From: Pyxidicoccus trucidator
Lineage (GTDB): Bacteria > Myxococcota > Myxococcia > Myxococcales > Myxococcaceae
Direction of reading: 5' to 3'
DNA length: 64,000 nucleotides
Assembly: GCF_010894435.1 (NCBI RefSeq)
Contig: NZ_JAAIXZ010000001.1
Coordinates: 1,332,322-1,396,321 of the forward strand
Below the pieces are notes generated by a model. It was not told the origin of the DNA, searched no databases, and saw nothing but the letters and a program-made list of their open reading frames with translations. A program made the translations under genes and the position numbers. Positions 1 through 64,000 of the stretch are shown here, one piece after another; position 1 is the first letter of the stretch, and each line of letters opens with the position of its first letter.

Positions 1-251
1 TCGGGGAACGTCTCCGCGAGGTACTCGCAGATGGCCAGCGAGTCCCAGATGGCCAGCTCGCCGTGCTTGAGCAGCGGCACGCGTCCGCTGGGCGAGTGCT
101 GGAGGATTTGCTGGGTGGAGTCCGGCTCCCCCAGCTGCACCACCACCTCCTGGAACGGCTGCCCGGTGTGGGCCAGCGCCAGGTAGGGACGGAGGGACCA
201 GGAGGAGTAGTTCTTCGTACCGACGACGAGCGTGAGCGGGGACGGGGCCAT
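1..251 (-). CDS. glutathione S-transferase family protein, N-terminal part (cut by window edge)
   Basis: The visible 83 residues form a thioredoxin-fold GST N-terminus. Near residue 12 is the GTKNYSSWSLRP motif, typical of a bacterial GST subgroup in which the serines next to the tryptophan contact glutathione. The SGRVPLL stretch supplies the cis-proline loop, and the WDSLAICEYLAE stretch follows the gamma-glutamyl contact site. The ATG reads from 251 downwards. The helical C-terminal domain lies outside the window. The family joins glutathione to electrophiles or acts in redox repair in the cytoplasm; the substrate here cannot be told. The gene is followed upstream by a 45-base gap to the cyclase-domain gene on the same strand. 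Confidence 0.85.
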   Translation of the reverse strand, partial: MAPSPLTLVVGTKNYSSWSLRPYLALAHTGQPFQEVVVQLGEPDSTQQILQHSPSGRVPLLKHGELAIWDSLAICEYLAETFP

Positions 252-296
252 GAGCGGCACCCTACCGCCCCCGGCCCGGCGCATGCACCGTGGACG

Positions 297-896
297 TCAG
301 TTCGCCGCGCCCCGGCGGCCCAGGAACGAGCGCATCCGCGACAGCAGCGGCATGCGGTTGCGGCGCTCCGGTGGGTCGATGCGGTAGACGGCCACCGGCA
401 GGCGGATGTTCTTCATCTCCCCGCGTCCCAGGCGGACCGGCGGCGAGGACAGGCGGCCCTCCACCTGGCGCGCCACCGTCTCGCTGACGTAGAGCGTGCC
501 GGGCCGGGCGAGCGCCTCGATGCGGGCCGCCAGGTTGACGCCCTCGCCGAACACGTCGCCGTCGCGGTGCACCACCAGGCCCAGGTGCACGCCTACGCGC
601 AGCACCACCCGGCGGTCGGCGCCTACTCCACCGTTGCGCGCCGTCAGCGTGCGCTGCAGCTCCAGCCCGAAGTCCACGGCGGCCATGCCGCCCTCGAACT
701 CGAGCAGGAAGCCGTCCTCCAACCGCTTCACCTCGCGCCCGCCATGGCGCGGTAGCAGCTCCCTCACCAGCGAGGCGTGCTCGTCACGCAATAGTTGTTG
801 AAGCGCGTCGTCGCGCCACGAATCCCGCCCCGGGCCTTCGATGCCCGTGAACAGGATGGCCGACAGCTTTCTGGGTTCCGGTGCCTCCACCACCAT
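297..896 (-). CDS. class III adenylate/guanylate cyclase homology domain protein, probably degenerate
   Basis: This 199-residue protein is almost entirely one class III cyclase catalytic domain with no sensor or HAMP part. The first strand reads AILFTGIEG: the position that normally holds the first metal-binding aspartate is glycine (about residue 18). The second metal aspartate survives in LEDGFLLEF (residue 61). The transition-state Asn and Arg of the NLAAR motif are also kept. Losing one metal ligand normally abolishes cAMP/cGMP synthesis, so a binding or regulatory role, or heterodimerisation, is more likely than catalysis (inference). The start is the ATG at 896, preceded by GGGGAGC-type purines. 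The domain assignment is firm; activity is doubtful. Confidence 0.8.
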   Translation of the reverse strand: MVVEAPEPRKLSAILFTGIEGPGRDSWRDDALQQLLRDEHASLVRELLPRHGGREVKRLEDGFLLEFEGGMAAVDFGLELQRTLTARNGGVGADRRVVLRVGVHLGLVVHRDGDVFGEGVNLAARIEALARPGTLYVSETVARQVEGRLSSPPVRLGRGEMKNIRLPVAVYRIDPPERRNRMPLLSRMRSFLGRRGAAN

Positions 897-955
897 CGCT
901 CAGCTCCCCTCCCCCCCGGCACAGACTGTTGACGAGTCTACTTCACGACGGGGTC

Positions 956-995
956 CCCGGTCCCAGCCAGGCCCCCCGTCCCGGCTGGGACCGGG
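956..995. other. 13-bp perfect stem-loop in a 367-base non-coding gap
   Basis: Arms at 956-968 and 983-995 are perfectly complementary, with a 14-base loop. There is no T-run on either side, so it is not a standard intrinsic terminator. It lies in the 897-1263 gap, upstream of the cyclase-domain gene and about 270 bases past the stop of the next gene on the same strand. Nothing else recognisable was seen in this gap. Confidence 0.5.
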
Positions 996-1263
996 CCCCG
1001 GACGACCCTTCGCCACGAGGCGCGGCCGTACAACGGGCGCAGCACCCACCATTCCGGGAAGCCCCGAGGGCCCGAGGCCCCGGCGCTGACTCCGCCCTAC
1101 ACTGCCCGGTGGTGGACATTGCGTAAACCATCCTATTCAGTCCCATCAGGATAGGTCATCTCTAACGCAATGCACCAACCGCCCGAGCAATCCGCACGTG
1201 GGGTGTCCACGGGCGGACTCAGGAGGTGGGGTGGGGTCCGAGCCCCGACAATCCGGGGGTCGG

Positions 1264-2097
1264 CTACAGGTCGTCGCAGGGCGTGCCCAGACGCGCGCCG
1301 GTGTAGACGCCCAGCTCGTTGTAGATGAGCAGGCGGTTCTCCTCGACGGGCACCGAGCGGAGCTTCTGCCGCTTCTTCTTCACCACCCAGAGCGAGGGCA
1401 GCTGGCGGTCCAGCACGAGCTGCAGGTCGCCGCCCCGGGTGGAGAAGATTTCGCCCTGCGAGTCGGCGACGACGTTGAGCATCTGCTGCGGCTTCATCCG
1501 GCCGCGGGGGCCGATGAAGATGCGGTAGCCCTTCTGCTCGGAGGACTCCGTGCTCCGCTCCACGAGGTAGTAGGTGCCCTTCGCGTCTCTCAGCAGGGCA
1601 TGCGGCTCGAACTTCTGCGGGTTCGCCTCGTACGCGGCCTTGAGCAGCAGCGCCCGGGCCTGGGCGGGCTCCATCAGTGTGAAGGGCGTGGTGCGCCGGC
1701 CGCAGGTGACGGCGCAGGTGTTGGCCTTCCTGTCGACGGTGACGCGCGAAAACGGCCGCAGGTCGAAGCCGCTGTTGTTGACGTTGCTGTTGGCCTCGGG
1801 GTTCTCGAAGCGCGGGTCGAGGAACGCGCCCGGCGGCGTCCAGATGCTGTTGGGCGCCAGGGGAAGCTGGGCGAAGCGGCTGCCGTCCCCGTAGAAGAGC
1901 TGGAAGTTGCTCTGCTCCCGCAGGGACGTGGCCACGACGTAGTGCCCCTGGCCATCGGTGCACACGGAGGTGCGCTCCAGGGTCATCCGCTGGCCCAGGT
2001 TCTGTGCCTTGCCCCAGGGCGGCACGACGGCGCCGGAAGCTCCGGCGACGCCGGAGGAGAAGAGCACCGCGAAGGCGAGGAATCGTGAGGGTGACAT
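1264..2097 (-). CDS. secreted protein of unknown function
   Basis: A 277-residue protein with a clear signal peptide (hydrophobic stretch about residues 5-20, Ala/Gly-rich cleavage region). No known domain was recognised in the mature part, which contains a short Asn-rich loop (NSNVNNSG) and a basic patch (VKKKRQK). Start chosen at the ATG ending at 2097, because the hydrophobic leader begins there. It lies 14 bases downstream of the lipoprotein gene at 2112-2954, which in turn follows the Ser/Thr kinase gene, so the three probably form one transcript. A periplasmic or outer-membrane role is likely; nothing more specific can be supported. Confidence 0.65.
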   Translation of the reverse strand: MSPSRFLAFAVLFSSGVAGASGAVVPPWGKAQNLGQRMTLERTSVCTDGQGHYVVATSLREQSNFQLFYGDGSRFAQLPLAPNSIWTPPGAFLDPRFENPEANSNVNNSGFDLRPFSRVTVDRKANTCAVTCGRRTTPFTLMEPAQARALLLKAAYEANPQKFEPHALLRDAKGTYYLVERSTESSEQKGYRIFIGPRGRMKPQQMLNVVADSQGEIFSTRGGDLQLVLDRQLPSLWVVKKKRQKLRSVPVEENRLLIYNELGVYTGARLGTPCDDL

Positions 2098-2111
2098 GCG
2101 CGGGCTCCGCA

Positions 2112-2954
2112 CTACAGGTTGTCCATGAAGAACTGCATGCACTCTTCTCGGCCCATGGTGCGGGTGCCGGGGGCGATGCTCCAGACCACCGTGTCCGCCT
2201 CGAGGCGTCCGGCGAAGCGCTCCCCGGCGCGGCAGTCCAGGCGCTTGACCTTCGCCTGCACGGTCCGCCGGGCCTCCTCGGACTCGTCGCACAGGTTCTT
2301 CAGCGCCTCCAGCGGGCTGGCGCAGTACGAGCCGACGGCCTCCCCGTCGTCGACGAGCTTGTCGGGGACGCTGTCCCAGGTGATGGCCGCCGCCACCGTC
2401 GAGCCGCACGCCGTGTTCATGACCTTCAGCGCGTCCGCGAGCTGACGGTCGTGGTCCCTGGACCAGAAGCGCTTGTCGTAGGCCTCGCCCCGGGCGAGCG
2501 TGCCGTCCGCCAGCTGGCGCAGGTACAGCGCCTGGACGTCCTCGGACTTCAGCGTGGCGGTGCGCTCCGCGTCGACCTTCACGTGGAGGGCGTCGTCCGC
2601 GAGGAGCCGCGAAATCATGAAGTCGCCCGTCTTCTTCCGGAAGCTCTTGCGCTCCTGGAAGAGGCGCAGGTTCCTGCCGCGCCAGCGCGCCCAGAACTCC
2701 GTCCCATCCTCGGTGGCGGTGTGGACGAGGACCTTCCCGTCATGGTCGTCTCCGGGCACCTGGAAGTAGAGGAGGTACTTGCGCTCCTCCAGGGGCAGCA
2801 GCGGGACGACGCTCACCGACTCACCGCCCGTGGCGGAGTACACGGTGCCCTTGTCCACGGGTCCGGTGCCGGGGCCCGTGGGGCGGGTGCTCCGGGCGCA
2901 GCCCAGCGCGATGAAGACGACACTCATGGCCAGCAGGGTTCTCAAGCGTCTCAC
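2112..2954 (-). CDS. lipoprotein of unknown function
   Basis: A 280-residue protein starting at a GTG. It has a short basic N-terminus, a hydrophobic core and a lipobox ending at Cys19 (ALGC), so it should be lipidated by Lgt/LspA and exported. The mature part has no domain I recognise; it is charged, with several cysteines (for example in NTACGS and CRAGE). It sits 49 bases after the stop of the kinase gene and 14 bases before the next secreted protein gene, on the same strand, consistent with one operon. Its genetic link to the kinase is the only functional hint. Confidence 0.7.
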   Translation of the reverse strand: MRRLRTLLAMSVVFIALGCARSTRPTGPGTGPVDKGTVYSATGGESVSVVPLLPLEERKYLLYFQVPGDDHDGKVLVHTATEDGTEFWARWRGRNLRLFQERKSFRKKTGDFMISRLLADDALHVKVDAERTATLKSEDVQALYLRQLADGTLARGEAYDKRFWSRDHDRQLADALKVMNTACGSTVAAAITWDSVPDKLVDDGEAVGSYCASPLEALKNLCDESEEARRTVQAKVKRLDCRAGERFAGRLEADTVVWSIAPGTRTMGREECMQFFMDNL

Positions 2955-3003
2955 CTCGAAGTGTGTGGGGCTCCGGCACGCGGCCGCATGGGCGGCCCGG
3001 TGC

Positions 3004-5094
3004 TCAGAGCGAGATGTCGTACTGCTTGCAGTAGCGGCGCACCTTGTTGCGCTCCCAGGCCGGAACGCGCTCCCAGGCGGTGAGCGCGTTGGAGAGGTCC
3101 TTCTGGCGGCAGTGCGCGCGGGTGAGGAGTGAGAAGGAAGTGCCGGTGACCTGGACGCGCTGGCTGCGGCGGACCAGGTGGAGCGCCTCGTCCGCGTCGC
3201 CGCGCGACAGCGCCCGCTCGGCCGCCACGAGGTCCGCCAGGGCCGCCTCGGGAATGGCCGAGGAGCTGCCCTTGGGCGACGGCCGTGGCGCGGGGGTCCG
3301 GCCCTTGATGACGGTGGTGGCCGGGCCCGGCGAGGGCGTGTTCACGGCGACGGACGTCTCAGGAGGCTTCAGTGGCGAGGTGCCAGCGTCCGCAGGCTGC
3401 GCCTGAGCGAGGCCGTTCTGCGAGGGCTGTGCCTGCGTGGTACCTGCGTCCGGCGGCTGCACCTGCGCCGTGCCGTTCTGCGCGGGCTGTGCCTGCGCGC
3501 CGCCAGCGTCCGGAGGCTGCACCTGCGCCGTGCCGTTCTGAGCGGGCTGTGCCTGCGCCGCGCCATTCTGAGCGGGCTCCACCTGCGCGGTGCCGGCGTC
3601 CGCGGGCTGCGCCTGCGCGAGGCCGGGAGACTCGGCCGGCTCCGGCGCGGTACCGGACCCCGGGCCCTCCACCAGCGTCGTCCCAGGCACGGGTTGCGAC
3701 GGCACCGTCAGCGTCGGAGGAGCGGACTCCGGTCCCCCAGCCCCCTGCGCTCCGGTGCCTGGCACCACGCGAGTCCCTCCAATCACACCGAGCCGCAGTC
3801 CCACGGCGACGGCCACGGCGCCGACGAGCACCACCACCGCCGCGAGCATCCCCCACCGATTCCAGGAACGCCCCGTCTTGAGGGAGGGCGCGGCCCCCTG
3901 GGCACCCCCGAGCTTGCGGCGCTGTGGCCGCGTCGTTATCCCCGGCGGCGGCGGCGGCGCCGCGGCGTCCGGCCGGGGCTGCGAGCCGTCTCCGGGCGTC
4001 TCCCCCTCGGACAACGTCGAGACCTCGTGGAGCTGCACGTTGACAACGGGGCGCTTCGCCGAGCGGTCCTCCTCGCCCGAGCGCCGGTAGGACACCGTCT
4101 CGGACTTGGAGGAGACCGACTCCGCGTGCACGGGCTGGCCCTTCGGCCCCAACGTCTCTATCTGCGAGGGGCGGACCGACATCGCGGGCATCATCGGCGA
4201 CAGGTCCGGGGCCAGTGACTGGAGCGGAATCCCCGTCAGGTCCAGGATGAAGCTGCCCACGTCCGGGTAGCGGTCCTCGGGGCGCTTCTCCAGGGCCCGG
4301 TCGATGGCCGCCACCACGTGCTCGGGCACGCCGGAGACCAGGGTGTCCAGCCGGTCCGGTGGATCATAGACGATGCGGTAGATGAGCTCCGGGAGCGGGC
4401 CGTCCTTGAACGGGAGCCTCCGGGCCAGCATCTCGTAGACCATGCACCCGAAGGAGAAGATGTCCGTCCGGGGGTCCACCTCCTGGTTCTTCCCCTGGGC
4501 CTGCTCGGGCGCCATGTACTGCGGCGTGCCCAGCAGGATGCCGCCCTGGGTGTTCACACTCTGCGAGTCGATGACCTTGGAGATGCCGAAGTCGAGCAGC
4601 TTCACCTGCTCCATCGCCACGCCGCCCACCTCGGTGGGGACGAGGAACACGTTCCCCGGCTTGAGGTCCCGGTGGACGATGCCCGCGCGGTGGGTCGCCT
4701 GGAGGGCCGAGCCCATCTGCCGGGCAATGGAGAGCACATCCTCCAGCGTGAGGGTCCCCCGCCGCAGCCGCCGCGAGAGGGGCTGGCCGCGCAGGCACTC
4801 CATCACCAGGAAGGGCGAGCCGTCCTTCAGGTGGTCGAAGTCGAGCACCTCGACGATGTTCGGATGGCCCAGGCGCGAGGCGATTTCCGCCTCGCGCCGG
4901 AAGCGCACGAAGACTTCCTTGCCCAGGCCCGCGTCGTTGCGCAGCACCTTGATGGCCACCTGCCGGCCGGGGAGCCGAAGGTGGTTGGCCAGGAAGACGG
5001 TGCCCATGCCGCCCCGGCCCAGCACGCCGACGATTTCGTAGGTGTCCCTCAGGATGGTGCCGAGGGGAATGTCGCGAGTCACGGAGGGAGACAT
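3004..5094 (-). CDS. membrane-anchored serine/threonine protein kinase (PknB/Hanks type)
   Basis: A 696-residue kinase. The catalytic domain spans about residues 19-285: glycine loop GRGGMGTV, ATP-binding Lys49 (VAIKV), catalytic HRDLKPGN with Asp143, DFG at 168-170, and GTPQYMAPEQ as activation-loop end. A proline-rich, charged juxtamembrane linker follows, then one transmembrane helix (about 415-437), then an extracytoplasmic tail with imperfect repeats of AQPAQNG and PPDAG, ending in a helical region that resembles a TPR-type fold. The kinase domain should be cytoplasmic and the tail periplasmic. Myxobacteria carry many such kinases controlling development. Start is the ATG at 5094. Two secreted proteins follow on the same strand and may be co-transcribed. 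Confidence 0.92.
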   Translation of the reverse strand: MSPSVTRDIPLGTILRDTYEIVGVLGRGGMGTVFLANHLRLPGRQVAIKVLRNDAGLGKEVFVRFRREAEIASRLGHPNIVEVLDFDHLKDGSPFLVMECLRGQPLSRRLRRGTLTLEDVLSIARQMGSALQATHRAGIVHRDLKPGNVFLVPTEVGGVAMEQVKLLDFGISKVIDSQSVNTQGGILLGTPQYMAPEQAQGKNQEVDPRTDIFSFGCMVYEMLARRLPFKDGPLPELIYRIVYDPPDRLDTLVSGVPEHVVAAIDRALEKRPEDRYPDVGSFILDLTGIPLQSLAPDLSPMMPAMSVRPSQIETLGPKGQPVHAESVSSKSETVSYRRSGEEDRSAKRPVVNVQLHEVSTLSEGETPGDGSQPRPDAAAPPPPPGITTRPQRRKLGGAQGAAPSLKTGRSWNRWGMLAAVVVLVGAVAVAVGLRLGVIGGTRVVPGTGAQGAGGPESAPPTLTVPSQPVPGTTLVEGPGSGTAPEPAESPGLAQAQPADAGTAQVEPAQNGAAQAQPAQNGTAQVQPPDAGGAQAQPAQNGTAQVQPPDAGTTQAQPSQNGLAQAQPADAGTSPLKPPETSVAVNTPSPGPATTVIKGRTPAPRPSPKGSSSAIPEAALADLVAAERALSRGDADEALHLVRRSQRVQVTGTSFSLLTRAHCRQKDLSNALTAWERVPAWERNKVRRYCKQYDISL

Positions 5095-5264
5095 GAAGGA
5101 TGGGCTCTCAAACCTGAAAGCTCATTCTATCCTGTACCCCCCGACACCCCTTGGCGAGTTGTCCCTCCCTCCCACAGCCAGGGAGCAAGGACAGACTTTC
5201 TGTCTTTTGAGAAACCGGGAGACTCCGCCTCGAAGGAGGACCTCCCGGGTCTCCCGGAGGGTGC

Positions 5265-7343
5265 CTACTTCGCGGGCGGTGCGGTGACGTCGCTCGCGGC
5301 GCGCAGCTCCTTCACCACCCGTGTGGCACCGTAGACGTGCTCCAGGGCGGCGAGGATGCCGTCCCCGTGCACGGCCACGGCGCGGTTCGTCTCGGGCACG
5401 TACGCGTACCGGCCGCCGAGCGAGTGCAGGTTGCCGTCGAAGATGAGCCCCACCACGCGCCCGTCGCGGTCCACCAGGGGCGAGCCCGAGTTGCCGCCGA
5501 TGATGTCGTTGGTGGTGGCCACGTCCAGCGGCGTCCCGGCGGGCACCTTGCCCTGGGCCTTCAGCCACGAGTCCGGCAGCTTGAAGGGGTCCTTGCCGGT
5601 GTGGCGCGCATACGCGCCGCCGAAGGTGGTGAGCGGAGCCACGGCGCGGCCATTCTCGTCCCAGCCCTTCACCTGTCCGGGGTTGAGGCGCAGGGTGAAG
5701 GTGGCGTCCGGGTAGCCGGAGGTGCCGTAGACGGCCAGGTGCGCCTTGGCGATGCGCTCGCCGTTGCGCTTGAGCACCGCCTCCACGGTGTCCTCGTAGC
5801 GCTTGCGGACGGCGCGGGCCTCGGCGTCCACCTTGCGCGCGAAGAGAATCATCGGGTCCCTGGACGCGTCCACCGCCGCGCGGCCGCCCTCCAGCAGCGC
5901 CTGCCGCACCTTCACGTCGCCCAGCTTCGTGCCCTTCACCAGGGCGCGCGCGAGGTCCGCGGGGGCCTCGCGGCCGAGCACCTGCTGGACGAACGGGTCA
6001 TCCGCGCCCAGCGTCTCGCGCAGGCGGTTGAGGCCGAAGGTCAGCTGCGCCTGCTCCAGCTCGGTGGCGACGGGGGCGCCGCGCAGCAGGTGCTGGCGCA
6101 GCGTGGGCAGTTGGGCCTCGGTGTATTCGCGCAGCCGCTCCGCGTTGGGCTTGGGCTGCTCCTCGGCGGCGCGCACCAGCTGCCGCGCCATGCTGAAGAG
6201 CTCACCGGGGTACGCGTCCGCCAGCTCCTTCATCCGGTACTCGGGGAGCATGCGGCGGTACGCGTCGAGCGCCTGCGCCGTCTCGTCCCACGCGCTCCCC
6301 GCGGCGGCCTTCACCTGGGGGTTGGCGTCCACCTTCTTGCGCAGCTCGGCCTCCTCCTGGCGCTTGCGGGTGAGCAGCGCCGGGTCCGCCAGGGCCTGGT
6401 GCCGGCCGCGCAGGGCCTTGAGGCCGTTCTCCACGGCGCGCAGCCGCGAGCGCGTGGTGCGGTAGCGCTCGGGCGAGCTGCTGGCGAACTCGCGCAGCAT
6501 GCCGCGCACCTCGGAGAGCTGGAGCAGCGTGTACGGCAGGTTGACGTCGCGCTGGAACTCCAGCTCCGCGACGGTGGCCTTGCGCTCGGTGCCGCCGGGG
6601 TGGCCGGAGACGAAGACGAGGTCCCCCTCCTTCGCGCCCTGCTTCGCCCACGGCAGGAAGTCCGGGCTCTTCGCGGGCGCGTCGCCCTGCCACACGCGCA
6701 GGAAGGCCGCGTCGAAGCCGAAGCGCGGGAAGTTGAAGTTGTCCGGGTCTCCACCGAAGGCCGCCATGGAGAACTCGGGGGCGAAGACGAGGCGCACGTC
6801 CTGGAAGCGGCGGTACTGGTAGAGGTGGTACTTCCCGCCGTTGAAGAGCGTCACCACGTCGCAGCGCCGGTCCGTCGAGGTGGCGCACTCGGACTCGGCG
6901 GCGGCCATCTCCTTCTTGAGGGCGGTGTTGAAGGCGGCGCCGGTGAGGCCCTTCGTCGCCGCATTCATCCGCTCGGTGACGTCGGTCATCTTCTCCAGCT
7001 GGTTGGCCTCCACCTTGGGGCAGCGGCGCTCCTCGGCGGGCGTCTTCGCCAGGAAGCCGGTGGCCAGCAGGTCCTGCTTCGGCGAGGCGAGGTCCTCGAT
7101 GCAGTCGCGGATGCAGTGGTGGTTGGTCATCACCAGCCCGTCCGGAGACACGAAGCTGGCGGAGCAGCCTCCGGCGAGCCGCACCGAGCCGAGGCGGACC
7201 TTGTCCAGCCACGCCTGCGTGGGCGCGAAGCCGTACGCCTTCTTCACGGCCTCCGAGGGAAATGCGTCGTAGGTCCACATGCCCTCGTCCGCGAAAGCTG
7301 GCAGGGAGAGGAACAGGCCGAGAGCGAGCAGTCTGCGGTCCAC
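5265..7343 (-). CDS. S46 family dipeptidyl-peptidase (DPP7/DPP11-like), secreted
   Basis: A 692-residue protein with a signal peptide (LALGLFLSLPAFA) starting at a GTG. It matches the S46 exopeptidase family, which removes dipeptides from peptide N-termini. The chymotrypsin-like halves are visible: the catalytic His lies in TNHHC (about residue 76), the GGDPDNFNFPR block carries the family's conserved acidic region, and the nucleophile Ser is in GGNSGSP (about residue 619). A long helical insert (about 270-550) separates the halves, as in DPP7. The length is close to the family norm of about 700. It probably acts in the periplasm or outside, degrading prey-derived peptides. It lies alone between the kinase and a divergent hydrolase gene. 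Confidence 0.92.
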   Translation of the reverse strand: MDRRLLALGLFLSLPAFADEGMWTYDAFPSEAVKKAYGFAPTQAWLDKVRLGSVRLAGGCSASFVSPDGLVMTNHHCIRDCIEDLASPKQDLLATGFLAKTPAEERRCPKVEANQLEKMTDVTERMNAATKGLTGAAFNTALKKEMAAAESECATSTDRRCDVVTLFNGGKYHLYQYRRFQDVRLVFAPEFSMAAFGGDPDNFNFPRFGFDAAFLRVWQGDAPAKSPDFLPWAKQGAKEGDLVFVSGHPGGTERKATVAELEFQRDVNLPYTLLQLSEVRGMLREFASSSPERYRTTRSRLRAVENGLKALRGRHQALADPALLTRKRQEEAELRKKVDANPQVKAAAGSAWDETAQALDAYRRMLPEYRMKELADAYPGELFSMARQLVRAAEEQPKPNAERLREYTEAQLPTLRQHLLRGAPVATELEQAQLTFGLNRLRETLGADDPFVQQVLGREAPADLARALVKGTKLGDVKVRQALLEGGRAAVDASRDPMILFARKVDAEARAVRKRYEDTVEAVLKRNGERIAKAHLAVYGTSGYPDATFTLRLNPGQVKGWDENGRAVAPLTTFGGAYARHTGKDPFKLPDSWLKAQGKVPAGTPLDVATTNDIIGGNSGSPLVDRDGRVVGLIFDGNLHSLGGRYAYVPETNRAVAVHGDGILAALEHVYGATRVVKELRAASDVTAPPAK

Positions 7344-7476
7344 GTGCGGTCGTCCTTCTGGAATGACTGGGAGTAGGAGTCCCGTTCTCGTCGTGAGAAC
7401 AGGCGCGCGTCAACCGTCCCGCGGGCCATGCATTCCCGGAAGGGAATCACGCGTCGCGTCAGGTATGGTGTGGGCA

Positions 7477-8616
7477 ATGCCCGCGAAGCATCATGTCTAC
7501 CTCGTCCCAGGCTTCTTCGGCTTCATCAACCTGGGCGAGCTCATCTACTTCGGCCACGCGCACGACTACCTGAAGGCGGAGCTGGCCCGCCGGGGGGTGG
7601 ACGCGGAAGTGACGATTGTCCTGTCGCACCCGACGGCCTCCATCCGGACGCGCACGGCGGACCTGCTCAAGGCGGTGCAGGAGACGGCGGCCGGAGACGA
7701 CGGGCCCATCCACCTCGTGGGCCACTCGACGGGCGGGCTGGACTCGCGGCTGTTCGTCAGCCCCGGGGCGCAGCTGGCGGAGGGGCTGGATTTGGAGCCC
7801 TTCGCGAAGCGGGTGCGCACGGTGGTGACGGTGTCCACGCCGCATGCGGGGACGCCGCTGGCCACGTTCTTCATGGGGCTGTTCGGGCAGAAGATATTGA
7901 AGCTGCTCTCGCTATTCACTGTGTACGTGCTGCGCTTCGGGCGGCTGCCGTTGCGGGTGGCGTTCCGCTTCGGGCACGTGCTGGCGCGGGCGGACGACAC
8001 CCTCGGGTGGAAGCCCACGCTGCTGGACCAGCTCTATGACCAGCTCCTGGGGGACTTCTCCTCCGAGCGGCGGGACGCGGTGGCGAAGTTCCTGAGCGAC
8101 GTGGGGAACGACACGTCGCTGATTCCGCAGCTCACGCCGGAGGGCATCGACCTCTTCAACGCGAGCACGGTGGACCGGCCGGGAGTGCGGTACGGCTCGG
8201 TGGTGACGCAGGCGCGGCCTCCGTCGTTCCGGACGCGGATGTCGGCGGGGTTGGACCCGTACGCGCAGCTGACGCACACCATCTACGCGCTCGTGTACGG
8301 GCAGACGCAGCGGATGCCGCTGACGTCGATTCCGCCGCACACGCCCGCGCAGACGGCGGCGCTGGTGCAGGCGTACGGAGCGCTGCCGGGGCCCACGGCG
8401 TGTGACGGCATCGTCCCCACGCGCTCACAGGTGTACGGACGGGTGCTGGCGGCGGTGCGGGCGGACCACCTGGATGCGATTGGCCACTTCGACCAGCCCG
8501 CGCACCAGCCGCCCCATGTGGACTGGCTCATCTCCGGCTCTGGCTTCCGCCGGGCGCAGTTCGAGTCCACGTGGAAGAGCATCGTGGACTTCCTGCTGGA
8601 GGATGAGGGGCGCTGA
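7477..8616 (+). CDS. alpha/beta hydrolase, lipase/esterase-like
   Basis: A 379-residue protein with an alpha/beta-hydrolase N-terminus: a PGFFG oxyanion-type loop after the first strand and a GHSTG nucleophile elbow with Ser84. This pattern resembles triacylglycerol lipases and PGAP1-like serine hydrolases. The catalytic acid and His are less obvious; a DHLDAIGHFDQP stretch near the C-terminus is a good candidate for the His. No signal peptide is evident, suggesting a cytoplasmic protein. The ATG at 7477 was chosen; another in-frame ATG at 7465 is possible. It is divergent from the S46 peptidase gene across a 133-base gap. The substrate is unknown. Confidence 0.8.
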   Translation: MPAKHHVYLVPGFFGFINLGELIYFGHAHDYLKAELARRGVDAEVTIVLSHPTASIRTRTADLLKAVQETAAGDDGPIHLVGHSTGGLDSRLFVSPGAQLAEGLDLEPFAKRVRTVVTVSTPHAGTPLATFFMGLFGQKILKLLSLFTVYVLRFGRLPLRVAFRFGHVLARADDTLGWKPTLLDQLYDQLLGDFSSERRDAVAKFLSDVGNDTSLIPQLTPEGIDLFNASTVDRPGVRYGSVVTQARPPSFRTRMSAGLDPYAQLTHTIYALVYGQTQRMPLTSIPPHTPAQTAALVQAYGALPGPTACDGIVPTRSQVYGRVLAAVRADHLDAIGHFDQPAHQPPHVDWLISGSGFRRAQFESTWKSIVDFLLEDEGR

Positions 8617-8625
8617 CCCTCCTGC

Positions 8626-8655
8626 TCAGCCCCTCAGCCCCTCAGCCCCTCAGCC
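8626..8655. repeat. 8-base tandem repeat, 3.75 copies
   Basis: The unit TCAGCCCC is repeated between the convergent stops of the hydrolase gene and the MocR gene. One copy supplies the TGA of the MocR gene (8642-8644 on the minus strand). Length changes by slippage would alter only the last residues of that protein. Confidence 0.75.
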
Positions 8656-10120
8656 GCGCGAGAGCGCGCACCGCGGCGCGCAGGCCCGCGGGGCTCGCAC
8701 CGGAGAACCCCAGCAAGAGCCCCTGCTCCACACCGCGGCCCAGGTAGAGCGGTGACAGCCGGCGGGCCCCGAGCCGCTTCGTCTCCGCACGCGCGACGAC
8801 GTCCCCGTCCCGCCAGCCGGGCGCGAGGAACGTGGTGACATGCATGCCCGCCTCCGCCGCTCCGGGTCGCAGCCACCCTTCGGCCTCACGCCGCAAGGCA
8901 TCCAGCAGCGCATCCCGCCGCTCCGCATAGGCCAGGCGCATCTGCCGCAGGTGCGCGGCGTAGTGCCCCGCCTCCATGAAGTGCGCCATCGACGCCTGGG
9001 AGAGCAGCGGCGCGTGGCCATCCGTGGCGGCGCGCGCGGCGGTGAAGGCGTCGACCAGCGCCTCCGGGACGACGAGGAAGGCGAGCCGCAGCGACGGGAA
9101 CATCACCTTGTTGAAGGTCCCCGCGTAGAGGACGCGCCCCGCCACGTCCAGCCCCTGAATCGCAGCGAGGGGCCGCGTGGCGTAGCGGAACTCGCTGTCG
9201 TAGTCGTCCTCGAAGACCCAGGCACGCGCCGCCCGCGCCCACTCCAGCAGCGCCAGCCGCCTGGGCAGGCTCAGCGTCACGCCCAGCGGGTACTGGTGCG
9301 AAGGCGTGACGTAGGCCAGCCGGGCCTTCGGAGCGCGCGCGGTCCCCACGTCCACCCGGAGGCCCTCCGCGTCCACCGGCACCGGGCACACCCGCGCTCC
9401 CGCGGCCTCGAACGCGGCCCGCGCACCGAGATAGCCGGGCTCCTCCAGCCACACGCCCTCCCCTTCGTCCAGGAGCAGCCGCGCGGACAGGTCCAGCGCC
9501 TGCTGCGTGCTGGAGAGCACCAGCACCTGCCGCCACCCACAGCGCACCCCGCGCGCCGTGCCCAGGTGCGCGGCGATGACCTCTCGCAGCGGCCGGAAGC
9601 CCGCGGGCTCGCCAGCGGTCATCAGTCCGGGCCCCAGCTGCCGGGCCTGCTTCGCCACCGCGCGTCCCCACAGGTGCGTGGGGAACAAGTCCAACGCGGG
9701 CAGGCATGGCGTGAAGGGCTGCACGTCGCGGGGCTCCGGCGGCAGCACCTCGCGAGCCAGGCGCTGTCCCCGGCGTGACAGCCCGGGCCGGGCAGGAGGG
9801 CCGCTCCGACGCACGGGAGTGGCGATGGCGCTCCGGGGCAGCCGGGCATGCTCGGGCAGGGCCACCACGCTGCCGGAGCCGACGCGCCGCTCCAGGAAGC
9901 CCTCCGCATCCAGCTGTGAGAAGGCCCCCTCCACGGTGCCTCGGGAGACGCCGAGCTCGCGCGACAGCGTGCGTGTGGAGGGCAGCCGGCTTCGCGCCGC
10001 GAGCGCACCGGAGAGGATGGCTTCCCTCAGGCGCTCATAGAGCTGGCGGTGGAGGGGCGCCCCACCTCCGGTCTCCGGCTGGAGGAAGGGCAGTGACACT
10101 CCGGCGGCCCGCTTCGGCAT
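8642..10120 (-). CDS. MocR/PdxR family GntR-type regulator with aminotransferase-like domain
   Basis: A 492-residue fusion. Residues about 22-90 are a GntR winged helix (LHRQLYERLREAIL, then LPSTRTLSRELGVSRGTV). Residues about 130-490 are a class I aminotransferase fold: FEDDYDSEFRY holds the PLP-contacting Asp, and AGTFNKVMFP carries the Schiff-base Lys338. MocR proteins sense PLP or amino-acid-derived ligands and usually control a divergent neighbour, here the rhodanese gene across a 118-base gap. Start taken at the ATG at 10120, where family similarity begins; a longer upstream start would add a 24-residue unconserved extension. It converges with the hydrolase gene through the 8-base tandem repeat. 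Confidence 0.92.
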   Translation of the reverse strand: MPKRAAGVSLPFLQPETGGGAPLHRQLYERLREAILSGALAARSRLPSTRTLSRELGVSRGTVEGAFSQLDAEGFLERRVGSGSVVALPEHARLPRSAIATPVRRSGPPARPGLSRRGQRLAREVLPPEPRDVQPFTPCLPALDLFPTHLWGRAVAKQARQLGPGLMTAGEPAGFRPLREVIAAHLGTARGVRCGWRQVLVLSSTQQALDLSARLLLDEGEGVWLEEPGYLGARAAFEAAGARVCPVPVDAEGLRVDVGTARAPKARLAYVTPSHQYPLGVTLSLPRRLALLEWARAARAWVFEDDYDSEFRYATRPLAAIQGLDVAGRVLYAGTFNKVMFPSLRLAFLVVPEALVDAFTAARAATDGHAPLLSQASMAHFMEAGHYAAHLRQMRLAYAERRDALLDALRREAEGWLRPGAAEAGMHVTTFLAPGWRDGDVVARAETKRLGARRLSPLYLGRGVEQGLLLGFSGASPAGLRAAVRALARLRG

Positions 10121-10238
10121 GTCCCCATGAAGCCAGGACCAAGGCCCTCCGGCAACCGGCGTCCCGTCGATAATGGCCCATACCCGGGACATGAAATGGA
10201 GCTATCCGCCGGACCACTCCGGGGGCACATTTCCGCGC

Positions 10239-10694
10239 ATGACTGCTCCTGCCACTCCGTTCTCCTTCGTCCTCGAAACGCCGGCCGCGACGCCCGAAGA
10301 GGCCCGGCGCCACTTCCTCGCGAAGCTGTCCGTGGAGACAGACCCGGCCGACGTCCACCTGGACCTGGAGCGAGGCAAGAAGGGCTTCGTCGTGGTGGAC
10401 GTGCGCACGAAGGAGGCCTTCGCCGAGCGTCATGTGCCCGGTGCGCTCAACCTTCCCTCGCGGACCATCAGCGCGGAGACGACGGCGCACCTGAGCAGGG
10501 ACGACGTCATCATCACCTACTGCTGGGGCCCGGGCTGCAACGGCTCCACCAAGGCGGCCGCCCGCTTCGCCGCGCTGGGCTTCCGCGTGAAGGAGATGCT
10601 TGGCGGCCTCGAGTACTGGGTGAAGGAGGGCCACCCCACCGAGGGCACGGCCCCGCGAGGCACGCCCGTGTACGCGCACCGGGGAGATACCTGA
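10239..10694 (+). CDS. single-domain rhodanese-like sulfurtransferase
   Basis: A 151-residue protein with a rhodanese fold. VVVDVRTKEAFAERHVPGALNLP contains the characteristic Asp-Arg (CDC25-like) motif and the HVPGA helix start. The active-site loop reads YCWGPGCNGS, giving the persulfide cysteine at about residue 95, with a second cysteine five residues on. The family moves sulfane sulfur or detoxifies cyanide and reactive species in the cytoplasm. An N-terminal extension of about 40 residues precedes the domain. It is divergent from the MocR regulator, which probably controls it (inference from the usual MocR arrangement). Start is the ATG at 10239. Confidence 0.88.
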   Translation: MTAPATPFSFVLETPAATPEEARRHFLAKLSVETDPADVHLDLERGKKGFVVVDVRTKEAFAERHVPGALNLPSRTISAETTAHLSRDDVIITYCWGPGCNGSTKAAARFAALGFRVKEMLGGLEYWVKEGHPTEGTAPRGTPVYAHRGDT

Positions 10695-10761
10695 GCCAGG
10701 GCGCCACCCGAGACGCAGCACGCGTGAGTGGGCTCGGCCCCGGTCCGGACGCGTCCGGCAG

Positions 10762-10825
10762 CGTGCTGTTCGGAAATGTCGGGACATTTCGCGGCGCAAA
10801 TGTCCCGACATTTCCGAACAGCACG
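10762..10825. repeat. perfect 28-bp inverted repeat, 8-base loop, nested palindromes
   Basis: Arms at 10762-10789 and 10798-10825 are perfectly complementary. Each arm contains a smaller palindrome built on AAATGTC/GACATTT with a two-base centre, so the region can fold as one long hairpin or two small ones. It lies between the convergent stops of the rhodanese and TonB genes, so a bidirectional terminator is the simple reading, but there is no T-run and the stem is far longer than needed. It could instead be a transposed palindrome or a protein-binding site. Confidence 0.85.
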
Positions 10826-10905
10826 GGTCAGGTCCCGCACCGGGGGCCTCCCCTTGTCCCGGAAGGAGTCAGCTCCCGCGCGGGAGCCCCGGAGGTTCCG
10901 GGACG

Positions 10906-12054
10906 TCAGTACACGCCAATCAGATGGATTTGCACCCTCGGGTTGCCGAGGAACTCCTTGAGTCGCCAGCGGCTCCGCATCCCGTCATCGTGGATGCCGA
11001 CGCCTCCGGCCTTCGGTGCTTCCGCGCTGGCGAGCGCCTCGCGGAGCTGGGAGACGGCCCAGTCGTCGAACTTCGGGTCCCCCGAGCCCTCGATGACCTC
11101 CAACTCCAGCACCTTCCCATCGCGGGCCTGACGGACCTCCACGACGGCGGCGAGCGCGAGGATGGGCTCGGTGACGTCCACCATGAACATGTTCGCGGCG
11201 CGTCCGGCCTCGACGGCGGCCTGGAAGCGGTTGCGCTGCTCCAGGCGGTGGTCGCGCTCTTTCGGGGTATAGGGGGTGCCCGTCTTGCCGAAGCGCTCGA
11301 TGGCCTCCACCTGCTCTCGCTTCATCCGCGAGGCGAGCACCTTCAGGTCCGGTGGGGGCGGGTTGACCAGCTGCTTCGAGAAGTCCTTCTGGAGCTGCGC
11401 GAAGTAGGGGGCGGGAGCGCCGCTCGCCGCCCGAGCTTCCGCCAGCGAGTCCCGGGCCCACCCATCCACCTTCACGCGCGCCTCTTCCGCCTGCTGGCGA
11501 GCGATGGCCTTCGGGTCTGGGACCTCGCCCGTGTTGCGCAGGGTCCGTCCCGTCGAGGGCGGCTTCCCCGTCAGCCCTTCTCCGAGCAGATGTCCCGGCA
11601 CCAGGATGGGCCGCTCGGCCGAGGCGAGTGGCGCGTCCTCGGACAGGGGCTTCGCGGGAGGCGAAGTCTCCTGCCCGCCGGGCGCCCCCGCCGGTGGCGC
11701 TGTCGCCACCTGAGGAGCAGGTGTCTCCGGCGTTGAAGCAGCCGGGCGCTCGACCTGGCGCGAGGGAGGAGCACTCACCGGGTCGGGCGGCCGTGCCGTC
11801 GGCCGTGGGGCGGTCGGCACCGTCGGCTTCGCGGGCCTGGTGATGATTTCAATCTCCGCGACGTCACGCGACGGCAGCCTCGGAGGCCGGACAGACGGGA
11901 CCCGCGACAGCGCGAAGAAGAGCGCCGCGTGCAGGAGCACCGAGAGCAGCAGTGTGAGGCCCAGCCTGGAGCGACGTGACACGCAGGACAGCTTGCCTCG
12001 CCATCCCCTCCGCGTGAAGCGTCCCAGGGGACGGGTGTTGACCCGACACGCCAT
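10906..12054 (-). CDS. TonB family energy transducer protein
   Basis: A protein of about 382 residues with classic TonB layout: one N-terminal membrane helix (LGLTLLLSVLLHAALFFAL), a long Pro/Ala-rich periplasm-spanning region (about 65-190), and a C-terminal TonB-like domain where ARDGKVLELEVIEGSG followed by FDDWAV is diagnostic. TonB transmits proton-motive force from ExbB/ExbD to outer-membrane receptors. No exbB or exbD is adjacent. The start is uncertain: the ATG at 12054 has an overlapping AGG, but a GTG at 11982 would place the membrane helix nearer the N-terminus. It converges with the rhodanese gene across the long inverted repeat and is divergent from the lipoprotein at 12184. Confidence 0.85.
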   Translation of the reverse strand: MACRVNTRPLGRFTRRGWRGKLSCVSRRSRLGLTLLLSVLLHAALFFALSRVPSVRPPRLPSRDVAEIEIITRPAKPTVPTAPRPTARPPDPVSAPPSRQVERPAASTPETPAPQVATAPPAGAPGGQETSPPAKPLSEDAPLASAERPILVPGHLLGEGLTGKPPSTGRTLRNTGEVPDPKAIARQQAEEARVKVDGWARDSLAEARAASGAPAPYFAQLQKDFSKQLVNPPPPDLKVLASRMKREQVEAIERFGKTGTPYTPKERDHRLEQRNRFQAAVEAGRAANMFMVDVTEPILALAAVVEVRQARDGKVLELEVIEGSGDPKFDDWAVSQLREALASAEAPKAGGVGIHDDGMRSRWRLKEFLGNPRVQIHLIGVY

Positions 12055-12183
12055 CCTGCCTGCCGGGCACGTCCACGCGGCCTCAAAGCCCCCGTGGCCC
12101 GGGGCCGCTTCGACGGCGAGGACGCGCTCGAGTCGCCCTCATGGGGCCCGTGGGCCGAGCCAATCCTGCATAGAATCGGACGC

Positions 12184-14106
12184 ATGCGCCTCCCTGTTCT
12201 GCCAACCCTGCTCCTGCTCACCCTGGCGCACTGCACCCCCGTGGGCGTGCCGGCTGCCGATGCGGGCGTGTCGGCAGCCAACGTAGGCGTGTCGGCAGCC
12301 AACGTGGGCGTGTCGGCAGCCAACGTAGGCGTGTCGGCAGCCAACGTGGGCGTGTCGGCAGCCGACGCGAGCGCGCCGACCGCTGACGCAGGGCTCGCAG
12401 CCTCCCGGGCGCTCACGGTCCAGGTCTTCGGCCTCGATGGCGCGCCCCTCGCGGGCAGCCAGGTGCAGGTCGTCGCCGAGACGCTGGAGGACCACAACCT
12501 CTGGCTCGAGGCGGACGAGCGCGGGGCGGCGAGCACTCCGGCGCCCGCCCCCGGGCGCTACCGGGTGCTGGCGTACTGGCTGCTGAAGGGCAAGTTCCAG
12601 CGCTACGTGTGGCAGGACCTCGACGTGAAGCCCGGCACGGAAGACCTGCGCGTGGAGCTCCGCTTCGCGCGGGGCTCCGCCGCGCCCATCTCGGGGCGTG
12701 TGCGAGGACTGGACGACCAGCCCGTGGCCGGAGCGGAGGTGCAGGCCTGGCAGCTCGCCTCTTCGGTGCCGTTGGACGGAGACCTGCTGCGCAACAGCTC
12801 CTCGGCTCGGGAGACGGTGTCCGCGACGACCGACGCCGAGGGCCGCTTCACCCTGGAGCCCCTGCGTGAAGGCGAGTACGGGCTCCAGGTGCGGCACTCC
12901 CCCGCCGGCCTGGGCGACACCTACGCACGGACGGGAGGCCCCGCCGTCGAACTCCAGCTCGTCCCCCGGTGCGTGAGGAGCGCCTCCGGCCGCGTGGTCG
13001 ACGAGAGGGGTGCCCCAATCAAGAGCTTCGAGGTGGGCTCGCGGCGCGTGCGCGATGCGAAGGGGCACTTCCAGCTCAAGGGCGACTGCTACGTCACCGT
13101 CGAGGCCAGGGGCTTCGTGTCCCAGGACCTTCCGGTGCTCAGCCTGAAGGGGCTGCACGTGGAGCTGCCGGACGTCGTGCTCGAGCGGGGACGCCAGCTC
13201 ACGGGACGCGTGCTGGGGCCGGACGGGAAGCCGCTGAAGGACGTGGACCTCAAGGCGTACTGGGCTGGGCCCACCCCCGGGTCCACCTCGGAGAGCACCG
13301 ACGCCGGGGGACGCGTCTCCCTCGGACCGGTCCCCGCGGGCCGGGAGGTGACGGTGTGGGCGAAGTGGAACGACAAGGCCCTGCGGCAGCAGGTCGCTCC
13401 CGGCAAGGACGCGAAGGTCGAGCTCCGCTTCCCCGCCGAGGACTCACGCCTGGAGGTCCTCACGAAGGACGCGCAGGGAGCGCCGCTCGGAGGAATGCAG
13501 GTCCAGGCGCAGAGCGCATGGGGCTTCCTCACCCTGACCACGGACAAGACAGGCCGGGCCGCCCAGGGTGTGCCTGCTGGGAGCTACGAGGTCCGCGTCA
13601 CGCACAAGCCCTCCGGCAGGCCGGGGGCGCGTCGCGTCGCGTACCGCTTCGACCCGGTGAGCGTCCAGGTCTCCCCCGAGAGCACCCCGCCCGTCGAGGT
13701 CCGGGCCACGCAGGGCACCGGGCGGCTCCGCGTCATCCTGCCCGAGGGGACGCACTACGACGCCATCTTCGTCGTGCCAGGGGCCCACGACTGGCCCGCG
13801 GACATCCCGGCCTGGTCGAAGCTCCTGGCGTACCCGATGGCCGAGGACGCGGTCTCGAGCCTCTGGATGAGCCAGGCGCCGGCACTCATCTACTACGAGA
13901 CGCAGAACGACTTCAGCGAGCTGGTGCCTGGCCCCTACACCGTCTTCGCAGGGAATCCGCAGGACGATGGCCCGGGCCTGCTCGCCTTCCGCCAGGTCAT
14001 CGAGGTCGATGGCCGCGGACGGCAGGTCGTCCAGGTCCGCTTCTCGGGCGACGGCTCGCGCAGACTCCATGCTGTCCCGGTAAGCGCGCCCGCCGGGGCT
14101 CAGTAG
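12184..14106 (+). CDS. lipoprotein with carboxypeptidase-regulatory-like (Ig-fold) domains
   Basis: A 640-residue protein with a signal peptide and lipobox ending at Cys17 (TLAHC). Immediately after the lipid anchor come six 7-residue repeats of the VSAANVG type (about residues 22-63), a flexible tether. The rest is a chain of beta-sandwich units of the carboxypeptidase-regulatory type, recognisable by repeated TDAEGRFTLEPLREGEY-like turns and GRVLGPDGKPL-like strands. Such proteins are common at the myxobacterial cell surface, with unknown ligands. Start chosen at the ATG at 12184 because the signal peptide begins there. Its last 7 bases overlap the stop region of the convergent DUF4442 gene. 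Confidence 0.82.
   Translation: MRLPVLPTLLLLTLAHCTPVGVPAADAGVSAANVGVSAANVGVSAANVGVSAANVGVSAADASAPTADAGLAASRALTVQVFGLDGAPLAGSQVQVVAETLEDHNLWLEADERGAASTPAPAPGRYRVLAYWLLKGKFQRYVWQDLDVKPGTEDLRVELRFARGSAAPISGRVRGLDDQPVAGAEVQAWQLASSVPLDGDLLRNSSSARETVSATTDAEGRFTLEPLREGEYGLQVRHSPAGLGDTYARTGGPAVELQLVPRCVRSASGRVVDERGAPIKSFEVGSRRVRDAKGHFQLKGDCYVTVEARGFVSQDLPVLSLKGLHVELPDVVLERGRQLTGRVLGPDGKPLKDVDLKAYWAGPTPGSTSESTDAGGRVSLGPVPAGREVTVWAKWNDKALRQQVAPGKDAKVELRFPAEDSRLEVLTKDAQGAPLGGMQVQAQSAWGFLTLTTDKTGRAAQGVPAGSYEVRVTHKPSGRPGARRVAYRFDPVSVQVSPESTPPVEVRATQGTGRLRVILPEGTHYDAIFVVPGAHDWPADIPAWSKLLAYPMAEDAVSSLWMSQAPALIYYETQNDFSELVPGPYTVFAGNPQDDGPGLLAFRQVIEVDGRGRQVVQVRFSGDGSRRLHAVPVSAPAGAQ
12247..12372 (+). repeat. 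21-base in-frame tandem repeat, six units
   Basis: Six units of 21 bases encode V-[SP]-A-A-[ND]-[VA]-[GS]. The four central units alternate between GTA and GTG for one valine codon, so two adjacent units probably duplicated together as a 42-base block. The outer units have diverged. The copy number is likely to differ between strains by slippage. Confidence 0.9.
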
Positions 14107-14591
14107 CGCTTGAGCACCGCGAGGAAGCGCGCGTCGGCGATGTGCTTCCCCTCGAAGTCCTCCAGCCGCACGGGCACCCACTCGCGGGCCTTGTCGCCCT
14201 TCTGGCGGAGCGCGGAGTCCAGCGTGGTGAACACCTCGGCGGGCGGCTCGCAGGTGGCGCGCACGCCGCCCTTCGCCTTGGCGTGGAAGGACACCTCCAC
14301 CTTGTCCACCAGCGCGTTGTAGCGGCCCGGCGGGAAGCGGCGGAAGAGCCACAGCCCCATCGTCAACTCCAGCACCGTCACCTGCACGCCCAGGTACACG
14401 CCGCCCACGTGGTTGCGCGTGCGCCGCTTGAGGGGCACGGACGCTCGCGTCCTCGCGTCCGACGCCTCTTCCACCTTGAAGCCCATCACCGCCGACAGCG
14501 GGATGATGTTCTTCACCGCCACCGTCATCAGGGCATTCGCCGCCGTCGGCGACACCTGACGCAACCGTTCCACAAGGTCGAGCGCGAGCAT
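14100..14591 (-). CDS. DUF4442 hotdog-fold protein
   Basis: A 163-residue protein that looks like the DUF4442 branch of the hotdog (thioesterase-like) superfamily: a helix (LDVVERLRQV-like start), a central region with NHVGGVYLGVQVTVLELTMGL that corresponds to the hotdog helix, and strand-rich C-terminal sequence. Family members lack an agreed catalytic set and are thought to bind or hydrolyse acyl-CoA/ACP. It is probably cytoplasmic, with no signal or membrane segment. The ATG at 14591 is preceded by GGTGAGGAG, a good ribosome site. The stop overlaps the end of the convergent lipoprotein gene by 7 bases. Confidence 0.75.
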   Translation of the reverse strand: MLALDLVERLRQVSPTAANALMTVAVKNIIPLSAVMGFKVEEASDARTRASVPLKRRTRNHVGGVYLGVQVTVLELTMGLWLFRRFPPGRYNALVDKVEVSFHAKAKGGVRATCEPPAEVFTTLDSALRQKGDKAREWVPVRLEDFEGKHIADARFLAVLKRY

Positions 14592-14829
14592 GGCTCCTCA
14601 CCATCCACCAACGAAAGGGACCCCATCGTAGCCGCGACGCGGGCGGGCGCATCCACGCTTCTGGACCCGAGGGCCTCCGGGGGCCGGGGGTATGCATCCA
14701 GGGCCAGCACCCGTCCTCCGCGGGAAGAGCGCCCGCTCTTCGCGGAAGCGTTTGAAACCGGGTTGCGACTGTACGCGGCGCTGTCCTCCATCACTCACGC
14801 CCGGCATAGAGTCCCGCCCCGGAGGGCAC

Positions 14830-16227
14830 ATGGACGCGACCGGAGTGGATGTCGTCATCGTCGGCGCCGGAGTGGCGGGGCTCACCACCGCGCGGGCCCT
14901 CGCACGAACGGGGTTCTCCGTGGCCGTGCTCGAAGCACGGGAGCGCGTCGGGGGACGCACGCTCAGCCAGTCCCTTGGTGGCGAAGTCGTGGACCTCGGC
15001 GGCCAGTGGGTGGGGCCCGCCCAGCGACATGTGCTGCGGCTCGCGGACGAGCTCGGCCTCAAGCGCTTCCCCCAGTACCACCACGGCACCAAGGTGCTCG
15101 ACGTGCGCGGGGCGCTGCGCACCTACCGCGGCCAGGTGCCGTCACTGCCGCTGCTCTCGCTGCTGGACCTCCAGCGCGTCATCTGGAAGCTGGACGGGCT
15201 GGCGAAGCGCGTCCCCCGCGAGCGTCCCGACGCCGCCCCTCGCGCCGCCGAGTGGGACGCACTCACCCTGGAGGAGTGGAAGCAGCGCCACGTGCCCACC
15301 TGGGGCGCCCGCGCCGCGCTGGACATCGCCGCCCGCGCCATCTTCGCCGCCGAACCCTCCGAGGTGTCCTTCCTCCACTTCCTCTTCTACGTCCACTCCA
15401 ACCACGGCCTCATGCCCCTCACCACCATTGAAGGCGGCGCCCAGGCCGAGCGCTTCACCGGCGGCGCCCAGACGCTCAGCCTCCGCCTGGCCAGCGAGCT
15501 GGGCACGCGCGTTCATCTCTCCACGCCCGTGCGCGCGGTGCTCCAGGACGGCGACGGTGTCACCGTGTCCACCGAGGACGGCCGGACGTGGCGTGCACGC
15601 TACGCGGTGGTGGCCGTGCCGCCCGCGCTGGCCGAGCGCCTCGACTTCGGCGCCACCCTCCCCGCCGGCCGCCGCCGCGCCCACGCGGACATCCCCATGG
15701 GCAGCGTCATCAAGGTGGTGGCCACGTACGAGCGCGCCTTCTGGCGCGAGGCCGGCTTCTCCGGCGAGGCCGTGAGCGACACCGGCCCCGTGCGGCTGTG
15801 CTTCGACGACTGCGGGGCCGATGGCCACCACCCCGCCCTGGTGGGCTTCTTCCTCGGGGAGACTGCGCGAGCGTGGACCGGGCGTCCGCCAGCGGAGCGC
15901 CAGCGCGCCGCCCTGGAGTCGTTCGCGCGCTTCTTCGGTCCCCAGGCCCTGAAGCCCACCGCCGTCGCCGACCTGGACTGGCCTGCCGAGCCCTGGAGCA
16001 AGGGCTGCTACGTCGGACTCCCCCGCCCCGGCGTCCTCAGCACCATTGGCGACGCGTTGCGCGCCCCCTTCGGCCGGGTCCACTGGGCGGGCACGGAGAC
16101 GGCCATCGAGGGCTGTGGCTATATCGACGGCGCGGTGGAGTCGGGCGAGCGCGCGGCCACGGAGCTGTCCGCACGGTTGGCGACACCGGGAGGCCTCCCC
16201 GTCGGAGGACGTGCCGTCTCCGGCTAG
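14830..16227 (+). CDS. FAD-dependent flavin monoamine oxidase family protein
   Basis: A 465-residue flavoprotein. The FAD-binding Rossmann motif GAGVAG is at residues 12-17, followed by the EARERVGGRT hallmark of the amine oxidase family. The C-terminal FAD-contact block reads GRVHWAGTETAIEGCGYIDGA. The length fits the family. These enzymes oxidise amines to aldehydes and ammonia with release of hydrogen peroxide; the substrate here is unknown. No signal peptide. The start at 14830 lies just before the first strand of the Rossmann fold. The Dps gene follows 88 bases later on the same strand; pairing a peroxide-producing enzyme with an iron/peroxide protein could be useful (inference only). 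Confidence 0.9.
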   Translation: MDATGVDVVIVGAGVAGLTTARALARTGFSVAVLEARERVGGRTLSQSLGGEVVDLGGQWVGPAQRHVLRLADELGLKRFPQYHHGTKVLDVRGALRTYRGQVPSLPLLSLLDLQRVIWKLDGLAKRVPRERPDAAPRAAEWDALTLEEWKQRHVPTWGARAALDIAARAIFAAEPSEVSFLHFLFYVHSNHGLMPLTTIEGGAQAERFTGGAQTLSLRLASELGTRVHLSTPVRAVLQDGDGVTVSTEDGRTWRARYAVVAVPPALAERLDFGATLPAGRRRAHADIPMGSVIKVVATYERAFWREAGFSGEAVSDTGPVRLCFDDCGADGHHPALVGFFLGETARAWTGRPPAERQRAALESFARFFGPQALKPTAVADLDWPAEPWSKGCYVGLPRPGVLSTIGDALRAPFGRVHWAGTETAIEGCGYIDGAVESGERAATELSARLATPGGLPVGGRAVSG

Positions 16228-16315
16228 CCCGCCTGCCCTCCAGCCGTCGCGGCGTGGATTGGCGTCCCCTTGAGGCGTCCCCACCCTTGGTGAGCCCTCT
16301 GGAGGAGGCCGGAAC

Positions 16316-16864
16316 ATGAACTTTCCCAGTCACGTGAATCTCCCCGCCGATGCTCGCGAGGAGCTCATTGATTCGCTCAACACCCTGCTGGCCGATTCCA
16401 TCGACCTGCACTGGCAGATAAAGCAGGCCCACTGGAACATCCGCGGCAAGCACTTCTACAGCCGCCATGAGCTGTTCGACGAGCTGGCCAAGCACGCGCG
16501 CAAGCAGGCCGACGAGTTCGCCGAGCGCGCCGGCACGCTGGGCGGCTACGCCGAGGGCACCATCCGCCTCGCCGCGAAGAACAGCGAGCTGCCCGAGTAT
16601 GATTTGACGGCCGTGGACGGCGACGCGCACCTGCGCGCCCTGGTGGACCGCGTCGCCCGCTACGGAGCCAGCATCCGCAACGGCATCCACCGCTCCGAGG
16701 AACTGAACGACCCCGTCACCACGGACCTGCTCACACAGACGCTGGGGCAGGTGGAGCTGGACCTGTGGTTCCTGGAGAGCCACCTCCACGGTGACGTGCG
16801 CGCCAACGTGCGCCGCGGCGCGGACGCGGGAGACGGCGCGGGCGTCCGGCCCCCCAACTCCTGA
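16316..16864 (+). CDS. dps: Dps-like ferritin-like DNA-protection protein
   Basis: A 182-residue four-helix-bundle protein of the Dps/ferritin-like family. The first helix carries DLHWQIKQAHWNIRGKHFY, with the conserved His of the inter-subunit ferroxidase site, and the following helix has HELFDELAKHARKQADEFAERA with the acidic partners. Dps dodecamers oxidise iron with peroxide and can coat DNA in stationary phase. The C-terminal tail (RANVRRGADAGDG...) is Arg-rich and may contact DNA. The start is the ATG at 16316, preceded by a strong GGAGGAGG-type ribosome site. Two hairpins follow the stop. Confidence 0.92.
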   Translation: MNFPSHVNLPADAREELIDSLNTLLADSIDLHWQIKQAHWNIRGKHFYSRHELFDELAKHARKQADEFAERAGTLGGYAEGTIRLAAKNSELPEYDLTAVDGDAHLRALVDRVARYGASIRNGIHRSEELNDPVTTDLLTQTLGQVELDLWFLESHLHGDVRANVRRGADAGDGAGVRPPNS

Positions 16865-16890
16865 CGGGTGTTGACCAGAAGGCAGCACCG

Positions 16891-16916
16891 GAGCGCTCGA
16901 CGTTGGGCGAGCGCTC
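16891..16916 (+). other. stem-loop after dps, 9-bp stem
   Basis: GAGCGCTCG at 16891-16899 pairs perfectly with 16908-16916, leaving an 8-base loop. There is no T-run, so alone it is a weak terminator; a second hairpin with a T-run follows 20 bases later. Confidence 0.55.
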
Positions 16917-16936
16917 GGGCCGGCTCCGTCGTATAG

Positions 16937-16969
16937 AAGGCGTCCTCTCGTCACGGAGGACGCCTTTTT
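16937..16969 (+). terminator. intrinsic terminator-like hairpin overlapping the next gene's ribosome site
   Basis: A 10-bp stem (16937-16946 with 16957-16966) and 10-base loop run straight into five T residues (16965-16969; the first two are in the stem). This is the best intrinsic-terminator shape in the window and would end dps transcription. The same bases contain GGAGGA (16955-16960), the only good ribosome site for the SDR gene, whose TTG start is at 16968. It could therefore also act as a hairpin that hides the ribosome site. Confidence 0.7.
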
Positions 16970-17828
16970 GACTTCACAGACGCGGATGGACGGCAAGGTC
17001 TGCCTCATCACCGGAGCCTCCGGAGGCATCGGCCTGGAAGCGGCCAAGGCGCTCGCCGCCCTGGGTGCCACGGTGGTGCTGGTGGGACGTGACGCGACGC
17101 GCACCGAGGCGGCCGTCAGCGCGGTGCGCGCGGCGGCTCCCGGGGCCACGGTGGATTGGCTGAAGGCGGACCTCGCCTCGCTCAAGTCCGTGCGTGAGCT
17201 GGCCGCCACCTTCAAGGCCCGCTACCCGCGGCTGGACGTGCTGCTGAACAACGCGGGCCTCATCATCGACCACCGCGAGGTGACGGAGGACGGACTGGAG
17301 GCCACCATGGCCACCAACCACTTCGCGCCCTTCCTCCTGACGAACCTGCTGCTGGACGTGTTGAAGGCCAGCGCTCCGTCGCGCGTCATCAATGTCTCGT
17401 CCGATGCCCATGTCGTCGGCAAGCTGGACTTCGAGGACCTCCAGTCCGAGCGCGGCTACACCGCCTTCCGCGTGTACGGCACCTCCAAGCTGGCCAACAT
17501 CCTGTTCACCCGTGCACTGGCGAAGCGGCTGCGGGGCACGGGGGTGACGACCAACTCCCTGCATCCCGGCATGGTGCGCACGGGCTTTGGCCTCAACACG
17601 AAGGGCTTCTTCCGCCAGCTCGTCAAGCTGGGCACACCGTTCATGATTACGGCGGAGCAGGGAGCGCGGACGTCCATCTACCTGGCGTCCTCGCCCGAAG
17701 TGGAGTCGGTGTCAGGGGAGTACTTCTACAAGCGCCGGCCGAAGAAGGCGTCCTCCGCCGCACGGGATGACGCCCTCGCGGAGCGGCTCTGGCAGGTGAG
17801 CGAGCAGCTCACGGGAGTGACGGCATGA
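16968..17828 (+). CDS. short-chain dehydrogenase/reductase, retinol-dehydrogenase-like
   Basis: A 286-residue classical SDR. The cofactor motif TGASGGIG lies at residues 15-22, NNAG follows at about residue 90, and the catalytic Tyr-Lys pair is in YGTSK. The pattern resembles the retinol dehydrogenase/WWOX-like subgroup that reduces ketones or aldehydes with NADPH. The start is taken as TTG at 16968 because GGAGGA lies seven bases upstream; the next ATG, at 16986, has no ribosome site at a suitable distance. The stop overlaps the start of the GST gene by four bases (ATGA), so the two are translationally coupled. Confidence 0.88.
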   Translation: MTSQTRMDGKVCLITGASGGIGLEAAKALAALGATVVLVGRDATRTEAAVSAVRAAAPGATVDWLKADLASLKSVRELAATFKARYPRLDVLLNNAGLIIDHREVTEDGLEATMATNHFAPFLLTNLLLDVLKASAPSRVINVSSDAHVVGKLDFEDLQSERGYTAFRVYGTSKLANILFTRALAKRLRGTGVTTNSLHPGMVRTGFGLNTKGFFRQLVKLGTPFMITAEQGARTSIYLASSPEVESVSGEYFYKRRPKKASSAARDDALAERLWQVSEQLTGVTA

Positions 17829-18454
17829 TTGACCTGTACACATTCGCTACGCCCAACGGGCGCAAGGTGTCCATCGCCCTGGAAGAGCTGGAGCTGCCCT
17901 ACACCGTCAAGGTGGTGGACATCACCAAGGGCGACCAGTTCAAGCCCGAGTACCTGGCCATCAACCCCAACAACAAGATTCCGGCCATCGTCGACCACGA
18001 GCCGGTGGACCGCCGGCCGCTGACCATCTTCGAGTCGGGCGCCATCCTGCTCTACCTCGCGGAGAAGACGGGCAAGCTGCTGCCCTCCAGCCCGCGCGGC
18101 AAGGCCGAGGTGACGCAGTGGCTGATGTTCCAGATGGGCGGCATTGGCCCCATGTTCGGGCAGCTCGGCTACTTCACCCGCTTCAGCAAGGCGTACGTCC
18201 CCCACGCCATCGAGCGCTACACCAACGAGTCCAAGCGCATCCTCGGCGTGCTGGACGCGCAGCTCGGCAAGGGTGAGTACGTGGCGGGGAAGTTCTCCAT
18301 CGCCGACTGTGCCATCTACCCGTGGCTGGCCGGCACCCGCGAGTACAGCCCGGGCCTCTTCGCCGGCCTGAACCACGTGCCCGAGTACCTGCACCGCGTG
18401 GGCAGCCGTCCCGCCGTGCAGCGCGGCATGAAGGTGCCGGACCTGAAGCGCTGA
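17825..18454 (+). CDS. glutathione S-transferase, YfcG/Ure2p-like
   Basis: A 209-residue GST. The N-terminus TFATPNGRKVSIALEEL matches the nu-class/Ure2p-like group, in which Thr and Asn near the start contact glutathione; NPNNKIPAIVDHEP holds the cis-proline, and the FESGAILLYLAEK stretch follows. The C-terminal helical domain includes the GEYVAGKFSIADCAIYPW motif. YfcG-type enzymes are disulfide-bond reductases rather than classical conjugating GSTs. It overlaps the SDR stop by four bases, so the pair is co-expressed; a joint role in carbonyl or redox detoxification is plausible. Confidence 0.92.
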   Translation: MIDLYTFATPNGRKVSIALEELELPYTVKVVDITKGDQFKPEYLAINPNNKIPAIVDHEPVDRRPLTIFESGAILLYLAEKTGKLLPSSPRGKAEVTQWLMFQMGGIGPMFGQLGYFTRFSKAYVPHAIERYTNESKRILGVLDAQLGKGEYVAGKFSIADCAIYPWLAGTREYSPGLFAGLNHVPEYLHRVGSRPAVQRGMKVPDLKR

Positions 18455-18613
18455 CCCGTACGGGCGGGGCGCGGTGGCGTGAGGGTCGCCGCGCTCGCGA
18501 GCTTCGTTGCCGACATCGACGCGTGGGCCAAGGGCTCCCCGGCCCGGGTGCCCGGCAGGCCGGCAGGCGCGGCGCGGCCGGGGGCTCGGAAGCCGGTGCG
18601 TAGCTTGAGGGGC

Positions 18614-19117
18614 ATGATGGAACCGCCCGTCTCCTCACAACCTCGCCTGCTGCTGCGAGCCCTGGGCCCCGGGCTCGTGGGCGCCACGTCGCTGACGCTC
18701 GTGCACGAGGGCGCCCGCCGCGTGCTGGCGCACCCACCCCGGATGGATGTGCTGGGCAAGCGTGCCCTCGAGAAGGGCGTCCGCTGGTTCGGCGGCAAGC
18801 CCGCGTTCGGCAGCCGCCTGCACCGGCAGACCCTCGCGGGAGATTTGCTGTCCAACAGCCTCTTCTACTCGCTGGTGGCCCTGGGCCGGCCGAAGCGGCC
18901 CTACCTGCGCGGCGCGGTGCTGGGGCTGCTCGCGGGCGTGGGCGCGGTGGTGCTGCCGCCGTACCTGGGCCTGGGCCGGGGCCTCCGCCGCGCACGGGCC
19001 TCCACGTCGCTGCTCACCGTCGCCTGGTACACGCTGGGCGGGCTGGCCGCGGCGCGCGCCACGCGGAGCCTCGTGGGCGCCGGCCCCACCCTGGAGACCT
19101 CTGGCCCTGGTTGGTAG
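18614..19117 (+). CDS. small membrane protein of unknown function
   Basis: A protein of about 167 residues with two or three hydrophobic segments: a probable one near LFYSLVALG, a strong one at GAVLGLLAGVGAVVLPPYLG, and another in TVAWYTLGGLAAA. Basic clusters lie between them. No family was recognised. Two adjacent ATG codons (18614, 18617) could start it. Its stop is two bases before the pyrophosphatase ATG, so it is tightly coupled to the pyrophosphatase/CHAD pair. A link to phosphate or polyphosphate handling at the membrane is possible but rests on position only. Confidence 0.65.
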   Translation: MMEPPVSSQPRLLLRALGPGLVGATSLTLVHEGARRVLAHPPRMDVLGKRALEKGVRWFGGKPAFGSRLHRQTLAGDLLSNSLFYSLVALGRPKRPYLRGAVLGLLAGVGAVVLPPYLGLGRGLRRARASTSLLTVAWYTLGGLAAARATRSLVGAGPTLETSGPGW

Positions 19118-19119
19118 AC

Positions 19120-19659
19120 ATGACGACGGACCTCACTCGCATACCCCTGCGCGGGCAGAATGGCGCCTTCCACGTCGTCGTCGAGTCGCCCCGCGGCTCG
19201 ACGGTGAAGCTGAAGTACGACGCGGCGCTGAAGGCCTTCTCCATCTCCCGGCCGCTGACACGCGGGCTGCGCTACCCGTTCGACTGGGGCTTCATCCCCT
19301 CCACGAAGGGGCCGGACGGGGACCCGCTGGACGCCATGGTGTACTGGGACGACACCACCTGGCCCGGCGTGGTGCTGCCCTGCCGCGCGCTCGGCGTGCT
19401 CCAGGTGGACCAGAAGAAGCGCACGGGCAAGCCGGGAGACCGCGAGCGCAATGACCGCATCCTCGCCGTCCCTGTCTCCTCCTACCGCGCCGAGCATCTG
19501 CAGAGCGTCCAGCAACTGTCCAAGCGTGAGCGGGACGAGCTGGAGCACTTCTTCCTCGCCGCCGTGCACTTCGAGGACAAGGACGCGCGCATCCTCGGCT
19601 GGGAGGGCCCCGAGGGCGCGGAGCGGATGCTGCGCCAGTACCCCCTCACGGAGGGCTGA
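19120..19659 (+). CDS. ppa: family I soluble inorganic pyrophosphatase
   Basis: A 179-residue enzyme of the family I pyrophosphatase type. DGDPLDAMV (residues 66-74) fits the family signature and supplies three metal-binding aspartates; YPFDWGFIP and the KYDAALKAF block fit the active-site face. It hydrolyses pyrophosphate to two phosphates with magnesium in the cytoplasm, pulling biosynthetic reactions forward. It is two bases after the membrane-protein gene, and the CHAD gene begins at the very next base after its stop. Neighbours suggest a joint role in pyrophosphate/polyphosphate turnover. Confidence 0.93.
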   Translation: MTTDLTRIPLRGQNGAFHVVVESPRGSTVKLKYDAALKAFSISRPLTRGLRYPFDWGFIPSTKGPDGDPLDAMVYWDDTTWPGVVLPCRALGVLQVDQKKRTGKPGDRERNDRILAVPVSSYRAEHLQSVQQLSKRERDELEHFFLAAVHFEDKDARILGWEGPEGAERMLRQYPLTEG

Positions 19660-20562
19660 GTGGCTCAACCTACCCCCATCCGGGGCCTGGGCCCCGACAC
19701 GCGCCTGGGACATGCCGCCCGGCGCATCCTCGCGGGCCGGCTCGCGGACGTGCGCAAGCCGGAGGCGAGCTTGCAGGACGGCGTCGACGACGAGTCCGTC
19801 CACGACATGCGCGTGGCCATCCGCCGCCTGCGCGCGGCCCTCCAGGTGTTCCGTCCCATCGGCGGGCTGGGGAAGAAGCTGGAGCAGCAGCTGAAGCGCA
19901 TCCAGGACGCGCTGGGCGACGTGAGAGACCTGCACGTGCAGGCGGCGTGGCTGGAGGGCGCGGCCGGCAAGGTGGAGAAGGCGAAGCCCGGCACGCGCGC
20001 CGGCATCACCGCGCTGCGCGACGCGCGGCTGGCCCACCTGGACGCCCGGGAGGGTCGGCTGCATGCGGAGCTGGAGCGCTGGGTGAAGCGCACCGTGCCC
20101 CGGCTGCTGAAGCGCATGGACACGCTGGAGGACGAGCACCGCTTCGGCGGCCGACGTGTCCGTGCCCAGCTGCGAAAGCGCCTGAGCCGCGTCGCCAGGC
20201 GGATGGACACGTACATGGACGCGGCGGACGCGGAGTCCGCCCATGCGCTGCGCAAGGACGTGAAGAAGCTGCGCTACGAGCTCGAAATCTTCCAGCCCGC
20301 CTTCCGCCGCACCATGGACGCGCTGCTGGAGGTGCTCGTGCCGCTGCAGGACGGGCTGGGCGAGCTGCACGACGCGGACGTGCGGCTGGAGCTCTTCGAG
20401 CAACTGGCCGCGGAGAGCGCCCCCCGCGAGCGCAAGGCCGCGCGGGCCCTGCTCACCCTCGTCCGGGACGAGCGCACGAAGCGGGCGGCGGAGATTGCCC
20501 GCGAGCTCCAGCGCTGGAACGCCGAGGAGATTCCCCGGCGCCTGCGCCGGCTGCTCGCGTGA
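19660..20562 (+). CDS. CHAD domain protein (polyphosphate-associated)
   Basis: A 300-residue alpha-helical protein. SVHDMRVAIRRLRAALQVF near residue 48 and HALRKDVKKLRYELEIF near residue 195 are the two internal halves of the CHAD domain, each with the conserved His and basic face. CHAD proteins bind polyphosphate granules, and many are encoded with CYTH-type triphosphatases; no CYTH domain is present here, but an inorganic pyrophosphatase gene abuts directly. The start codon is GTG at 19660, immediately after the pyrophosphatase stop. The last 34 bases of this gene are repeated about 1.4 kb downstream. Confidence 0.9.
   Translation: MAQPTPIRGLGPDTRLGHAARRILAGRLADVRKPEASLQDGVDDESVHDMRVAIRRLRAALQVFRPIGGLGKKLEQQLKRIQDALGDVRDLHVQAAWLEGAAGKVEKAKPGTRAGITALRDARLAHLDAREGRLHAELERWVKRTVPRLLKRMDTLEDEHRFGGRRVRAQLRKRLSRVARRMDTYMDAADAESAHALRKDVKKLRYELEIFQPAFRRTMDALLEVLVPLQDGLGELHDADVRLELFEQLAAESAPRERKAARALLTLVRDERTKRAAEIARELQRWNAEEIPRRLRRLLA
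20529..20562 (+). repeat. direct repeat, copy 1 (3' end of CHAD gene)
   Basis: These 34 bases encode the last residues and the TGA of the CHAD protein. They recur at 21974-22007 with one mismatch, including the TGA. Confidence 0.9.
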
Positions 20563-20724
20563 GCGGGCCACGGTGCCGCCGTACGAATACCGCCCGCCCG
20601 CATAGCTGTCCTACATTTCATGTTTTGCAGGTCTGATGGGTAGCATGGCCGCCGCGGGAGCGGGCCGGAGCGCCGGCCCGTGGCCCGTGCCGTCCCACGT
20701 CTCGTCACACCCGGACCTGCACGA

Positions 20725-21918
20725 ATGCCCCACACCCCTGCCCGCCGCGTCGCGGCCTCGACTCCCTTGCGTCTGCTGTGCCTCTTCTCCTCGCTGGGCC
20801 TGGCGCCGCTGGCCAGCGCCAACGACGGTGGCTTCGCCGCCGCGAATCCGCCCGAAGGCAAGGGCGGTGGCGAGTACGTCCACCGCGAGCTCTACGAGCA
20901 CCTCACGGAGAGCCAGCGCCGGGACGTCTGGGACAACATCCACCGCAACCTCCGCACGCTGGAGCAGGAGGGCCGGCTGGCCCCGCCCAACTCGCTGGCC
21001 AACGCCACCCTCGCGTGGCCGCTGCGCGCCAATGGCATCACCGACCCGGGCTACCACGGCATCTCCAACTTCGTGGACCACAACGCCAGCTACACGGGCT
21101 TCATCCGTGACTACAACTGCGGCGTCCGCTCGTACGACACCTCCAGCGGCTACAACCACATGGGGGTGGACATCTACACGTGGCCGTTCTCCTGGCAGAA
21201 GATGAACAACAACCAGGTGCAGGTGATTGCCGGCGCGCCGGGCACCATCGCCTACCGCTCGGACGGCAACTACGACCGCAACTGCGCCTTCAACAGCGGC
21301 AACTGGAACGCCGTCTACGTCCGCCACGCGGATGGCTCCATTGCCTGGTACGGGCACCTGAAGAACGGCTCAGTCACCACCAAGGCCGTGGGCGCCGCCG
21401 TGGCGCAGGGCGAGTACCTGGGCGTGGTGGGCAGCTCCGGCAACTCCACCGGGCCGCACCTGCACCTGGAGGTCTACGACTCCACCGGCAGGCTGAATGA
21501 CCCGTTCCAGGGCGCGTGCAACTCGCTGAACCCCAACTCGTGGTGGCAGGCACAGCGGCCCTACTACGACTCGGCCATCAACAAGCTGACCACGGGCGGC
21601 GCACCGGCCGTCTTCCCCAGCTGTCCGAACGTGGAGACGAGCAACGAGAAGACCGCGTTTCGCTACGGGGAGCCCGTCTACTTCACCGCGTACTTCCGGG
21701 ACCAGCTCAACACCCAGCAGGGGCAGTACCGCATCATCCGGCCCAACGGCACCGTCTTCTCCACGTGGACGCACAACAGCCCGGCGGCGCACTACTCGTC
21801 GTCGTGGTGGTACTGGTACTGGACGAGCTTCGCGCCCACGGGCCCCTCGGGCACCTGGCGCTTCGAGGTGACGTTCAACGGCCAGACGCACGTGAAGACC
21901 TTCACGATGTCGCCGTAG
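20725..21918 (+). CDS. secreted M23 (LytM) family metallopeptidase
   Basis: A 397-residue protein with a signal peptide (PLRLLCLFSSLGLAPLASA). The M23 endopeptidase core is present: HMGVDIYTW gives the HxxxD zinc pair, and GPHLHLEVY gives the HxH motif with the third zinc ligand. Upstream lies a helical pro-region (about residues 50-110); downstream is a C-terminal beta domain rich in Trp and Tyr, probably for substrate binding. M23 enzymes cut peptidoglycan cross-bridges or Gly-rich peptides; in a predator it could attack prey walls. The start is the ATG at 20725, where the leader begins. The gene is framed by a 34-bp direct repeat. Confidence 0.9.
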   Translation: MPHTPARRVAASTPLRLLCLFSSLGLAPLASANDGGFAAANPPEGKGGGEYVHRELYEHLTESQRRDVWDNIHRNLRTLEQEGRLAPPNSLANATLAWPLRANGITDPGYHGISNFVDHNASYTGFIRDYNCGVRSYDTSSGYNHMGVDIYTWPFSWQKMNNNQVQVIAGAPGTIAYRSDGNYDRNCAFNSGNWNAVYVRHADGSIAWYGHLKNGSVTTKAVGAAVAQGEYLGVVGSSGNSTGPHLHLEVYDSTGRLNDPFQGACNSLNPNSWWQAQRPYYDSAINKLTTGGAPAVFPSCPNVETSNEKTAFRYGEPVYFTAYFRDQLNTQQGQYRIIRPNGTVFSTWTHNSPAAHYSSSWWYWYWTSFAPTGPSGTWRFEVTFNGQTHVKTFTMSP

Positions 21919-21973
21919 CGGCCAGGAGGAGCCTCCCCGGACTCCGCCGCGCTGCTTCGGCACGGGGTCCGGG

Positions 21974-22007
21974 GATTCCCCGGCGCCTGCGCCGGATGCT
22001 CGCGTGA
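21974..22007 (+). repeat. direct repeat, copy 2
   Basis: 33 of 34 bases match the 3' end of the CHAD gene at 20529-20562, including the final TGA. It is not part of an open gene here. The interval between the copies carries the M23 peptidase gene; the ATPase/nuclease-like cassette starts about 130 bases further on. Confidence 0.9.
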
Positions 22008-22139
22008 CGCGAATGGGGCAGCTCCCCAGGACATGACCGCTAGACCGATGCGGCTCGCGCGGTAAGGTACGTGTGTAGGTGCACCCCTCGCCACCTTCGG
22101 GCCGGCGGGACTTTCCTCCATCTGCGCTGGATGCCTGCC

Positions 22140-23456
22140 ATGGTGAAGCTGAAGCGGCTCAAGATTCTGAAATTCCGGAACGTCGCACCGGGAACGGAGC
22201 TGCGCTTCCGCGACTCTCTGAATGTCCTGCTGGGTAAGAATGGCACGGGGAAGACTACGCTGCTGAATCTCGTCGTCGCTCTGCTGCGGTGGGATTTTAC
22301 ACCGTACCTCAGCGAGCAGTTCTCCATCGAGTATGACCTTCAGCTACCGGATGGACACATTGCTGTTCGGCTACACAATGAACCGCGCTATTCCCTTCGC
22401 AAATCCGCTGTCGCTGATCAAGCAGCACCAGGGGGACTGATAGCCGGCACAATGCTGCGCTCCAACAAGAGCTATGAGACATCGGGCGACATCACAATAA
22501 CCGGCGCTGGCCTCAAATCGACACACATCGCAGAATTCAAAAACTCACAACTAACACTAAAAAACACAAACGAGACAGCAGGCACCCACGACTACGAAAA
22601 ACAAATCATTGACGACACAGCCGTAATCAACATTATTTCCGCAATATACCAATTAGGCATACTCCACAACAAAGACACTGAAACAATAACAGGCATAATA
22701 GCGTCATCCCATCAGAATCCCTTCCTATTAAGATTCGATGAGTCCCTTGATTACCTAGGCCACATCACAATGCACGAAAGTGCCTTCGTGACGATGAAGT
22801 TCCCTAATGGAGAGCACTACGCCATTGCTCGTCTGGGGGGGCCTTCCTCCGTACAGCAGGAAATCAATCGACAACTTCAATTAAATCAAAATGTAGATGA
22901 AATACAAATTCAGTCAAGCGACGAGGATGCGGAATTCCTTTCCAAGGCGGTGCAACTCCTCGGCTTTATGGCAGCCAAGATCCGCATCCAGCGCACCGCG
23001 TTCATTACAGAGCCTACCGAGAGCATTGAGTTCGGCAACATTCGATTCGACTTTACCCGTCGAGATCGCTCCATCATAAATCACCAACTACTCAGTTACG
23101 GGCAGAAGCGGCTGCTCGCCTTCTACTACTATCTCGCCTGCAGTCCCACGGCGGTGGTCGCCGACGAACTGGTCAACGGCATGCACCACGAATGGATTGA
23201 AGCCTGCATGGATGACCTCGAAGGACGGCAGGCCTTCCTGACCAGTCAGAACCCCCTGCTGCTCGACTACCTCCACTTCGAGTCGGTCGACGAGGTTCTC
23301 TCCTCCTTCGTCCTGTGCCGCACGGAGCCGGTTGGCGAACGCGAGCAACTCTACTGGGAGAACATGACCCAGGAAGACGCTCAGGGGTTCTTCGATGCCT
23401 ACCAGGTGGGCATTCAGCACGTCAGCGAGATCCTCCACACCCGGGGGCTATGGTGA
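22140..23456 (+). CDS. ABC/AAA-type ATPase of a putative two-gene defence system
   Basis: A 438-residue ATPase of the SMC/OLD-like ABC class. Walker A is GKNGTGKTT (32-40). The C-terminal half has an ABC-signature-like LLSYGQKRLL, a Walker B ending in VADE, and FLTSQNPLLLDYL, where the usual switch His of THSP-type motifs is Gln. There is no long coiled coil. The stretch from about 22400 to 22760 is much richer in A and T than its surroundings, with codons foreign to this genome, so the gene or its central domain was probably acquired. An ATG nine bases earlier is also possible. The stop overlaps the next gene by seven bases. Pairing with a TOPRIM-like partner recalls PARIS and OLD/Gabija-type defence. 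Confidence 0.8.
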   Translation: MVKLKRLKILKFRNVAPGTELRFRDSLNVLLGKNGTGKTTLLNLVVALLRWDFTPYLSEQFSIEYDLQLPDGHIAVRLHNEPRYSLRKSAVADQAAPGGLIAGTMLRSNKSYETSGDITITGAGLKSTHIAEFKNSQLTLKNTNETAGTHDYEKQIIDDTAVINIISAIYQLGILHNKDTETITGIIASSHQNPFLLRFDESLDYLGHITMHESAFVTMKFPNGEHYAIARLGGPSSVQQEINRQLQLNQNVDEIQIQSSDEDAEFLSKAVQLLGFMAAKIRIQRTAFITEPTESIEFGNIRFDFTRRDRSIINHQLLSYGQKRLLAFYYYLACSPTAVVADELVNGMHHEWIEACMDDLEGRQAFLTSQNPLLLDYLHFESVDEVLSSFVLCRTEPVGEREQLYWENMTQEDAQGFFDAYQVGIQHVSEILHTRGLW

Positions 23457-24256
23457 GCAGCAGACGTCCCGACCTATCAGTGCTCCTGGTGACGGAGGAC
23501 TCCGGCGACGATGCTTTCGACACCTTCAAGCGGGTCGCCAGAGAATTGCTGAAGCAAGTGGATGAGTACATCAACACTCATCCGGAGCGACTCGCCTTCG
23601 AGCCGCTACGAAGCACGGAGGCTCTCCAGGCGCTCAATGGGAGTATCTGGAAGAGCCGCGCTGCTCGCGACAGGCAGAAGCAGGTGACGCTGATCGGCAC
23701 CATCGCGACGCAGCTCATGCTGGAGAACGGCTGGGCCCTGTTCCACGTCGATGGAGACCGCACCTGGGCGGACCGTTCGTCCAGCGAGAACGTGCAGAAG
23801 TTCCGGCCCCTGGTCTGGGAGAAGGTCAGGCTGCGCATCTTGATGGAGTTGGAGCAGCGCGAGAAGCAGACTGCCAATCCCACAACGCCCAGCGAGCGCG
23901 AGGCGCGCGCGAACCAGCGCATGACGCGGCTCAAGCAGGTGGTCCCGTTCTACAGCATGGAGGCGTGGCTCTTCCAGAACACCCGGGAGGCGGTCCGGCT
24001 GTGCGCGGAGCACTACAGGAACACTGACGTCGAGCGCTTCAATGCGTGGGAACAGGACCGGACAGCACTGGACGAAGTACTGGAGCCCAAGAAAAAGGTT
24101 TGTCTGGGAGCGAAGCACAACCTTGAGCTCGCCTCTCAGGGCTTCCCTGCAAGAGCAGTCCACGACGCTGGCAAGTCCTTCGCCGCCGTGGTCCAGGAAC
24201 TTTCCCAGGACGAGGAACTGACCGAGGCACTCAGCCGAACGTACGCCTACGAGTAG
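23450..24256 (+). CDS. TOPRIM/DUF4276-like effector candidate, partner of the ATPase
   Basis: A 268-residue protein. Acidic motifs are spaced as in TOPRIM-like nucleases: LLVTEDSGDD (Glu16, Asp20, Asp21) after the first strand, FHVDGDRTW (Asp101, Asp103) after a second hydrophobic strand, and YSMEAWLFQ (Glu171), resembling the E-x-W-L-L element of DUF4276/DUF4435-type proteins. By analogy it would cut nucleic acid when released or activated by the ATPase. The family call is tentative. The ATG at 23450 overlaps the ATPase stop by seven bases, so expression is coupled. Composition is closer to the host than the ATPase core. Confidence 0.6.
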   Translation: MVSSRRPDLSVLLVTEDSGDDAFDTFKRVARELLKQVDEYINTHPERLAFEPLRSTEALQALNGSIWKSRAARDRQKQVTLIGTIATQLMLENGWALFHVDGDRTWADRSSSENVQKFRPLVWEKVRLRILMELEQREKQTANPTTPSEREARANQRMTRLKQVVPFYSMEAWLFQNTREAVRLCAEHYRNTDVERFNAWEQDRTALDEVLEPKKKVCLGAKHNLELASQGFPARAVHDAGKSFAAVVQELSQDEELTEALSRTYAYE

Positions 24257-24362
24257 TGCCTGGGTTGTTCCTTCCAGCCTGTCTTCCGCTGCACGGCGAA
24301 CAATGCGACTGCGCCTCGCCTTGAATCGGTAGGGTCCAGACGGGGCGCAGGTGGAACAGACG

Positions 24363-25280
24363 CTACTGCTGCGGCGAGGGCTGCGCGCCCGGCGAGGACT
24401 CGCCGCTCTCCGGCGCGGCCGGCGCGGTGGGCTTCACCTGCGACGTGGCCTCGATCTTCACCGCCTGAGGCTCACCGCTGCCCTGGTCCGTGCGGTAGGA
24501 GGCGCGCACCTGGCTGCCCTCCTCGATGTCCGCCGCGCTCGCCTGGCGCCCGTCCACCGTCACCTGCGTCTGGGGACCAATCTGCAGCCGGAGCTGGGGC
24601 TCACCGCGTGAGCTGAGCAGCACCTCCTGCTCGCTCGACGTCAACACCTCACCGACAATCTGCTGCTCGGAACCCGGCGCCGGAGCTGCCTGCGCCTGGG
24701 CCGGCTGCTGCTCGGTGCCCGGAGCCGGCGTTGCCTGCGCCTGGGCCGGCGGCTGCTGCGCGGGCTCGGCCGGCTGCTGCGGCGCGGGCGCCACCGCCAC
24801 CGGCTGCTGCGCCTGCTCGCGGAGCTGCTCGGACTGCTGCTTCGCCTGCTGCTGCATCTGCTGGTTCTGCGCGGACAGCTCCTCCTGCTGCTTCTTCTGG
24901 GCCTCCACCGCGCTGGCCTGGGCCTGCTGGGCCTCCTGCTGGGCCGACTGCGTCTGCTGCTGGGCCGACTGCTGCGCCTGCTGTGCCTGCTGCGACTCCT
25001 GGCCCGCGCGCGCCTGGGCCTCCTGGAGCTCCTGCTGCTTCTCCTGGAGCTCCTGCTGGGCGCTGGCGGCCTCCTTCTGCTGCTCGCTGGCCTCCTCCTG
25101 CGAATCGCGCGCCTTGTCGAAGGCGCCCTCCGAGCGCTCCTGCGCCTGCTCCACCTGGCCGCTCGCCGACGCCTGCTCGCCTGATTGCTCCGGAGTACTC
25201 GTGCGGCTCCGTTCCTCACAGCCCGTTCCCAGCACCAGCGCCGCCGCCCCTGCCATCAACCACCCCGCGCGGAATTTCAT
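24363..25280 (-). CDS. Gln/Ala-rich coiled-coil lipoprotein
   Basis: A 305-residue protein with signal peptide and lipobox ending at Cys21 (LGTGC). Residues about 35-175 are extremely rich in Gln, Ala, Glu and Ser, forming a long predicted coiled coil. A Pro/Ala/Gln tether follows with two near-identical copies of an AQAxPAPGxEQQ unit. The C-terminal part (about 215-280, beginning QIVGEVLTSSEQEVLL) looks like a small beta domain. The start at 25280 is where the leader begins. It is divergent from the Hsp70-like gene across 164 bases. It probably spans part of the periplasm from a membrane anchor. Confidence 0.75.
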   Translation of the reverse strand: MKFRAGWLMAGAAALVLGTGCEERSRTSTPEQSGEQASASGQVEQAQERSEGAFDKARDSQEEASEQQKEAASAQQELQEKQQELQEAQARAGQESQQAQQAQQSAQQQTQSAQQEAQQAQASAVEAQKKQQEELSAQNQQMQQQAKQQSEQLREQAQQPVAVAPAPQQPAEPAQQPPAQAQATPAPGTEQQPAQAQAAPAPGSEQQIVGEVLTSSEQEVLLSSRGEPQLRLQIGPQTQVTVDGRQASAADIEEGSQVRASYRTDQGSGEPQAVKIEATSQVKPTAPAAPESGESSPGAQPSPQQ

Positions 25281-25444
25281 GGATGTCTCCTGTCGTGAAA
25301 GTGACAGCAAAAAGATGGAGAGACCTCCCGTGGAACCAACCCGCATCCACGACGGGCGCCCGCTGCCTCGCCCGGCCACCGACAGGCGGCCTCCTCACGA
25401 GGCCCTACCCTTGAAGGGACTTTGGAGATAAGGGGCGCACCCCC

Positions 25445-26701
25445 ATGCGTGCCTGCGGACTCGACTTCGGAACCAGCAACACCGCCGCGGCGCTGCCCGA
25501 CGGCACGGTGCTGCCCCTGCAGCCCCACACCCAGGAGCCGCGCCTGTTCCGCTCCGTCCTCTTCTTCCCGGACGACGAGCAGACCATCTACGCGGGCGCC
25601 GACGCCATCCAGCGCTACCTGGAGGACAACACCGGACGCTTCATCCAGTCCGTGAAGTCCTTCCTCCACTCCAACTCCTTCCGCGCCACCCAGGTGAAGG
25701 GGCGCACCTACACGATTGAAGAGCTGGTCGCCGTCCTCCTGCGCCGCGTGCGCGACGCCGCCGGCACGCAGATGGGCGGACCTCCGGACGCCGTCATCCT
25801 CGGCCGCCCCGCCGTCTTCACCCCGGACCCGGAGGCGGACGCCCTCGCCCAGCAGCGCCTGCTCCGCGCCGCCGAGCTCGCCGGCTTCCAGAAGGTCCAG
25901 TTCCTCATCGAGCCCATCGCCGCCGCGCTCGCCTACGAGGCCCAGCTCACCCGCGACGAGCTCGTCCTCGTGGCGGACTTCGGCGCCGGCACCACCGACC
26001 TCACCCTCATGCGCCTGGGGCCCTCGCGCCGGGGCAACCCCGACAGGCGCCCGGACGTGGTGGGCTCCACCGGCGTGCGCATCGGCGGTGACCGCTTCGA
26101 CGCCGAAATCATGCGCCACAAGCTGCTGCCCCGCTTCGGTGCCGGCTCCTCGTACCGGCTGCGCGGCATCAGCGACAAGCGGATGCCCATCCCCCAGCAC
26201 GTCATGGCCAAGCTGCTCACCTGGCACGAGATGTCCTTCATCCGCGAGAAGTCCACCCAGGAGCTGCTGGAGACCATGCTGGAGACCAGCGACAAGAAGG
26301 TGGAAATCCAGGCCCTCTATGACCTCGTCATGGACAACCTGGGCTACCGGCTCTTCCGCGCGATTGAAGCGGCCAAGGTGCGCCTGTCCCGTGACGAGCA
26401 GGCCACCGTGGACTTCGAGGAGGCCCGCATCCAGCTCCACGAGCCCATCACCCGCGCCGAGTTCGAGGCCTTCAGCAAGCCCCTGCTCGATGAGCTGGCG
26501 CAGTGCACGGACGGGCTGCTCGCCCGCCATTCCGAGGCGAAGGACATCGACGCGGTGTTCCTCACCGGCGGCTCCTCGCAGATTCCCGCGGTGCGTCAGC
26601 TCTACGTGCGCCGCTTCGGCGAGGACCGCGTGCGCACCGCGGATGCGTTCACCTCCGTGGCCGAGGGCCTCGGGCGCGCGGCGGCCCACCTGACGTCCTG
26701 A
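25445..26701 (+). CDS. Hsp70-family chaperone, YegD-like
   Basis: A 418-residue protein containing an actin/Hsp70 nucleotide-binding fold without the usual peptide-binding domain. The phosphate-1 loop is GLDFGTSNTAAAL, phosphate-2 is VADFGAGTTDLTLM, and the adenosine motif is FLTGGSSQIPAVRQL. This short architecture matches YegD, an Hsp70 homologue of unsettled function in E. coli. It is cytoplasmic. The start ATG at 25445 is preceded by a purine-rich stretch. It is divergent from the Gln-rich lipoprotein and converges on another lipoprotein across a strong hairpin. Confidence 0.9.
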   Translation: MRACGLDFGTSNTAAALPDGTVLPLQPHTQEPRLFRSVLFFPDDEQTIYAGADAIQRYLEDNTGRFIQSVKSFLHSNSFRATQVKGRTYTIEELVAVLLRRVRDAAGTQMGGPPDAVILGRPAVFTPDPEADALAQQRLLRAAELAGFQKVQFLIEPIAAALAYEAQLTRDELVLVADFGAGTTDLTLMRLGPSRRGNPDRRPDVVGSTGVRIGGDRFDAEIMRHKLLPRFGAGSSYRLRGISDKRMPIPQHVMAKLLTWHEMSFIREKSTQELLETMLETSDKKVEIQALYDLVMDNLGYRLFRAIEAAKVRLSRDEQATVDFEEARIQLHEPITRAEFEAFSKPLLDELAQCTDGLLARHSEAKDIDAVFLTGGSSQIPAVRQLYVRRFGEDRVRTADAFTSVAEGLGRAAAHLTS

Positions 26702-26735
26702 GGAGCGGCGAGCGTACGGCCCGCCTCACGCCCCC

Positions 26736-26758
26736 GAGCCGGGAGCTGCTCCCGGCTC
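26736..26758. terminator. bidirectional terminator-like palindrome
   Basis: The 23-base sequence is a palindrome around a single central T (stem GAGCCGGGAGC). It lies in the 69-base gap between the convergent stops of the Hsp70-like and lipoprotein genes. No T-run follows on either strand. Confidence 0.6.
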
Positions 26759-26770
26759 ACGCACGCGACG

Positions 26771-27637
26771 TCACGGGCCCACGTCCACCGTGCGGCTCAG
26801 CCACCCCACCCCGCCACGCCCGTCGCGCGCCACCACCCAGAAGGTGATGCGCTGGGGCGTGGCCGGCGTCTCGTACTTCGACGTCGGGTCTCCGGGCCTG
26901 TCGTCCACCGGCTCCAGCGAGCGGAACTCCTTCACCTCGCCGTCGCCGGTGGCGAACCAGCTGTAGAAGACCTGCTCCGTCGCCGGGCCGTCTTCCGTCT
27001 CGTACGCCTCGGCGCTGCCCTCTCCGAGCACCGGCTGGAACGTCACCTCGCGGCCCACGGGCAGCGGGCCCGCCAGCGACGCGCCCTCCCAGAGGATGTC
27101 CGCCACGGCCGGGTTCTGGTTGGGCACGGCCGCGGCCCGCAGCGTCACGCGGCGCACGCCGCGCTCGGTGCCCTCGGGGGTGCCGGTGCCGTCCGTGGCC
27201 TCGTAGCCCACGAAGAGGGGGATGCCCGCCTCCAGCGCAGCGAGCAGCTCCGGGTCATTCGGGTCCGGTGTCTCACCCCCGGGGTTCTGCGCCTGGAGGG
27301 CCTCGGCCAGCACCGCCTGCACGTTGGGGTCCAGGAGCGACAGCACGCCGTCCGGCAGCGCGACGCCATTCTCCCCGGGGCAGCGGCCGTCGTAGGGGTT
27401 GCCGCTGAAGCGGCACAGCGCATAGCTGACGGTGACGGGCCGGCCATCGGACGCCACGGCCAGCGCGTTGAACGTCACCGGGCTCGGGGGCGTGGTGCCA
27501 TTGGGGTCCAGCAGCAACTCGGCGGGCTCGGCTTGAATCGCGAGCACGCGCACGCGGCGGATTTCGCTCTGCAGCTCGAAGTCGGGGCCACAGGCGGCCA
27601 GCAGCGCGGCCAGGAGGACGAGGACGTGCGGGCGCAT
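26771..27637 (-). CDS. lipoprotein encoded with the TonB-dependent receptor
   Basis: A 288-residue protein with a signal peptide and a lipobox ending at Cys16 (LLAACG). The mature part has short strand-rich segments and a C-terminal WVVARDGRGGVGWLSRTV motif resembling the end of an Ig-like or fibronectin-like domain. No enzyme motif is visible. The start lies two bases after the receptor's stop on the same strand, so the two are co-translated; it is likely a surface or periplasmic partner of that receptor (inference from position). The start was set by the leader. Confidence 0.75.
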   Translation of the reverse strand: MRPHVLVLLAALLAACGPDFELQSEIRRVRVLAIQAEPAELLLDPNGTTPPSPVTFNALAVASDGRPVTVSYALCRFSGNPYDGRCPGENGVALPDGVLSLLDPNVQAVLAEALQAQNPGGETPDPNDPELLAALEAGIPLFVGYEATDGTGTPEGTERGVRRVTLRAAAVPNQNPAVADILWEGASLAGPLPVGREVTFQPVLGEGSAEAYETEDGPATEQVFYSWFATGDGEVKEFRSLEPVDDRPGDPTSKYETPATPQRITFWVVARDGRGGVGWLSRTVDVGP

Positions 27638-27639
27638 GC

Positions 27640-30261
27640 TCAGAAGCTCCCCTTGGCGCCGAGAATCGGGAGGATGGGCAGCCCCTCGAAGAACGCGCTC
27701 TCGGAGTAGTTGTAGTTGTAGGCGATGCCTTCCACCGCCGGGTTGTTGTAGGCGTTCGTCAGGTCCAGGTAGACGTCCAGGGTCCACTTCTCGAAGACGA
27801 AGTTCTTGTCCACGCGGATGTCCAGCTGGTTGAAGGACGGCAGCCGACTCGAGTTCACCGCCGCGTAGAGGGGGATGAAGACGTCCGTCCCGTCGTCGCG
27901 CACCGAGCCGATGACGGGCGTGGTGGGGTTGCCCGAGGCGAAGCGCAGCCGCGCGCCCACCTCCCAGCCCGCCGGCAGCTTGTAGGACGCAATCGCCGTC
28001 AGCACGTGCGTCTGGTCATTGTCGAAGAGGCGCCACGCCGAGTCCGGCGTGTCGCGGCGCTCGCTGCGGCTGAGCGTGTAGGAAATCCACCCGAAGAGCC
28101 GGTCCGTCAGCGAGCGGCGCACCAGCACCTCCAGGCCGTAGATGCGGCCCACTCCGCCGTTCCGCAGCCGCTCCGGCACCTGCTCGCCGTCACGCTCCAC
28201 GGTGGCGTTCGAGCGGACGATGAGGTCATCCAGGTCGTTGTAGAAGACCTCGCCGCTGATGAACCACTCCGGCCGGGGCTGCCACTCCGCACCCAGGCCG
28301 TACTGGAGCGAGCGCTTCGCCTGCAGGTCCGGATTGCCGAAGGACACGCTCGGCTCGTCCTGGATGGGAGGGCCGTGGTAGACGCCCGCGCCGCCCTTGA
28401 GCGACACCTTCTCCGTGAGCGCGTACCGCACGGCGAGGCGCGGGTTGAGCGTGCGGCTCGGGCTCTCCTGGTCCGTGAAGACGTAGCTCTCGCTGCGCAG
28501 GCCCGGCACCACCAGCAGGTCCTTGATGGGGCGCCAGCGCACCTCCGTCCACAGCGAGGGGAAGTACTGGAGGAAGTCCGAGTCCGTGACGAGCAGCTCG
28601 TCCGTGACGGTGGGGGTGGGCGGCTCGCCCTCGCGGGGCGGAGACTGGATGCGCGCGGTGACGTGCGCGAAGTTGCTCACCACGTCGATGCCGCCCGCCC
28701 ACGTGAAGGCGTCGCTGAAGGCGTACTCGGCGGTGGAGCGCAGATTCACGTCCGTGGAGGCGATGCGCAGGCCGCGCTCGCCGATGGCGAACTCGAGGAG
28801 CGTGTTGCCCACCAGCGCCTGCGTGTCCAGCGTGAGGGCGTCCCCGCGGTACTGGTGGCGCAGCCGGAGCTGGTTGAAGCCCGTGGTGACGTCCAGGTTG
28901 CCGTTGACGGTGGGGTCATTGTCCGCCGGCCGGTCGAACACCAGGCCCAGCCTGTCGCGCGAGGTGAGCCCCTGCAGCGAGAAGGTGTGCCGCGGCAGGG
29001 GCTTCCACACCAGCTTGGCCTGCGCGTCGTAGTAGCGCGGCGCCACCTGGAGGCTGGGCCCGTTGTCGCCCTCCGGCACCAGCCCCAGCACCACGTCGAT
29101 GTACGAGCGCCGGCCGCCCACCACGAAGCTCAGCGTGTCGGTTATCGGCCCTTCAATCACCGCGTTGGACTCGATGAGGCTGACGCCCACGGTGGCGTGG
29201 AAGCGGTCCGTGCGCGGCTCGCGGCTGCGCACGTTGATGACGCCGCCGGTGAGGTCGCCGTAGTACGCGGAGAAGTTGCCGGGCAGGTAGTCCACCGCCG
29301 CCAGCAGCTCCGAGTTGTAGACGGAGGTGAGCCCGCCGAAGTGGTACAGCAGCGGAATCCGCTGGCCGTCCAGGAAGACGCCGGACTCCTGCGGGCTGGA
29401 GCCACGGATGATGAGCTGGCCGCCGTTGAAGGCGGGGCGCGCCACGCCGGGCAGGTTCTGCACCACCTTCAGCGTGTCGCCCTGCGTGCCGGGGATGCGC
29501 TGCACCTCGGCCACCTGGATGGAGGTCTGCGTCACCTCCTTGCGCTCGCGGTCGCTGCGCACCACCGTCTCGTACTGGCTGAAGATGCGCTTGCGCACGT
29601 AGTACGTGGCGCGCGTCTCCTGGCCCTCGGAAATCTTCTCGGTGGTGCGGAAGCGGTCATACCCGCCCAGCACCACCAGCACCTCGTGCGTGCCCACGGG
29701 GACGCCCCGGAAGGAGAAGCGCCCCTCCCCGTCCGCGACGGTGGACAGGTCCAGCTCCGGCAGCACCACCTCCGCGCCGTTGAGCGGCTTGCGCGTGCCG
29801 CGCTCCAGCGCCTGCCCGCTGAAGTTCACCGGGCCCTCGGGCTCCACGGCGCCGCCGTCGGTGTCCACGGGAGGCGGGGCCGGGCGGAAGACGAACTGGT
29901 ACGCGTACTGGATGCGCACCGGGGCGGGGACGTTGTCCACCTCGGCGGGCTCGAACTGGAACTGCTTCACCGCCTCCACCGCCGCCTCGTCGAAGCCGTG
30001 GCCGGCGGGCTGCGTCACCTCGACATTCGTGACGGCGCCCGTCTCCGAGATGTCGATGAACATCACCACCGTGCCCTCCAGCTGCTGGGCGGCGGCGTCC
30101 GGCGGATAGGCCGCCTCCACCTGGCGCAGGAGGGCGGGCGGCTTCGTCAGCACGCCCGTGGGAGCGCCGGCATCGGAGGTGCCGGCGTCTTCCGGAGCCT
30201 GCGGTGACTGGGCCCGGGCTCCGGCGGCGAGGAGGCAGAGGACGAGGGAGAGTGTTTTCAT
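27640..30261 (-). CDS. TonB-dependent receptor with N-terminal TonB-like domain
   Basis: An 873-residue outer-membrane protein with a signal peptide (LSLVLCLLAAGARAQ). Unusually, residues about 45-130 form a TonB C-terminal-like domain (YPPDAAAQQLEGTVVMFID, then FDEAAVEAVKQFQFEPA). A carboxypeptidase-regulatory-like domain follows (about 147-225), then the plug (about 235-350, with GGQLIIRGSSPQESGVFLDG), then a 22-strand-type barrel. The barrel end TLDVYLDLTNAYNNPAVEG is typical. It imports a ligand too large for porins using TonB energy. It lies 51 bases after the OmpA-like gene and two bases before a lipoprotein gene, a probable three-gene unit. Confidence 0.93.
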   Translation of the reverse strand: MKTLSLVLCLLAAGARAQSPQAPEDAGTSDAGAPTGVLTKPPALLRQVEAAYPPDAAAQQLEGTVVMFIDISETGAVTNVEVTQPAGHGFDEAAVEAVKQFQFEPAEVDNVPAPVRIQYAYQFVFRPAPPPVDTDGGAVEPEGPVNFSGQALERGTRKPLNGAEVVLPELDLSTVADGEGRFSFRGVPVGTHEVLVVLGGYDRFRTTEKISEGQETRATYYVRKRIFSQYETVVRSDRERKEVTQTSIQVAEVQRIPGTQGDTLKVVQNLPGVARPAFNGGQLIIRGSSPQESGVFLDGQRIPLLYHFGGLTSVYNSELLAAVDYLPGNFSAYYGDLTGGVINVRSREPRTDRFHATVGVSLIESNAVIEGPITDTLSFVVGGRRSYIDVVLGLVPEGDNGPSLQVAPRYYDAQAKLVWKPLPRHTFSLQGLTSRDRLGLVFDRPADNDPTVNGNLDVTTGFNQLRLRHQYRGDALTLDTQALVGNTLLEFAIGERGLRIASTDVNLRSTAEYAFSDAFTWAGGIDVVSNFAHVTARIQSPPREGEPPTPTVTDELLVTDSDFLQYFPSLWTEVRWRPIKDLLVVPGLRSESYVFTDQESPSRTLNPRLAVRYALTEKVSLKGGAGVYHGPPIQDEPSVSFGNPDLQAKRSLQYGLGAEWQPRPEWFISGEVFYNDLDDLIVRSNATVERDGEQVPERLRNGGVGRIYGLEVLVRRSLTDRLFGWISYTLSRSERRDTPDSAWRLFDNDQTHVLTAIASYKLPAGWEVGARLRFASGNPTTPVIGSVRDDGTDVFIPLYAAVNSSRLPSFNQLDIRVDKNFVFEKWTLDVYLDLTNAYNNPAVEGIAYNYNYSESAFFEGLPILPILGAKGSF

Positions 30262-30312
30262 GGGGGGCGGGGAAGTGCCGAGCCCCTCATATACGTCCCT
30301 GCGATTTGGGTG

Positions 30313-31092
30313 TTACTTCGGCGCGAGCACGATTTCGATTCGCCGGTTGAGCGAACGATTCTCCGGAGAATCATTCGCGGCGATGGGCTGGTACTGGCCG
30401 TAGCCCGCCGCGGACAGCGTCATGGGGTCCACGCCTGCGTTCTGGAGGCTGTGCACCACGGCCATGGCGCGCGCCAGGCTCAGCTCCCAGTTGGAGGCGA
30501 ACTGGGCGCCACTGGTGGGCACGTCGTCCGTGTGGCCCTCCACGCGGATGATTTTGCCCTGCACCGTCTTGAGCGCGTCGGCGATCTTCGCCAGCGCCTC
30601 CTCGCCCTCCTTGCCCACACGCGCCGAGCCGGAGGCGAAGAGAATCTTGTCCTTGAGCTGGACCGTCATCTTCCCCTTCAGCTCGGACAGCTGAATCTTC
30701 CCTTCGGAAATCTCCTGCTTGAGGCTCTGGGCGAGGTTCTCGTACTCGGAGCTCTTCTTCTCCAGCTCCGCCTTCGCCTGGGCCAGCTGCTTGGTGTTGC
30801 GCGCCAGCTCGTCATTGAGGGCCTTGAGCTGCGCGTTCTGCTCCTCCAGGCCCCGGCGCTCGGCGGCGCCCGCGGACAGGCGCGACTCGGCGGTGGTGAG
30901 CCGGGCGGTGAGCGCGTCCCGCTCCGCCTCCAGCGCCTTCACCTTCGCCTCGGCGGCCTCGCGCGCGCCCTTCTCGTCATTGAGGCCCTTCGCGAGCTGC
31001 TCCGCCTCCAGCGTCTTCGCTTCGAACTTCCCCTTCGAGACGCACCCCGTGGAGAGCGCGACGAGCGCAGCCAGAACCAACCATGTCCGCAT
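30313..31092 (-). CDS. OmpA-family peptidoglycan-associated lipoprotein with coiled coil
   Basis: A 259-residue protein: lipobox ending at Cys17 (LSTGC), a long Ala/Glu/Lys coiled coil (about residues 20-140) and a C-terminal OmpA domain (about 155-259). The OmpA peptidoglycan-binding signature is visible as NWELSLARAMAVVHSL, then LSAAGYGQYQPIA, then NRRIEIVL. It would sit in a membrane by its lipid and hold the cell wall. It is the first gene of the probable unit with the TonB-dependent receptor. Similar coiled-coil OmpA proteins are common in deltaproteobacteria. Confidence 0.9.
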   Translation of the reverse strand: MRTWLVLAALVALSTGCVSKGKFEAKTLEAEQLAKGLNDEKGAREAAEAKVKALEAERDALTARLTTAESRLSAGAAERRGLEEQNAQLKALNDELARNTKQLAQAKAELEKKSSEYENLAQSLKQEISEGKIQLSELKGKMTVQLKDKILFASGSARVGKEGEEALAKIADALKTVQGKIIRVEGHTDDVPTSGAQFASNWELSLARAMAVVHSLQNAGVDPMTLSAAGYGQYQPIAANDSPENRSLNRRIEIVLAPK

Positions 31093-31221
31093 ATGTACGT
31101 GTCCTCCCGACAGCCGTGAATGAGCCGCCAGCCTACCCCCAGCAGGGGCCCGGGTCAGGAAGAACCTCTACATTAATTTGAACACCAACGTTCCCCGGGA
31201 CGGAGGGCGTGCGGGGCAGCG

Positions 31222-31776
31222 TCAGCGGGGGAAGATTGGGTGGGCGTCGAGCCACACGGAGAAGAGGGCATCGGCGAAGCCCTTGCCGGGGATGAAGGCG
31301 CCTCCGCTGGCGCCCCCGGCGACCTCCAGACCGACACCGGGCATGTAGGTGATGACCAGGTCCTCGCCCTTCTGGACGTCCTTGAGCGAGGACAGCATCA
31401 CCTGGAGGTGGTCGGCCATGGGCCCCTGTCGCAGGTCCGGGTTCTTCTGGAGACCATTGCGCAGGCTGCCCACGAGCTGGTCCTTGCTGATGTTGCGCAG
31501 GAAGCGGAAGTGGAGCCGCTTGACGGAGTTGGAGGCGATGGCCTCGGACGCGCTGCGCGGCCGGTCCTCCAGGTAGAGGCTCCAGACGTACAGCTTGAAG
31601 AACAGTCGCTTCTGCAACTGCATATGCGCGAGGGCGATGGTGCGCCCCTGCAACGTCAACGAGTCCGGCATGTTGACGCCGCCCACCTGCTTCTGTCCCG
31701 CATGTGACGTGCCCACGGCGAGCAGCACGCCGAGCACCCACCACCGCGCATGTGCACGCCACGCCTGAGTCTTCAT
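31222..31776 (-). CDS. chalcone-isomerase-like domain protein, secreted
   Basis: A 184-residue protein with a signal peptide (WVLGVLLAVGTSHA). The mature part matches the bacterial chalcone-isomerase-like family: MPDSLTLQGRTIALAHMQLQKRLFFKLYVWSLYL is the conserved first half, and a GVGLEVAGGASGGAFIPGKGFADALFSVWL block closes it. Bacterial members lack the plant substrate residues and probably bind lipids or small hydrophobic molecules in the periplasm. The start at 31776 is fixed by the leader; longer readings add unconserved sequence. It ends 129 bases past the OmpA-like gene's start and is divergent from the metalloprotease. Confidence 0.85.
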   Translation of the reverse strand: MKTQAWRAHARWWVLGVLLAVGTSHAGQKQVGGVNMPDSLTLQGRTIALAHMQLQKRLFFKLYVWSLYLEDRPRSASEAIASNSVKRLHFRFLRNISKDQLVGSLRNGLQKNPDLRQGPMADHLQVMLSSLKDVQKGEDLVITYMPGVGLEVAGGASGGAFIPGKGFADALFSVWLDAHPIFPR

Positions 31777-32086
31777 GCGTCCGACCCCTGAACCCCACGC
31801 GATCCGGTACCACGAACGGTGGACACGGACGCTCCGGACCGCCACCGCCTGAAAGGGCGGGGCTGTGCGGCAGTGGACGGCGGCGACAGGTGGTGAAGCA
31901 CGGCACACCTCGGGTGCCAGGACGTGGAACGCACCTGTCACTGGTAACACGAGAGAGCGACATCGGGGGCAACTCCGCGCAACGTCTCCTGGCCTCGTGC
32001 CCCCGTGGGCTGGAGCGGTGTTGAAAACATCCAGCAGCCTGGTGCAGAAGGCCCGCGCGGGGGCCGCCGCTCATCCGGGAGAAGGA
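31777..32086. other. divergent intergenic region
   Basis: A 310-base gap between the chalcone-isomerase-like and metalloprotease starts. GGAGAAGGA just before 32087 is the metalloprotease ribosome site. No clear promoter, repeat or small gene was recognised in the rest. Confidence 0.5.
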
Positions 32087-35000
32087 ATGCTTCGCAAGCT
32101 GCTGGTACTCACGCTGGCCGTGGCCCTGGGCTGCGCCACGCAGGAGGAGTCCGCGCCCACCGCGCCGGCCTCCGTGAAGACGGAGCCCTCGCGCTCCGAC
32201 GTCGCGCCGCTGAAGGAGCAGGTGTCCCAACTGACCACCCGACTGCACCGGGAGGCCTCGCGGCGCGAAGGAGACGTGACGCCGCTGCTGGCCGAGCGCG
32301 CCCGGGCCCTGGCCGCGCTGATGGACGTGGACGCGGGCGCCGCCCTCGCGCTGGCCCTGCCGGAGGCGGCGCGCGAGCGGCTGCTCCGGAAGCAGCCGGG
32401 CGCCGCCGAGCACCTGGAGGCGCGCGGCGCGTTCGAGGGTGAATTGGAGGTGCTCGTCGCGGACAGCCCCGGGAGGACGGTGGCGCGCACGGACCACTTC
32501 CTCCGCGTGGACGGTGAGCGGCTCCAGGTGCGCTTCGCCGACGCGGCGCCGGAAGGGCTGCACAGCGGGCTGCGGCTGCGCGTGCGCGGCCTGAAGCTGG
32601 GCGCGCGGCTGGCGGCCGGGGAGGCAGAGGGGGTGCCGGTGCGCTCGGCGCTCTCCGCCACGTCGGAGTGCAGTCCCACGGGGGACCAGCGCACCCTCGT
32701 CATCCTGGCCACCTTCCCGGGGCAGCCGCAGGCGCTCACCGTGGAGCAGGTGCGCGAGGAGTTCTTCTCCACCACCCAGCGCTCGCTGACGCGCTTCTGG
32801 AGCGAGGCGTCCCAGGGCCGCACCAGCGCCAGTGGCGACGTGGTGGGCTGGTACACGCTGGACCGCGGGTACTCGTGCGACGAGTCGGACGCCATGCGCA
32901 TCGCCGCCATCGCCGCCGCCGACGGGGACGTGGACTTCCGCGAGTATGACCGGGTCTTCATCGTCCACCCGGAGGCGGACGGCACGAGCTGCTACTACGG
33001 CGGCCTGGGCACCCTGTCCTGCGTCACGCAGAACACGCAGGACGGCCCCATCACCGCCTCCGCGTCGTGGCTGCGCGCCGAGTACATGGGCAACCATGAC
33101 CAGGGCGTGGAGCTCGTGACGCACGAGGCCGGCCACAACCTCACCCTGCACCACGCCAGCTCGCGGGACTTCGGCGCGGAGCCCCTGGGCCCCGTGGGCG
33201 AGACGGGGGCGCTGACCGAGTACGGAGACCTGTTCTCCACCATGGGCAGCTGGAACCTGGGCCACTACTCCGCGCCCCACAAGGTGCGGCTCGGGTGGCT
33301 GGAGCCGGGCGCGGTGGCCACGGTGGACGGCACGGACGGCACCTTCACCCTTTCTCCCATCTCCGCGCCGCTGGGCAGCGGGCTCCAGGCGGTGAAGGTG
33401 CGCCGCGGCTTCCATGGCGACGGCTGGCTGTGGCTGGAGGCCCGCCGCGCGGTGGGCGACTACGACGGCACGCTGCCCTCGCAGGTGTTCGGCGGCGCGC
33501 TCGTCCACTACGAGGAGCCGAGCACCGGCACGCACACGCACCTGCTGGACTTCACGCCGGAGACGTTCTCCTGGCAGGACCCGGCCTTCCTCCCCGGCGG
33601 CACGTGGACGGACCCGTACACCAACGTGCGGCTGACGGTGGACGGCGCCACGCCCGCGGGCGTCACCGTGAGCGTCCACTACGAGCCGGTGCCGTGCGTG
33701 CGCACGCCGCCCACGCTGACGTTCGACACCTGGCACACGTACGCCGTGCCGGGTGGGCAGGTGGAGAGTGGCTTCACCCTCACCAACAACGACTCGGTGG
33801 GCTGCCCCACCTCCACGTTCGCCTTCCAGTCCGCGCTGCCCACGGGCTGGCCGACGCTGGAGCTCCCCGCCAGCGTCACCCTGGCGCCCGGGAAGCAGCG
33901 CTTCCTCTACTTCTCAAAGCAGGTGCCGGAGACGACGCCGTACGCCACGTACACGGTGGACTTCACCGTCACGCGCGACGGAGAGAGCGTCACCGGCACG
34001 GACACGCTGGACGTGATTGCGCCGTGCCAGACGCAGCCCATCCAGCTGTACTTCGACCGGCAGTCACAGACCGTCACCGCGGGGGACACCGCCGCGTTCG
34101 GGGTGACGGTCATCAACCGCGACTCGCGCGCCTGCGGCTGGGTCTACTTCGAGCCCGCGTCCACGCTGCCCCAGGGCTGGTTCACGGAGTACGACGCGTT
34201 CGGCTTCGACATCGAGGCCGGCGGCTCGTTCGAGTTCACCATGTACAAGGCGGTGCCCCCGGACGCGCAGGGCACCTACGACGTGGACGTGCAGGTGCTG
34301 CGTGACGGCTACACGGTGGAGGCCACCGACACGGCCACCGTGACGGTGAACCCGTGCGTGCGCACCGCGCCGACCTTCACCGCGCTGCCCTCGACGCTGG
34401 ACTTCGAGCCCGGCGCCACCGCGAGCTACACGCTGGCCATCACCAACCACGACGCGGAGCTGTGCGGCTCCTCCACCTTCGACTTCGACCTCGTCAACAC
34501 CGACCCCTGGGCGTCGGACCTCTCCTCCCGGTCTGTCACCGTGGCGCCTGGAGCCACGGCCACCGCCACGCTGACGGTCACCGCGCCCGTGAATGCGGGC
34601 ATGGGCACCCGCTACTTCGAGCTGGGCCTGCTGCGCGCGGGAGCGTTCGTCGGCGGCGCGGAGCTGGAGGCGCGCGTGGTGTGCCGGAGCCATGCGCCCA
34701 CTGTGAGCTTCAGCCCCGCCGCTGGCACGGTGGAGGCGGGCAAGCCGCACACCGTCACCCTGACGGTGGTGAACACCGACAACAGGGCGTGCACCGCGGG
34801 CAGCTTCACGGTGGGCGCCACGGTGCCCTCGGGGTGGACGCACAGCTTCTCGCAGACGGCGCTGACGCTGGCGCCCGGCGCGAGCGGCTCGGTGGGCCTC
34901 ACCGTCACTCCGCCGGAGACGGCGATGGCCGCGAGATACCCGCTCAGCGCGCTCGCCTCGCATCCGGGAGCCGCGTCCACCAGCGGCACCTTCACGGTGG

Positions 35001-35302
35001 ACGTCACCCGCCCGCCGCTGAAGGCCGTGCTGTCCGTGCCGGCCACCAGCTACAAGCGGAACAGCGTGGTGCCGCTCACCACCCTGGTGACGCGCGGGAC
35101 ACTCGCGGCCCAGGCCAGCGTGCGCTTCAGTGTCAGCCGGCCGGATGGGCTCACCGAGACGCGCACGGTGTCCACCGATACCACCGGCAAGGCGGCGTGG
35201 AGCTACACGGCGCGCGTGCGTGGCACCTACAGCGTCACCGCTACAGCCACGTCAGGCACGGAGACGGCCGCCAGCAACACGGTGAGATTCTCGGTGCAGT
35301 GA
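32087..35302 (+). CDS. large secreted metalloprotease (gametolysin/M6-M11-like) with repeat domains
   Basis: A 1071-residue lipoprotein (lipobox ending at Cys16, VALGC). After a helical pro-region (about 20-200) comes a zinc protease domain. HEAGHNLTLHH starts at His346 and gives the HExxHxxxxxH metzincin-like motif, as in gametolysin-type M11 enzymes. After the catalytic domain (to about residue 530) run four or five repeats of about 105-110 residues, each starting near a PCVRTPPT-like strand and containing TLTNND-type turns, resembling bacterial Ig-like/NEW3 domains. It is probably exported to act on prey or matrix protein. The start at 32087 has a strong ribosome site. Confidence 0.88.
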   Translation: MLRKLLVLTLAVALGCATQEESAPTAPASVKTEPSRSDVAPLKEQVSQLTTRLHREASRREGDVTPLLAERARALAALMDVDAGAALALALPEAARERLLRKQPGAAEHLEARGAFEGELEVLVADSPGRTVARTDHFLRVDGERLQVRFADAAPEGLHSGLRLRVRGLKLGARLAAGEAEGVPVRSALSATSECSPTGDQRTLVILATFPGQPQALTVEQVREEFFSTTQRSLTRFWSEASQGRTSASGDVVGWYTLDRGYSCDESDAMRIAAIAAADGDVDFREYDRVFIVHPEADGTSCYYGGLGTLSCVTQNTQDGPITASASWLRAEYMGNHDQGVELVTHEAGHNLTLHHASSRDFGAEPLGPVGETGALTEYGDLFSTMGSWNLGHYSAPHKVRLGWLEPGAVATVDGTDGTFTLSPISAPLGSGLQAVKVRRGFHGDGWLWLEARRAVGDYDGTLPSQVFGGALVHYEEPSTGTHTHLLDFTPETFSWQDPAFLPGGTWTDPYTNVRLTVDGATPAGVTVSVHYEPVPCVRTPPTLTFDTWHTYAVPGGQVESGFTLTNNDSVGCPTSTFAFQSALPTGWPTLELPASVTLAPGKQRFLYFSKQVPETTPYATYTVDFTVTRDGESVTGTDTLDVIAPCQTQPIQLYFDRQSQTVTAGDTAAFGVTVINRDSRACGWVYFEPASTLPQGWFTEYDAFGFDIEAGGSFEFTMYKAVPPDAQGTYDVDVQVLRDGYTVEATDTATVTVNPCVRTAPTFTALPSTLDFEPGATASYTLAITNHDAELCGSSTFDFDLVNTDPWASDLSSRSVTVAPGATATATLTVTAPVNAGMGTRYFELGLLRAGAFVGGAELEARVVCRSHAPTVSFSPAAGTVEAGKPHTVTLTVVNTDNRACTAGSFTVGATVPSGWTHSFSQTALTLAPGASGSVGLTVTPPETAMAARYPLSALASHPGAASTSGTFTVDVTRPPLKAVLSVPATSYKRNSVVPLTTLVTRGTLAAQASVRFSVSRPDGLTETRTVSTDTTGKAAWSYTARVRGTYSVTATATSGTETAASNTVRFSVQ

Positions 35303-35326
35303 GGCCCTGACACCGCACGCAGGGGG

Positions 35327-35344
35327 TCACCCGCATCCGGGTGA
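35327..35344 (+). other. short stem-loop after the metalloprotease gene
   Basis: TCACCCG (35327-35333) pairs with 35338-35344 around a 4-base loop. It lies 25 bases past the stop, upstream of the stronger hairpin at 35402. Confidence 0.45.
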
Positions 35345-35401
35345 GCCTCTCGACATGGTGCGGGCTTGATTCAGGAAGCGCGGTGGGCGCGCTCACGGAA
35401 T

Positions 35402-35436
35402 GAAGGCCGGGCCTGGTTGCTTCGGGCCCGGCCTTC
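35402..35436. terminator. bidirectional terminator between convergent genes
   Basis: A perfect 12-bp G+C-rich stem (35402-35413 with 35425-35436) and 11-base loop between the metalloprotease stop and the stop of the convergent small secreted-protein gene. Short pyrimidine-rich sequence follows on the plus strand. Confidence 0.65.
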
Positions 35437-35445
35437 TCTGTAGTG

Positions 35446-35904
35446 CTATTCCCGTCGTAGCTCGAAGGTGGCGGTGACGTAGCCTGCGTCGGTCTGGACG
35501 TAGGCCAGGGCTGCCCCGTTCTTCGTGACGAAGAAGTCGAAGTGCGCAGTGCCTCCGAGGTTGTCGAGGAGCGTCGCGGTGCCGCTACAGTCGGGCGCGA
35601 CGGTGTAGGTGCCAGTGTAGACGATGCGCGTCACCACACCATTGGTATTGATGGTCGCCGCACCGGTAAGGGTCCCGTCCCCTTTGAAGAAATCATGGCC
35701 GGCCTGTGCGAAGGGGACCTGGTCGGACCCGCTCACGATGTACCCATCATTCGCATAGATGTAGTTGCCCTTCAGCATGCTCGGCTTGCATGCGGAATTC
35801 ATCGAAGTCTCCGCTGCGGGAACCTCGCCAGATGCCTCGTGCGCAATGCCCAGGAGACCGGCCGTGAGGACACTTCCCATGACGTACCATTGGAATCGCT
35901 TCAT
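35446..35904 (-). CDS. small secreted protein of unknown function
   Basis: A 152-residue protein with a signal peptide (VLTAGLLGIAHEASG). The mature part is rich in Gly, Thr and aromatic residues, reading like a single beta-barrel/lipocalin-sized unit: LKGNYIYANDGYIVSG, then GDGTLTGAATINTNG, then YTGTYTVAPDCSGTATL. Two cysteines may pair. Similar short secreted proteins occur in several bacterial groups without assigned function. The start at 35904 is fixed by the leader. It converges with the metalloprotease. Confidence 0.7.
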   Translation of the reverse strand: MKRFQWYVMGSVLTAGLLGIAHEASGEVPAAETSMNSACKPSMLKGNYIYANDGYIVSGSDQVPFAQAGHDFFKGDGTLTGAATINTNGVVTRIVYTGTYTVAPDCSGTATLLDNLGGTAHFDFFVTKNGAALAYVQTDAGYVTATFELRRE

Positions 35905-36086
35905 GATCCCCGCCTTCGTTTGGGCTTTCACAGCCCGATGCACTGCGGGACGAAGGGTGGCACAGCCTGGGTCTTCTCAAATCGAACTCAGGTAGCTCTC
36001 GCTGTGCAGTAATGGATTGGCAGTACGACCGCGAGCGGAGGAAGTCCTGTCATGGCGCGCCGCAAAGGCACACAGCACCTCTGGAA

Positions 36087-36250
36087 TTACCGCACAGTGT
36101 GGGGACGGAGTTCCGGGATGCGCGTGGGCTTGCGGTGCTGCTGGTGGTCGTAGAAGCACTCGGGTCCAAGCACGGTGATGAGGCGCTCCTCCGCGGCGTC
36201 ACCTTCCGGCGTCATCGCCTGCGTGGGCAACTCGTAGGGCTGGAGACAGG
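36087..36250 (-). pseudogene. detached 3' end of the immunity gene
   Basis: On the minus strand this segment encodes about 50 residues nearly identical to the C-terminus of the immunity-like protein at 37238-38011 (shared LPTQAMTPEGDAAEERLIT and the HQQHRKPTR region), ending in its own stop at 36087. The 5' side is cut off where transposase-like sequence on the plus strand begins. It is a duplicated, truncated copy and cannot encode the whole protein. Confidence 0.85.
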
Positions 36251-36256
36251 GAAGCC

Positions 36257-36360
36257 GTGCGGGTGCACACGGCGGAGCACCACGTCTGGCGCGAGCCGCC
36301 AGGTGAAGAGGTGTGGTTGCTGGTGGAATGGCCGCGCGGCGAGGCCGTCCCGACGAAGTA
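36257..36360 (+). pseudogene. IS701-like DDE transposase fragment
   Basis: The plus strand reads HTAEHHVWREPPGEEVWLLV and then EWPRGEAVPTKYHLSSL, which resembles the stretch of IS701-family DDE transposases just before the catalytic glutamate region. Only about 35 residues are recognisable; neither the start nor the end of the element is present. It abuts the truncated immunity-gene copy and suggests IS activity rearranged this locus. Confidence 0.55.
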
Positions 36361-36556
36361 CCACCTTTCGTCCCTACTCCAGGTGCGGCGGCAGCTCCAA
36401 CTCCTGCGACTTCGCCGCATCGGCCACTGCCCTCTATGCCTGCGCCCGGTCAACGCTCGCGCGCCTCCTCGCGGGTCGTCATGCATGTGACCGAGTAGTA
36501 TTAGTCCCTCATCGAGACGGCGCGCCTGCGCGGGGAAGCTGGGAGACGAACGAGGC

Positions 36557-37141
36557 TCACCAGAACAGGCGCGTGCCCAGTCCCAGCGTCCGGAAATAGT
36601 TGTTGGGGCGGTCTTCGAAGTCGTCGTGGTAGCGCGCGTCGGCGACCAGGGCCAGCCCGTCCACTAGGTTCAGTTCCACCTCCACCCCCACGGAGTAGCC
36701 AAGCCGGCTGTTCTCGGCCCTGTACCAGGCAAGTCCTCCCACGATGGCGGGGCGGACAGGGCCCAGGGCCAGCCCGGCGCGCACCACTCCCCCGAGCTGG
36801 AAGAGGGCCTCATTCTGGAGACTGCCGACCTCTTCCCGCCCGATCTGGATTCGGGAGCCCGCATGGGCGTACAGGGCCACCTCCGGGCCGAGAGCGAGAT
36901 AGGGGCCGAGCCGGGCGAGCAGATGGAGCCGGGCGCCTGGCCCTCCATGGACGAGGGCTTCGTCGTCTGTGCCCCATGCGTAGCCCGCCTGCAGGCCCAG
37001 CTCCATGCGCGCGTCTGTTCCCGACCTGGGCTGCGGTGGAGCCTCAGCGGAGGCAGGAGGGCTCGCAGTCCCTTCCTGCGCCAATGCGTGTCCAGCGGTC
37101 AGCCACAGCAATATGGAAAGTGCTCTCACGCGCCCCATCAT
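36557..37141 (-). CDS. outer-membrane beta-barrel-like protein
   Basis: A 194-residue protein with a signal peptide (LSILLWLTAGHALAQ). The mature sequence alternates short amphipathic strands with turns and ends in the aromatic residue typical of outer-membrane barrels (TLGLGTRLFW). The first strand region is MELGLQAGYAWG. The size fits an eight-stranded barrel of the OmpW/OmpX type, but the family is not certain. It lies between the duplicated immunity fragment and the intact immunity gene, so it may have travelled with that locus. Start at the ATG at 37141. Confidence 0.7.
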   Translation of the reverse strand: MMGRVRALSILLWLTAGHALAQEGTASPPASAEAPPQPRSGTDARMELGLQAGYAWGTDDEALVHGGPGARLHLLARLGPYLALGPEVALYAHAGSRIQIGREEVGSLQNEALFQLGGVVRAGLALGPVRPAIVGGLAWYRAENSRLGYSVGVEVELNLVDGLALVADARYHDDFEDRPNNYFRTLGLGTRLFW

Positions 37142-37237
37142 GACATGGAGAAAGCCCGTGGCACCTGATTCGCACCACGGGCACGGCCCCCACTCCTTGG
37201 AGTGGCCAGTCCGTCACGACGGGGCAGGCGAGCGCGC

Positions 37238-38011
37238 TCACTTCGTGGGAGGGGTGAGTTCTGGGACACGCGTGGGCTTGCGGTGCTGCTGGTGGTCGTA
37301 GAAGCACTCGGGTCCGAGCACGGTGATGAGGCGCTCCTCCGCGGCGTCACCTTCCGGCGTCATCGCCTGCGTGGGCAGCGCATAGGGCTGGACCAGGACG
37401 AGCCCATCCCCGAGTTCCTGGCGGGTGTCCGGAGGCAGGGACAGGAGACGCTCTCCGAACATGCGCACGAAGGGTGGGCCGAAGAAGTTGCGCCAGTACA
37501 GCCCGGCAAGTCCTTCGCTGGGGTCTCGCACGGTGAAAGCCTGCTCGCTGCCGACGCCATCAGGACTGGGGATGACCCGCTCACTCTTGCGGCTCTTGTC
37601 CTCGTCCGAGCAGGCATAGGCCAGCGGAGAGTCCAACAACCGCATGACCTCCATGACCTGACGAAGGTGAGCGTTGCGCCAGTTTGCATTCTCGGCTTCG
37701 GCCAGGGGGGCTGCCCAGATGAGCTTCCCAACGAAAGGGTACTCGTCCCGCGTGGACGGGAAGAGCATCAAGTAGTCCTCCTCGGGTCGCGCGCTGATGG
37801 TGATCTTTGGGTACTCGTCGTAGCAGGCCAGGACATCACGATAATCGGAGCGCCCAGGAACCAGCCTTGCCTCGTCGCCGAAGCGGCCGTAGCTGACCGG
37901 TTGGAACCAGCGATACTGATTGAACACGAGGTCCAGCAGCTCGCGTACGACTCCCGCAGCAGGTCGCCCCGGCGGCAGGCGGACGTAGGTAGAGATGTGT
38001 TTCACCGGCAT
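37238..38011 (-). CDS. putative immunity protein for the adjacent lipoprotein toxin
   Basis: A 257-residue protein, soluble and without a signal. It lies 8 bases after the toxin gene on the same strand, the position of SitI-type immunity genes. The sequence recalls the Imm52/DUF3396-type immunity families (WRNFFGPPFVRMFGE near the C-terminus), though I cannot settle which. It should bind the toxin's nuclease domain in the cytoplasm to protect sibling cells. The start at 38011 follows a GGGA; a longer start would overlap the toxin. A copy of its last ~50 codons occurs at 36087-36250. Confidence 0.7.
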   Translation of the reverse strand: MPVKHISTYVRLPPGRPAAGVVRELLDLVFNQYRWFQPVSYGRFGDEARLVPGRSDYRDVLACYDEYPKITISARPEEDYLMLFPSTRDEYPFVGKLIWAAPLAEAENANWRNAHLRQVMEVMRLLDSPLAYACSDEDKSRKSERVIPSPDGVGSEQAFTVRDPSEGLAGLYWRNFFGPPFVRMFGERLLSLPPDTRQELGDGLVLVQPYALPTQAMTPEGDAAEERLITVLGPECFYDHQQHRKPTRVPELTPPTK

Positions 38012-38019
38012 TCCCAAGC

Positions 38020-39756
38020 TCAAGGGTACCACCGGATCTGCGCCTGCCCTTGGTCAAAGAGGTCCTTGAACTGCTTGGTCAGGTTGGACGTGAGCTGTGT
38101 CTGGCCCCGGTCGTGCTGGGCAGAGCGGAACCACACTTCAACATGTCCCCCATATCGCTCAACGTACTGGAGCATGAACTTGAGGTTGCCGGTGAGGGCC
38201 ATCTCCGCGCGGCCCTTCACCTCGACGAAACGGTAGGGCCTGCCCCACACCAGCTCCTCGGGATTGCCCACCACCGAGTCCGGGATGAAGCCCTGCTCCG
38301 CTCCCTTCCCCGGAGGCGGCATCATCATCGCGGTGTTCTTCTCGTAGCCTCGTGCCTTGAGCACCGACTCCTCGAACTCGCCGCCCCTGCTCATGTTCTC
38401 CAGCACCGTGCGGTACATCCGCTCCCACGTGGCGTCCGGCGCGAACTCGAAGCGCGGGTACTTGCCCGGGTGGCGGAACTGGTAGTCCACCCACGCCTGC
38501 GCCAGGTGCTCGGCACTGCCCGGCACCAACCGCAGGCCCTCCGTCGTGGCGCGAGAGCCCAGCAGCGGCACCCTGGCCCCGGCCTTCACCGCCTCCGCCA
38601 CTTCCGCCAGCGGGCCGCGCAGCCGCTCCGTCACCTCGTGCAGCCACTTCATTTCCTCTTTCGGCACCTTCTTCCCCTGCCCCGCCAGCCGCAGCAGTCT
38701 CTGCACTCGCTCCACTTCGCCCGGGGCCAGATGCTGCGCCACGCGCTGAAGCACCTGTGCCTCCTGCAAGCCTCGCCCGGTGAGCAGCGCCGTCCTCGAA
38801 GCGCCCTCGGCCAGCGCGCTGCCCACCACGAAGGGAATCAGCAGCATCACCGCGCACAGCAGCCGGTCCTCGGGACTCAATTCCCGGCCCAGCATGCTGA
38901 CGCCCACCACCGCCCCCATCAGGTCCGCTGACTCGCCCACCAGCGGCACCAGCCCCACCGCCGCCTCCAGCAGCACCTCCTCGACGGGCACCCTCGCCAC
39001 GGCCTCGGGCACCCAGTCCAGGTGCGGCGGCGCCGCGTTGCCCAGCGCCAGCGCCGTAACCAGCGCGCTGCGCTTCGCCAGCAGGTACACCGCCACTTCC
39101 TGCGGACTCTTGCGCAGGTAGTCCGGGTCCTGCGTGTGCGCGTACGCCCAGCCCAGCACCGCCGAGGTGAGGGCGTCCTGCGCCCCCTCGTACACGGGGC
39201 TCTCCGTCACCAGCCACTCCCGGCCGGCCTTGCGGAAGTGGCGCGCGGCCAGCAGCCGGCTCCTCTCCCTCGCCCACCTCCAGTGCTCCTCCAGCTTGAC
39301 TTCCACGGCCGCGTCGCGCGCCCTCGCCTCACGGCCCTGCTGCACGCGCGCCACCTTGAAGCGCAGGTACACCTCCTCCGGCTCCTCGCGCGCAAGCTGC
39401 TCCTCACCCCGCCCGTGCAGCCACCCCAGCACCTCCAGCAGCGCCGCTTCTCCCTCGCGCCGCTCGGCCTCGGGCACTTTCGGCCGGCGCAGTGCCGCCT
39501 GCTTCTCGCGCACGAAGGCCATGAAGCGGCCCAGCTCCGCGCCGCCCAGCGTGCCGCCGCCGCTGCCGTCCTCCAGGGACGCGGGCCGGGGAAACGGTGG
39601 TGGCGAGGCGGGGCGGTAGCGCAGCGGGGTGCTCTCCAGCCACGGCTCCAACCGCTGTCCGCCCCAGCCCTGGCATCCCGACAGCACCACCAGCGCAACC
39701 ATCCCCAGCGCCCCGATACCTCGGGCTCTCGCGGCACACCGGGCTCGCCATTCCAC
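38020..39756 (-). CDS. SitA-like lipoprotein polymorphic toxin with PD-(D/E)xK nuclease C-terminus
   Basis: A 578-residue protein from a GTG at 39756, chosen because AGGAGG lies nine bases upstream. It has a lipobox ending at Cys28 (VVLSGC). A charged helical region follows, then a hydrophobic pre-toxin-like segment (about 285-340: VPLVGESADLMGAVVG, then LIPFVVGSA). The C-terminus carries a restriction-endonuclease-fold motif: Pro492-Asp493, then FVEVKGR with Glu512 and Lys514. Lipoprotein toxins with cargo nucleases and downstream immunity genes are the SitA class that M. xanthus transfers by TraA/B outer-membrane exchange. Route and activity are inferred. Confidence 0.78.
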   Translation of the reverse strand: MEWRARCAARARGIGALGMVALVVLSGCQGWGGQRLEPWLESTPLRYRPASPPPFPRPASLEDGSGGGTLGGAELGRFMAFVREKQAALRRPKVPEAERREGEAALLEVLGWLHGRGEEQLAREEPEEVYLRFKVARVQQGREARARDAAVEVKLEEHWRWARERSRLLAARHFRKAGREWLVTESPVYEGAQDALTSAVLGWAYAHTQDPDYLRKSPQEVAVYLLAKRSALVTALALGNAAPPHLDWVPEAVARVPVEEVLLEAAVGLVPLVGESADLMGAVVGVSMLGRELSPEDRLLCAVMLLIPFVVGSALAEGASRTALLTGRGLQEAQVLQRVAQHLAPGEVERVQRLLRLAGQGKKVPKEEMKWLHEVTERLRGPLAEVAEAVKAGARVPLLGSRATTEGLRLVPGSAEHLAQAWVDYQFRHPGKYPRFEFAPDATWERMYRTVLENMSRGGEFEESVLKARGYEKNTAMMMPPPGKGAEQGFIPDSVVGNPEELVWGRPYRFVEVKGRAEMALTGNLKFMLQYVERYGGHVEVWFRSAQHDRGQTQLTSNLTKQFKDLFDQGQAQIRWYP

Positions 39757-39840
39757 GATAGCGCACCTCCTGGAATTCCGAGGAATACCAGAAGATACCG
39801 CCACCTGACAGCAAGCCCGCCAGGAACCCCGTTCAACCCG

Positions 39841-39910
39841 CGCTACGACGTCGCGACCGTCACGCGCTCGAGCAGCGCTACGGCGTCGCGACCGTCATGC
39901 GCTCGAGCAG
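39841..39910. repeat. 35-bp tandem duplication at the end of the ketosynthase gene
   Basis: Units at 39841-39875 and 39876-39910 differ at two positions. The second unit contains the last codons and stop of the ketosynthase gene; the first is a non-coding extra copy downstream of that stop. Together they separate the ketosynthase from the toxin gene. Confidence 0.9.
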
Positions 39911-40888
39911 TGCGCCGGCCCAGGTGAGCCCGCTGCCGACCACGCTCAACACAACCGTGTCGCCCACCGACGGGTCATCCCAGTGCTCGCTCAGAACGCT
40001 CGGCGCCCCAGCCGCTCCGGTGTTCCCTCGCCTGTCCACGTTGTACAGGTGGCGTGCATCGGAGACCTCGCAGCGCCGCTGCACCGACTCCAGCATCCGG
40101 AGGTTCGCCTGGTGCCCGATGAAGGTGACGTCCCCAGGCCCCTTCGCCGGCTCTCGCGTCAGGTAGCGCCCACGCAGCTCCTGGAACGTCTCGCCCGCTC
40201 GGCGGATGGCGAACTTCTGCACCTCGCCGCCCTGCTGGGTGAAGTGCCCCACCCGAGGCACCCGCACCTTGTCCGCGCCCGCCGGGTCTCCCGCGAGCAG
40301 CGTCTCCGTCACCTGCCAGCGGCCCAACATCCGAGGGGACAGAATCGCCGCCGACGCGCCGTCACCCCACAGCACCGCGCTGGAGCGGTCCGAGTAGTCC
40401 ACCACGCGCGTGGAGTTGTCCATGTTCACCACCAGCACGTAGTCCGGGAGCCGCTCCGGCCGCATGCCCGTGAGGAAGTGGAGCTGCATGCAGAACGAGG
40501 AACATGCGCTCTGCAGGTCCACCGCGGGCGCGTCGATGCCCAGCAGCTGCGCCACGCGGTTGGACTCGGCCGGAATGCACTCGTCCGGGCTGCACCCGCC
40601 CGCCACCACCAGGCCGATGTCCGACGGCTTCAGCCCCGCACGCTCCAGCGCCATCAGCGCCGCCCGCCGCCCCGTCTCCGCGTTGCTGAAGAGGGCCGCC
40701 TCCTGCGCCGCGCGCACGTCGCGGTTGCGCGTCTCGCGCAGGTAGTCCAGCGGCAGCACCGTGTGCCGCGTGCGGATGCCCACCCGCTCCAGAATCCACG
40801 CGTCGTTCGTGTCGAGGCCCAGCTCCTCGAAGAAGGCATTTGTCAGGAGGTTGGGCGGATGGAAATGACCGAGCGCGTGCAGGAACAT
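39878..40888 (-). CDS. 3-oxoacyl-ACP synthase III-like ketosynthase (FabH family)
   Basis: A 336-residue condensing enzyme of the KAS III type. The catalytic triad is intact: Cys129 in QSACSSFCM, His259 in FIGHQANLRML, and Asn289 in RRGNTGAAG. It condenses an acyl-CoA primer with malonyl-ACP; divergent members also make beta-lactones or ketones. No fabD, acpP or polyketide genes adjoin, so this is an orphan copy, possibly for branched-chain fatty acid priming or a secondary metabolite. Start at the ATG at 40888. Its 3' end is duplicated in tandem, next to the toxin locus. Confidence 0.9.
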   Translation of the reverse strand: MFLHALGHFHPPNLLTNAFFEELGLDTNDAWILERVGIRTRHTVLPLDYLRETRNRDVRAAQEAALFSNAETGRRAALMALERAGLKPSDIGLVVAGGCSPDECIPAESNRVAQLLGIDAPAVDLQSACSSFCMQLHFLTGMRPERLPDYVLVVNMDNSTRVVDYSDRSSAVLWGDGASAAILSPRMLGRWQVTETLLAGDPAGADKVRVPRVGHFTQQGGEVQKFAIRRAGETFQELRGRYLTREPAKGPGDVTFIGHQANLRMLESVQRRCEVSDARHLYNVDRRGNTGAAGAPSVLSEHWDDPSVGDTVVLSVVGSGLTWAGALLERMTVATP

Positions 40889-41116
40889 GTGAACCCTCTA
40901 ACCACGTACCCTCGCAATTCTTTGTCAGCGTCATGTCACGGCTCCGCCTCGACGGAGGGCCGTCGACCATCCGAGCAGGCTCCGAGGCGCCAGTACCGCG
41001 CCGCGGCGGAGCGGCAGCATCAACGCGACACGTCATGAGCAGAGCGGCCCGTGTACGCCTACGCTGCACGCGCACCCGAGGGCGAGCGTGGGCCGCCCGG
41101 GAAAGGCAGACAGCGG

Positions 41117-41983
41117 ATGACCTCCATGGAACGAAGCGCGGCACTCGGCCTCTTCTTCCCGCAGTGGCAGGGCGCCGGAGAGGTCCCCGCGCTGGAGACC
41201 GGAGCCCGGCGGCTGCGCGCGCGACTCGACGGCGTGGGCCCGTGGGCCGAGGTGGAAGTCCCCGCCGTCCACCCGCTGCGCCGCGAGGCCGGAGTGTGGG
41301 GACACGGAGAGCTGCTCGCGCAGTTCTGCGCCGCCCGTCGCGTGCTGGAGGCACACCAGCCCGCCCGCGTCCTCACGCTGGGGGGCGACTGTGGCGTGGA
41401 AGTGGCGCCGGTCAGCTACCTCAATGCCCGGCTCGGCGGCGACCTGGCCGTGGTCTGGTTCGACGCCCACGCCGACCTCAACACGCCCGACAGATCACCC
41501 AGCGCGCTGTTCCACGGCATGCCGCTGCGCGTGCTGCTGGGCCAGGGCGCGCCCGCCTTCGTCGAGGGCGCCCGCCCGCACCTGGAGCCCCGGCAGGTGT
41601 TCCTCGCCGGAGTGCGCGAGCTGGACCCGCCCGAGGCCGACTTCATCCGCGCGCACGCGCTGCGCCGCTTCACTCCCGCCGACCTCGTGTCACGTCCGGA
41701 GGCCCTCGCGAAGGCCCTGCGCGAAGCGGGCTTCCGCCATGCCTATGTCCACATGGATTTGGACGTCACCGACCCGGAAGAGCTGCCGGACGTGGCCTGT
41801 CCCACGCCGCATGGACTGGCACTCGGCACGCTCGTCGCACAGCTCCGCGCCATCCGTCAGGCGCTCCACCTCGTGGGGGCGAGCATCGTCGAGTACGCCC
41901 CCACGGCCACGGCGGCCTCGCGCGAGGCCGTGCTCTCCGGGCTCATCGACGAGGTGCGCTCGCTGCTGACCGGAAGCCCCTGA
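41117..41983 (+). CDS. arginase/agmatinase family protein with altered metal motif
   Basis: A 288-residue ureohydrolase-fold protein. Two manganese motifs are intact: WFDAHADLNTP (116-120 core) and HMDLDVTDPEE. The first motif reads GGDCGVE, with Cys92 where arginase and agmatinase have the metal-binding His. This could change metal content or activity; Cys here may also be a known subgroup feature. The family releases urea from arginine, agmatine or related guanidino compounds. Two ATGs are possible (41117, 41126). It is divergent from the ketosynthase across 228 bases. Confidence 0.82.
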   Translation: MTSMERSAALGLFFPQWQGAGEVPALETGARRLRARLDGVGPWAEVEVPAVHPLRREAGVWGHGELLAQFCAARRVLEAHQPARVLTLGGDCGVEVAPVSYLNARLGGDLAVVWFDAHADLNTPDRSPSALFHGMPLRVLLGQGAPAFVEGARPHLEPRQVFLAGVRELDPPEADFIRAHALRRFTPADLVSRPEALAKALREAGFRHAYVHMDLDVTDPEELPDVACPTPHGLALGTLVAQLRAIRQALHLVGASIVEYAPTATAASREAVLSGLIDEVRSLLTGSP

Positions 41984-42013
41984 GCAGCGGAGCGCACAGC
42001 GGAGCGAGAAGGC

Positions 42014-42901
42014 TCACTTCCACGTGGGGTCGGTCACGGTCAGCTTCATCCCGCCCTCCCCTGCCACCGAAATGCCCGCCGCGCGCAGCTCCTTGCTCAG
42101 CCCCACCGACGCGGGGCCGGCCAGGGAGAACCCGAACATGCGGGCCCCCTCCGCCAGAAGGGACATCTTTCCCTCGAGGGGAATCGTCACCGTGACGGGA
42201 GAGTCCTTCTCCTGAACGGTCATCGTCGTCGACACACTGAAGATGCCCACGGCGCCTCGCGCATCCTGGACGATTTCGGAGAGCCGGACGCGGGTACCGG
42301 TGAACCGCGCGGCCGGGTCGTCGGGCTGGAGGACCTCCTTCGTGAGGACCTTGGCGAAGCGGTCCAGACTGTCCCCCACCCGGAGGGGCTTGTCGGGGAG
42401 GGCCGCCTCCAGCGCATCCACCTTGCCGAGTTCGGGAAGGTTCTCTTTGATGGCGGCCAGCTCCTCCGGGGAGACCGGCTTGCCGTCCTCGGTCGTCACC
42501 ACCATGCGGCCCTTCTCCAGTCCGGCGACGTACGTCTTCCCATTCACCGGGCTGACCGTGCGCTCCTTCTTGCCCTCCTCCACCGCATCCTCGTACATGT
42601 CCCCGTAGACCACCTTCACCCGCTCGAGGAGGCCCTTGCGCGCGGCGAGCACCGTCATCGAATAGTTGCTGGACGACGTGTTCGACAGCTCCAGCGGCTC
42701 GGAGTCCATGTCCGGCCCACTGAGCACGAAGTCCAGCCGCATCTCCAGGCCCAGCGCTACCGTCTCGACGTCACCGACCGCGGGCGCCTTCTTCTTGAGC
42801 TGGAAGGTCTGGCCCTTCAGCCCGTCCCCGGCCTGGGCGCTGACGATGGACGGCGCGAGCGCCAGTCCCACGATGACGATGGACGATACGAGGCGGTGCA
42901 T
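42014..42901 (-). CDS. secreted protein of unknown function
   Basis: A 295-residue protein with a signal peptide (SSIVIVGLALAPSIVSAQA). The mature part is highly charged and has no recognised domain; it includes a central region of alternating strands with VRLSEIVQDARGAVGIF. Myxobacterial genomes hold many such exported proteins. The start at 42901 is fixed by the leader. It converges with the arginase-family gene across 30 bases and is divergent from the next gene. Confidence 0.65.
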   Translation of the reverse strand: MHRLVSSIVIVGLALAPSIVSAQAGDGLKGQTFQLKKKAPAVGDVETVALGLEMRLDFVLSGPDMDSEPLELSNTSSSNYSMTVLAARKGLLERVKVVYGDMYEDAVEEGKKERTVSPVNGKTYVAGLEKGRMVVTTEDGKPVSPEELAAIKENLPELGKVDALEAALPDKPLRVGDSLDRFAKVLTKEVLQPDDPAARFTGTRVRLSEIVQDARGAVGIFSVSTTMTVQEKDSPVTVTIPLEGKMSLLAEGARMFGFSLAGPASVGLSKELRAAGISVAGEGGMKLTVTDPTWK

Positions 42902-43056
42902 GTCGAGTTCTCCCTCTCGCGGCCATCCTTCCATGCTCCCCACGTCGCGTCAGCACGGATGCAGGAGGAGCCGCCTGGAGGCCGCGCGCGGTACGCTGAC
43001 GGGAGCAGGGCGAGTGGGGCGTCCCCCACCGGGCCCATGACAGGGAGACCCAGCCC

Positions 43057-43641
43057 ATGACGGCGCAGCTCAGTGACAACGTCCGGTATCTCGACCGCGA
43101 CTTCGCGCTCTCCGGAGTGAAGGGCTCGGGGCTCTTCGAGCCGACGCGGCACGGGCTCGAGCCCCAGATGCAGTCGACAGCCTGCCGCCGTGGCTTCGTC
43201 TGCATCTATGCAGTCTCGGACGGCGGGCTGTTCCTGGAGGAGCTGCGCCTCGGCCTGTCCCCACCGGAGGAGCAGGAGGTCCAGGCGGGCCGGGGCAAGC
43301 CCCTGTTCGGCCAGGCGCCCCGGTACGTGGACACGTGGGATGAGCACGTCGTGTACGAGCGCCTCCACGCGCCCGTGGCGTTCTCCGGGGGCCTGCTGGT
43401 GGCCTCGGACTTCGTCCGGGAGCTGTATGTCCACATGGGCTTCCACCCGGCCTGGAAGTACCGCGAAGTCCATGAACTCCTCTTCGAGAAGGGCCGGCTG
43501 GTGGAGGCACGCGACTGCTCCCAGACCATGCACAGGGTCCGCGAGCGCCTGCGCGAGCAGCCGCTCGGACCGGGCGGGTCGGCCAGCCGGAGTGAAATCG
43601 AGCAGTGGGTCTCGAAGACCTTTCGTCTGGACCAAGACTGA
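43057..43641 (+). CDS. hypothetical cytoplasmic protein
   Basis: A 194-residue protein with no signal or membrane segment. The sequence has a mixed alpha/beta look with several conserved-looking aromatics (PRYVDTWDEHVVYERLH, then HPAWKYREVHEL) but no family was recognised. A GGGAG lies upstream of the ATG at 43057. The molybdopterin oxidoreductase gene starts 60 bases after its stop on the same strand and might be co-transcribed. Function unknown. Confidence 0.6.
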   Translation: MTAQLSDNVRYLDRDFALSGVKGSGLFEPTRHGLEPQMQSTACRRGFVCIYAVSDGGLFLEELRLGLSPPEEQEVQAGRGKPLFGQAPRYVDTWDEHVVYERLHAPVAFSGGLLVASDFVRELYVHMGFHPAWKYREVHELLFEKGRLVEARDCSQTMHRVRERLREQPLGPGGSASRSEIEQWVSKTFRLDQD

Positions 43642-43701
43642 AGCTCGCCGCTGGGGGCGCCCACGCAGGTCGCCCGGGCGGAGCGTTGTAGACTCCGGGG
43701 C

Positions 43702-45912
43702 ATGACTGCCTCCGCCGAGTCCCGGGTCCACTTCCGCACCTGCAATCTCTGCGAGGCCATGTGCGGCCTGCGCATCGAGCTGGAAGGCAACCGCATCACC
43801 TCCATCCGCGGTGACGAGGAGGACACGTTCAGCCGGGGCCACATCTGCCCCAAGGCGCTGGCGCTCAAGGACCTGTACGAGGACCCGGACCGGCTGCGCC
43901 ACCCCATGCGGCGCACCGCCAGCGGCTGGGAGCAGGTCTCCTGGGAGGACGCGCTGGAAGAGACGGCGCGCCGCCTCCACGCCACGCAGAAGGAGCACGG
44001 CCGCGACGCGGTGGCCGTGTACCTGGGCAACCCCAACGTCCACAACACGGGCAACATCATGTTCGGGCCCGAGCTGCTGCGGACGCTGCGCTCGCGCAAC
44101 CGCTACTCCGCCACGTCGGTGGACCAGCTCCCGCACCAGCTCGTCGCGTACCTCATGTTCGGCCACCAGCTCCTTGTGCCCATCCCCGACATCGACCGCA
44201 CGCGATACATGCTGGTGATGGGCGCCAACCCGCTCGCCTCCAATGGCAGCCTGATGACGGCGCCGGACGTGCGCGCCCGCCTGCGCGCGATTCAACAGCG
44301 CGGCGGCCGCGTCGTCGTCGTCGACCCGCGCCGCACGGAGACGGCTGGCATCGCCGACTCGCACGTCTTCATCCGCCCCGGCACGGACGCGCTCGCGCTG
44401 CTCGCCCTGCTGCACGTGGCCCTGGTGGAGACAACGCCGCGCCCCGGCCCCCTCGCCGCGCATGTGGACGGACTGGACACCGTGCGCGAGCTTGCCCGCG
44501 AGTTCACCCCCGAGCGCGTGGCCCCGCACACCGGCGTGCCGACGGACGTGCTGCGCGGAATCGCCCGCGACTTCCTCGCCGCCGACGGCGCCGTCTGCTA
44601 CGGCCGCATGGGCCTGTCCACGCAGCCGTTCGGCTCGCTGTGCCAATGGCTCATCAACGTCCTCAACACCGTGACGGGCAACCTGGACCGCGAGGGCGGC
44701 GCCATGTTCACCCTGCCCGCCTTCGACATCATCGGCGGTCCGAAGGCGCTGGGCCTGGGGCGCGGCAGCATCGGCCGGTGGAAGAGCCGCGTGCGCGGGC
44801 TGCCCGAGTTCGGCGGCGAGCTGCCCTCGGCCGCGCTCGCGGAGGAGATCCTCACCCCGGGCGAGGGCCGCGTCCGCGCGCTGCTCACCCTGGCCGGCAA
44901 CCCCGTGCTGTCCACGCCCAATGGCTCGCAGCTGGACAAGGCGCTGGGCGGGCTGGACTTCATGGTGAGCATCGACCCGTACCTCAACGAGACGACGCGC
45001 CACGCCCACCTCATCCTCCCACCCGTGTCCCCGCTGGAGCGGAGCCACTACGACATCGCCTTCCACGCGCTCGCGGTCCGCAACACGGCGAAGTACTCGC
45101 CGGCCCTCTTCGAGCCCGGGCCCGACGCGCGCCATGACTGGCAGATTCTCCTGTCGCTCCAGCACCGGCTGGAGACGCTGCGCAAGGGGCGGCCCTCCCT
45201 GCGCTCCACGCTGAAGTACCAGGCCGTGTCGAGGCTGGGACCCGAGCGGTTGCTGGACCTCGGCCTGCGGCTGGGGCCCCATGGCGCCCGCTTCCACCCG
45301 CTGAAGCAGGGCCTCACCCTGGCGAAGCTGCGCGCGGCGCCGCACGGCGTGGACCTGGGCCCGCTCAAGCCCTGCCTTCCCCACCGCCTCCAGACGAAGG
45401 ACCGCCGCGTCCACCTGGCCCCGGAGCAACTGGTGGCGGACGTGCAGCGGCTGCGCGAGCGCTTCCCCGAGAGCGCCACCCCGGAGGTGCGCGACGGCGA
45501 ATTGCTCCTCATCGGCCGCCGCCACCTGCGCGACAACAACTCCTGGCTGCACAACGTGTCCGGCCTCGTGAAGGGCAAGCCGCGCTGCACGCTGATGATG
45601 CACCCGGAGGACGCGGCGCGACGCGGCCTCGCGGATGGCGCGGAAGTCACCGTCACCTCGCGCGTGGGAGCGGTGACGGTGGCCGTCGCGGTGACGGACG
45701 ACGTCATGCCCGGCGTGGTGAGCCTGCCGCATGGCTACGGACACGGCCGCCAGGGCACGCGCCTCAAGGTCGCCGCCGAGCACGCGGGCGTCAGCGTCAA
45801 CGACCTCACGGATGACCGGGCACTGGACGCGCTCAGCGGCAACGCCGCCTTCAGTGCGACGCCGGTACAGGTGAGGCTGGCCGCGCGGGAGTCCGCCACA
45901 CCAGCGGCGTGA
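43702..45912 (+). CDS. molybdopterin-dependent oxidoreductase (DMSO-reductase superfamily)
   Basis: A 736-residue enzyme. The N-terminus has four cysteines (14, 17, 21 and 49) in the C-x2-C-x3-C-x27-C pattern of the Fe4S4 cluster, then molybdopterin-binding blocks (YLGNPNVHNTG, VMGANPLASNG, VVDPRRTETA). The metal-ligand region SATSVDQLPHQL lacks the Cys or Sec of nitrate reductases and formate dehydrogenases, so the molybdenum/tungsten ligand is Asp/Ser or absent; the substrate cannot be named. There is no twin-arginine signal, suggesting a cytoplasmic enzyme. No small subunit is adjacent. The 3' end overlaps the flippase-like gene by 62 bases tail to tail. Confidence 0.92.
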   Translation: MTASAESRVHFRTCNLCEAMCGLRIELEGNRITSIRGDEEDTFSRGHICPKALALKDLYEDPDRLRHPMRRTASGWEQVSWEDALEETARRLHATQKEHGRDAVAVYLGNPNVHNTGNIMFGPELLRTLRSRNRYSATSVDQLPHQLVAYLMFGHQLLVPIPDIDRTRYMLVMGANPLASNGSLMTAPDVRARLRAIQQRGGRVVVVDPRRTETAGIADSHVFIRPGTDALALLALLHVALVETTPRPGPLAAHVDGLDTVRELAREFTPERVAPHTGVPTDVLRGIARDFLAADGAVCYGRMGLSTQPFGSLCQWLINVLNTVTGNLDREGGAMFTLPAFDIIGGPKALGLGRGSIGRWKSRVRGLPEFGGELPSAALAEEILTPGEGRVRALLTLAGNPVLSTPNGSQLDKALGGLDFMVSIDPYLNETTRHAHLILPPVSPLERSHYDIAFHALAVRNTAKYSPALFEPGPDARHDWQILLSLQHRLETLRKGRPSLRSTLKYQAVSRLGPERLLDLGLRLGPHGARFHPLKQGLTLAKLRAAPHGVDLGPLKPCLPHRLQTKDRRVHLAPEQLVADVQRLRERFPESATPEVRDGELLLIGRRHLRDNNSWLHNVSGLVKGKPRCTLMMHPEDAARRGLADGAEVTVTSRVGAVTVAVAVTDDVMPGVVSLPHGYGHGRQGTRLKVAAEHAGVSVNDLTDDRALDALSGNAAFSATPVQVRLAARESATPAA

Positions 45913-46897
45913 GCACGCCCGCCACGACGAAGAGCAATTGCACCACGTGCCCCAGCATCGCCACCGACATGGCGCGCGCGGCCGTGGTGTCCAGCACGCC
46001 CGCCGCCATCGCGAAGGCGCCGTCACTCACGCCCACCTGCCCCGGCACCAGTGAGCCCACCGCCAGCGCGCACAGGTAGAGGCCCTGGGAGAAGAGGGCC
46101 TGCACCAGGGACGTGTCGATGCCCACCGCGTGCGTCAGCACCGCGTACTGCCCCACCTGGAACACCCGGCTGCCCAGGAAGGCCAGCGAGGGGCGCCACG
46201 GCAGCAGCGCTCCGCACCGCGCGGACGCCTGGAACTGCTCCGCGTGCGAGGCCCAGCGGTGGAAGCGCCGCGCCAGCCACGCCACCGGCCGCTTCGCACG
46301 CATGCACGCGCGCAGGCCCGCCGACAGCAACACCAGCACCACGCCATGCACCAGCATGGCCACCGTGAAGAGGGAGAAGCCTGTCAGCAGGTACGACGCC
46401 AGGGCGCAGGGGAAGGAGATGAGGCCCCCCGCCGCCAGCGAGGCCGACTGCGAGGTGGCCGCCGCCGCCGTGGCCGCGGCGCCGCCCGCGTAGGGCGCGA
46501 GCAGCGCCGCCTTGGTGGCCTCCGCCGCCGCGCGGCCCGCGGGAGCCATGCTGGACACCGCCGTGCCGATGAGCTGCGAGCGCACCAGCATGGAGAGCGG
46601 GATGCGCCCGGCGCTGGCGCCATACGCGGAGCGCGTGGCCAGGGCGTCCATGCACTGGCGGCCCAGCTCCAGCAGCACCACCCACGGCAGGTACGCGGCG
46701 GCGTCCGACAGCACCCCCCGCAGCTCACCTGGCCCCGCCTTGCGCACCAGCAGCGCCAACATTCCCAACCCGGCCAGCGCGAAGACGGGGCGCAGCACCC
46801 CCGCCGCCCTCCGACGCCAGGCCCCGGGCAGTGCGGGCACAGACATCGCGGCACCCACCGGCTGGCCCAGGGTCATCTCCCCGTGTGTGTTGCTCAC
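45851..46897 (-). CDS. flippase-like / LPG-synthase transmembrane domain protein
   Basis: A 348-residue polytopic membrane protein from a GTG start, with about eight hydrophobic helices. SSMAPAGRAAAEATKAALL and LVPGQVGVSDGAFAMAAGVL are the paired motifs of the lysylphosphatidylglycerol-synthase-like (UPF0104) flippase family. Relatives move lipid head groups or polyprenyl-sugar intermediates across the inner membrane. The soluble aminoacyl-transfer domain is absent, so it is the membrane half only. Its last 62 bases overlap the oxidoreductase gene on the opposite strand. Confidence 0.85.
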   Translation of the reverse strand: MSNTHGEMTLGQPVGAAMSVPALPGAWRRRAAGVLRPVFALAGLGMLALLVRKAGPGELRGVLSDAAAYLPWVVLLELGRQCMDALATRSAYGASAGRIPLSMLVRSQLIGTAVSSMAPAGRAAAEATKAALLAPYAGGAAATAAAATSQSASLAAGGLISFPCALASYLLTGFSLFTVAMLVHGVVLVLLSAGLRACMRAKRPVAWLARRFHRWASHAEQFQASARCGALLPWRPSLAFLGSRVFQVGQYAVLTHAVGIDTSLVQALFSQGLYLCALAVGSLVPGQVGVSDGAFAMAAGVLDTTAARAMSVAMLGHVVQLLFVVAGVLTPLVWRTPARPASPVPASH

Positions 46898-47152
46898 CCG
46901 CGCCCCTCCTCGCCGCCCCGCCCACGCCCAGGCCTCGAATGAAACTGGGCAGCGTGATCGCCGCTGGCGAGGGCGGACTGTCGGAAGCCGTCAGCCCCTG
47001 TCCCTTCACGTCAGCGGGTGGACACCCGGCCGTGTCCCACACCGCCCCAGGAGGTGGGTTGCGGCGGGTGACATCGACTGCCTGCACGCTCGGCACCCGG
47101 ATGGAACGCCGCTAGGGTGCGGCACGCATTTCCCCCGGACACGGAGTCACGC

Positions 47153-48139
47153 ATGAAAGCAGTGCGATTCTCGACCTTCGGTCATCCCTTGAAGGTAGCG
47201 GAGGTGGTGGAGGAGTCGGACGCGGCGCTGCAGCCCGGCGAGGCCCGGGTCGAGGTGCTGGCCACGCCCATCAACCCCTCCGATTTGCTCACCCTCACGG
47301 GCCAGTACGGCCAGCTCCCCAAGCTGCCCGCGGTGCCCGGCAACGAGGGCGTGGGCCGGGTGGTGGAGGTGAAGGACTCCACCGCCGTGCGCGTGGGAGA
47401 CAAGGTGTTCCTCCCCATCGGCGCGGGCACCTGGCGCACGCACCTCACCGCCCCCGCCGAGACGCTGCTGCCGCTGCCCCCCGGCATCGACTTGCAGCAG
47501 GCGTCGATGATGTTCATCAACCCGCCCACCGCGGACGTCCTGCTGCGGCAGTTCGTCACCCTCCAGCCCGGCGACTGGGTGCTGCAGAACGCCGCCAACT
47601 CGGCGGTGGGGCGCTACGTCATCTCCCTGGCGAAGCTGGCCGGGTACAAGACGGTGAACGTGGTGCGCCGCGAGGAGCTGGCGGCGGAGCTGACGGCGCT
47701 GGGCGCGGACGTCGTGCTGGTGGACGCGGAGAACCTTCCCGAGCGCGTGCGCGAGGTGACGGGCGGCGCGAAGGTGAAGCTGGCCCTCGACGCGGTGGGC
47801 GGCGACTCCACGATGCGCCTCGGAGACTCCCTCGCCACCGGTGGCACGGTGGTGAACTACGGCGTCATGAGCGGCAAGGGGCCCAAGCTGTCCGCGGCGG
47901 CCTCCATCTTCAAGGACATCACCCTGCGCGGCTTCTGGCTGGTGCTGTGGATGAAGCGCACCCCGCGCGAGGACCAGCGCGCCCTCTTCGCCCGGCTCGC
48001 GCAGCTCATCGCGAACGGCACCCTGCGCACGCCGGTGGAGGGCACCTTCGCGCTGGAGGACATCAAGGACGCCCTGGCCCGCGCCATGGAAGGTGGCCGC
48101 AGCGGCAAGGTGCTCCTCACCCCCAATGGAAAGGTCTGA
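47153..48139 (+). CDS. MDR-family 2-enoyl thioester reductase-like oxidoreductase
   Basis: A 328-residue medium-chain dehydrogenase/reductase without zinc-ligand pattern. INPSDLLTLTGQYG near residue 40 carries the tyrosine (Tyr52) that corresponds to the catalytic residue of mitochondrial-type enoyl thioester reductases; NSAVGRYVISLAKLAGY is the cofactor fold. It probably reduces the double bond of an enoyl-CoA/ACP with NADPH. Start at the ATG at 47153. The SDR gene follows four bases after its stop; enoyl reduction and ketone/alcohol conversion could act on the same acyl chain. Confidence 0.85.
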   Translation: MKAVRFSTFGHPLKVAEVVEESDAALQPGEARVEVLATPINPSDLLTLTGQYGQLPKLPAVPGNEGVGRVVEVKDSTAVRVGDKVFLPIGAGTWRTHLTAPAETLLPLPPGIDLQQASMMFINPPTADVLLRQFVTLQPGDWVLQNAANSAVGRYVISLAKLAGYKTVNVVRREELAAELTALGADVVLVDAENLPERVREVTGGAKVKLALDAVGGDSTMRLGDSLATGGTVVNYGVMSGKGPKLSAAASIFKDITLRGFWLVLWMKRTPREDQRALFARLAQLIANGTLRTPVEGTFALEDIKDALARAMEGGRSGKVLLTPNGKV

Positions 48140-48143
48140 CGCG

Positions 48144-48917
48144 ATGAAGCGCGTCGAAGGCAAGGTGGCGTTGATTACGGGCGGCGCGGGCGGGCTGGGC
48201 AGCGCGGCGGCGCGCATGCTGGCGCGCGAGGGCGCCAGGGTGGTGGTGACGGACCGCAAGGAACGCGAGCAGGACGGGCAGGCGGTGGCCGCGTCCCTGG
48301 GCGACGGCGTGGGCCTGTTCCTCCCCCTGGACGTCACGAAGGAGGACGACTGGGCGAAGGCGATGGAGCGCACGCTGGCGCACTTCGGCCGGCTCGACGT
48401 GCTGGTCAACAACGCCGGCATGGGCATCCCCAAGGACATCGAGTCGCTCTCCCTGGAGGAGTGGCGCCTCGTCCACGCCGTCAACCTGGACGGCGTCTTC
48501 CTGGGCTGCAAGCACGCCATCCGCGCCATGCGTCAGTGCGGCGCGAAGGGCTCCATCATCAACGTGTCCTCGGTGGCGGGACTGATGGGTGTGCCCACGC
48601 TCATCGCGTACGGCTCCGCCAAGGGCGCGGTGCGCATGTTCACCAAGTCGGTGGCCATGCACTGCGCGCACAAGGGCTACGGCATCCGCTGCAACTCCAT
48701 CCACCCCACGTTCATCGAGACGGACATGGTGGACGCGCTGGCGAAGAGCAGCGGCGACCCGGCGAAGGCCCGCGCCAACATGGCGCGCACCATCCCCCTG
48801 GGCCGCCTGGGCGAGCCGGATGACTTCGCGTACGCCATCGTCTACCTCGCGTCGGACGAGTCGAAGCTGATGACGGGCTCGGAGTTCGTCCTCGACGGAG
48901 GCGCCACCGCGCAGTGA
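48144..48917 (+). CDS. short-chain dehydrogenase/reductase
   Basis: A 257-residue classical SDR: TGGAGGLG cofactor loop, NNAG at about 91, the YGSAKGAV catalytic Tyr-Lys, and the LTGSEFVLDGG-type C-terminus. It resembles hydroxysteroid and 3-oxoacyl reductase subgroups. It oxidises or reduces a hydroxyl/keto group with NAD(P)H; the substrate is unknown. It sits four bases after the enoyl-reductase-like gene, so the pair is one operon, possibly for a lipid or hydroxy-acid pathway. Confidence 0.92.
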   Translation: MKRVEGKVALITGGAGGLGSAAARMLAREGARVVVTDRKEREQDGQAVAASLGDGVGLFLPLDVTKEDDWAKAMERTLAHFGRLDVLVNNAGMGIPKDIESLSLEEWRLVHAVNLDGVFLGCKHAIRAMRQCGAKGSIINVSSVAGLMGVPTLIAYGSAKGAVRMFTKSVAMHCAHKGYGIRCNSIHPTFIETDMVDALAKSSGDPAKARANMARTIPLGRLGEPDDFAYAIVYLASDESKLMTGSEFVLDGGATAQ

Positions 48918-48939
48918 CGCACGGTGGAGTGGCGGCGCC

Positions 48940-51447
48940 TCAGGCCCAGGGCGCCGCCATCAGCTCCCCGAAGCGCAGGCCCAGCTCCATGCGCCCCGTC
49001 ATGGCCCTGCCCCATGCGGTGGCCTCGGCCGTCCACGACTCCACCGTGAGGCCGTGCGCCGCGAACACCGCCAGGACGTCGGCGCCACCGCCGCTCAGTT
49101 GCTTGAGGAGCAGCACGTAGTCCATCAGCGTGGGCAGCCGCGCGTCGGGCAGGATGACCTCGTCGTCAATGGGCCGGCCCGGTAGCTGGGGACGCAGGGT
49201 GAAGGCCGCCAGCGCCGCGATGTGCATTGCGGGAAGGTGGAGCGCGGGCTCCTGGCGCCGGGCGTCGTCCGCCTGGCGCTCCAAGTCCCGGCGGCGGGAC
49301 TCCTCCACCACGCGCCGCAGCTCCGCCTGGCGCTCCAAGTCCCGGCGGCGGGACTCCTCCACCACGCGTCGCAGCTCCGCTTCCCGCTCCCGTGCGTCAT
49401 CCTCCGCCTTCCGGTCGAGGTACTCGCGCATCAACCGCACTTCGACGTGGAGGTCCTCCAGCAAGTCACGGTGGTAGCTCGACTCGCCCTCCGGCACCGG
49501 CGCGGCGCGGACGCGGCGCTCGAAGTCGGGGAACCACGGCAGGAAGCGCTCCACCTCTGGGATGAGCGCGTCGTGTCCCTCGCGCAGCGTGTTGGCCAGC
49601 GCCGCCGCCGCGTAGAACGCGGCGTGGGACGTGGAGCGCGGCCAGGCATCCACCCGGGCCTCCGCCGCCGCCCACACGCACGCGAGGCGCCGGGGCAGCT
49701 CCTCCACGGGCGCCTCACGGACCAGCAGGTCCACCAGCTCGGGCAGCCGCGTGGGCGCGTCCGCGCGCCACCAGGCCTCGAAGCGGGCGACGGGGTCCGG
49801 CTCCTCCGCGAGCTGCCGCTCCCACAGCTCCTGCCGCCATGGCGCAAAGGCGGACAGCACGTCCGCGCGCTCTTCCGGGTGCAGCCGGAAGCGCAGCCAC
49901 GCGGCGTCGATGAGCTCCTCGCGACCGGAGATACCGCTCCAGTACCTCACCGCCTTCGCGAGCGGGGCCAGCAGTCGCGCCCTCCCGGGAGGCTCCCACA
50001 CGGCCAGCAGCAGCCGCGCCACCCGGCCGCCGGAGCGCACCTCCCACCGGTCCATCCGGCCGGGCAGGGACACCAGCGCGTCCAGCAGCGGCACCGCGCC
50101 CTCCTCCTCGCGCGCCCAACCGTGGAGCAGGGGTGTCTCCTCGGGGCCGGCCAGCGAGAGGAAGCGCGTGAAGTGCCCGTCCTGGAACAGGCGCGCGCGT
50201 CCCGCGGGCGTCTCTCGCGCGAGTGCCTCCGCGGCGGCGGCCACGAAGGCGCGCACCGCCGCCAGGCCCTCCGCGTCAGGGGCGGCGGCGGCCCAGTCCA
50301 GGAAGCGCAGCGCGTCCTCCCCGGGCAGGGTGCTCAGAGTACGCCGGGCCCAGGTGGCCCAGAGGTCCTGGTCCGCCGCCGACAGCGTGGCGAAGGGCTG
50401 GCCCTGGACCCACGAGTGCAGCTCGCCCGCGAGCCCACCCTCCACCCGCGAGGACACGGAGAGCAGCGTGGACAGCGCCCCGGGCGGCGGCGGCGTGGGC
50501 AGCCGCCTCAGCACGTCACGGGCAAAGGCCGCGTCTCCGTCGACATGCAGTCGCTCCAGGAGTCGTGCCGAGCCCAGGGCGGCCAGCGTGCGGCGGGCCT
50601 CCGTCACCTGCTCCGCGTCGGACGCGTCCAGCGCGGCGAGGAGGCCCGCCTCATCCTTCAAGCAGAGCGCGCACTCGAAGCGCACGTCGGCGTCCGGGTG
50701 GCGCAGCCCCTCGCGCAGCGTGAAGAGCAGGTCCAGCTCCGGCTCGCTCCCCGTGACGCGCGCCAGCGCCACGGCCGCGCGGGCCCGGTGCTCCGGATGT
50801 TCCGCGAGGACGGTGCGGGCGTGCCGCTGGAGTTGCTCGCGCTGCTCCTTCCGGATGCGCATGCGGGGAAAGACGCGCCAGCGGGTGAGGGCCAGCGTCG
50901 CCTCCAGGCCGAAGCGGCCTTCGTCGAGCAGGCAGACGGTGGCGGAGGACAGCATGGCGTGCGAGGGGTGCCCCTGGTTCACCTCCGCGAGCGCCGCGAG
51001 CCACCGGACCTCCTCCACGGTGCTCCGCTGGTGGAGCGCCTCCAGGGACTCGGTGGGTGACGCGGGGGACTCGCCCGTCTCGAAGGACGCTGCTCCCGGG
51101 AGCCAGCGGGCCCACCGGTCCTCCACCTCCTCGGCGAAGCCCTGGAGGAGGAGGTACGGCTCGCAGCGCCTCACGTCCACCAGGAGGCGGCGCACCTGGG
51201 TCCACTGCGCGGCGTACTGGCGCTCCAGCGTGTCCGCCAGGGCTGGCTCCAGCAGGGCCACCCGCTCCGCCAGCGCGAAGCGGTCCACGCCGGCCTGGAG
51301 CAGCATGCGCGCGGCGCCATACCACTCGGCCGGCACGAAGCCGCAGCCGCACTCGGGACACCGGCCGTCCGGCGACTTGAAGCGCGTACAGGCCGGGCAG
51401 CGGACCTTCGCGCCCCGGCGGGCACCGTTCTCCAGCAGGAGGACCAT
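48940..51447 (-). CDS. zinc-ribbon and HEAT-like repeat protein
   Basis: An 835-residue protein. The N-terminus has a zinc ribbon (Cys17, 20, 30, 33, with Cys35 close by). The middle is a long array of helical repeats with HPDADVRFECALCLKDEAGLL-like units, resembling HEAT/PBS repeats. Near the C-terminus are two adjacent 18-residue units, VVEESRRRDLERQ..., forming a charged coil. No enzyme motif is visible; it probably acts as a scaffold. The secreted protein gene downstream starts eight bases before this gene on the same strand, so the two are an operon. Confidence 0.72.
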   Translation of the reverse strand: MVLLLENGARRGAKVRCPACTRFKSPDGRCPECGCGFVPAEWYGAARMLLQAGVDRFALAERVALLEPALADTLERQYAAQWTQVRRLLVDVRRCEPYLLLQGFAEEVEDRWARWLPGAASFETGESPASPTESLEALHQRSTVEEVRWLAALAEVNQGHPSHAMLSSATVCLLDEGRFGLEATLALTRWRVFPRMRIRKEQREQLQRHARTVLAEHPEHRARAAVALARVTGSEPELDLLFTLREGLRHPDADVRFECALCLKDEAGLLAALDASDAEQVTEARRTLAALGSARLLERLHVDGDAAFARDVLRRLPTPPPPGALSTLLSVSSRVEGGLAGELHSWVQGQPFATLSAADQDLWATWARRTLSTLPGEDALRFLDWAAAAPDAEGLAAVRAFVAAAAEALARETPAGRARLFQDGHFTRFLSLAGPEETPLLHGWAREEEGAVPLLDALVSLPGRMDRWEVRSGGRVARLLLAVWEPPGRARLLAPLAKAVRYWSGISGREELIDAAWLRFRLHPEERADVLSAFAPWRQELWERQLAEEPDPVARFEAWWRADAPTRLPELVDLLVREAPVEELPRRLACVWAAAEARVDAWPRSTSHAAFYAAAALANTLREGHDALIPEVERFLPWFPDFERRVRAAPVPEGESSYHRDLLEDLHVEVRLMREYLDRKAEDDAREREAELRRVVEESRRRDLERQAELRRVVEESRRRDLERQADDARRQEPALHLPAMHIAALAAFTLRPQLPGRPIDDEVILPDARLPTLMDYVLLLKQLSGGGADVLAVFAAHGLTVESWTAEATAWGRAMTGRMELGLRFGELMAAPWA
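49270..49377. repeat. 54-bp tandem repeat, two copies
   Basis: Units 49270-49323 and 49324-49377 match at 53 of 54 positions and add 18 residues in frame to the coiled coil of the zinc-ribbon/HEAT protein. The near-identity points to a recent duplication. Confidence 0.92.
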
Positions 51448-51455
51448 GTCCCGGG

Positions 51456-52847
51456 CTACTCCTTCATCACCTGCGCGGCCTTGAGCTGGCCCACCAGCTC
51501 CTCCGCGCCGGGAGTCTTCTTCTCCGCCAGCGCGCGCAGCCGCATGGCCACCTGTGGCGTGAGGGACTCCATCAGCGCGCTCCGCAGGGCATCTCGCCCG
51601 AAGCCCGGAGCCTCAAGCGCCGGCCCGAGCAGCTCCACGGCCCGCCGGTCCTTCAGCCGCAGCAGCGCCGCCGTGGCCTGCGCACGGGCACCCGGACACT
51701 TGCTCGCGAGCTTGAAGGCGGTGTCCGCCGCCTCGCGTCCCTTCACGAAGCCCAGCAGCTTCACGCTCCCACCGCCAGAGGTGTCCCGGCAGAACACCGT
51801 CTGGAGGATGGCGGCCTTGGCCTCCGGCTGGCCCTGTCGAGCCGCCGCCTCCAGCGTCTCGTCCTGGACGAAGGAGCCGTCCACCTTGAAGGTCACCTTC
51901 ACCGGGACGTCGAAGCCCGCGTTGACGAGCTTCGCCGCCAGCAGGTTGCGCTCGTTCTCGGGGTAGCGCGCCAGGTCCTTCGCCGCCCTCGCCCCCGCAG
52001 CCTTCCGGGCGCCCATGGCCAGCCACTGCTCGGTGGCCACCGGCACCAGCAGATTCGGCAGGTACCGGCCGCGCTCGGCCACCGCCTCGTACAGCGCCAC
52101 CGCGCACCCCGGAGCCACCTCCAGCGACTCCCCCGGCCCCGCTCGCACCGGTACCCGCAGCTCGTCATTGGAGCGCGACCACCCCGAGGCCGTCGCCGTG
52201 CCCGAGGCCAGCCGGTCCACCCACACCGCGTCCACGTCCGAGGGCTCCTGACAGGTCTTCGCGTCCCGCAGCTCCGCGGCCCGCTCGGACAGGGAGCGCG
52301 CATCGTCATTCAGGGTCTGCGCGTACGTCCCGGGCTTCGCCTGCATCATCGCGCAGCGCACGAAGGTGTCCGCCCACAGCAGCAGCCACGGCTCCTTCTC
52401 CTGCCGCAACCGCTCCACGGCGCCCGGCAACCCGTCGGGCGTCGAGGTCGCCGCCAGCAGCGCCATGGCCCGGTCGAACGGCTCCGCCGAGGTCTCCGCC
52501 CGCTGGCGCAGCTCCGGTGTCTCCACCAGCAGCTTGAGGGCCAGCTTCGCCACCTTCTCCGGCAGCGCGGACTGTCCCGGGTGAGAGCCCATGCGGTGCA
52601 TGGCGAACATCATGCAAGCCCGAGGGCCCGCCGCCAGCGCCAGCGCCCTCTCCTCGCCGCTCACCCGCGCCAGCTTCACCAGCACGTCGTACGCGGCGGC
52701 GCCCCCCTTTCGCAGCGAAGCCTCCGCCGCCTCCTCCTTCCCCGGCTTGTCCAGCGCGTAGGCCGCCTGCCACAGCGCGGAGTCATCAGCGGCCTGCGCC
52801 GCCCCCGTGAGCACGAGGAAGGCGAGGAGAAGGGCGAGGCGGGGCAT
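51456..52847 (-). CDS. secreted helical-repeat protein of unknown function
   Basis: A 463-residue protein with a signal peptide (LALLLAFLVLTGAAQA). The mature part is largely helical, with repeat-like segments similar in style to HEAT (AVERLRQEKEPWLLLW, RLKDRRAVELLGPAL). It has six cysteines, likely forming disulfides. The ATG at 52847 is preceded by AGGAGG. It is eight bases upstream of the zinc-ribbon/HEAT gene, so one exported and one cytoplasmic repeat protein are made together. No function is assigned. Confidence 0.68.
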   Translation of the reverse strand: MPRLALLLAFLVLTGAAQAADDSALWQAAYALDKPGKEEAAEASLRKGGAAAYDVLVKLARVSGEERALALAAGPRACMMFAMHRMGSHPGQSALPEKVAKLALKLLVETPELRQRAETSAEPFDRAMALLAATSTPDGLPGAVERLRQEKEPWLLLWADTFVRCAMMQAKPGTYAQTLNDDARSLSERAAELRDAKTCQEPSDVDAVWVDRLASGTATASGWSRSNDELRVPVRAGPGESLEVAPGCAVALYEAVAERGRYLPNLLVPVATEQWLAMGARKAAGARAAKDLARYPENERNLLAAKLVNAGFDVPVKVTFKVDGSFVQDETLEAAARQGQPEAKAAILQTVFCRDTSGGGSVKLLGFVKGREAADTAFKLASKCPGARAQATAALLRLKDRRAVELLGPALEAPGFGRDALRSALMESLTPQVAMRLRALAEKKTPGAEELVGQLKAAQVMKE

Positions 52848-52917
52848 GGGACCTCCTGCGGGGACACGGAAGCGGCGTCATCCTACACGCAGGAAAGCCT
52901 GAGCCCGCGAGGGAGAC

Positions 52918-53604
52918 TCAGCGGGTGACGGTGGGAAGCGCCCGGCCCTCCAGCCACGCGTCGAGCATCCCGTCCTCCAGCAGCCGCCCGACGACGTGGT
53001 AGCGCGAGAGCATGGCCGGCGAGGTGAGCGCGTCCTCGCAGAGGGCCTCCGCCGTCCCGAGATAGGAGGAGTGGCACATCCACACGCGGGAGCCGTCATT
53101 CCAGAGGAAGCCCACGTGGTAGTCGAGCCCGACGACGTACAGGCCCTCGCCCTCACGCGTCACGCGGTGGACGACCTCGCTCACCGGACGGTTCCGGAAG
53201 CGCCAGGTCCGCCGGGGCGGCGCGAGCGTCTTCACGATGTGCTCGGCGGGCTGCTGCGCCATCCGCACCCGCTCCACGCGGAAGCCGGCGTCCTCGAGCA
53301 CGGTGGACACAAGATAGCCACAGGCGATGCCTCCTGAGCGCGGCGTCCGCGTGGTTCCGTAGAACTCCCACGGCGTGCCGTGCCACGCGGGCAGCACCTG
53401 TCCGGTGAGGGCCTGGAGCACGACGGTACGTGCCTCACTGCGGACGGCGGCGCGGTCCACGCCCCGTACGCGCCACCGCGTGGCGAGCTCCTCGCGCCGG
53501 GCCGTGAGCTCCGCGAGGACCTCTGGATAGGGCCGCTCCCGCGCGAGAGGACCTTCCTCCACCGGGAGTGAGGTGAGGGCCACGAGCAGCAGGACGGAGA
53601 GCAT
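52918..53604 (-). CDS. putative secreted papain-like (NlpC/P60-type) cysteine hydrolase
   Basis: A 228-residue protein with a leader beginning MLSVLLLVALTSLPV. GGIACGYLVSTVLEDAGF puts a cysteine (Cys95) at the start of a helix, as in papain-like and NlpC/P60 enzymes, and GLDYHVGFLWND supplies the His (His163) on a following strand; VWMCHSS may be the third element. The family cuts peptidoglycan stem peptides or amides. Family membership is tentative. The start at 53604 is fixed by the leader. It is divergent from the phospholipase-D-like gene. Confidence 0.55.
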   Translation of the reverse strand: MLSVLLLVALTSLPVEEGPLARERPYPEVLAELTARREELATRWRVRGVDRAAVRSEARTVVLQALTGQVLPAWHGTPWEFYGTTRTPRSGGIACGYLVSTVLEDAGFRVERVRMAQQPAEHIVKTLAPPRRTWRFRNRPVSEVVHRVTREGEGLYVVGLDYHVGFLWNDGSRVWMCHSSYLGTAEALCEDALTSPAMLSRYHVVGRLLEDGMLDAWLEGRALPTVTR

Positions 53605-53748
53605 GTGGAAGTGGACGCCCGAACGCTTCCAGCCGTTCCCTCCGCGCAGTCGAAACCCACCCGCTGGCGCGAACACGATTCCAGTGATTTACAGATATTT
53701 CTTCATTTCATCCCGTAGCACGGCGGCGATGAACCTCGGGAGAGCACC

Positions 53749-55026
53749 ATGCTTTCGACGACGTCCGGCAGCGGCCTTTCGCTTCAACGAGTACTCGCCG
53801 TGGTCCTCTGTACGTGGGCCTTCCTCGGCTGCGAGCCCGAGCCCTCCGAGCCTGACGTGGGCGGCGCGGACCTGGGCTCGGTCCAGGCGGGCATCAGCTC
53901 CGCGTCCGGGACGCTGGGAGGCAAGCGGGTCTGGGCGCACTTCAACAACCCGCCCGCGTTCGCCGGCCGGGACTACACCATCACCGACGAGCTGAAGCGG
54001 CTCATCAACAACGTGCCGGCGGGCGGCACCATCCGGGGCGCCATCCACTCGCTGAGCATCGACGGAGTCGCGGATGCGCTGCTCGCGGCGCAGAACACCC
54101 GGGGCGTCACGGTGTACCTGGTGCTGGACGGAAAGAATGCGCCGTCCACGGACCCGGCGGTGAACACCATCCGGCAGATTGCCAACCACAAGTTCTGCAC
54201 CAACTCGAGCGGTGGTGGCGGCTGCATCGGCACGGGCTCCGCCGGCAACATGCACACGAAGCTGTTCACGTTCAGCGCCACCACGGACCCGAGCGGAGTG
54301 CTCCATCCGTACGTCTCGTGGTTCGGCTCGGCGAACCTGACGTACGCGAGCGGCACGGATGCGTTCAACAACACGATTACGGTCTACGACGCGGAGACGC
54401 TGTACACCGGCCTGAACGCCAACTTCACGGACATGTACAACCGGCGTCACTACGCCAGCAACGACTACTACGACTCGGCCAGCGGACGGGGCTACTACCT
54501 GACAAATCCGGCGGACGGGTATGCCTCTCCCGAGGCGATTGGGCAGACGGACACCATCGTCACGCGGCTCAACGACATCACCCCCGACGCGAACTGCCGG
54601 GTCCGCATCGGCATGTCCTTCGTCACCACCGGGCGCCCCGAGCTGCTGGCGCAGATCAAGCGCATGAAGGCCGGGGGCTGCGCGGTGTGGATGGTTGTCA
54701 GCGGCAACGCGACGGACGGCATCGATATGTCGCAGTCCGTCTACAACGACCTGCTCACCGCGGGCGTCTCCATCCGCCGTCGCGACAAGGTGCACGACAA
54801 GTTCTTCGCCGTGTACGGCAAGTTCGGCACCAGCTACGCGTACCGGGTGTACACGGGCTCGCAGAACTGGTCGCAGGATGCGCTGAACGAGAACGAGGAG
54901 ATCTTCGTGAAGCTGGCGCCGGAGACGGGCTCGGTGCGCCCCATCTACGACGCGTTCTACACGCACTTCAACGACGCATATAACGGCGGTGTAACTTGCT
55001 CCCGGACCAACTACCCCTGCCGTTGA
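53749..55026 (+). CDS. phospholipase D-like lipoprotein
   Basis: A 425-residue lipoprotein (lipobox ending at Cys28, FLGC). Two HKD-type half-sites are visible: MHTKLFTF (His169, Lys171) followed by FGSANLT, and VHDKFFAVYGK (His348, Lys350) followed by YTGSQNWSQ. This is the two-lobed PLD-superfamily arrangement. It could cleave phospholipids or act as a nuclease outside the cell; lipid anchoring plus secretion suits prey attack. The start ATG at 53749 is preceded by GGGAGAG and an A+T-rich spacer that may hold the promoter. A broken lipoprotein gene follows 21 bases after its stop. Confidence 0.88.
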   Translation: MLSTTSGSGLSLQRVLAVVLCTWAFLGCEPEPSEPDVGGADLGSVQAGISSASGTLGGKRVWAHFNNPPAFAGRDYTITDELKRLINNVPAGGTIRGAIHSLSIDGVADALLAAQNTRGVTVYLVLDGKNAPSTDPAVNTIRQIANHKFCTNSSGGGGCIGTGSAGNMHTKLFTFSATTDPSGVLHPYVSWFGSANLTYASGTDAFNNTITVYDAETLYTGLNANFTDMYNRRHYASNDYYDSASGRGYYLTNPADGYASPEAIGQTDTIVTRLNDITPDANCRVRIGMSFVTTGRPELLAQIKRMKAGGCAVWMVVSGNATDGIDMSQSVYNDLLTAGVSIRRRDKVHDKFFAVYGKFGTSYAYRVYTGSQNWSQDALNENEEIFVKLAPETGSVRPIYDAFYTHFNDAYNGGVTCSRTNYPCR

Positions 55027-55047
55027 TTCGGTAGCAGGATCCGCGCA

Positions 55048-55350
55048 ATGCCCTCCTCCCTCCGCTCCGTGAGCGTCGCCGTGCTGTTCCTGCTGTCGGG
55101 AGCGTGTACGCGCATGGAGCGCCCCCTGGAGGAGGGCTGGCCCGAGAAGCTCGACTTCTCGCGGCTTCCTCGCCACGCGCAGCAGGAGTCGCAGTCGCAG
55201 GAGAACCTGTCCCGGCTGGAGAGACTGGGCGATGAGCGCACGTACTCGCGCACCTACCCGCAGCAGGGCCCGTTCCATGGCAGCATGCCGGTCGTCACCC
55301 TCATCTACGGGCCTGAGCGCGACGAGTTCTACGTGCAGGGGGACTGCATA
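55048..55350 (+). pseudogene. lipoprotein gene truncated by mobile DNA
   Basis: The first 100 or so codons read as a lipoprotein (lipobox ending at Cys20, LLSGAC) with a charged mature part ending near GDCIMGHIP. Beyond about 55350 the frame runs on, but the sequence is that of an IS91-like element on the other strand. The gene is therefore broken. It may once have formed a pair with the phospholipase-D-like lipoprotein 21 bases upstream. Confidence 0.65.
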
Positions 55351-55518
55351 ATGGGACACATCCCCACTGTGCGCCCCCTCGGACGCTGGCGGCCCGTGGC
55401 CCTCGATGGGATGCGCGGCCCCCCGCCGCCTGCTTGCGCGCGCACTGCTTGCCTGTCGGGCGGCCTCTGTGGCCCAGCCGGTGGCGCTGAAACCGAGGTG
55501 TCGGGGGGCCTCTGCCCT

Positions 55519-55785
55519 TCAGTGCAGCCGCTCCCCTTGGGGCGGGCCGCGTGCAGATGCCAGGGGCAAGGGGAGGGTGGGCAGCCCCAGGTGCCTCAAC
55601 ACCTCCTTGACGCTGGGGCCTTTCAGCACCGCCAGTACCCTCCGGCGCCCGCCGCAGCCAGGACAGGTGAAGACGTCGAAGTCGAAACTGCGCTTCAGCA
55701 GCGTCGCCCAGTCCAACCGCGCAGCGCGCTGCTTCCTCCGCACCTCCGCAGCGCCTGCTGGGGCCTGCGTCTTCGTCGGAACCAC
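55519..55785 (-). pseudogene. IS91-family transposase, C-terminal fragment
   Basis: On the minus strand, RAARLDWATLLKRSFDFDVF followed by TCPGCGGRRRVLAVLKGP and then RHLGLPT is the conserved C-terminal end of IS91/ISCR-type Y2 transposases, with its CxxC pair. The catalytic tyrosines and helicase-like region are missing. The sequence between this fragment and 55350 is probably the element's non-coding end, where insertion cut the lipoprotein gene. Confidence 0.75.
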
Positions 55786-55829
55786 GAACTCGTCCGAGTA
55801 CCTGCGCGCGGATTCGAGCGGCTACCGGC

Positions 55830-56268
55830 GGTGGTGGCCCCGTCAAGTGCACACGCATCGACATCGCGGGCCTGAAGCGCGACAGGGGCCAGTTCTGGGC
55901 GGAAGCCGTTGCGTGCTTTCGCATGGGTGAGGAGTGGTGGCTCGAAGAGAAGCAAGCCCAGTTCGCGGAGCGACACGCCCAGGAGCGCAGCGAGTCGGAC
56001 GGCGGCCCGGACGACACGATTCTCCAGTGGGTGTTTAGCTTGCCGACCGAGAAGCGCAACGAGGTGACGACCGAGCTGGTGGCCCGCAACGCGCTACTCC
56101 TCACGACGCCGGGGCAGATTCCGCGGCGTCCGCCTCGACATTGGCCGCGCCTTGCGACGCCTGGGCTTCCAACGCACCCAGCGGCGGATTGCCGGCATCC
56201 AGACGTGGGTCTACCTGCCGCCGGAGAACATCCGCACCGCTGCAACGCGATGGGCGCCGCCTGTTTCC
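55830..56268 (+). pseudogene. VapE-like (virulence-associated protein E) C-terminal remnant with frameshift
   Basis: The plus strand reads RIDIAGLKRDRGQFWAEAVA followed by GEEWWL, a stretch typical of the end of VapE/phage-primase-associated ATPases. The frame shifts near 56110-56130, after which the sequence resumes as RALRRLGFQRTQRRIAGIQT followed by WVYLP. The Walker motifs are absent. It is a phage- or island-derived leftover. The MITE is inserted just after it. Confidence 0.65.
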
Positions 56269-56271
56269 TTA

Positions 56272-56349
56272 GAGCTCCTAACAAAAGTAAGGGTTGGAGC
56301 CTCCTCCCGAGGGGAAGTTCCCCTCAAACCTGACTTTTGTTAGGAGCTC
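56272..56349. mobile_element. 78-bp MITE with 17-bp terminal inverted repeats and TTA target duplication
   Basis: Terminal arms at 56272-56288 and 56333-56349 are perfect 17-bp inverted repeats beginning GAGCTCCTAACAAAAGT. TTA occurs immediately outside both ends (56269-56271 and 56350-56352), as a target-site duplication. An internal 17-base palindrome (GAGGGGAAGTTCCCCTC, 56309-56325) adds a second hairpin. There is no room for a transposase; a full-length IS of the IS5 type with TA/TTA targets elsewhere in the genome may mobilise it. Confidence 0.82.
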
Positions 56350-56581
56350 TTACCGTGCGCTTCATGAGCCTCCCTCATGCACCCCACAGCCCATGCCTTA
56401 ACTTCTTGTAGTCTGAGGACCAGAACTGCTGTCCGGGGTGACCTCCACCGAGGGAAGGAAACTCACGCTCAGCGGGACCAAGTCGAGAAGTCGTAGAAAT
56501 TATGAATTACACACTAGTCATGGACTTCCGCTTAGTTCCGTAGTTCAACTTGCGGCTCTACCTGCTTTCACAGGAGCCGAA

Positions 56582-57517
<936 letters not shown>

Positions 57518-57618
57518 GGTGGCGCGCAGGTCTGTGCTGAGAGGGCAAGTCGGAGCGTTGGTGTAGGGCTGTCCTTGAATCAGGGAAAGCCCCTAGTCCT
57601 CAGACAGCATGATTCCGG

Positions 57619-57640
57619 GGCGCCTCTCCGAGGAGGCGCC
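57619..57640 (+). terminator. stem-loop after the collagen-like gene
   Basis: GGCGCCTC (57619-57626) pairs perfectly with 57633-57640 around a 6-base loop, about 100 bases past the stop. There is no T-run, so this is a possible rather than certain terminator. Nothing else recognisable lies in the gap 57518-57816. Confidence 0.45.
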
Positions 57641-57816
57641 TCAACTGTTGCCGCGCACGTATGTTGATGGTTCCACGGCGTTCCACGGACCGGGGCTTTG
57701 ATGGGCACCACAGGGAGGCCCGCGAAACTACCCCCTGTGTCAGGGAAGTTGTCGCCTCGGATGACCGGCAGAGCTGACCTCAAGAGATGCAAAGATGGCA
57801 CGCGGCTAAATATTGC

Positions 57817-58803
57817 CTATTCGCCTTCGTGCGACTGGGCGACCGGGGCGAAGGAGATGCCGTCGACGACCAGGGCTCGGCGGTTTCCTTCCTCGGACAG
57901 CCGCAGCGTCCACGCGTCCGGGGACAAGGATGCGTCGGACTCCGCCTCCACCAGCACCCAGCTCGAATCGACCGTGGTGACAGGAAACTCCTGCCACACG
58001 GATACGACCTTCAGGCGCTCGCCCCTGCTCCTCGTGAGCGATGCGTCCTTCGCAGTCCAGGGTTCCCCTGGCTGACTGAAGCGCAGCGATAGCTCCACGA
58101 GTACCCGGCGTCTCGCGCTGTAGGTGCGTACCTGATTCGCCATGAGCGCACCGCTCCGTAGCCGAAATGCCACCGCAGGGATTTTCCGCGCCACAACACC
58201 ATTGTCAGCGAGAACCGCGGAGACCCGAAGTGCCGTCAGACCAGTCAAGCCGCCTGGCGTGGCCTGGGCCCTGGTCAATTCCTCATGGCACTGGCGCACG
58301 GCCTCCCAGGCCTCTCGCACCTCTTGCTGGTAGGACTCCACCGGGCGTGGCTCGCGATACACCTCCACCAGTCGGTCCGCATGCGCCTCCCGTACCACCA
58401 GGACAAAGGTGGCTACAGGCGGGGCCGCACCATCCGCGAAGCGCACGGTCAGCCGCACCTGGTCGCCAGTCTTCAATTCATCGGAAGGAACCAGCCGGAG
58501 GACGGACTCTCCAAGCTCCAACCGCTGGAAGTCCGCTGACCGCTCCAACGCGACCTGGAGCCGTCCTACCGGCTCACCCGTGGGCCTCCCGTCGAAGGTG
58601 AGCACGGTGGAGATGCCGGGGCTGATGTGTATCTCTGGCTCCGCGTCGGCTGCTACGGCGCGAAGCTCGATGCGCCGAAGTCCTGCCTCGGGAGGAAAAC
58701 GCTGCGGCTGCGCGGCTGCAGTGGCGCCCACTCCCAAAGCGAGGGCGAGCGCCAGCAGGAAAACAGGGTGGACGGGCACGTGACGGAATCTCCTGCGCGC
58801 CAT
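57817..58803 (-). CDS. DUF2381 family protein (myxobacterial paralogue family), secreted
   Basis: A 328-residue protein with a signal peptide (HPVFLLALALALGVGATAA). It matches the DUF2381/TIGR02268 family, which is restricted to myxobacteria, often occurs in many copies and usually sits beside a Ser/Thr kinase gene, as here. The mature region is largely beta-strand with no enzyme motif; it includes RIELRAVAADAEPEIHISPG early on and a C-terminal DAWTLRLSEEGNRRALVVDG. ATG at 58803 chosen because GAAGG lies eight bases before it; 58809 and a GTG at 58830 are alternatives. It follows the kinase gene by 80 bases, so co-expression is likely. Confidence 0.85.
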   Translation of the reverse strand: MARRRFRHVPVHPVFLLALALALGVGATAAAQPQRFPPEAGLRRIELRAVAADAEPEIHISPGISTVLTFDGRPTGEPVGRLQVALERSADFQRLELGESVLRLVPSDELKTGDQVRLTVRFADGAAPPVATFVLVVREAHADRLVEVYREPRPVESYQQEVREAWEAVRQCHEELTRAQATPGGLTGLTALRVSAVLADNGVVARKIPAVAFRLRSGALMANQVRTYSARRRVLVELSLRFSQPGEPWTAKDASLTRSRGERLKVVSVWQEFPVTTVDSSWVLVEAESDASLSPDAWTLRLSEEGNRRALVVDGISFAPVAQSHEGE

Positions 58804-58883
58804 GGCCATGGCCTTCGCGAGTAGTGCCACGCCACTGTCCCTGACTTGCAGAGACCTCGGCCCGGGTAGCCATCAGCGGCGTT

Positions 58884-60920
58884 TCATTTGAAGCGCTTCA
58901 CCGTCATGAGCTTTCCTATCGGATGGACGAGCACGGTGCTGGGTTCGTCTCCAGGCCCCTCCACCGCCCAACCCAGTCTGCGGTCTTCATCCAGCAACAC
59001 CATGCAGACGGGGAATCTTTGGCCATCCCTCGTTCGAGCCTCGGTGAACCAGCCATGGACACGGCCCTTGGCGAAGAACAACCGTCCGGACACCGTGGTC
59101 CCCCGCCGGGGCAGGGTCCCCAACTGACGATCGAGCGCAAAGACCGCGGGGCCCTCGCGCGCAGGGGCCGGTCCCTCCTCATACTCATAGGGCACGAGGC
59201 TTCCATCCGGCTCCGATTCGCCGACCTTGTCGAACTGAAGCTGCGCCATCGCCTCCAAGGCGTCCGGAGGACACTCCTCGGGCGGAGGCCGTGCCTGTTG
59301 CAGCGCCGCGGGGAGCCGCGGCACCTCCACCTGCTGGGGACTCGCGCAGGCCGCGCCCACGCAGGTAGCGGTGAGCGCCGCTCCAAGCGCGCCGCGCACG
59401 GCGTCCGGAGTCTTCGCTCGCTGCTTCGCGGGGGGACTGGAGGGCTTCGAGGTCTTCACGTCGGAGGTGTCCTTGGCCTGGGTCATGGGTGCAGCATCCG
59501 CTCCGGGCGGGTTCTCCACCAAGGGTGGCGACACGGCGTCGCGAGGCCCCAGTGTCCCTCCGGAGGGCGCCTCTATCCGCGCGGGCGCGTCTTCCAGCGG
59601 TGGTTCCGAATGGAAGGTGGCCCCCACCTCTTCGGATGAAGGCCCTGACACTGCCCCGCGACCGGCGGCCACCCAGGCCACGAGGCCGAGCAGCACCACC
59701 ACACCGAGCGCCACACCCGCGCGGAACGCATGCTGTCTTGCCGTCGCCCAGGCGGCCCACCCACGAGGCGGCTCCGGCTCGCGACGATCCACGACAATCA
59801 GCGCCAGTCCGTGCTTTGCCGGGTCGGCCACGACCGACGGCGGCAGCAGCACGGCTCCGACAGCCCTCCGCCCACCCGTCGAGTGCCTCCTGGGCGGGGC
59901 CTCCAGCTCGGGCACCGGAGTCATCGGTGTCGCGGGCAAGACCGGGCGAACCGTGCGCCGCTCGGCGGGGTCGGCCGGCTCGGGTCCTTCCTCCCAGGCG
60001 AAGACGTGCTCCTCCCAGGCCTCCGCCGGACCGAGCGCCTGGGCCGCCTCCAGCGAATGGTGCAGCTCGCGCCCGGAGCCGTGGCGGGCCCAAGGTCTCT
60101 TCTCCAGCAGCCGCGCCACCACCTCGCTGAAGGCAGGCGGCACCCGGGGATTGATGACCGTCACGGGCGGCGGCACGTGCGCGAGAATGGCCAGCATCAA
60201 CAGGTCCCCCGGAAGGTCCGGGGGAAACGGATAGTGCCCCGCCAGGGCGCGGAAGAGGCACACGCCCAGCGCGTACAGGTCGTCTGTGGGCTGGAACGTG
60301 TAGCGCGCGCCCTCCTCGCGGAAGTACAGGCGGTGGAAGTCCACGGCCTCGGGGCTGCGCAGGTGCACGGTGCCTGGCGGCACCACCGTCGAGGTGAGCG
60401 TGCTGGCCCCTTCCTGCCGCCCCACGCCGAAGTCGATGAGTATCGGCTGCGTATCGCTCGCGCGGATGAGGATGTGCTCGGGCTTGAGGTCGCGGTGGTG
60501 CACGCCCCTCGCGTGCAGCCAGTCCAGCGTCAGGGCCAGGGTGCTCGCGACCCGCGCCAGCTCGCGCAGCGACGGGTTGGTCTTCTCCGCCCACAGGTGC
60601 AGGGGCAGTCCCTGGACCCAGTCCATGACGAAGTACAGGTGATTGCCCGCCACACCCCGAATGCTGCCCCAGTCATGGAAGCGCACCACATGCGGGTGGT
60701 CCGTCCGAGCGAGCAGCGCCACCTCGCGCTCGGCGCGCGCGTCCGACGGCCGCAGCGCCAGCTTGAGCGCGTAGCTCTCGCCGGGGACGTCTCCCTCCAC
60801 CCGGTACACCACGCCATAGCTGCCAGTCCCCAGCCGCTCGATGATGCGCCAGCGATTGACCTGGTCGCCGGGCAGCAGCTCCCATGGATATGCCCCGCTG
60901 TCTGCCGCCGGTCCGGACAT
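58884..60920 (-). CDS. membrane serine/threonine protein kinase paired with a DUF2381 gene
   Basis: A 678-residue kinase. The catalytic domain spans about residues 24-295: glycine loop GTGSYGVVY, ATP Lys53, HRDLKPEH (142-149) with the catalytic Asp, and DFG at 163-165. A long disordered linker, one transmembrane helix (about 400-419), and a C-terminal extracytoplasmic region with its own conserved block (GRLFFAKGRVHGWFTEARTR, then CMVLLDEDRRLGWAVEG) follow. The ATG at 60920 is preceded by GAGG; a TTG further up is less likely. It sits directly upstream of the DUF2381 protein and may signal with it. Confidence 0.92.
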   Translation of the reverse strand: MSGPAADSGAYPWELLPGDQVNRWRIIERLGTGSYGVVYRVEGDVPGESYALKLALRPSDARAEREVALLARTDHPHVVRFHDWGSIRGVAGNHLYFVMDWVQGLPLHLWAEKTNPSLRELARVASTLALTLDWLHARGVHHRDLKPEHILIRASDTQPILIDFGVGRQEGASTLTSTVVPPGTVHLRSPEAVDFHRLYFREEGARYTFQPTDDLYALGVCLFRALAGHYPFPPDLPGDLLMLAILAHVPPPVTVINPRVPPAFSEVVARLLEKRPWARHGSGRELHHSLEAAQALGPAEAWEEHVFAWEEGPEPADPAERRTVRPVLPATPMTPVPELEAPPRRHSTGGRRAVGAVLLPPSVVADPAKHGLALIVVDRREPEPPRGWAAWATARQHAFRAGVALGVVVLLGLVAWVAAGRGAVSGPSSEEVGATFHSEPPLEDAPARIEAPSGGTLGPRDAVSPPLVENPPGADAAPMTQAKDTSDVKTSKPSSPPAKQRAKTPDAVRGALGAALTATCVGAACASPQQVEVPRLPAALQQARPPPEECPPDALEAMAQLQFDKVGESEPDGSLVPYEYEEGPAPAREGPAVFALDRQLGTLPRRGTTVSGRLFFAKGRVHGWFTEARTRDGQRFPVCMVLLDEDRRLGWAVEGPGDEPSTVLVHPIGKLMTVKRFK

Positions 60921-61101
60921 GCCCTGCCTCGCCACGAGTTCCCGGCTCAACCTAGCAGGTCATCAACGTCCTTGCATACCTGATAGTGCGGGTCCACGGC
61001 TGGCGTGAGCGGTCCGGGCCCGGCCACGGGGCCCCAGACGGGACGGCCGGGCCCACATCCCCGGCCGCCCACCTCATGGCACACGTGCGCCCGAGCGACG
61101 C

Positions 61102-61344
61102 TCACGCCGCGGGCACGGGCCCGCTCCGCTGGCGCGCGGTGGCGCACGGGCCGCACACCTGGAGCTCACGGGCAATCTGGAGCCCCATACCGCCCGGGTC
61201 GTCCTTCCACCTCACGCGCCGGCCCTCGGCGTGGCGCTGGGTGCCTGGGCGGGCGGGGAACTCGGTGAGGCGGGTGGCCACGGTGACGCGGTGGCTGGAG
61301 ACACGAGGACCGACGGACTTCTGGCACGACTGACAGCGATACAT
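61102..61344 (-). CDS. small zinc-binding-type protein
   Basis: An 80-residue protein with two CxxC pairs (CQSCQK at the start, CGPCA near the end) that could hold one zinc ion. The middle is basic and includes WKDDPGGMGLQIARE. No enzyme motif is present. The start is the ATG at 61344; the ribosome site is weak. It lies 181 bases upstream of the kinase gene and on the same strand. Its reality rests on the paired CxxC motif and its clean length. Confidence 0.5.
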   Translation of the reverse strand: MYRCQSCQKSVGPRVSSHRVTVATRLTEFPARPGTQRHAEGRRVRWKDDPGGMGLQIARELQVCGPCATARQRSGPVPAA

Positions 61345-61481
61345 CGGAACAGCCAGGGAACGACAAGCCCGCGGGGTGGCTGAAGCCCCGAGGGACGGGT
61401 GACCGGCCGCGACAGTCGGCCGGAGTGGCTCCGCGCACCCTCCCCGACAGGGAAGGACACACGAAGCCGGGCGAGGCCCTC

Positions 61482-61643
61482 ATGGCCTCGCGAGCGTACG
61501 AACCAGGAACAGAGAGACGAAGAGAAGCGAGCCGCTCACGCCGTGCTGCCACGAGGCGGCGCCGGGAGACATCAGCTCAAGCTGTGGAGGAGTTCACGCG
61601 AGAGGCGCTGCGGCGCCACGTCGAGAGGATGCGCGCAAGGTAA
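61482..61643 (+). CDS. possible small Arg-rich protein
   Basis: A 53-residue reading frame from an ATG with a weak GCGAGG upstream. It is rich in Arg and Ala, with a C-terminal helix (QAVEEFTREALRRHVERMRA). It overlaps no other supported gene. There is no family and little support beyond codon bias, so it may not be expressed. Confidence 0.25.
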   Translation: MASRAYEPGTERRREASRSRRAATRRRRETSAQAVEEFTREALRRHVERMRAR

Positions 61644-61673
61644 CGACACCTCGCGCGCGGGTCAAGCCACCCC

Positions 61674-62216
61674 TCAGAGCTCGAAGTTCGTCACGACGTC
61701 CACCGTGCCAGTCGCACCCGTGGTCTCCAGTGCCAGGAGGTGCGCCTGCAGCGTGCCCTTGAAGCGGTACGTGGTGGCACCGCCACCGCCACCGTAGAGC
61801 TCGATATGGGTGAAGGTCAGCGTGCAGCTCCCGCGCAGGGACGCCCCCGTCTGGGGGTTCTCGTAGTACGCGAACCAGGCCTTCGCGCCATCCCGGACCG
61901 TCACACCGCAGTCCACCTCCGAGGTGGGACCGGTGAACGTGCCCACCTCGGGCCGCCCATTCGCCGACGGGCGCACGAGGACGAGGGGCCGCGCGCCCGC
62001 CTCCGTCTCCAGGGTGAGGGTGTAGTCGTCATCACTCGAGAAGTAGGCGAGCGACACGTCCCGGCACACGGGCGTCCCCGACACCGCACCCGTGACGGTG
62101 ACGTCGCACCTGGCCTCGGGCTCCACGTCGTCCGGGCCCTCACCGCCGTCATCATCACCCCCGCAGCCAAGGAGCAGCGCCGCGCCAAGGAATGCCACAC
62201 CCATGCTTCGTCTCAT
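61674..62216 (-). CDS. lipoprotein of unknown function
   Basis: A 180-residue protein with a lipobox ending at Cys18 (LLLGCGGDDD), followed by an acidic tether of Asp and Glu, typical of proteins held away from the membrane. The remainder is a small beta-rich domain with four cysteines that may pair and a Gly run (YGGGGGATTYRF) near the end. No family recognised. Start at the ATG at 62216; a second ATG at 62204 would also give a lipoprotein. Upstream on the same strand is the MDR dehydrogenase gene, 104 bases away. Confidence 0.75.
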   Translation of the reverse strand: MRRSMGVAFLGAALLLGCGGDDDGGEGPDDVEPEARCDVTVTGAVSGTPVCRDVSLAYFSSDDDYTLTLETEAGARPLVLVRPSANGRPEVGTFTGPTSEVDCGVTVRDGAKAWFAYYENPQTGASLRGSCTLTFTHIELYGGGGGATTYRFKGTLQAHLLALETTGATGTVDVVTNFEL

Positions 62217-62320
62217 TCGCGCCTCCGACGCCAGGAACCTCGCGCCGGAAGGTACCCGAAGCGCGGCTCCTGGCTCCAGGCTCCTTCCCGGCGCGGGCGG
62301 GCGCTGCCTCCCACGCTCCC

Positions 62321-63346
62321 TCAGGAGCGGACGCGGATGACCAGCTTGCCGAAGGCCCCGCGGTCCAGGTGCTCCAGCGCGGCCGGCAGCTCCGCGAGCG
62401 GATAGGTGGCGTCGATGACCGGCTTCAGCGCCAGCGAGTCCACCGCGCGCACCAGGCGCTCCAGGCCGCGCCTGTGGCCCACGAAGATGCCCTGGATGAG
62501 GCCGTGCGTCTGGAACAGCGGCAGCACCGGGAAGCGGCCCTCGAAGCCCTCCAGCACGCCAATCAGGGAGATGCGCCCGCCGGGCGCCAGCGCCGCCGCC
62601 GAGCGGCCCAGGTTGTCGCCACCCACCAATTCCAGGATGTGGTCCGCGCCCTGCCCGCCGGTGAGCTCCAGCACCGTCTTCTCCCAGTCCGGCGTGTGGC
62701 GGCGGTGGATGCCGTGCGCCGCGCCCAGCGTCTTCGCGCGCGCGAGCTTGGCCTCGTCTCCCGAGACGACGATGACCCGCGCTCCCAGCGCCGACGCGAG
62801 CTGCACCCCGAACAGCGACACGCCGCCCGTGCCCTGCGTCACCACCGTCTGCCCTGGCCGCAGCGCGCCCAGCTCCACCAGCGACGTCCACGCCGTGAGG
62901 CCGGCGCAGGGCAGCGTGCTCGCCTGCGCGTCGTCCAGCGTCTCGGGCGAGGCGACCAGCCAGCCTTCAGGCATGGCCACGTACTCGGCCAGCACGCCGG
63001 GGGCGCTACCGCCCAGGCTCCGCACTCCACCATTCGCGCGGGGCACCGGCCCGTCCACCCAGTCCGTCTGGAAGTTGGCGATGACGCGCGCGCCTTCCCT
63101 GAAGCGCTGGACGCCCGCGCCGGTGGCGACGACCTCGCCCGCCATGTCGGAGGCGGGGGTGAAGGGGAGCGACACGCCCGTGTAGGCGGGCCCGTCCAGG
63201 AAGAGCTTCTCGCGGTAGTTGAGCGAGACGGCCGAGACGCGCACCAGCACCTCGCCCGGCCCCGGCTTCGGAATCGCCACGTCCGCCAGCTTCAGGTGCT
63301 CCCGGCCCGGACGCTCCAACTGCCACCGCTTCATCGTGCCGCCCAT
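62321..63346 (-). CDS. zinc-less MDR/quinone-oxidoreductase-like dehydrogenase
   Basis: A 341-residue medium-chain dehydrogenase/reductase. SLNYREKLFLDG replaces the zinc-Cys region of alcohol dehydrogenases, and TQGTGGVSLFGVQLASALGARVIV is the NADPH Rossmann fold. Catalytic zinc Cys is absent; GDNLGRSAAALAPGGRISLIG is a typical later block. It likely reduces a quinone or alpha,beta-unsaturated carbonyl. ATG at 63346 chosen because GGGAGC lies seven bases before it; 63364 and 63334 are alternatives. It is divergent from a LysR regulator, which probably controls it. Confidence 0.88.
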   Translation of the reverse strand: MGGTMKRWQLERPGREHLKLADVAIPKPGPGEVLVRVSAVSLNYREKLFLDGPAYTGVSLPFTPASDMAGEVVATGAGVQRFREGARVIANFQTDWVDGPVPRANGGVRSLGGSAPGVLAEYVAMPEGWLVASPETLDDAQASTLPCAGLTAWTSLVELGALRPGQTVVTQGTGGVSLFGVQLASALGARVIVVSGDEAKLARAKTLGAAHGIHRRHTPDWEKTVLELTGGQGADHILELVGGDNLGRSAAALAPGGRISLIGVLEGFEGRFPVLPLFQTHGLIQGIFVGHRRGLERLVRAVDSLALKPVIDATYPLAELPAALEHLDRGAFGKLVIRVRS

Positions 63347-63406
63347 CGTCTGCTCCCGTGTCATGCGTGAAAGCCGCACGGGGGATATAGAGACGCGTCC
63401 CTTTCT

Positions 63407-63440
63407 CCAGTGGCGACACTTCGTTGACTCACTGGGGACA
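63407..63440. promoter_or_regulatory. candidate LysR operator between divergent genes
   Basis: An inverted CCAGTG/CACTGG pair (63407-63412 and 63430-63435) overlaps a direct repeat: AGTGGCGACA at 63410 and ACTGGGGACA at 63431, 21 bases apart, about two helical turns. The spacing suits a LysR dimer-of-dimers site in the 119-base divergent gap. Confidence 0.45.
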
Positions 63441-63465
63441 CGGCGGCACCAATCGGAGTAGCGCC

Positions 63466-64000
63466 ATGACGGACCGGCTCAGCGGAGTGCTCACCTTCGT
63501 CCAGGCCGTGGAGGCCGGGAGCTTCGCGCTCGCCGCCGAGCGCCTGGGCCTGTCGCGCTCGGCCGTCGGCAAGAGCATTGCCCGGCTGGAGGAGCGGCTG
63601 GACACACGCCTGTTCCACCGCACCACGCGCAGCCAGAGCCTCACCGATGACGGGCAGTCCTTCTATGAGCGCTGCGTGCGCGCGCTGGCGGAGCTGGAGG
63701 CCGCCGAGGCGGCGCTGGACTCGGGACGCCGCGCCCCCACCGGCCGCCTGCGGGTGACGGCGCCCGTGCTGTTCGGCCGGCACTGCGCGGCGCCGCTGCT
63801 CTGGGAGCTGGCCCGCAAGCACCCCGGGCTGGAGCTGGAGCTCTCCTTCAGCGACCGCGTGGTGGACCTCATCGAGGACGGCTATGACCTGGCCATCCGC
63901 GTCGCGCCGCTGGCCGACAATGCCGGCCTCGCGGCCCGCCGGCTGGGAGTGCAGGAGATGGTGGTCTGCGCGTCCCCCGGGTACCTCCGCAAGCATGGCC
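63466..64000 (+). CDS. LysR-family transcriptional regulator (cut by window edge)
   Basis: The visible 178 residues begin with a LysR winged HTH (TFVQAVEAGSFALAAERLGL, then SAVGKSIARLEERL, then LFHRTTRS) and continue into the periplasmic-binding-protein-like ligand domain (GRLRVTAPVLFGRHCAAPLL). The layout matches the subgroup with a GRLRV start to the ligand domain, often controlling MDR dehydrogenases and efflux. The C-terminus lies outside the window. Start at the ATG at 63466 with GGAG upstream. It is divergent from the MDR dehydrogenase. Confidence 0.93.
   Translation, partial: MTDRLSGVLTFVQAVEAGSFALAAERLGLSRSAVGKSIARLEERLDTRLFHRTTRSQSLTDDGQSFYERCVRALAELEAAEAALDSGRRAPTGRLRVTAPVLFGRHCAAPLLWELARKHPGLELELSFSDRVVDLIEDGYDLAIRVAPLADNAGLAARRLGVQEMVVCASPGYLRKHG

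Follow-up and report, generated by a model that had tools for sequence, protein, structure and literature searches.

Gene content of the CHAD-Hsp70 interval

The window, i.e., the whole 64,000-nucleotide stretch of DNA that was analyzed, contains a CHAD-domain gene on the forward strand (19660 to 20562), which is present in the ORF list with a GTG start and matches Pfam PF05235 (E = 2.9e-41). Its orthologue was found in all 24 same-genus genomes searched, at 66–81% identity. An inorganic pyrophosphatase gene abuts it, the two together spanning 19111 to 20562 with a gap of 0. Since CHAD domains bind polyphosphate (PMC6537752) and the two genes abut, this arrangement suggests a phosphate-metabolism pair. 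The right anchor of the interval is an Hsp70-family gene (25445 to 26701, forward strand; Pfam PF00012), a close orthologue of which (87–94% identity) occurs in every same-genus relative but G016, i.e., in 23 of 24. Next to this anchor lies a gene for a Gln/Ala-rich protein (24363 to 25379, reverse strand), which forms the right border of the variable interval according to synteny in relatives.

Downstream of CHAD, there is an M23 metallopeptidase gene (20725 to 21918, forward strand; Pfam PF01551, E = 6.4e-15), which encodes 397 aa from this ATG and has an in-frame GTG at 20680. The 55 bp between the CHAD stop codon and the onset of M23-region homology with the relative G021 (20563 to 20617) are not homologous to the CHAD/ATPase junction of that genome. 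On the 3' side of M23, the forward strand carries a GC-rich, terminator-like hairpin without a T-run, CCCCGGAC...GTCCGGGG (21935 to 21974). Among 96 family genomes, we found the M23 orthologue in the focal genome and G021 only. The two proteins share 84% aa identity, and the GC3 of the gene is 0.95. Given this identity, its chromosome-typical GC, and the location of the G021 orthologue in the same interval but on the opposite side of the ATPase pair, the gene does not appear mobile; rather, it looks like a long-standing chromosomal gene and fits vertical inheritance.

The remainder of the interval is occupied by a two-gene cassette. Its first gene encodes an OLD/RecF-like AAA ATPase (22140 to 23456, forward strand), with matches to Pfam AAA_21 (2.7e-14) and to the PADLOC AriA profile (1.6e-14), and its best homologue is the gene directly 3' of CHAD in G021. 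The partner gene (23453 to 24256, forward strand; 267 aa) encodes conserved EDSG and DGD motifs and sits next to the ATPase gene in all homologous pairs that we inspected, among them 9 other myxobacterial loci. The pair is also present in other family genomes; in the six such loci checked, neither CHAD nor M23 lies within ~1.5 kb. The partner protein had no match among Pfam families or to an AriB model, and PADLOC HEC-01B matched it weakly in some members (5.8e-5). Likewise, a search of PDB with the profile of the partner family, a plasmid search with the partner and the ATPase, and a search of viral contigs with the partner all returned no match, and a single-sequence AlphaFold2 model of the partner was of low quality (pLDDT 50.6). 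Assignment of the cassette to the PARIS defense systems, which calls for an AriB (DUF4435/TOPRIM) partner, is not supported, the AriA-like profile match of the ATPase standing alone. We consider the two genes a candidate defense pair.

The cassette is GC-poorer than M23, and its identity to G021 is only 63% for the ATPase and 70% for the partner. The ATPase pair is the GC-poor, faster-changing component of the interval. Within the ATPase gene, the center (22400 to 23100) has a GC content of ~0.41–0.54 per 200 nt, compared with ~0.70 nearby. Calculated per 40 columns, ATPase identity to G021 drops to a minimum of 20–30%; it is 95% in the first 40 columns and 82–100% in the last 160.

The repeated CHAD end and its flanks

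The original prediction held that 33 of 34 bases at the 3' end of CHAD, including the stop codon, recur 1.4 kb downstream. Our data bear this out. Copy 1 (20529 to 20562, forward strand) is the final 34 nt of CHAD, and copy 2 (21974 to 22007, forward strand) is a relict 34-nt CHAD end; the two share 33 of 34 nt, with the CHAD stop codon within the repeat, and they are spaced 1445 nt apart. The match can be extended to 37 nt at 35/37 (20526 to 20562 versus 21971 to 22007). The final base of the hairpin behind M23 is the first base of copy 2, so that the seam falls at the hairpin end. M23 is the sole convincing gene between the copies according to the ORF list and Pfam, in agreement with the prediction that no integrase is present there. 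The ATPase gene was likewise correctly placed shortly after the second copy, as it starts 133 nt behind it, at 22140.

The pair is unique in the 12.67-Mb genome: a genome-wide search allowing ≤3 mismatches in the first 31 nt revealed these 2 sites only, and the idea of a widespread motif was thus rejected. No match at ≤3 mismatches appeared in dinucleotide-shuffled windows. Among unrelated sites, the one closest to copy 2 matches it at 28 of 30 nt and lies within another gene on contig C11. We rejected the idea that copy 2 came from this site and regard the match as a coincidence, for that gene is unrelated and has equivalents in relatives. It does calibrate chance, in that GC-rich 30-mers reach 28/30, but not 33/34 at a distance of 1.4 kb. 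GC-rich palindromic codons make near matches of this kind common; nevertheless, the empty shuffles, the restriction to two places genome-wide, and the native-like ATPase upstream DNA behind copy 2 leave a chance origin exceedingly improbable, and so is an assembly artefact, given that 34 nt should be too short to confuse normal assembly.

The order of genes in G021 makes it the informative comparator. There, CHAD is followed by 95 bp, the ATPase, the partner, three ORFs (collectively X), M23, the Gln-rich gene, and Hsp70, i.e., CHAD-ATPase-partner-X-M23 as against CHAD-M23-[34 nt]-ATPase-partner in the window. No repeats flank M23 or the cassette in G021. In a local five-gene tree, G000, G020, and G021 fell close together at weak support values, and G021 was not firmly grouped with the focal genome (UFBoot 64–78).

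Each copy has one native flank. Over the 20 nt upstream of the repeat, copy 1 shares 14–19 positions with relatives and copy 2 shares 3–4, its left flank being the M23 tail. On the other side, copy 1 is followed after its TGA by GCGGGC, versus CGG in most close relatives. Copy 2 is followed by CG and then by a sequence that resembles the CHAD/ATPase intergenic region of G021 (22008 to 22139; common elements GCGGTAAGGT and CTGGA-G-CCTGCC), so that on its right side it agrees with the native CHAD/ATPase junction. When this intergenic DNA was compared with the 95-bp gap of G021, shuffled sequences scored as well in 5/1000 ungapped and 4/300 gapped trials; for the DNA 3' of copy 1, the corresponding values were 999/1000 and 281/300. 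In addition, the match of copy 2 to the CHAD ends of relatives continues past the stop codon in several genomes (to nt 36–39). As to the gene-end topology, the original prediction was thus right: copy 1 keeps the native left flank and copy 2 the native right flank.

The sole difference between the copies lies in CGG[A/C]TG, where copy 2 has A and copy 1 has C. The six relatives of the closest clade (G020, G023, G012, G010, G021, and G002) have A, and the base in copy 1 is a derived one. Copy 2 differs by one base from copy 1 and likewise by one base from the CHAD 3' ends in G020, G023, and G010, so that more than one donor would fit it equally well. The upstream flanks, the G021-like downstream DNA, and the base common to close relatives are best explained if copy 2 is the tail of a former CHAD-ATPase junction in front of which a complete CHAD and M23 were put. 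An ATPase pair directly 3' of CHAD is the arrangement that the window has in common with G021, and here a CHAD end, copy 2, still precedes the pair directly. The outer flanks are native and the inner seam is non-homologous, as in a 3'-end remnant left by homology-facilitated illegitimate recombination.

Interval contents in relatives

We compared the interval across 24 same-genus genomes and 16 named loci (GTDB collection; the loci overlap with the 24 genomes), and 96 family genomes were used for M23. The interval is empty in G023 and G002, in which CHAD faces the Gln-rich gene directly. Other relatives carry different cargo, which was named from the sequences alone rather than by profile search: a TetR, FAD monooxygenase, dioxygenase-like, and FAA-hydrolase-like set in G010 and G020, an RND-efflux and two-component set in G018, and a transposase-like ORF in G008 (2980 to 3426). 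The CHAD-to-Hsp70 interval is thus a plastic cargo locus with empty sites and other cargo. In locus L042 of G018, the RND-efflux and two-component genes occupy 3189 to 13202 between CHAD and Hsp70, and relatives of two of them sit 3' of Hsp70 in G008. A record titled Comamonas sp. KCTC 72670 (L073) contains a Myxococcus-like CHAD/Hsp70 locus (77% and 89% identity, respectively), and its name looks wrong.

Neither the 24 same-genus genomes nor the 16 named loci, many of them with cargo, showed a recurrence of the CHAD end clearly above chance. This result bears on the suggestion that the repeat is an integration footprint at a re-used insertion point. Spelled out as a rival explanation, a small element carrying M23 would have entered at the 3' end of CHAD and rebuilt that end, with the repeats as attL and attR and with an integrase that was lost or acted in trans. 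The direct repeat of a gene end including its stop codon (33/34 nt) and the native outer flanks on both sides are indeed shared with integrative elements whose att sites lie in gene 3' ends. Here, however, no integrase or recombinase is found between the copies (ORF list and Pfam), the cargo is one chromosomal-looking gene, and the M23 orthologue of G021 sits on the opposite side of the cassette and has no repeats around it. Moreover, if an att site were re-used here, the repeat should be seen in relatives, and none of those with cargo at the same place has it (24 genomes, 16 loci), which disfavors the att reading. When the repeat was searched as an att site, no plasmid, phage, or viral contig with such a site was recovered; the 31-nt pattern gave 0 exact viral contig matches, and phage and plasmid matches were confined to the M23 catalytic stretch. 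We therefore consider site-specific integration unlikely. What stands of the original proposal is the gene-end topology, in an interval that is plastic; a re-used att site is not supported.

Movement of M23 by a transposase, with an unusually long target duplication, is even harder to credit. A 1.4-kb segment flanked by a duplication would suit it, as would the transposase-like ORF in the same interval of G008. Nevertheless, we found no transposase ORF or family match between the copies and no clear terminal inverted repeats in 20563 to 21970, and a duplication of 34 nt exceeds those usually made by insertion sequences.

Proposed recombination at the seam of two interval versions

Our preferred reading, to which we assign a probability of about one-half, is that the repeat is an ordinary recombination scar at the seam of two versions of a frequently changing interval rather than a place where a mobile element landed. 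In one version, CHAD would have been followed directly by the ATPase pair, as it still is in G021, and in the other by M23. Homologous pairing within CHAD (or on the Hsp70 side), combined with an illegitimate end-join on the other side, would bring the M23 unit's tail to a point 34 nt short of the CHAD stop codon in the other version. The incoming or retained CHAD copy would keep the gene whole, and the old 34-nt end would stay behind, non-coding, in front of the ATPase. Homology-facilitated illegitimate recombination is the likeliest route, providing the most economical account; that there was a single event between two alleles, and which of these was resident, is what we infer from the arrangement. 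The contrast between M23, which fits vertical inheritance, and the GC-poorer, more divergent cassette also speaks for this account. The CHAD-ATPase allele was found in G021, and the postulated CHAD-M23 allele was not found among the 96 family genomes. One comparator only, G021, contains both modules, and the account leaves two stretches unexplained, one of 55 bp after CHAD and one of ~55 bp after the partner gene; both points count against it. Nucleotide blocks along the pyrophosphatase-CHAD genes displayed no clear switch of nearest relative, and a recombinant tract in CHAD was accordingly not adopted. With weak tree support and no visible tract in CHAD, either version may have been the donor or the recipient.

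The same type of recombination has been proposed for type VI secretion system (T6SS) immunity arrays and orphaned Rhs 3' regions (PMC5361080). In the effector-immunity arrays of V. cholerae and in Rhs orphan tips, as in the window, a module is joined near a gene 3' end, the old 3' part is left behind, and no integration site is involved (PMC5361080). In contrast to those remnants, CHAD is not a toxin, the remnant is non-coding and no longer than 34 nt, and there is a single known instance. The scar is best read as a fresh instance of an already known kind of event. It shows content change without integrases in a plastic interval of Myxococcus/Pyxidicoccus-type genomes, and its seam polarizes one such change beside a candidate defense pair. 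It also cautions that a repeated gene 3' end alone does not prove an integrative element.

The main rival, which we hold to be possible but clearly less probable than the scar, is tandem duplication followed by differential loss. The duplicated unit would have run from 34 nt before the CHAD stop codon to behind M23 in a G021-like ancestor; subsequent deletion of the first ATPase-partner-X and the second X-M23 would have permuted the gene order and left the repeat as the join point. Bacterial duplication through microhomology is documented (PMC11111574), and here, as at the join points of tandem duplications, the seam connects the point where a segment ends downstream with an upstream end that lies inside a gene. 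The model converts the G021 order to that of the window and predicts the M23-tail/CHAD-end/ATPase seam exactly, and the repeat begins at the hairpin end. Against this, it requires one duplication and two deletions, and no second full copy of any gene is found, which sets the window apart from other duplication/loss cases. Nor is there any remnant of a duplicate ATPase, partner, or M23 in the interval, although such loss is part of the model.

A possible, weak second CHAD relict just 3' of the partner gene (24271 to 24294, forward strand) would suit the repeated local copying implied by tandem duplication. It matches internal CHAD codons for FQPAFRRT at 21/24 nt, and this level was reached by 1/1000 shuffles. 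The match emerged from a scan of five segments, and in a gapped test 56/300 shuffles were as good; since the gapped test did not single it out, we give it modest weight, and it may be either a relict or chance. A far broader proposal, which we regard as very improbable, would be that the 3' end of CHAD serves myxobacteria as a preferred point of entry without an integrase, that end-joining adds whole genes there, and that short gene-tail remnants record successive cargo, including this second relict behind the ATPase pair. All three differences between 24271 to 24294 and CHAD are C/T.
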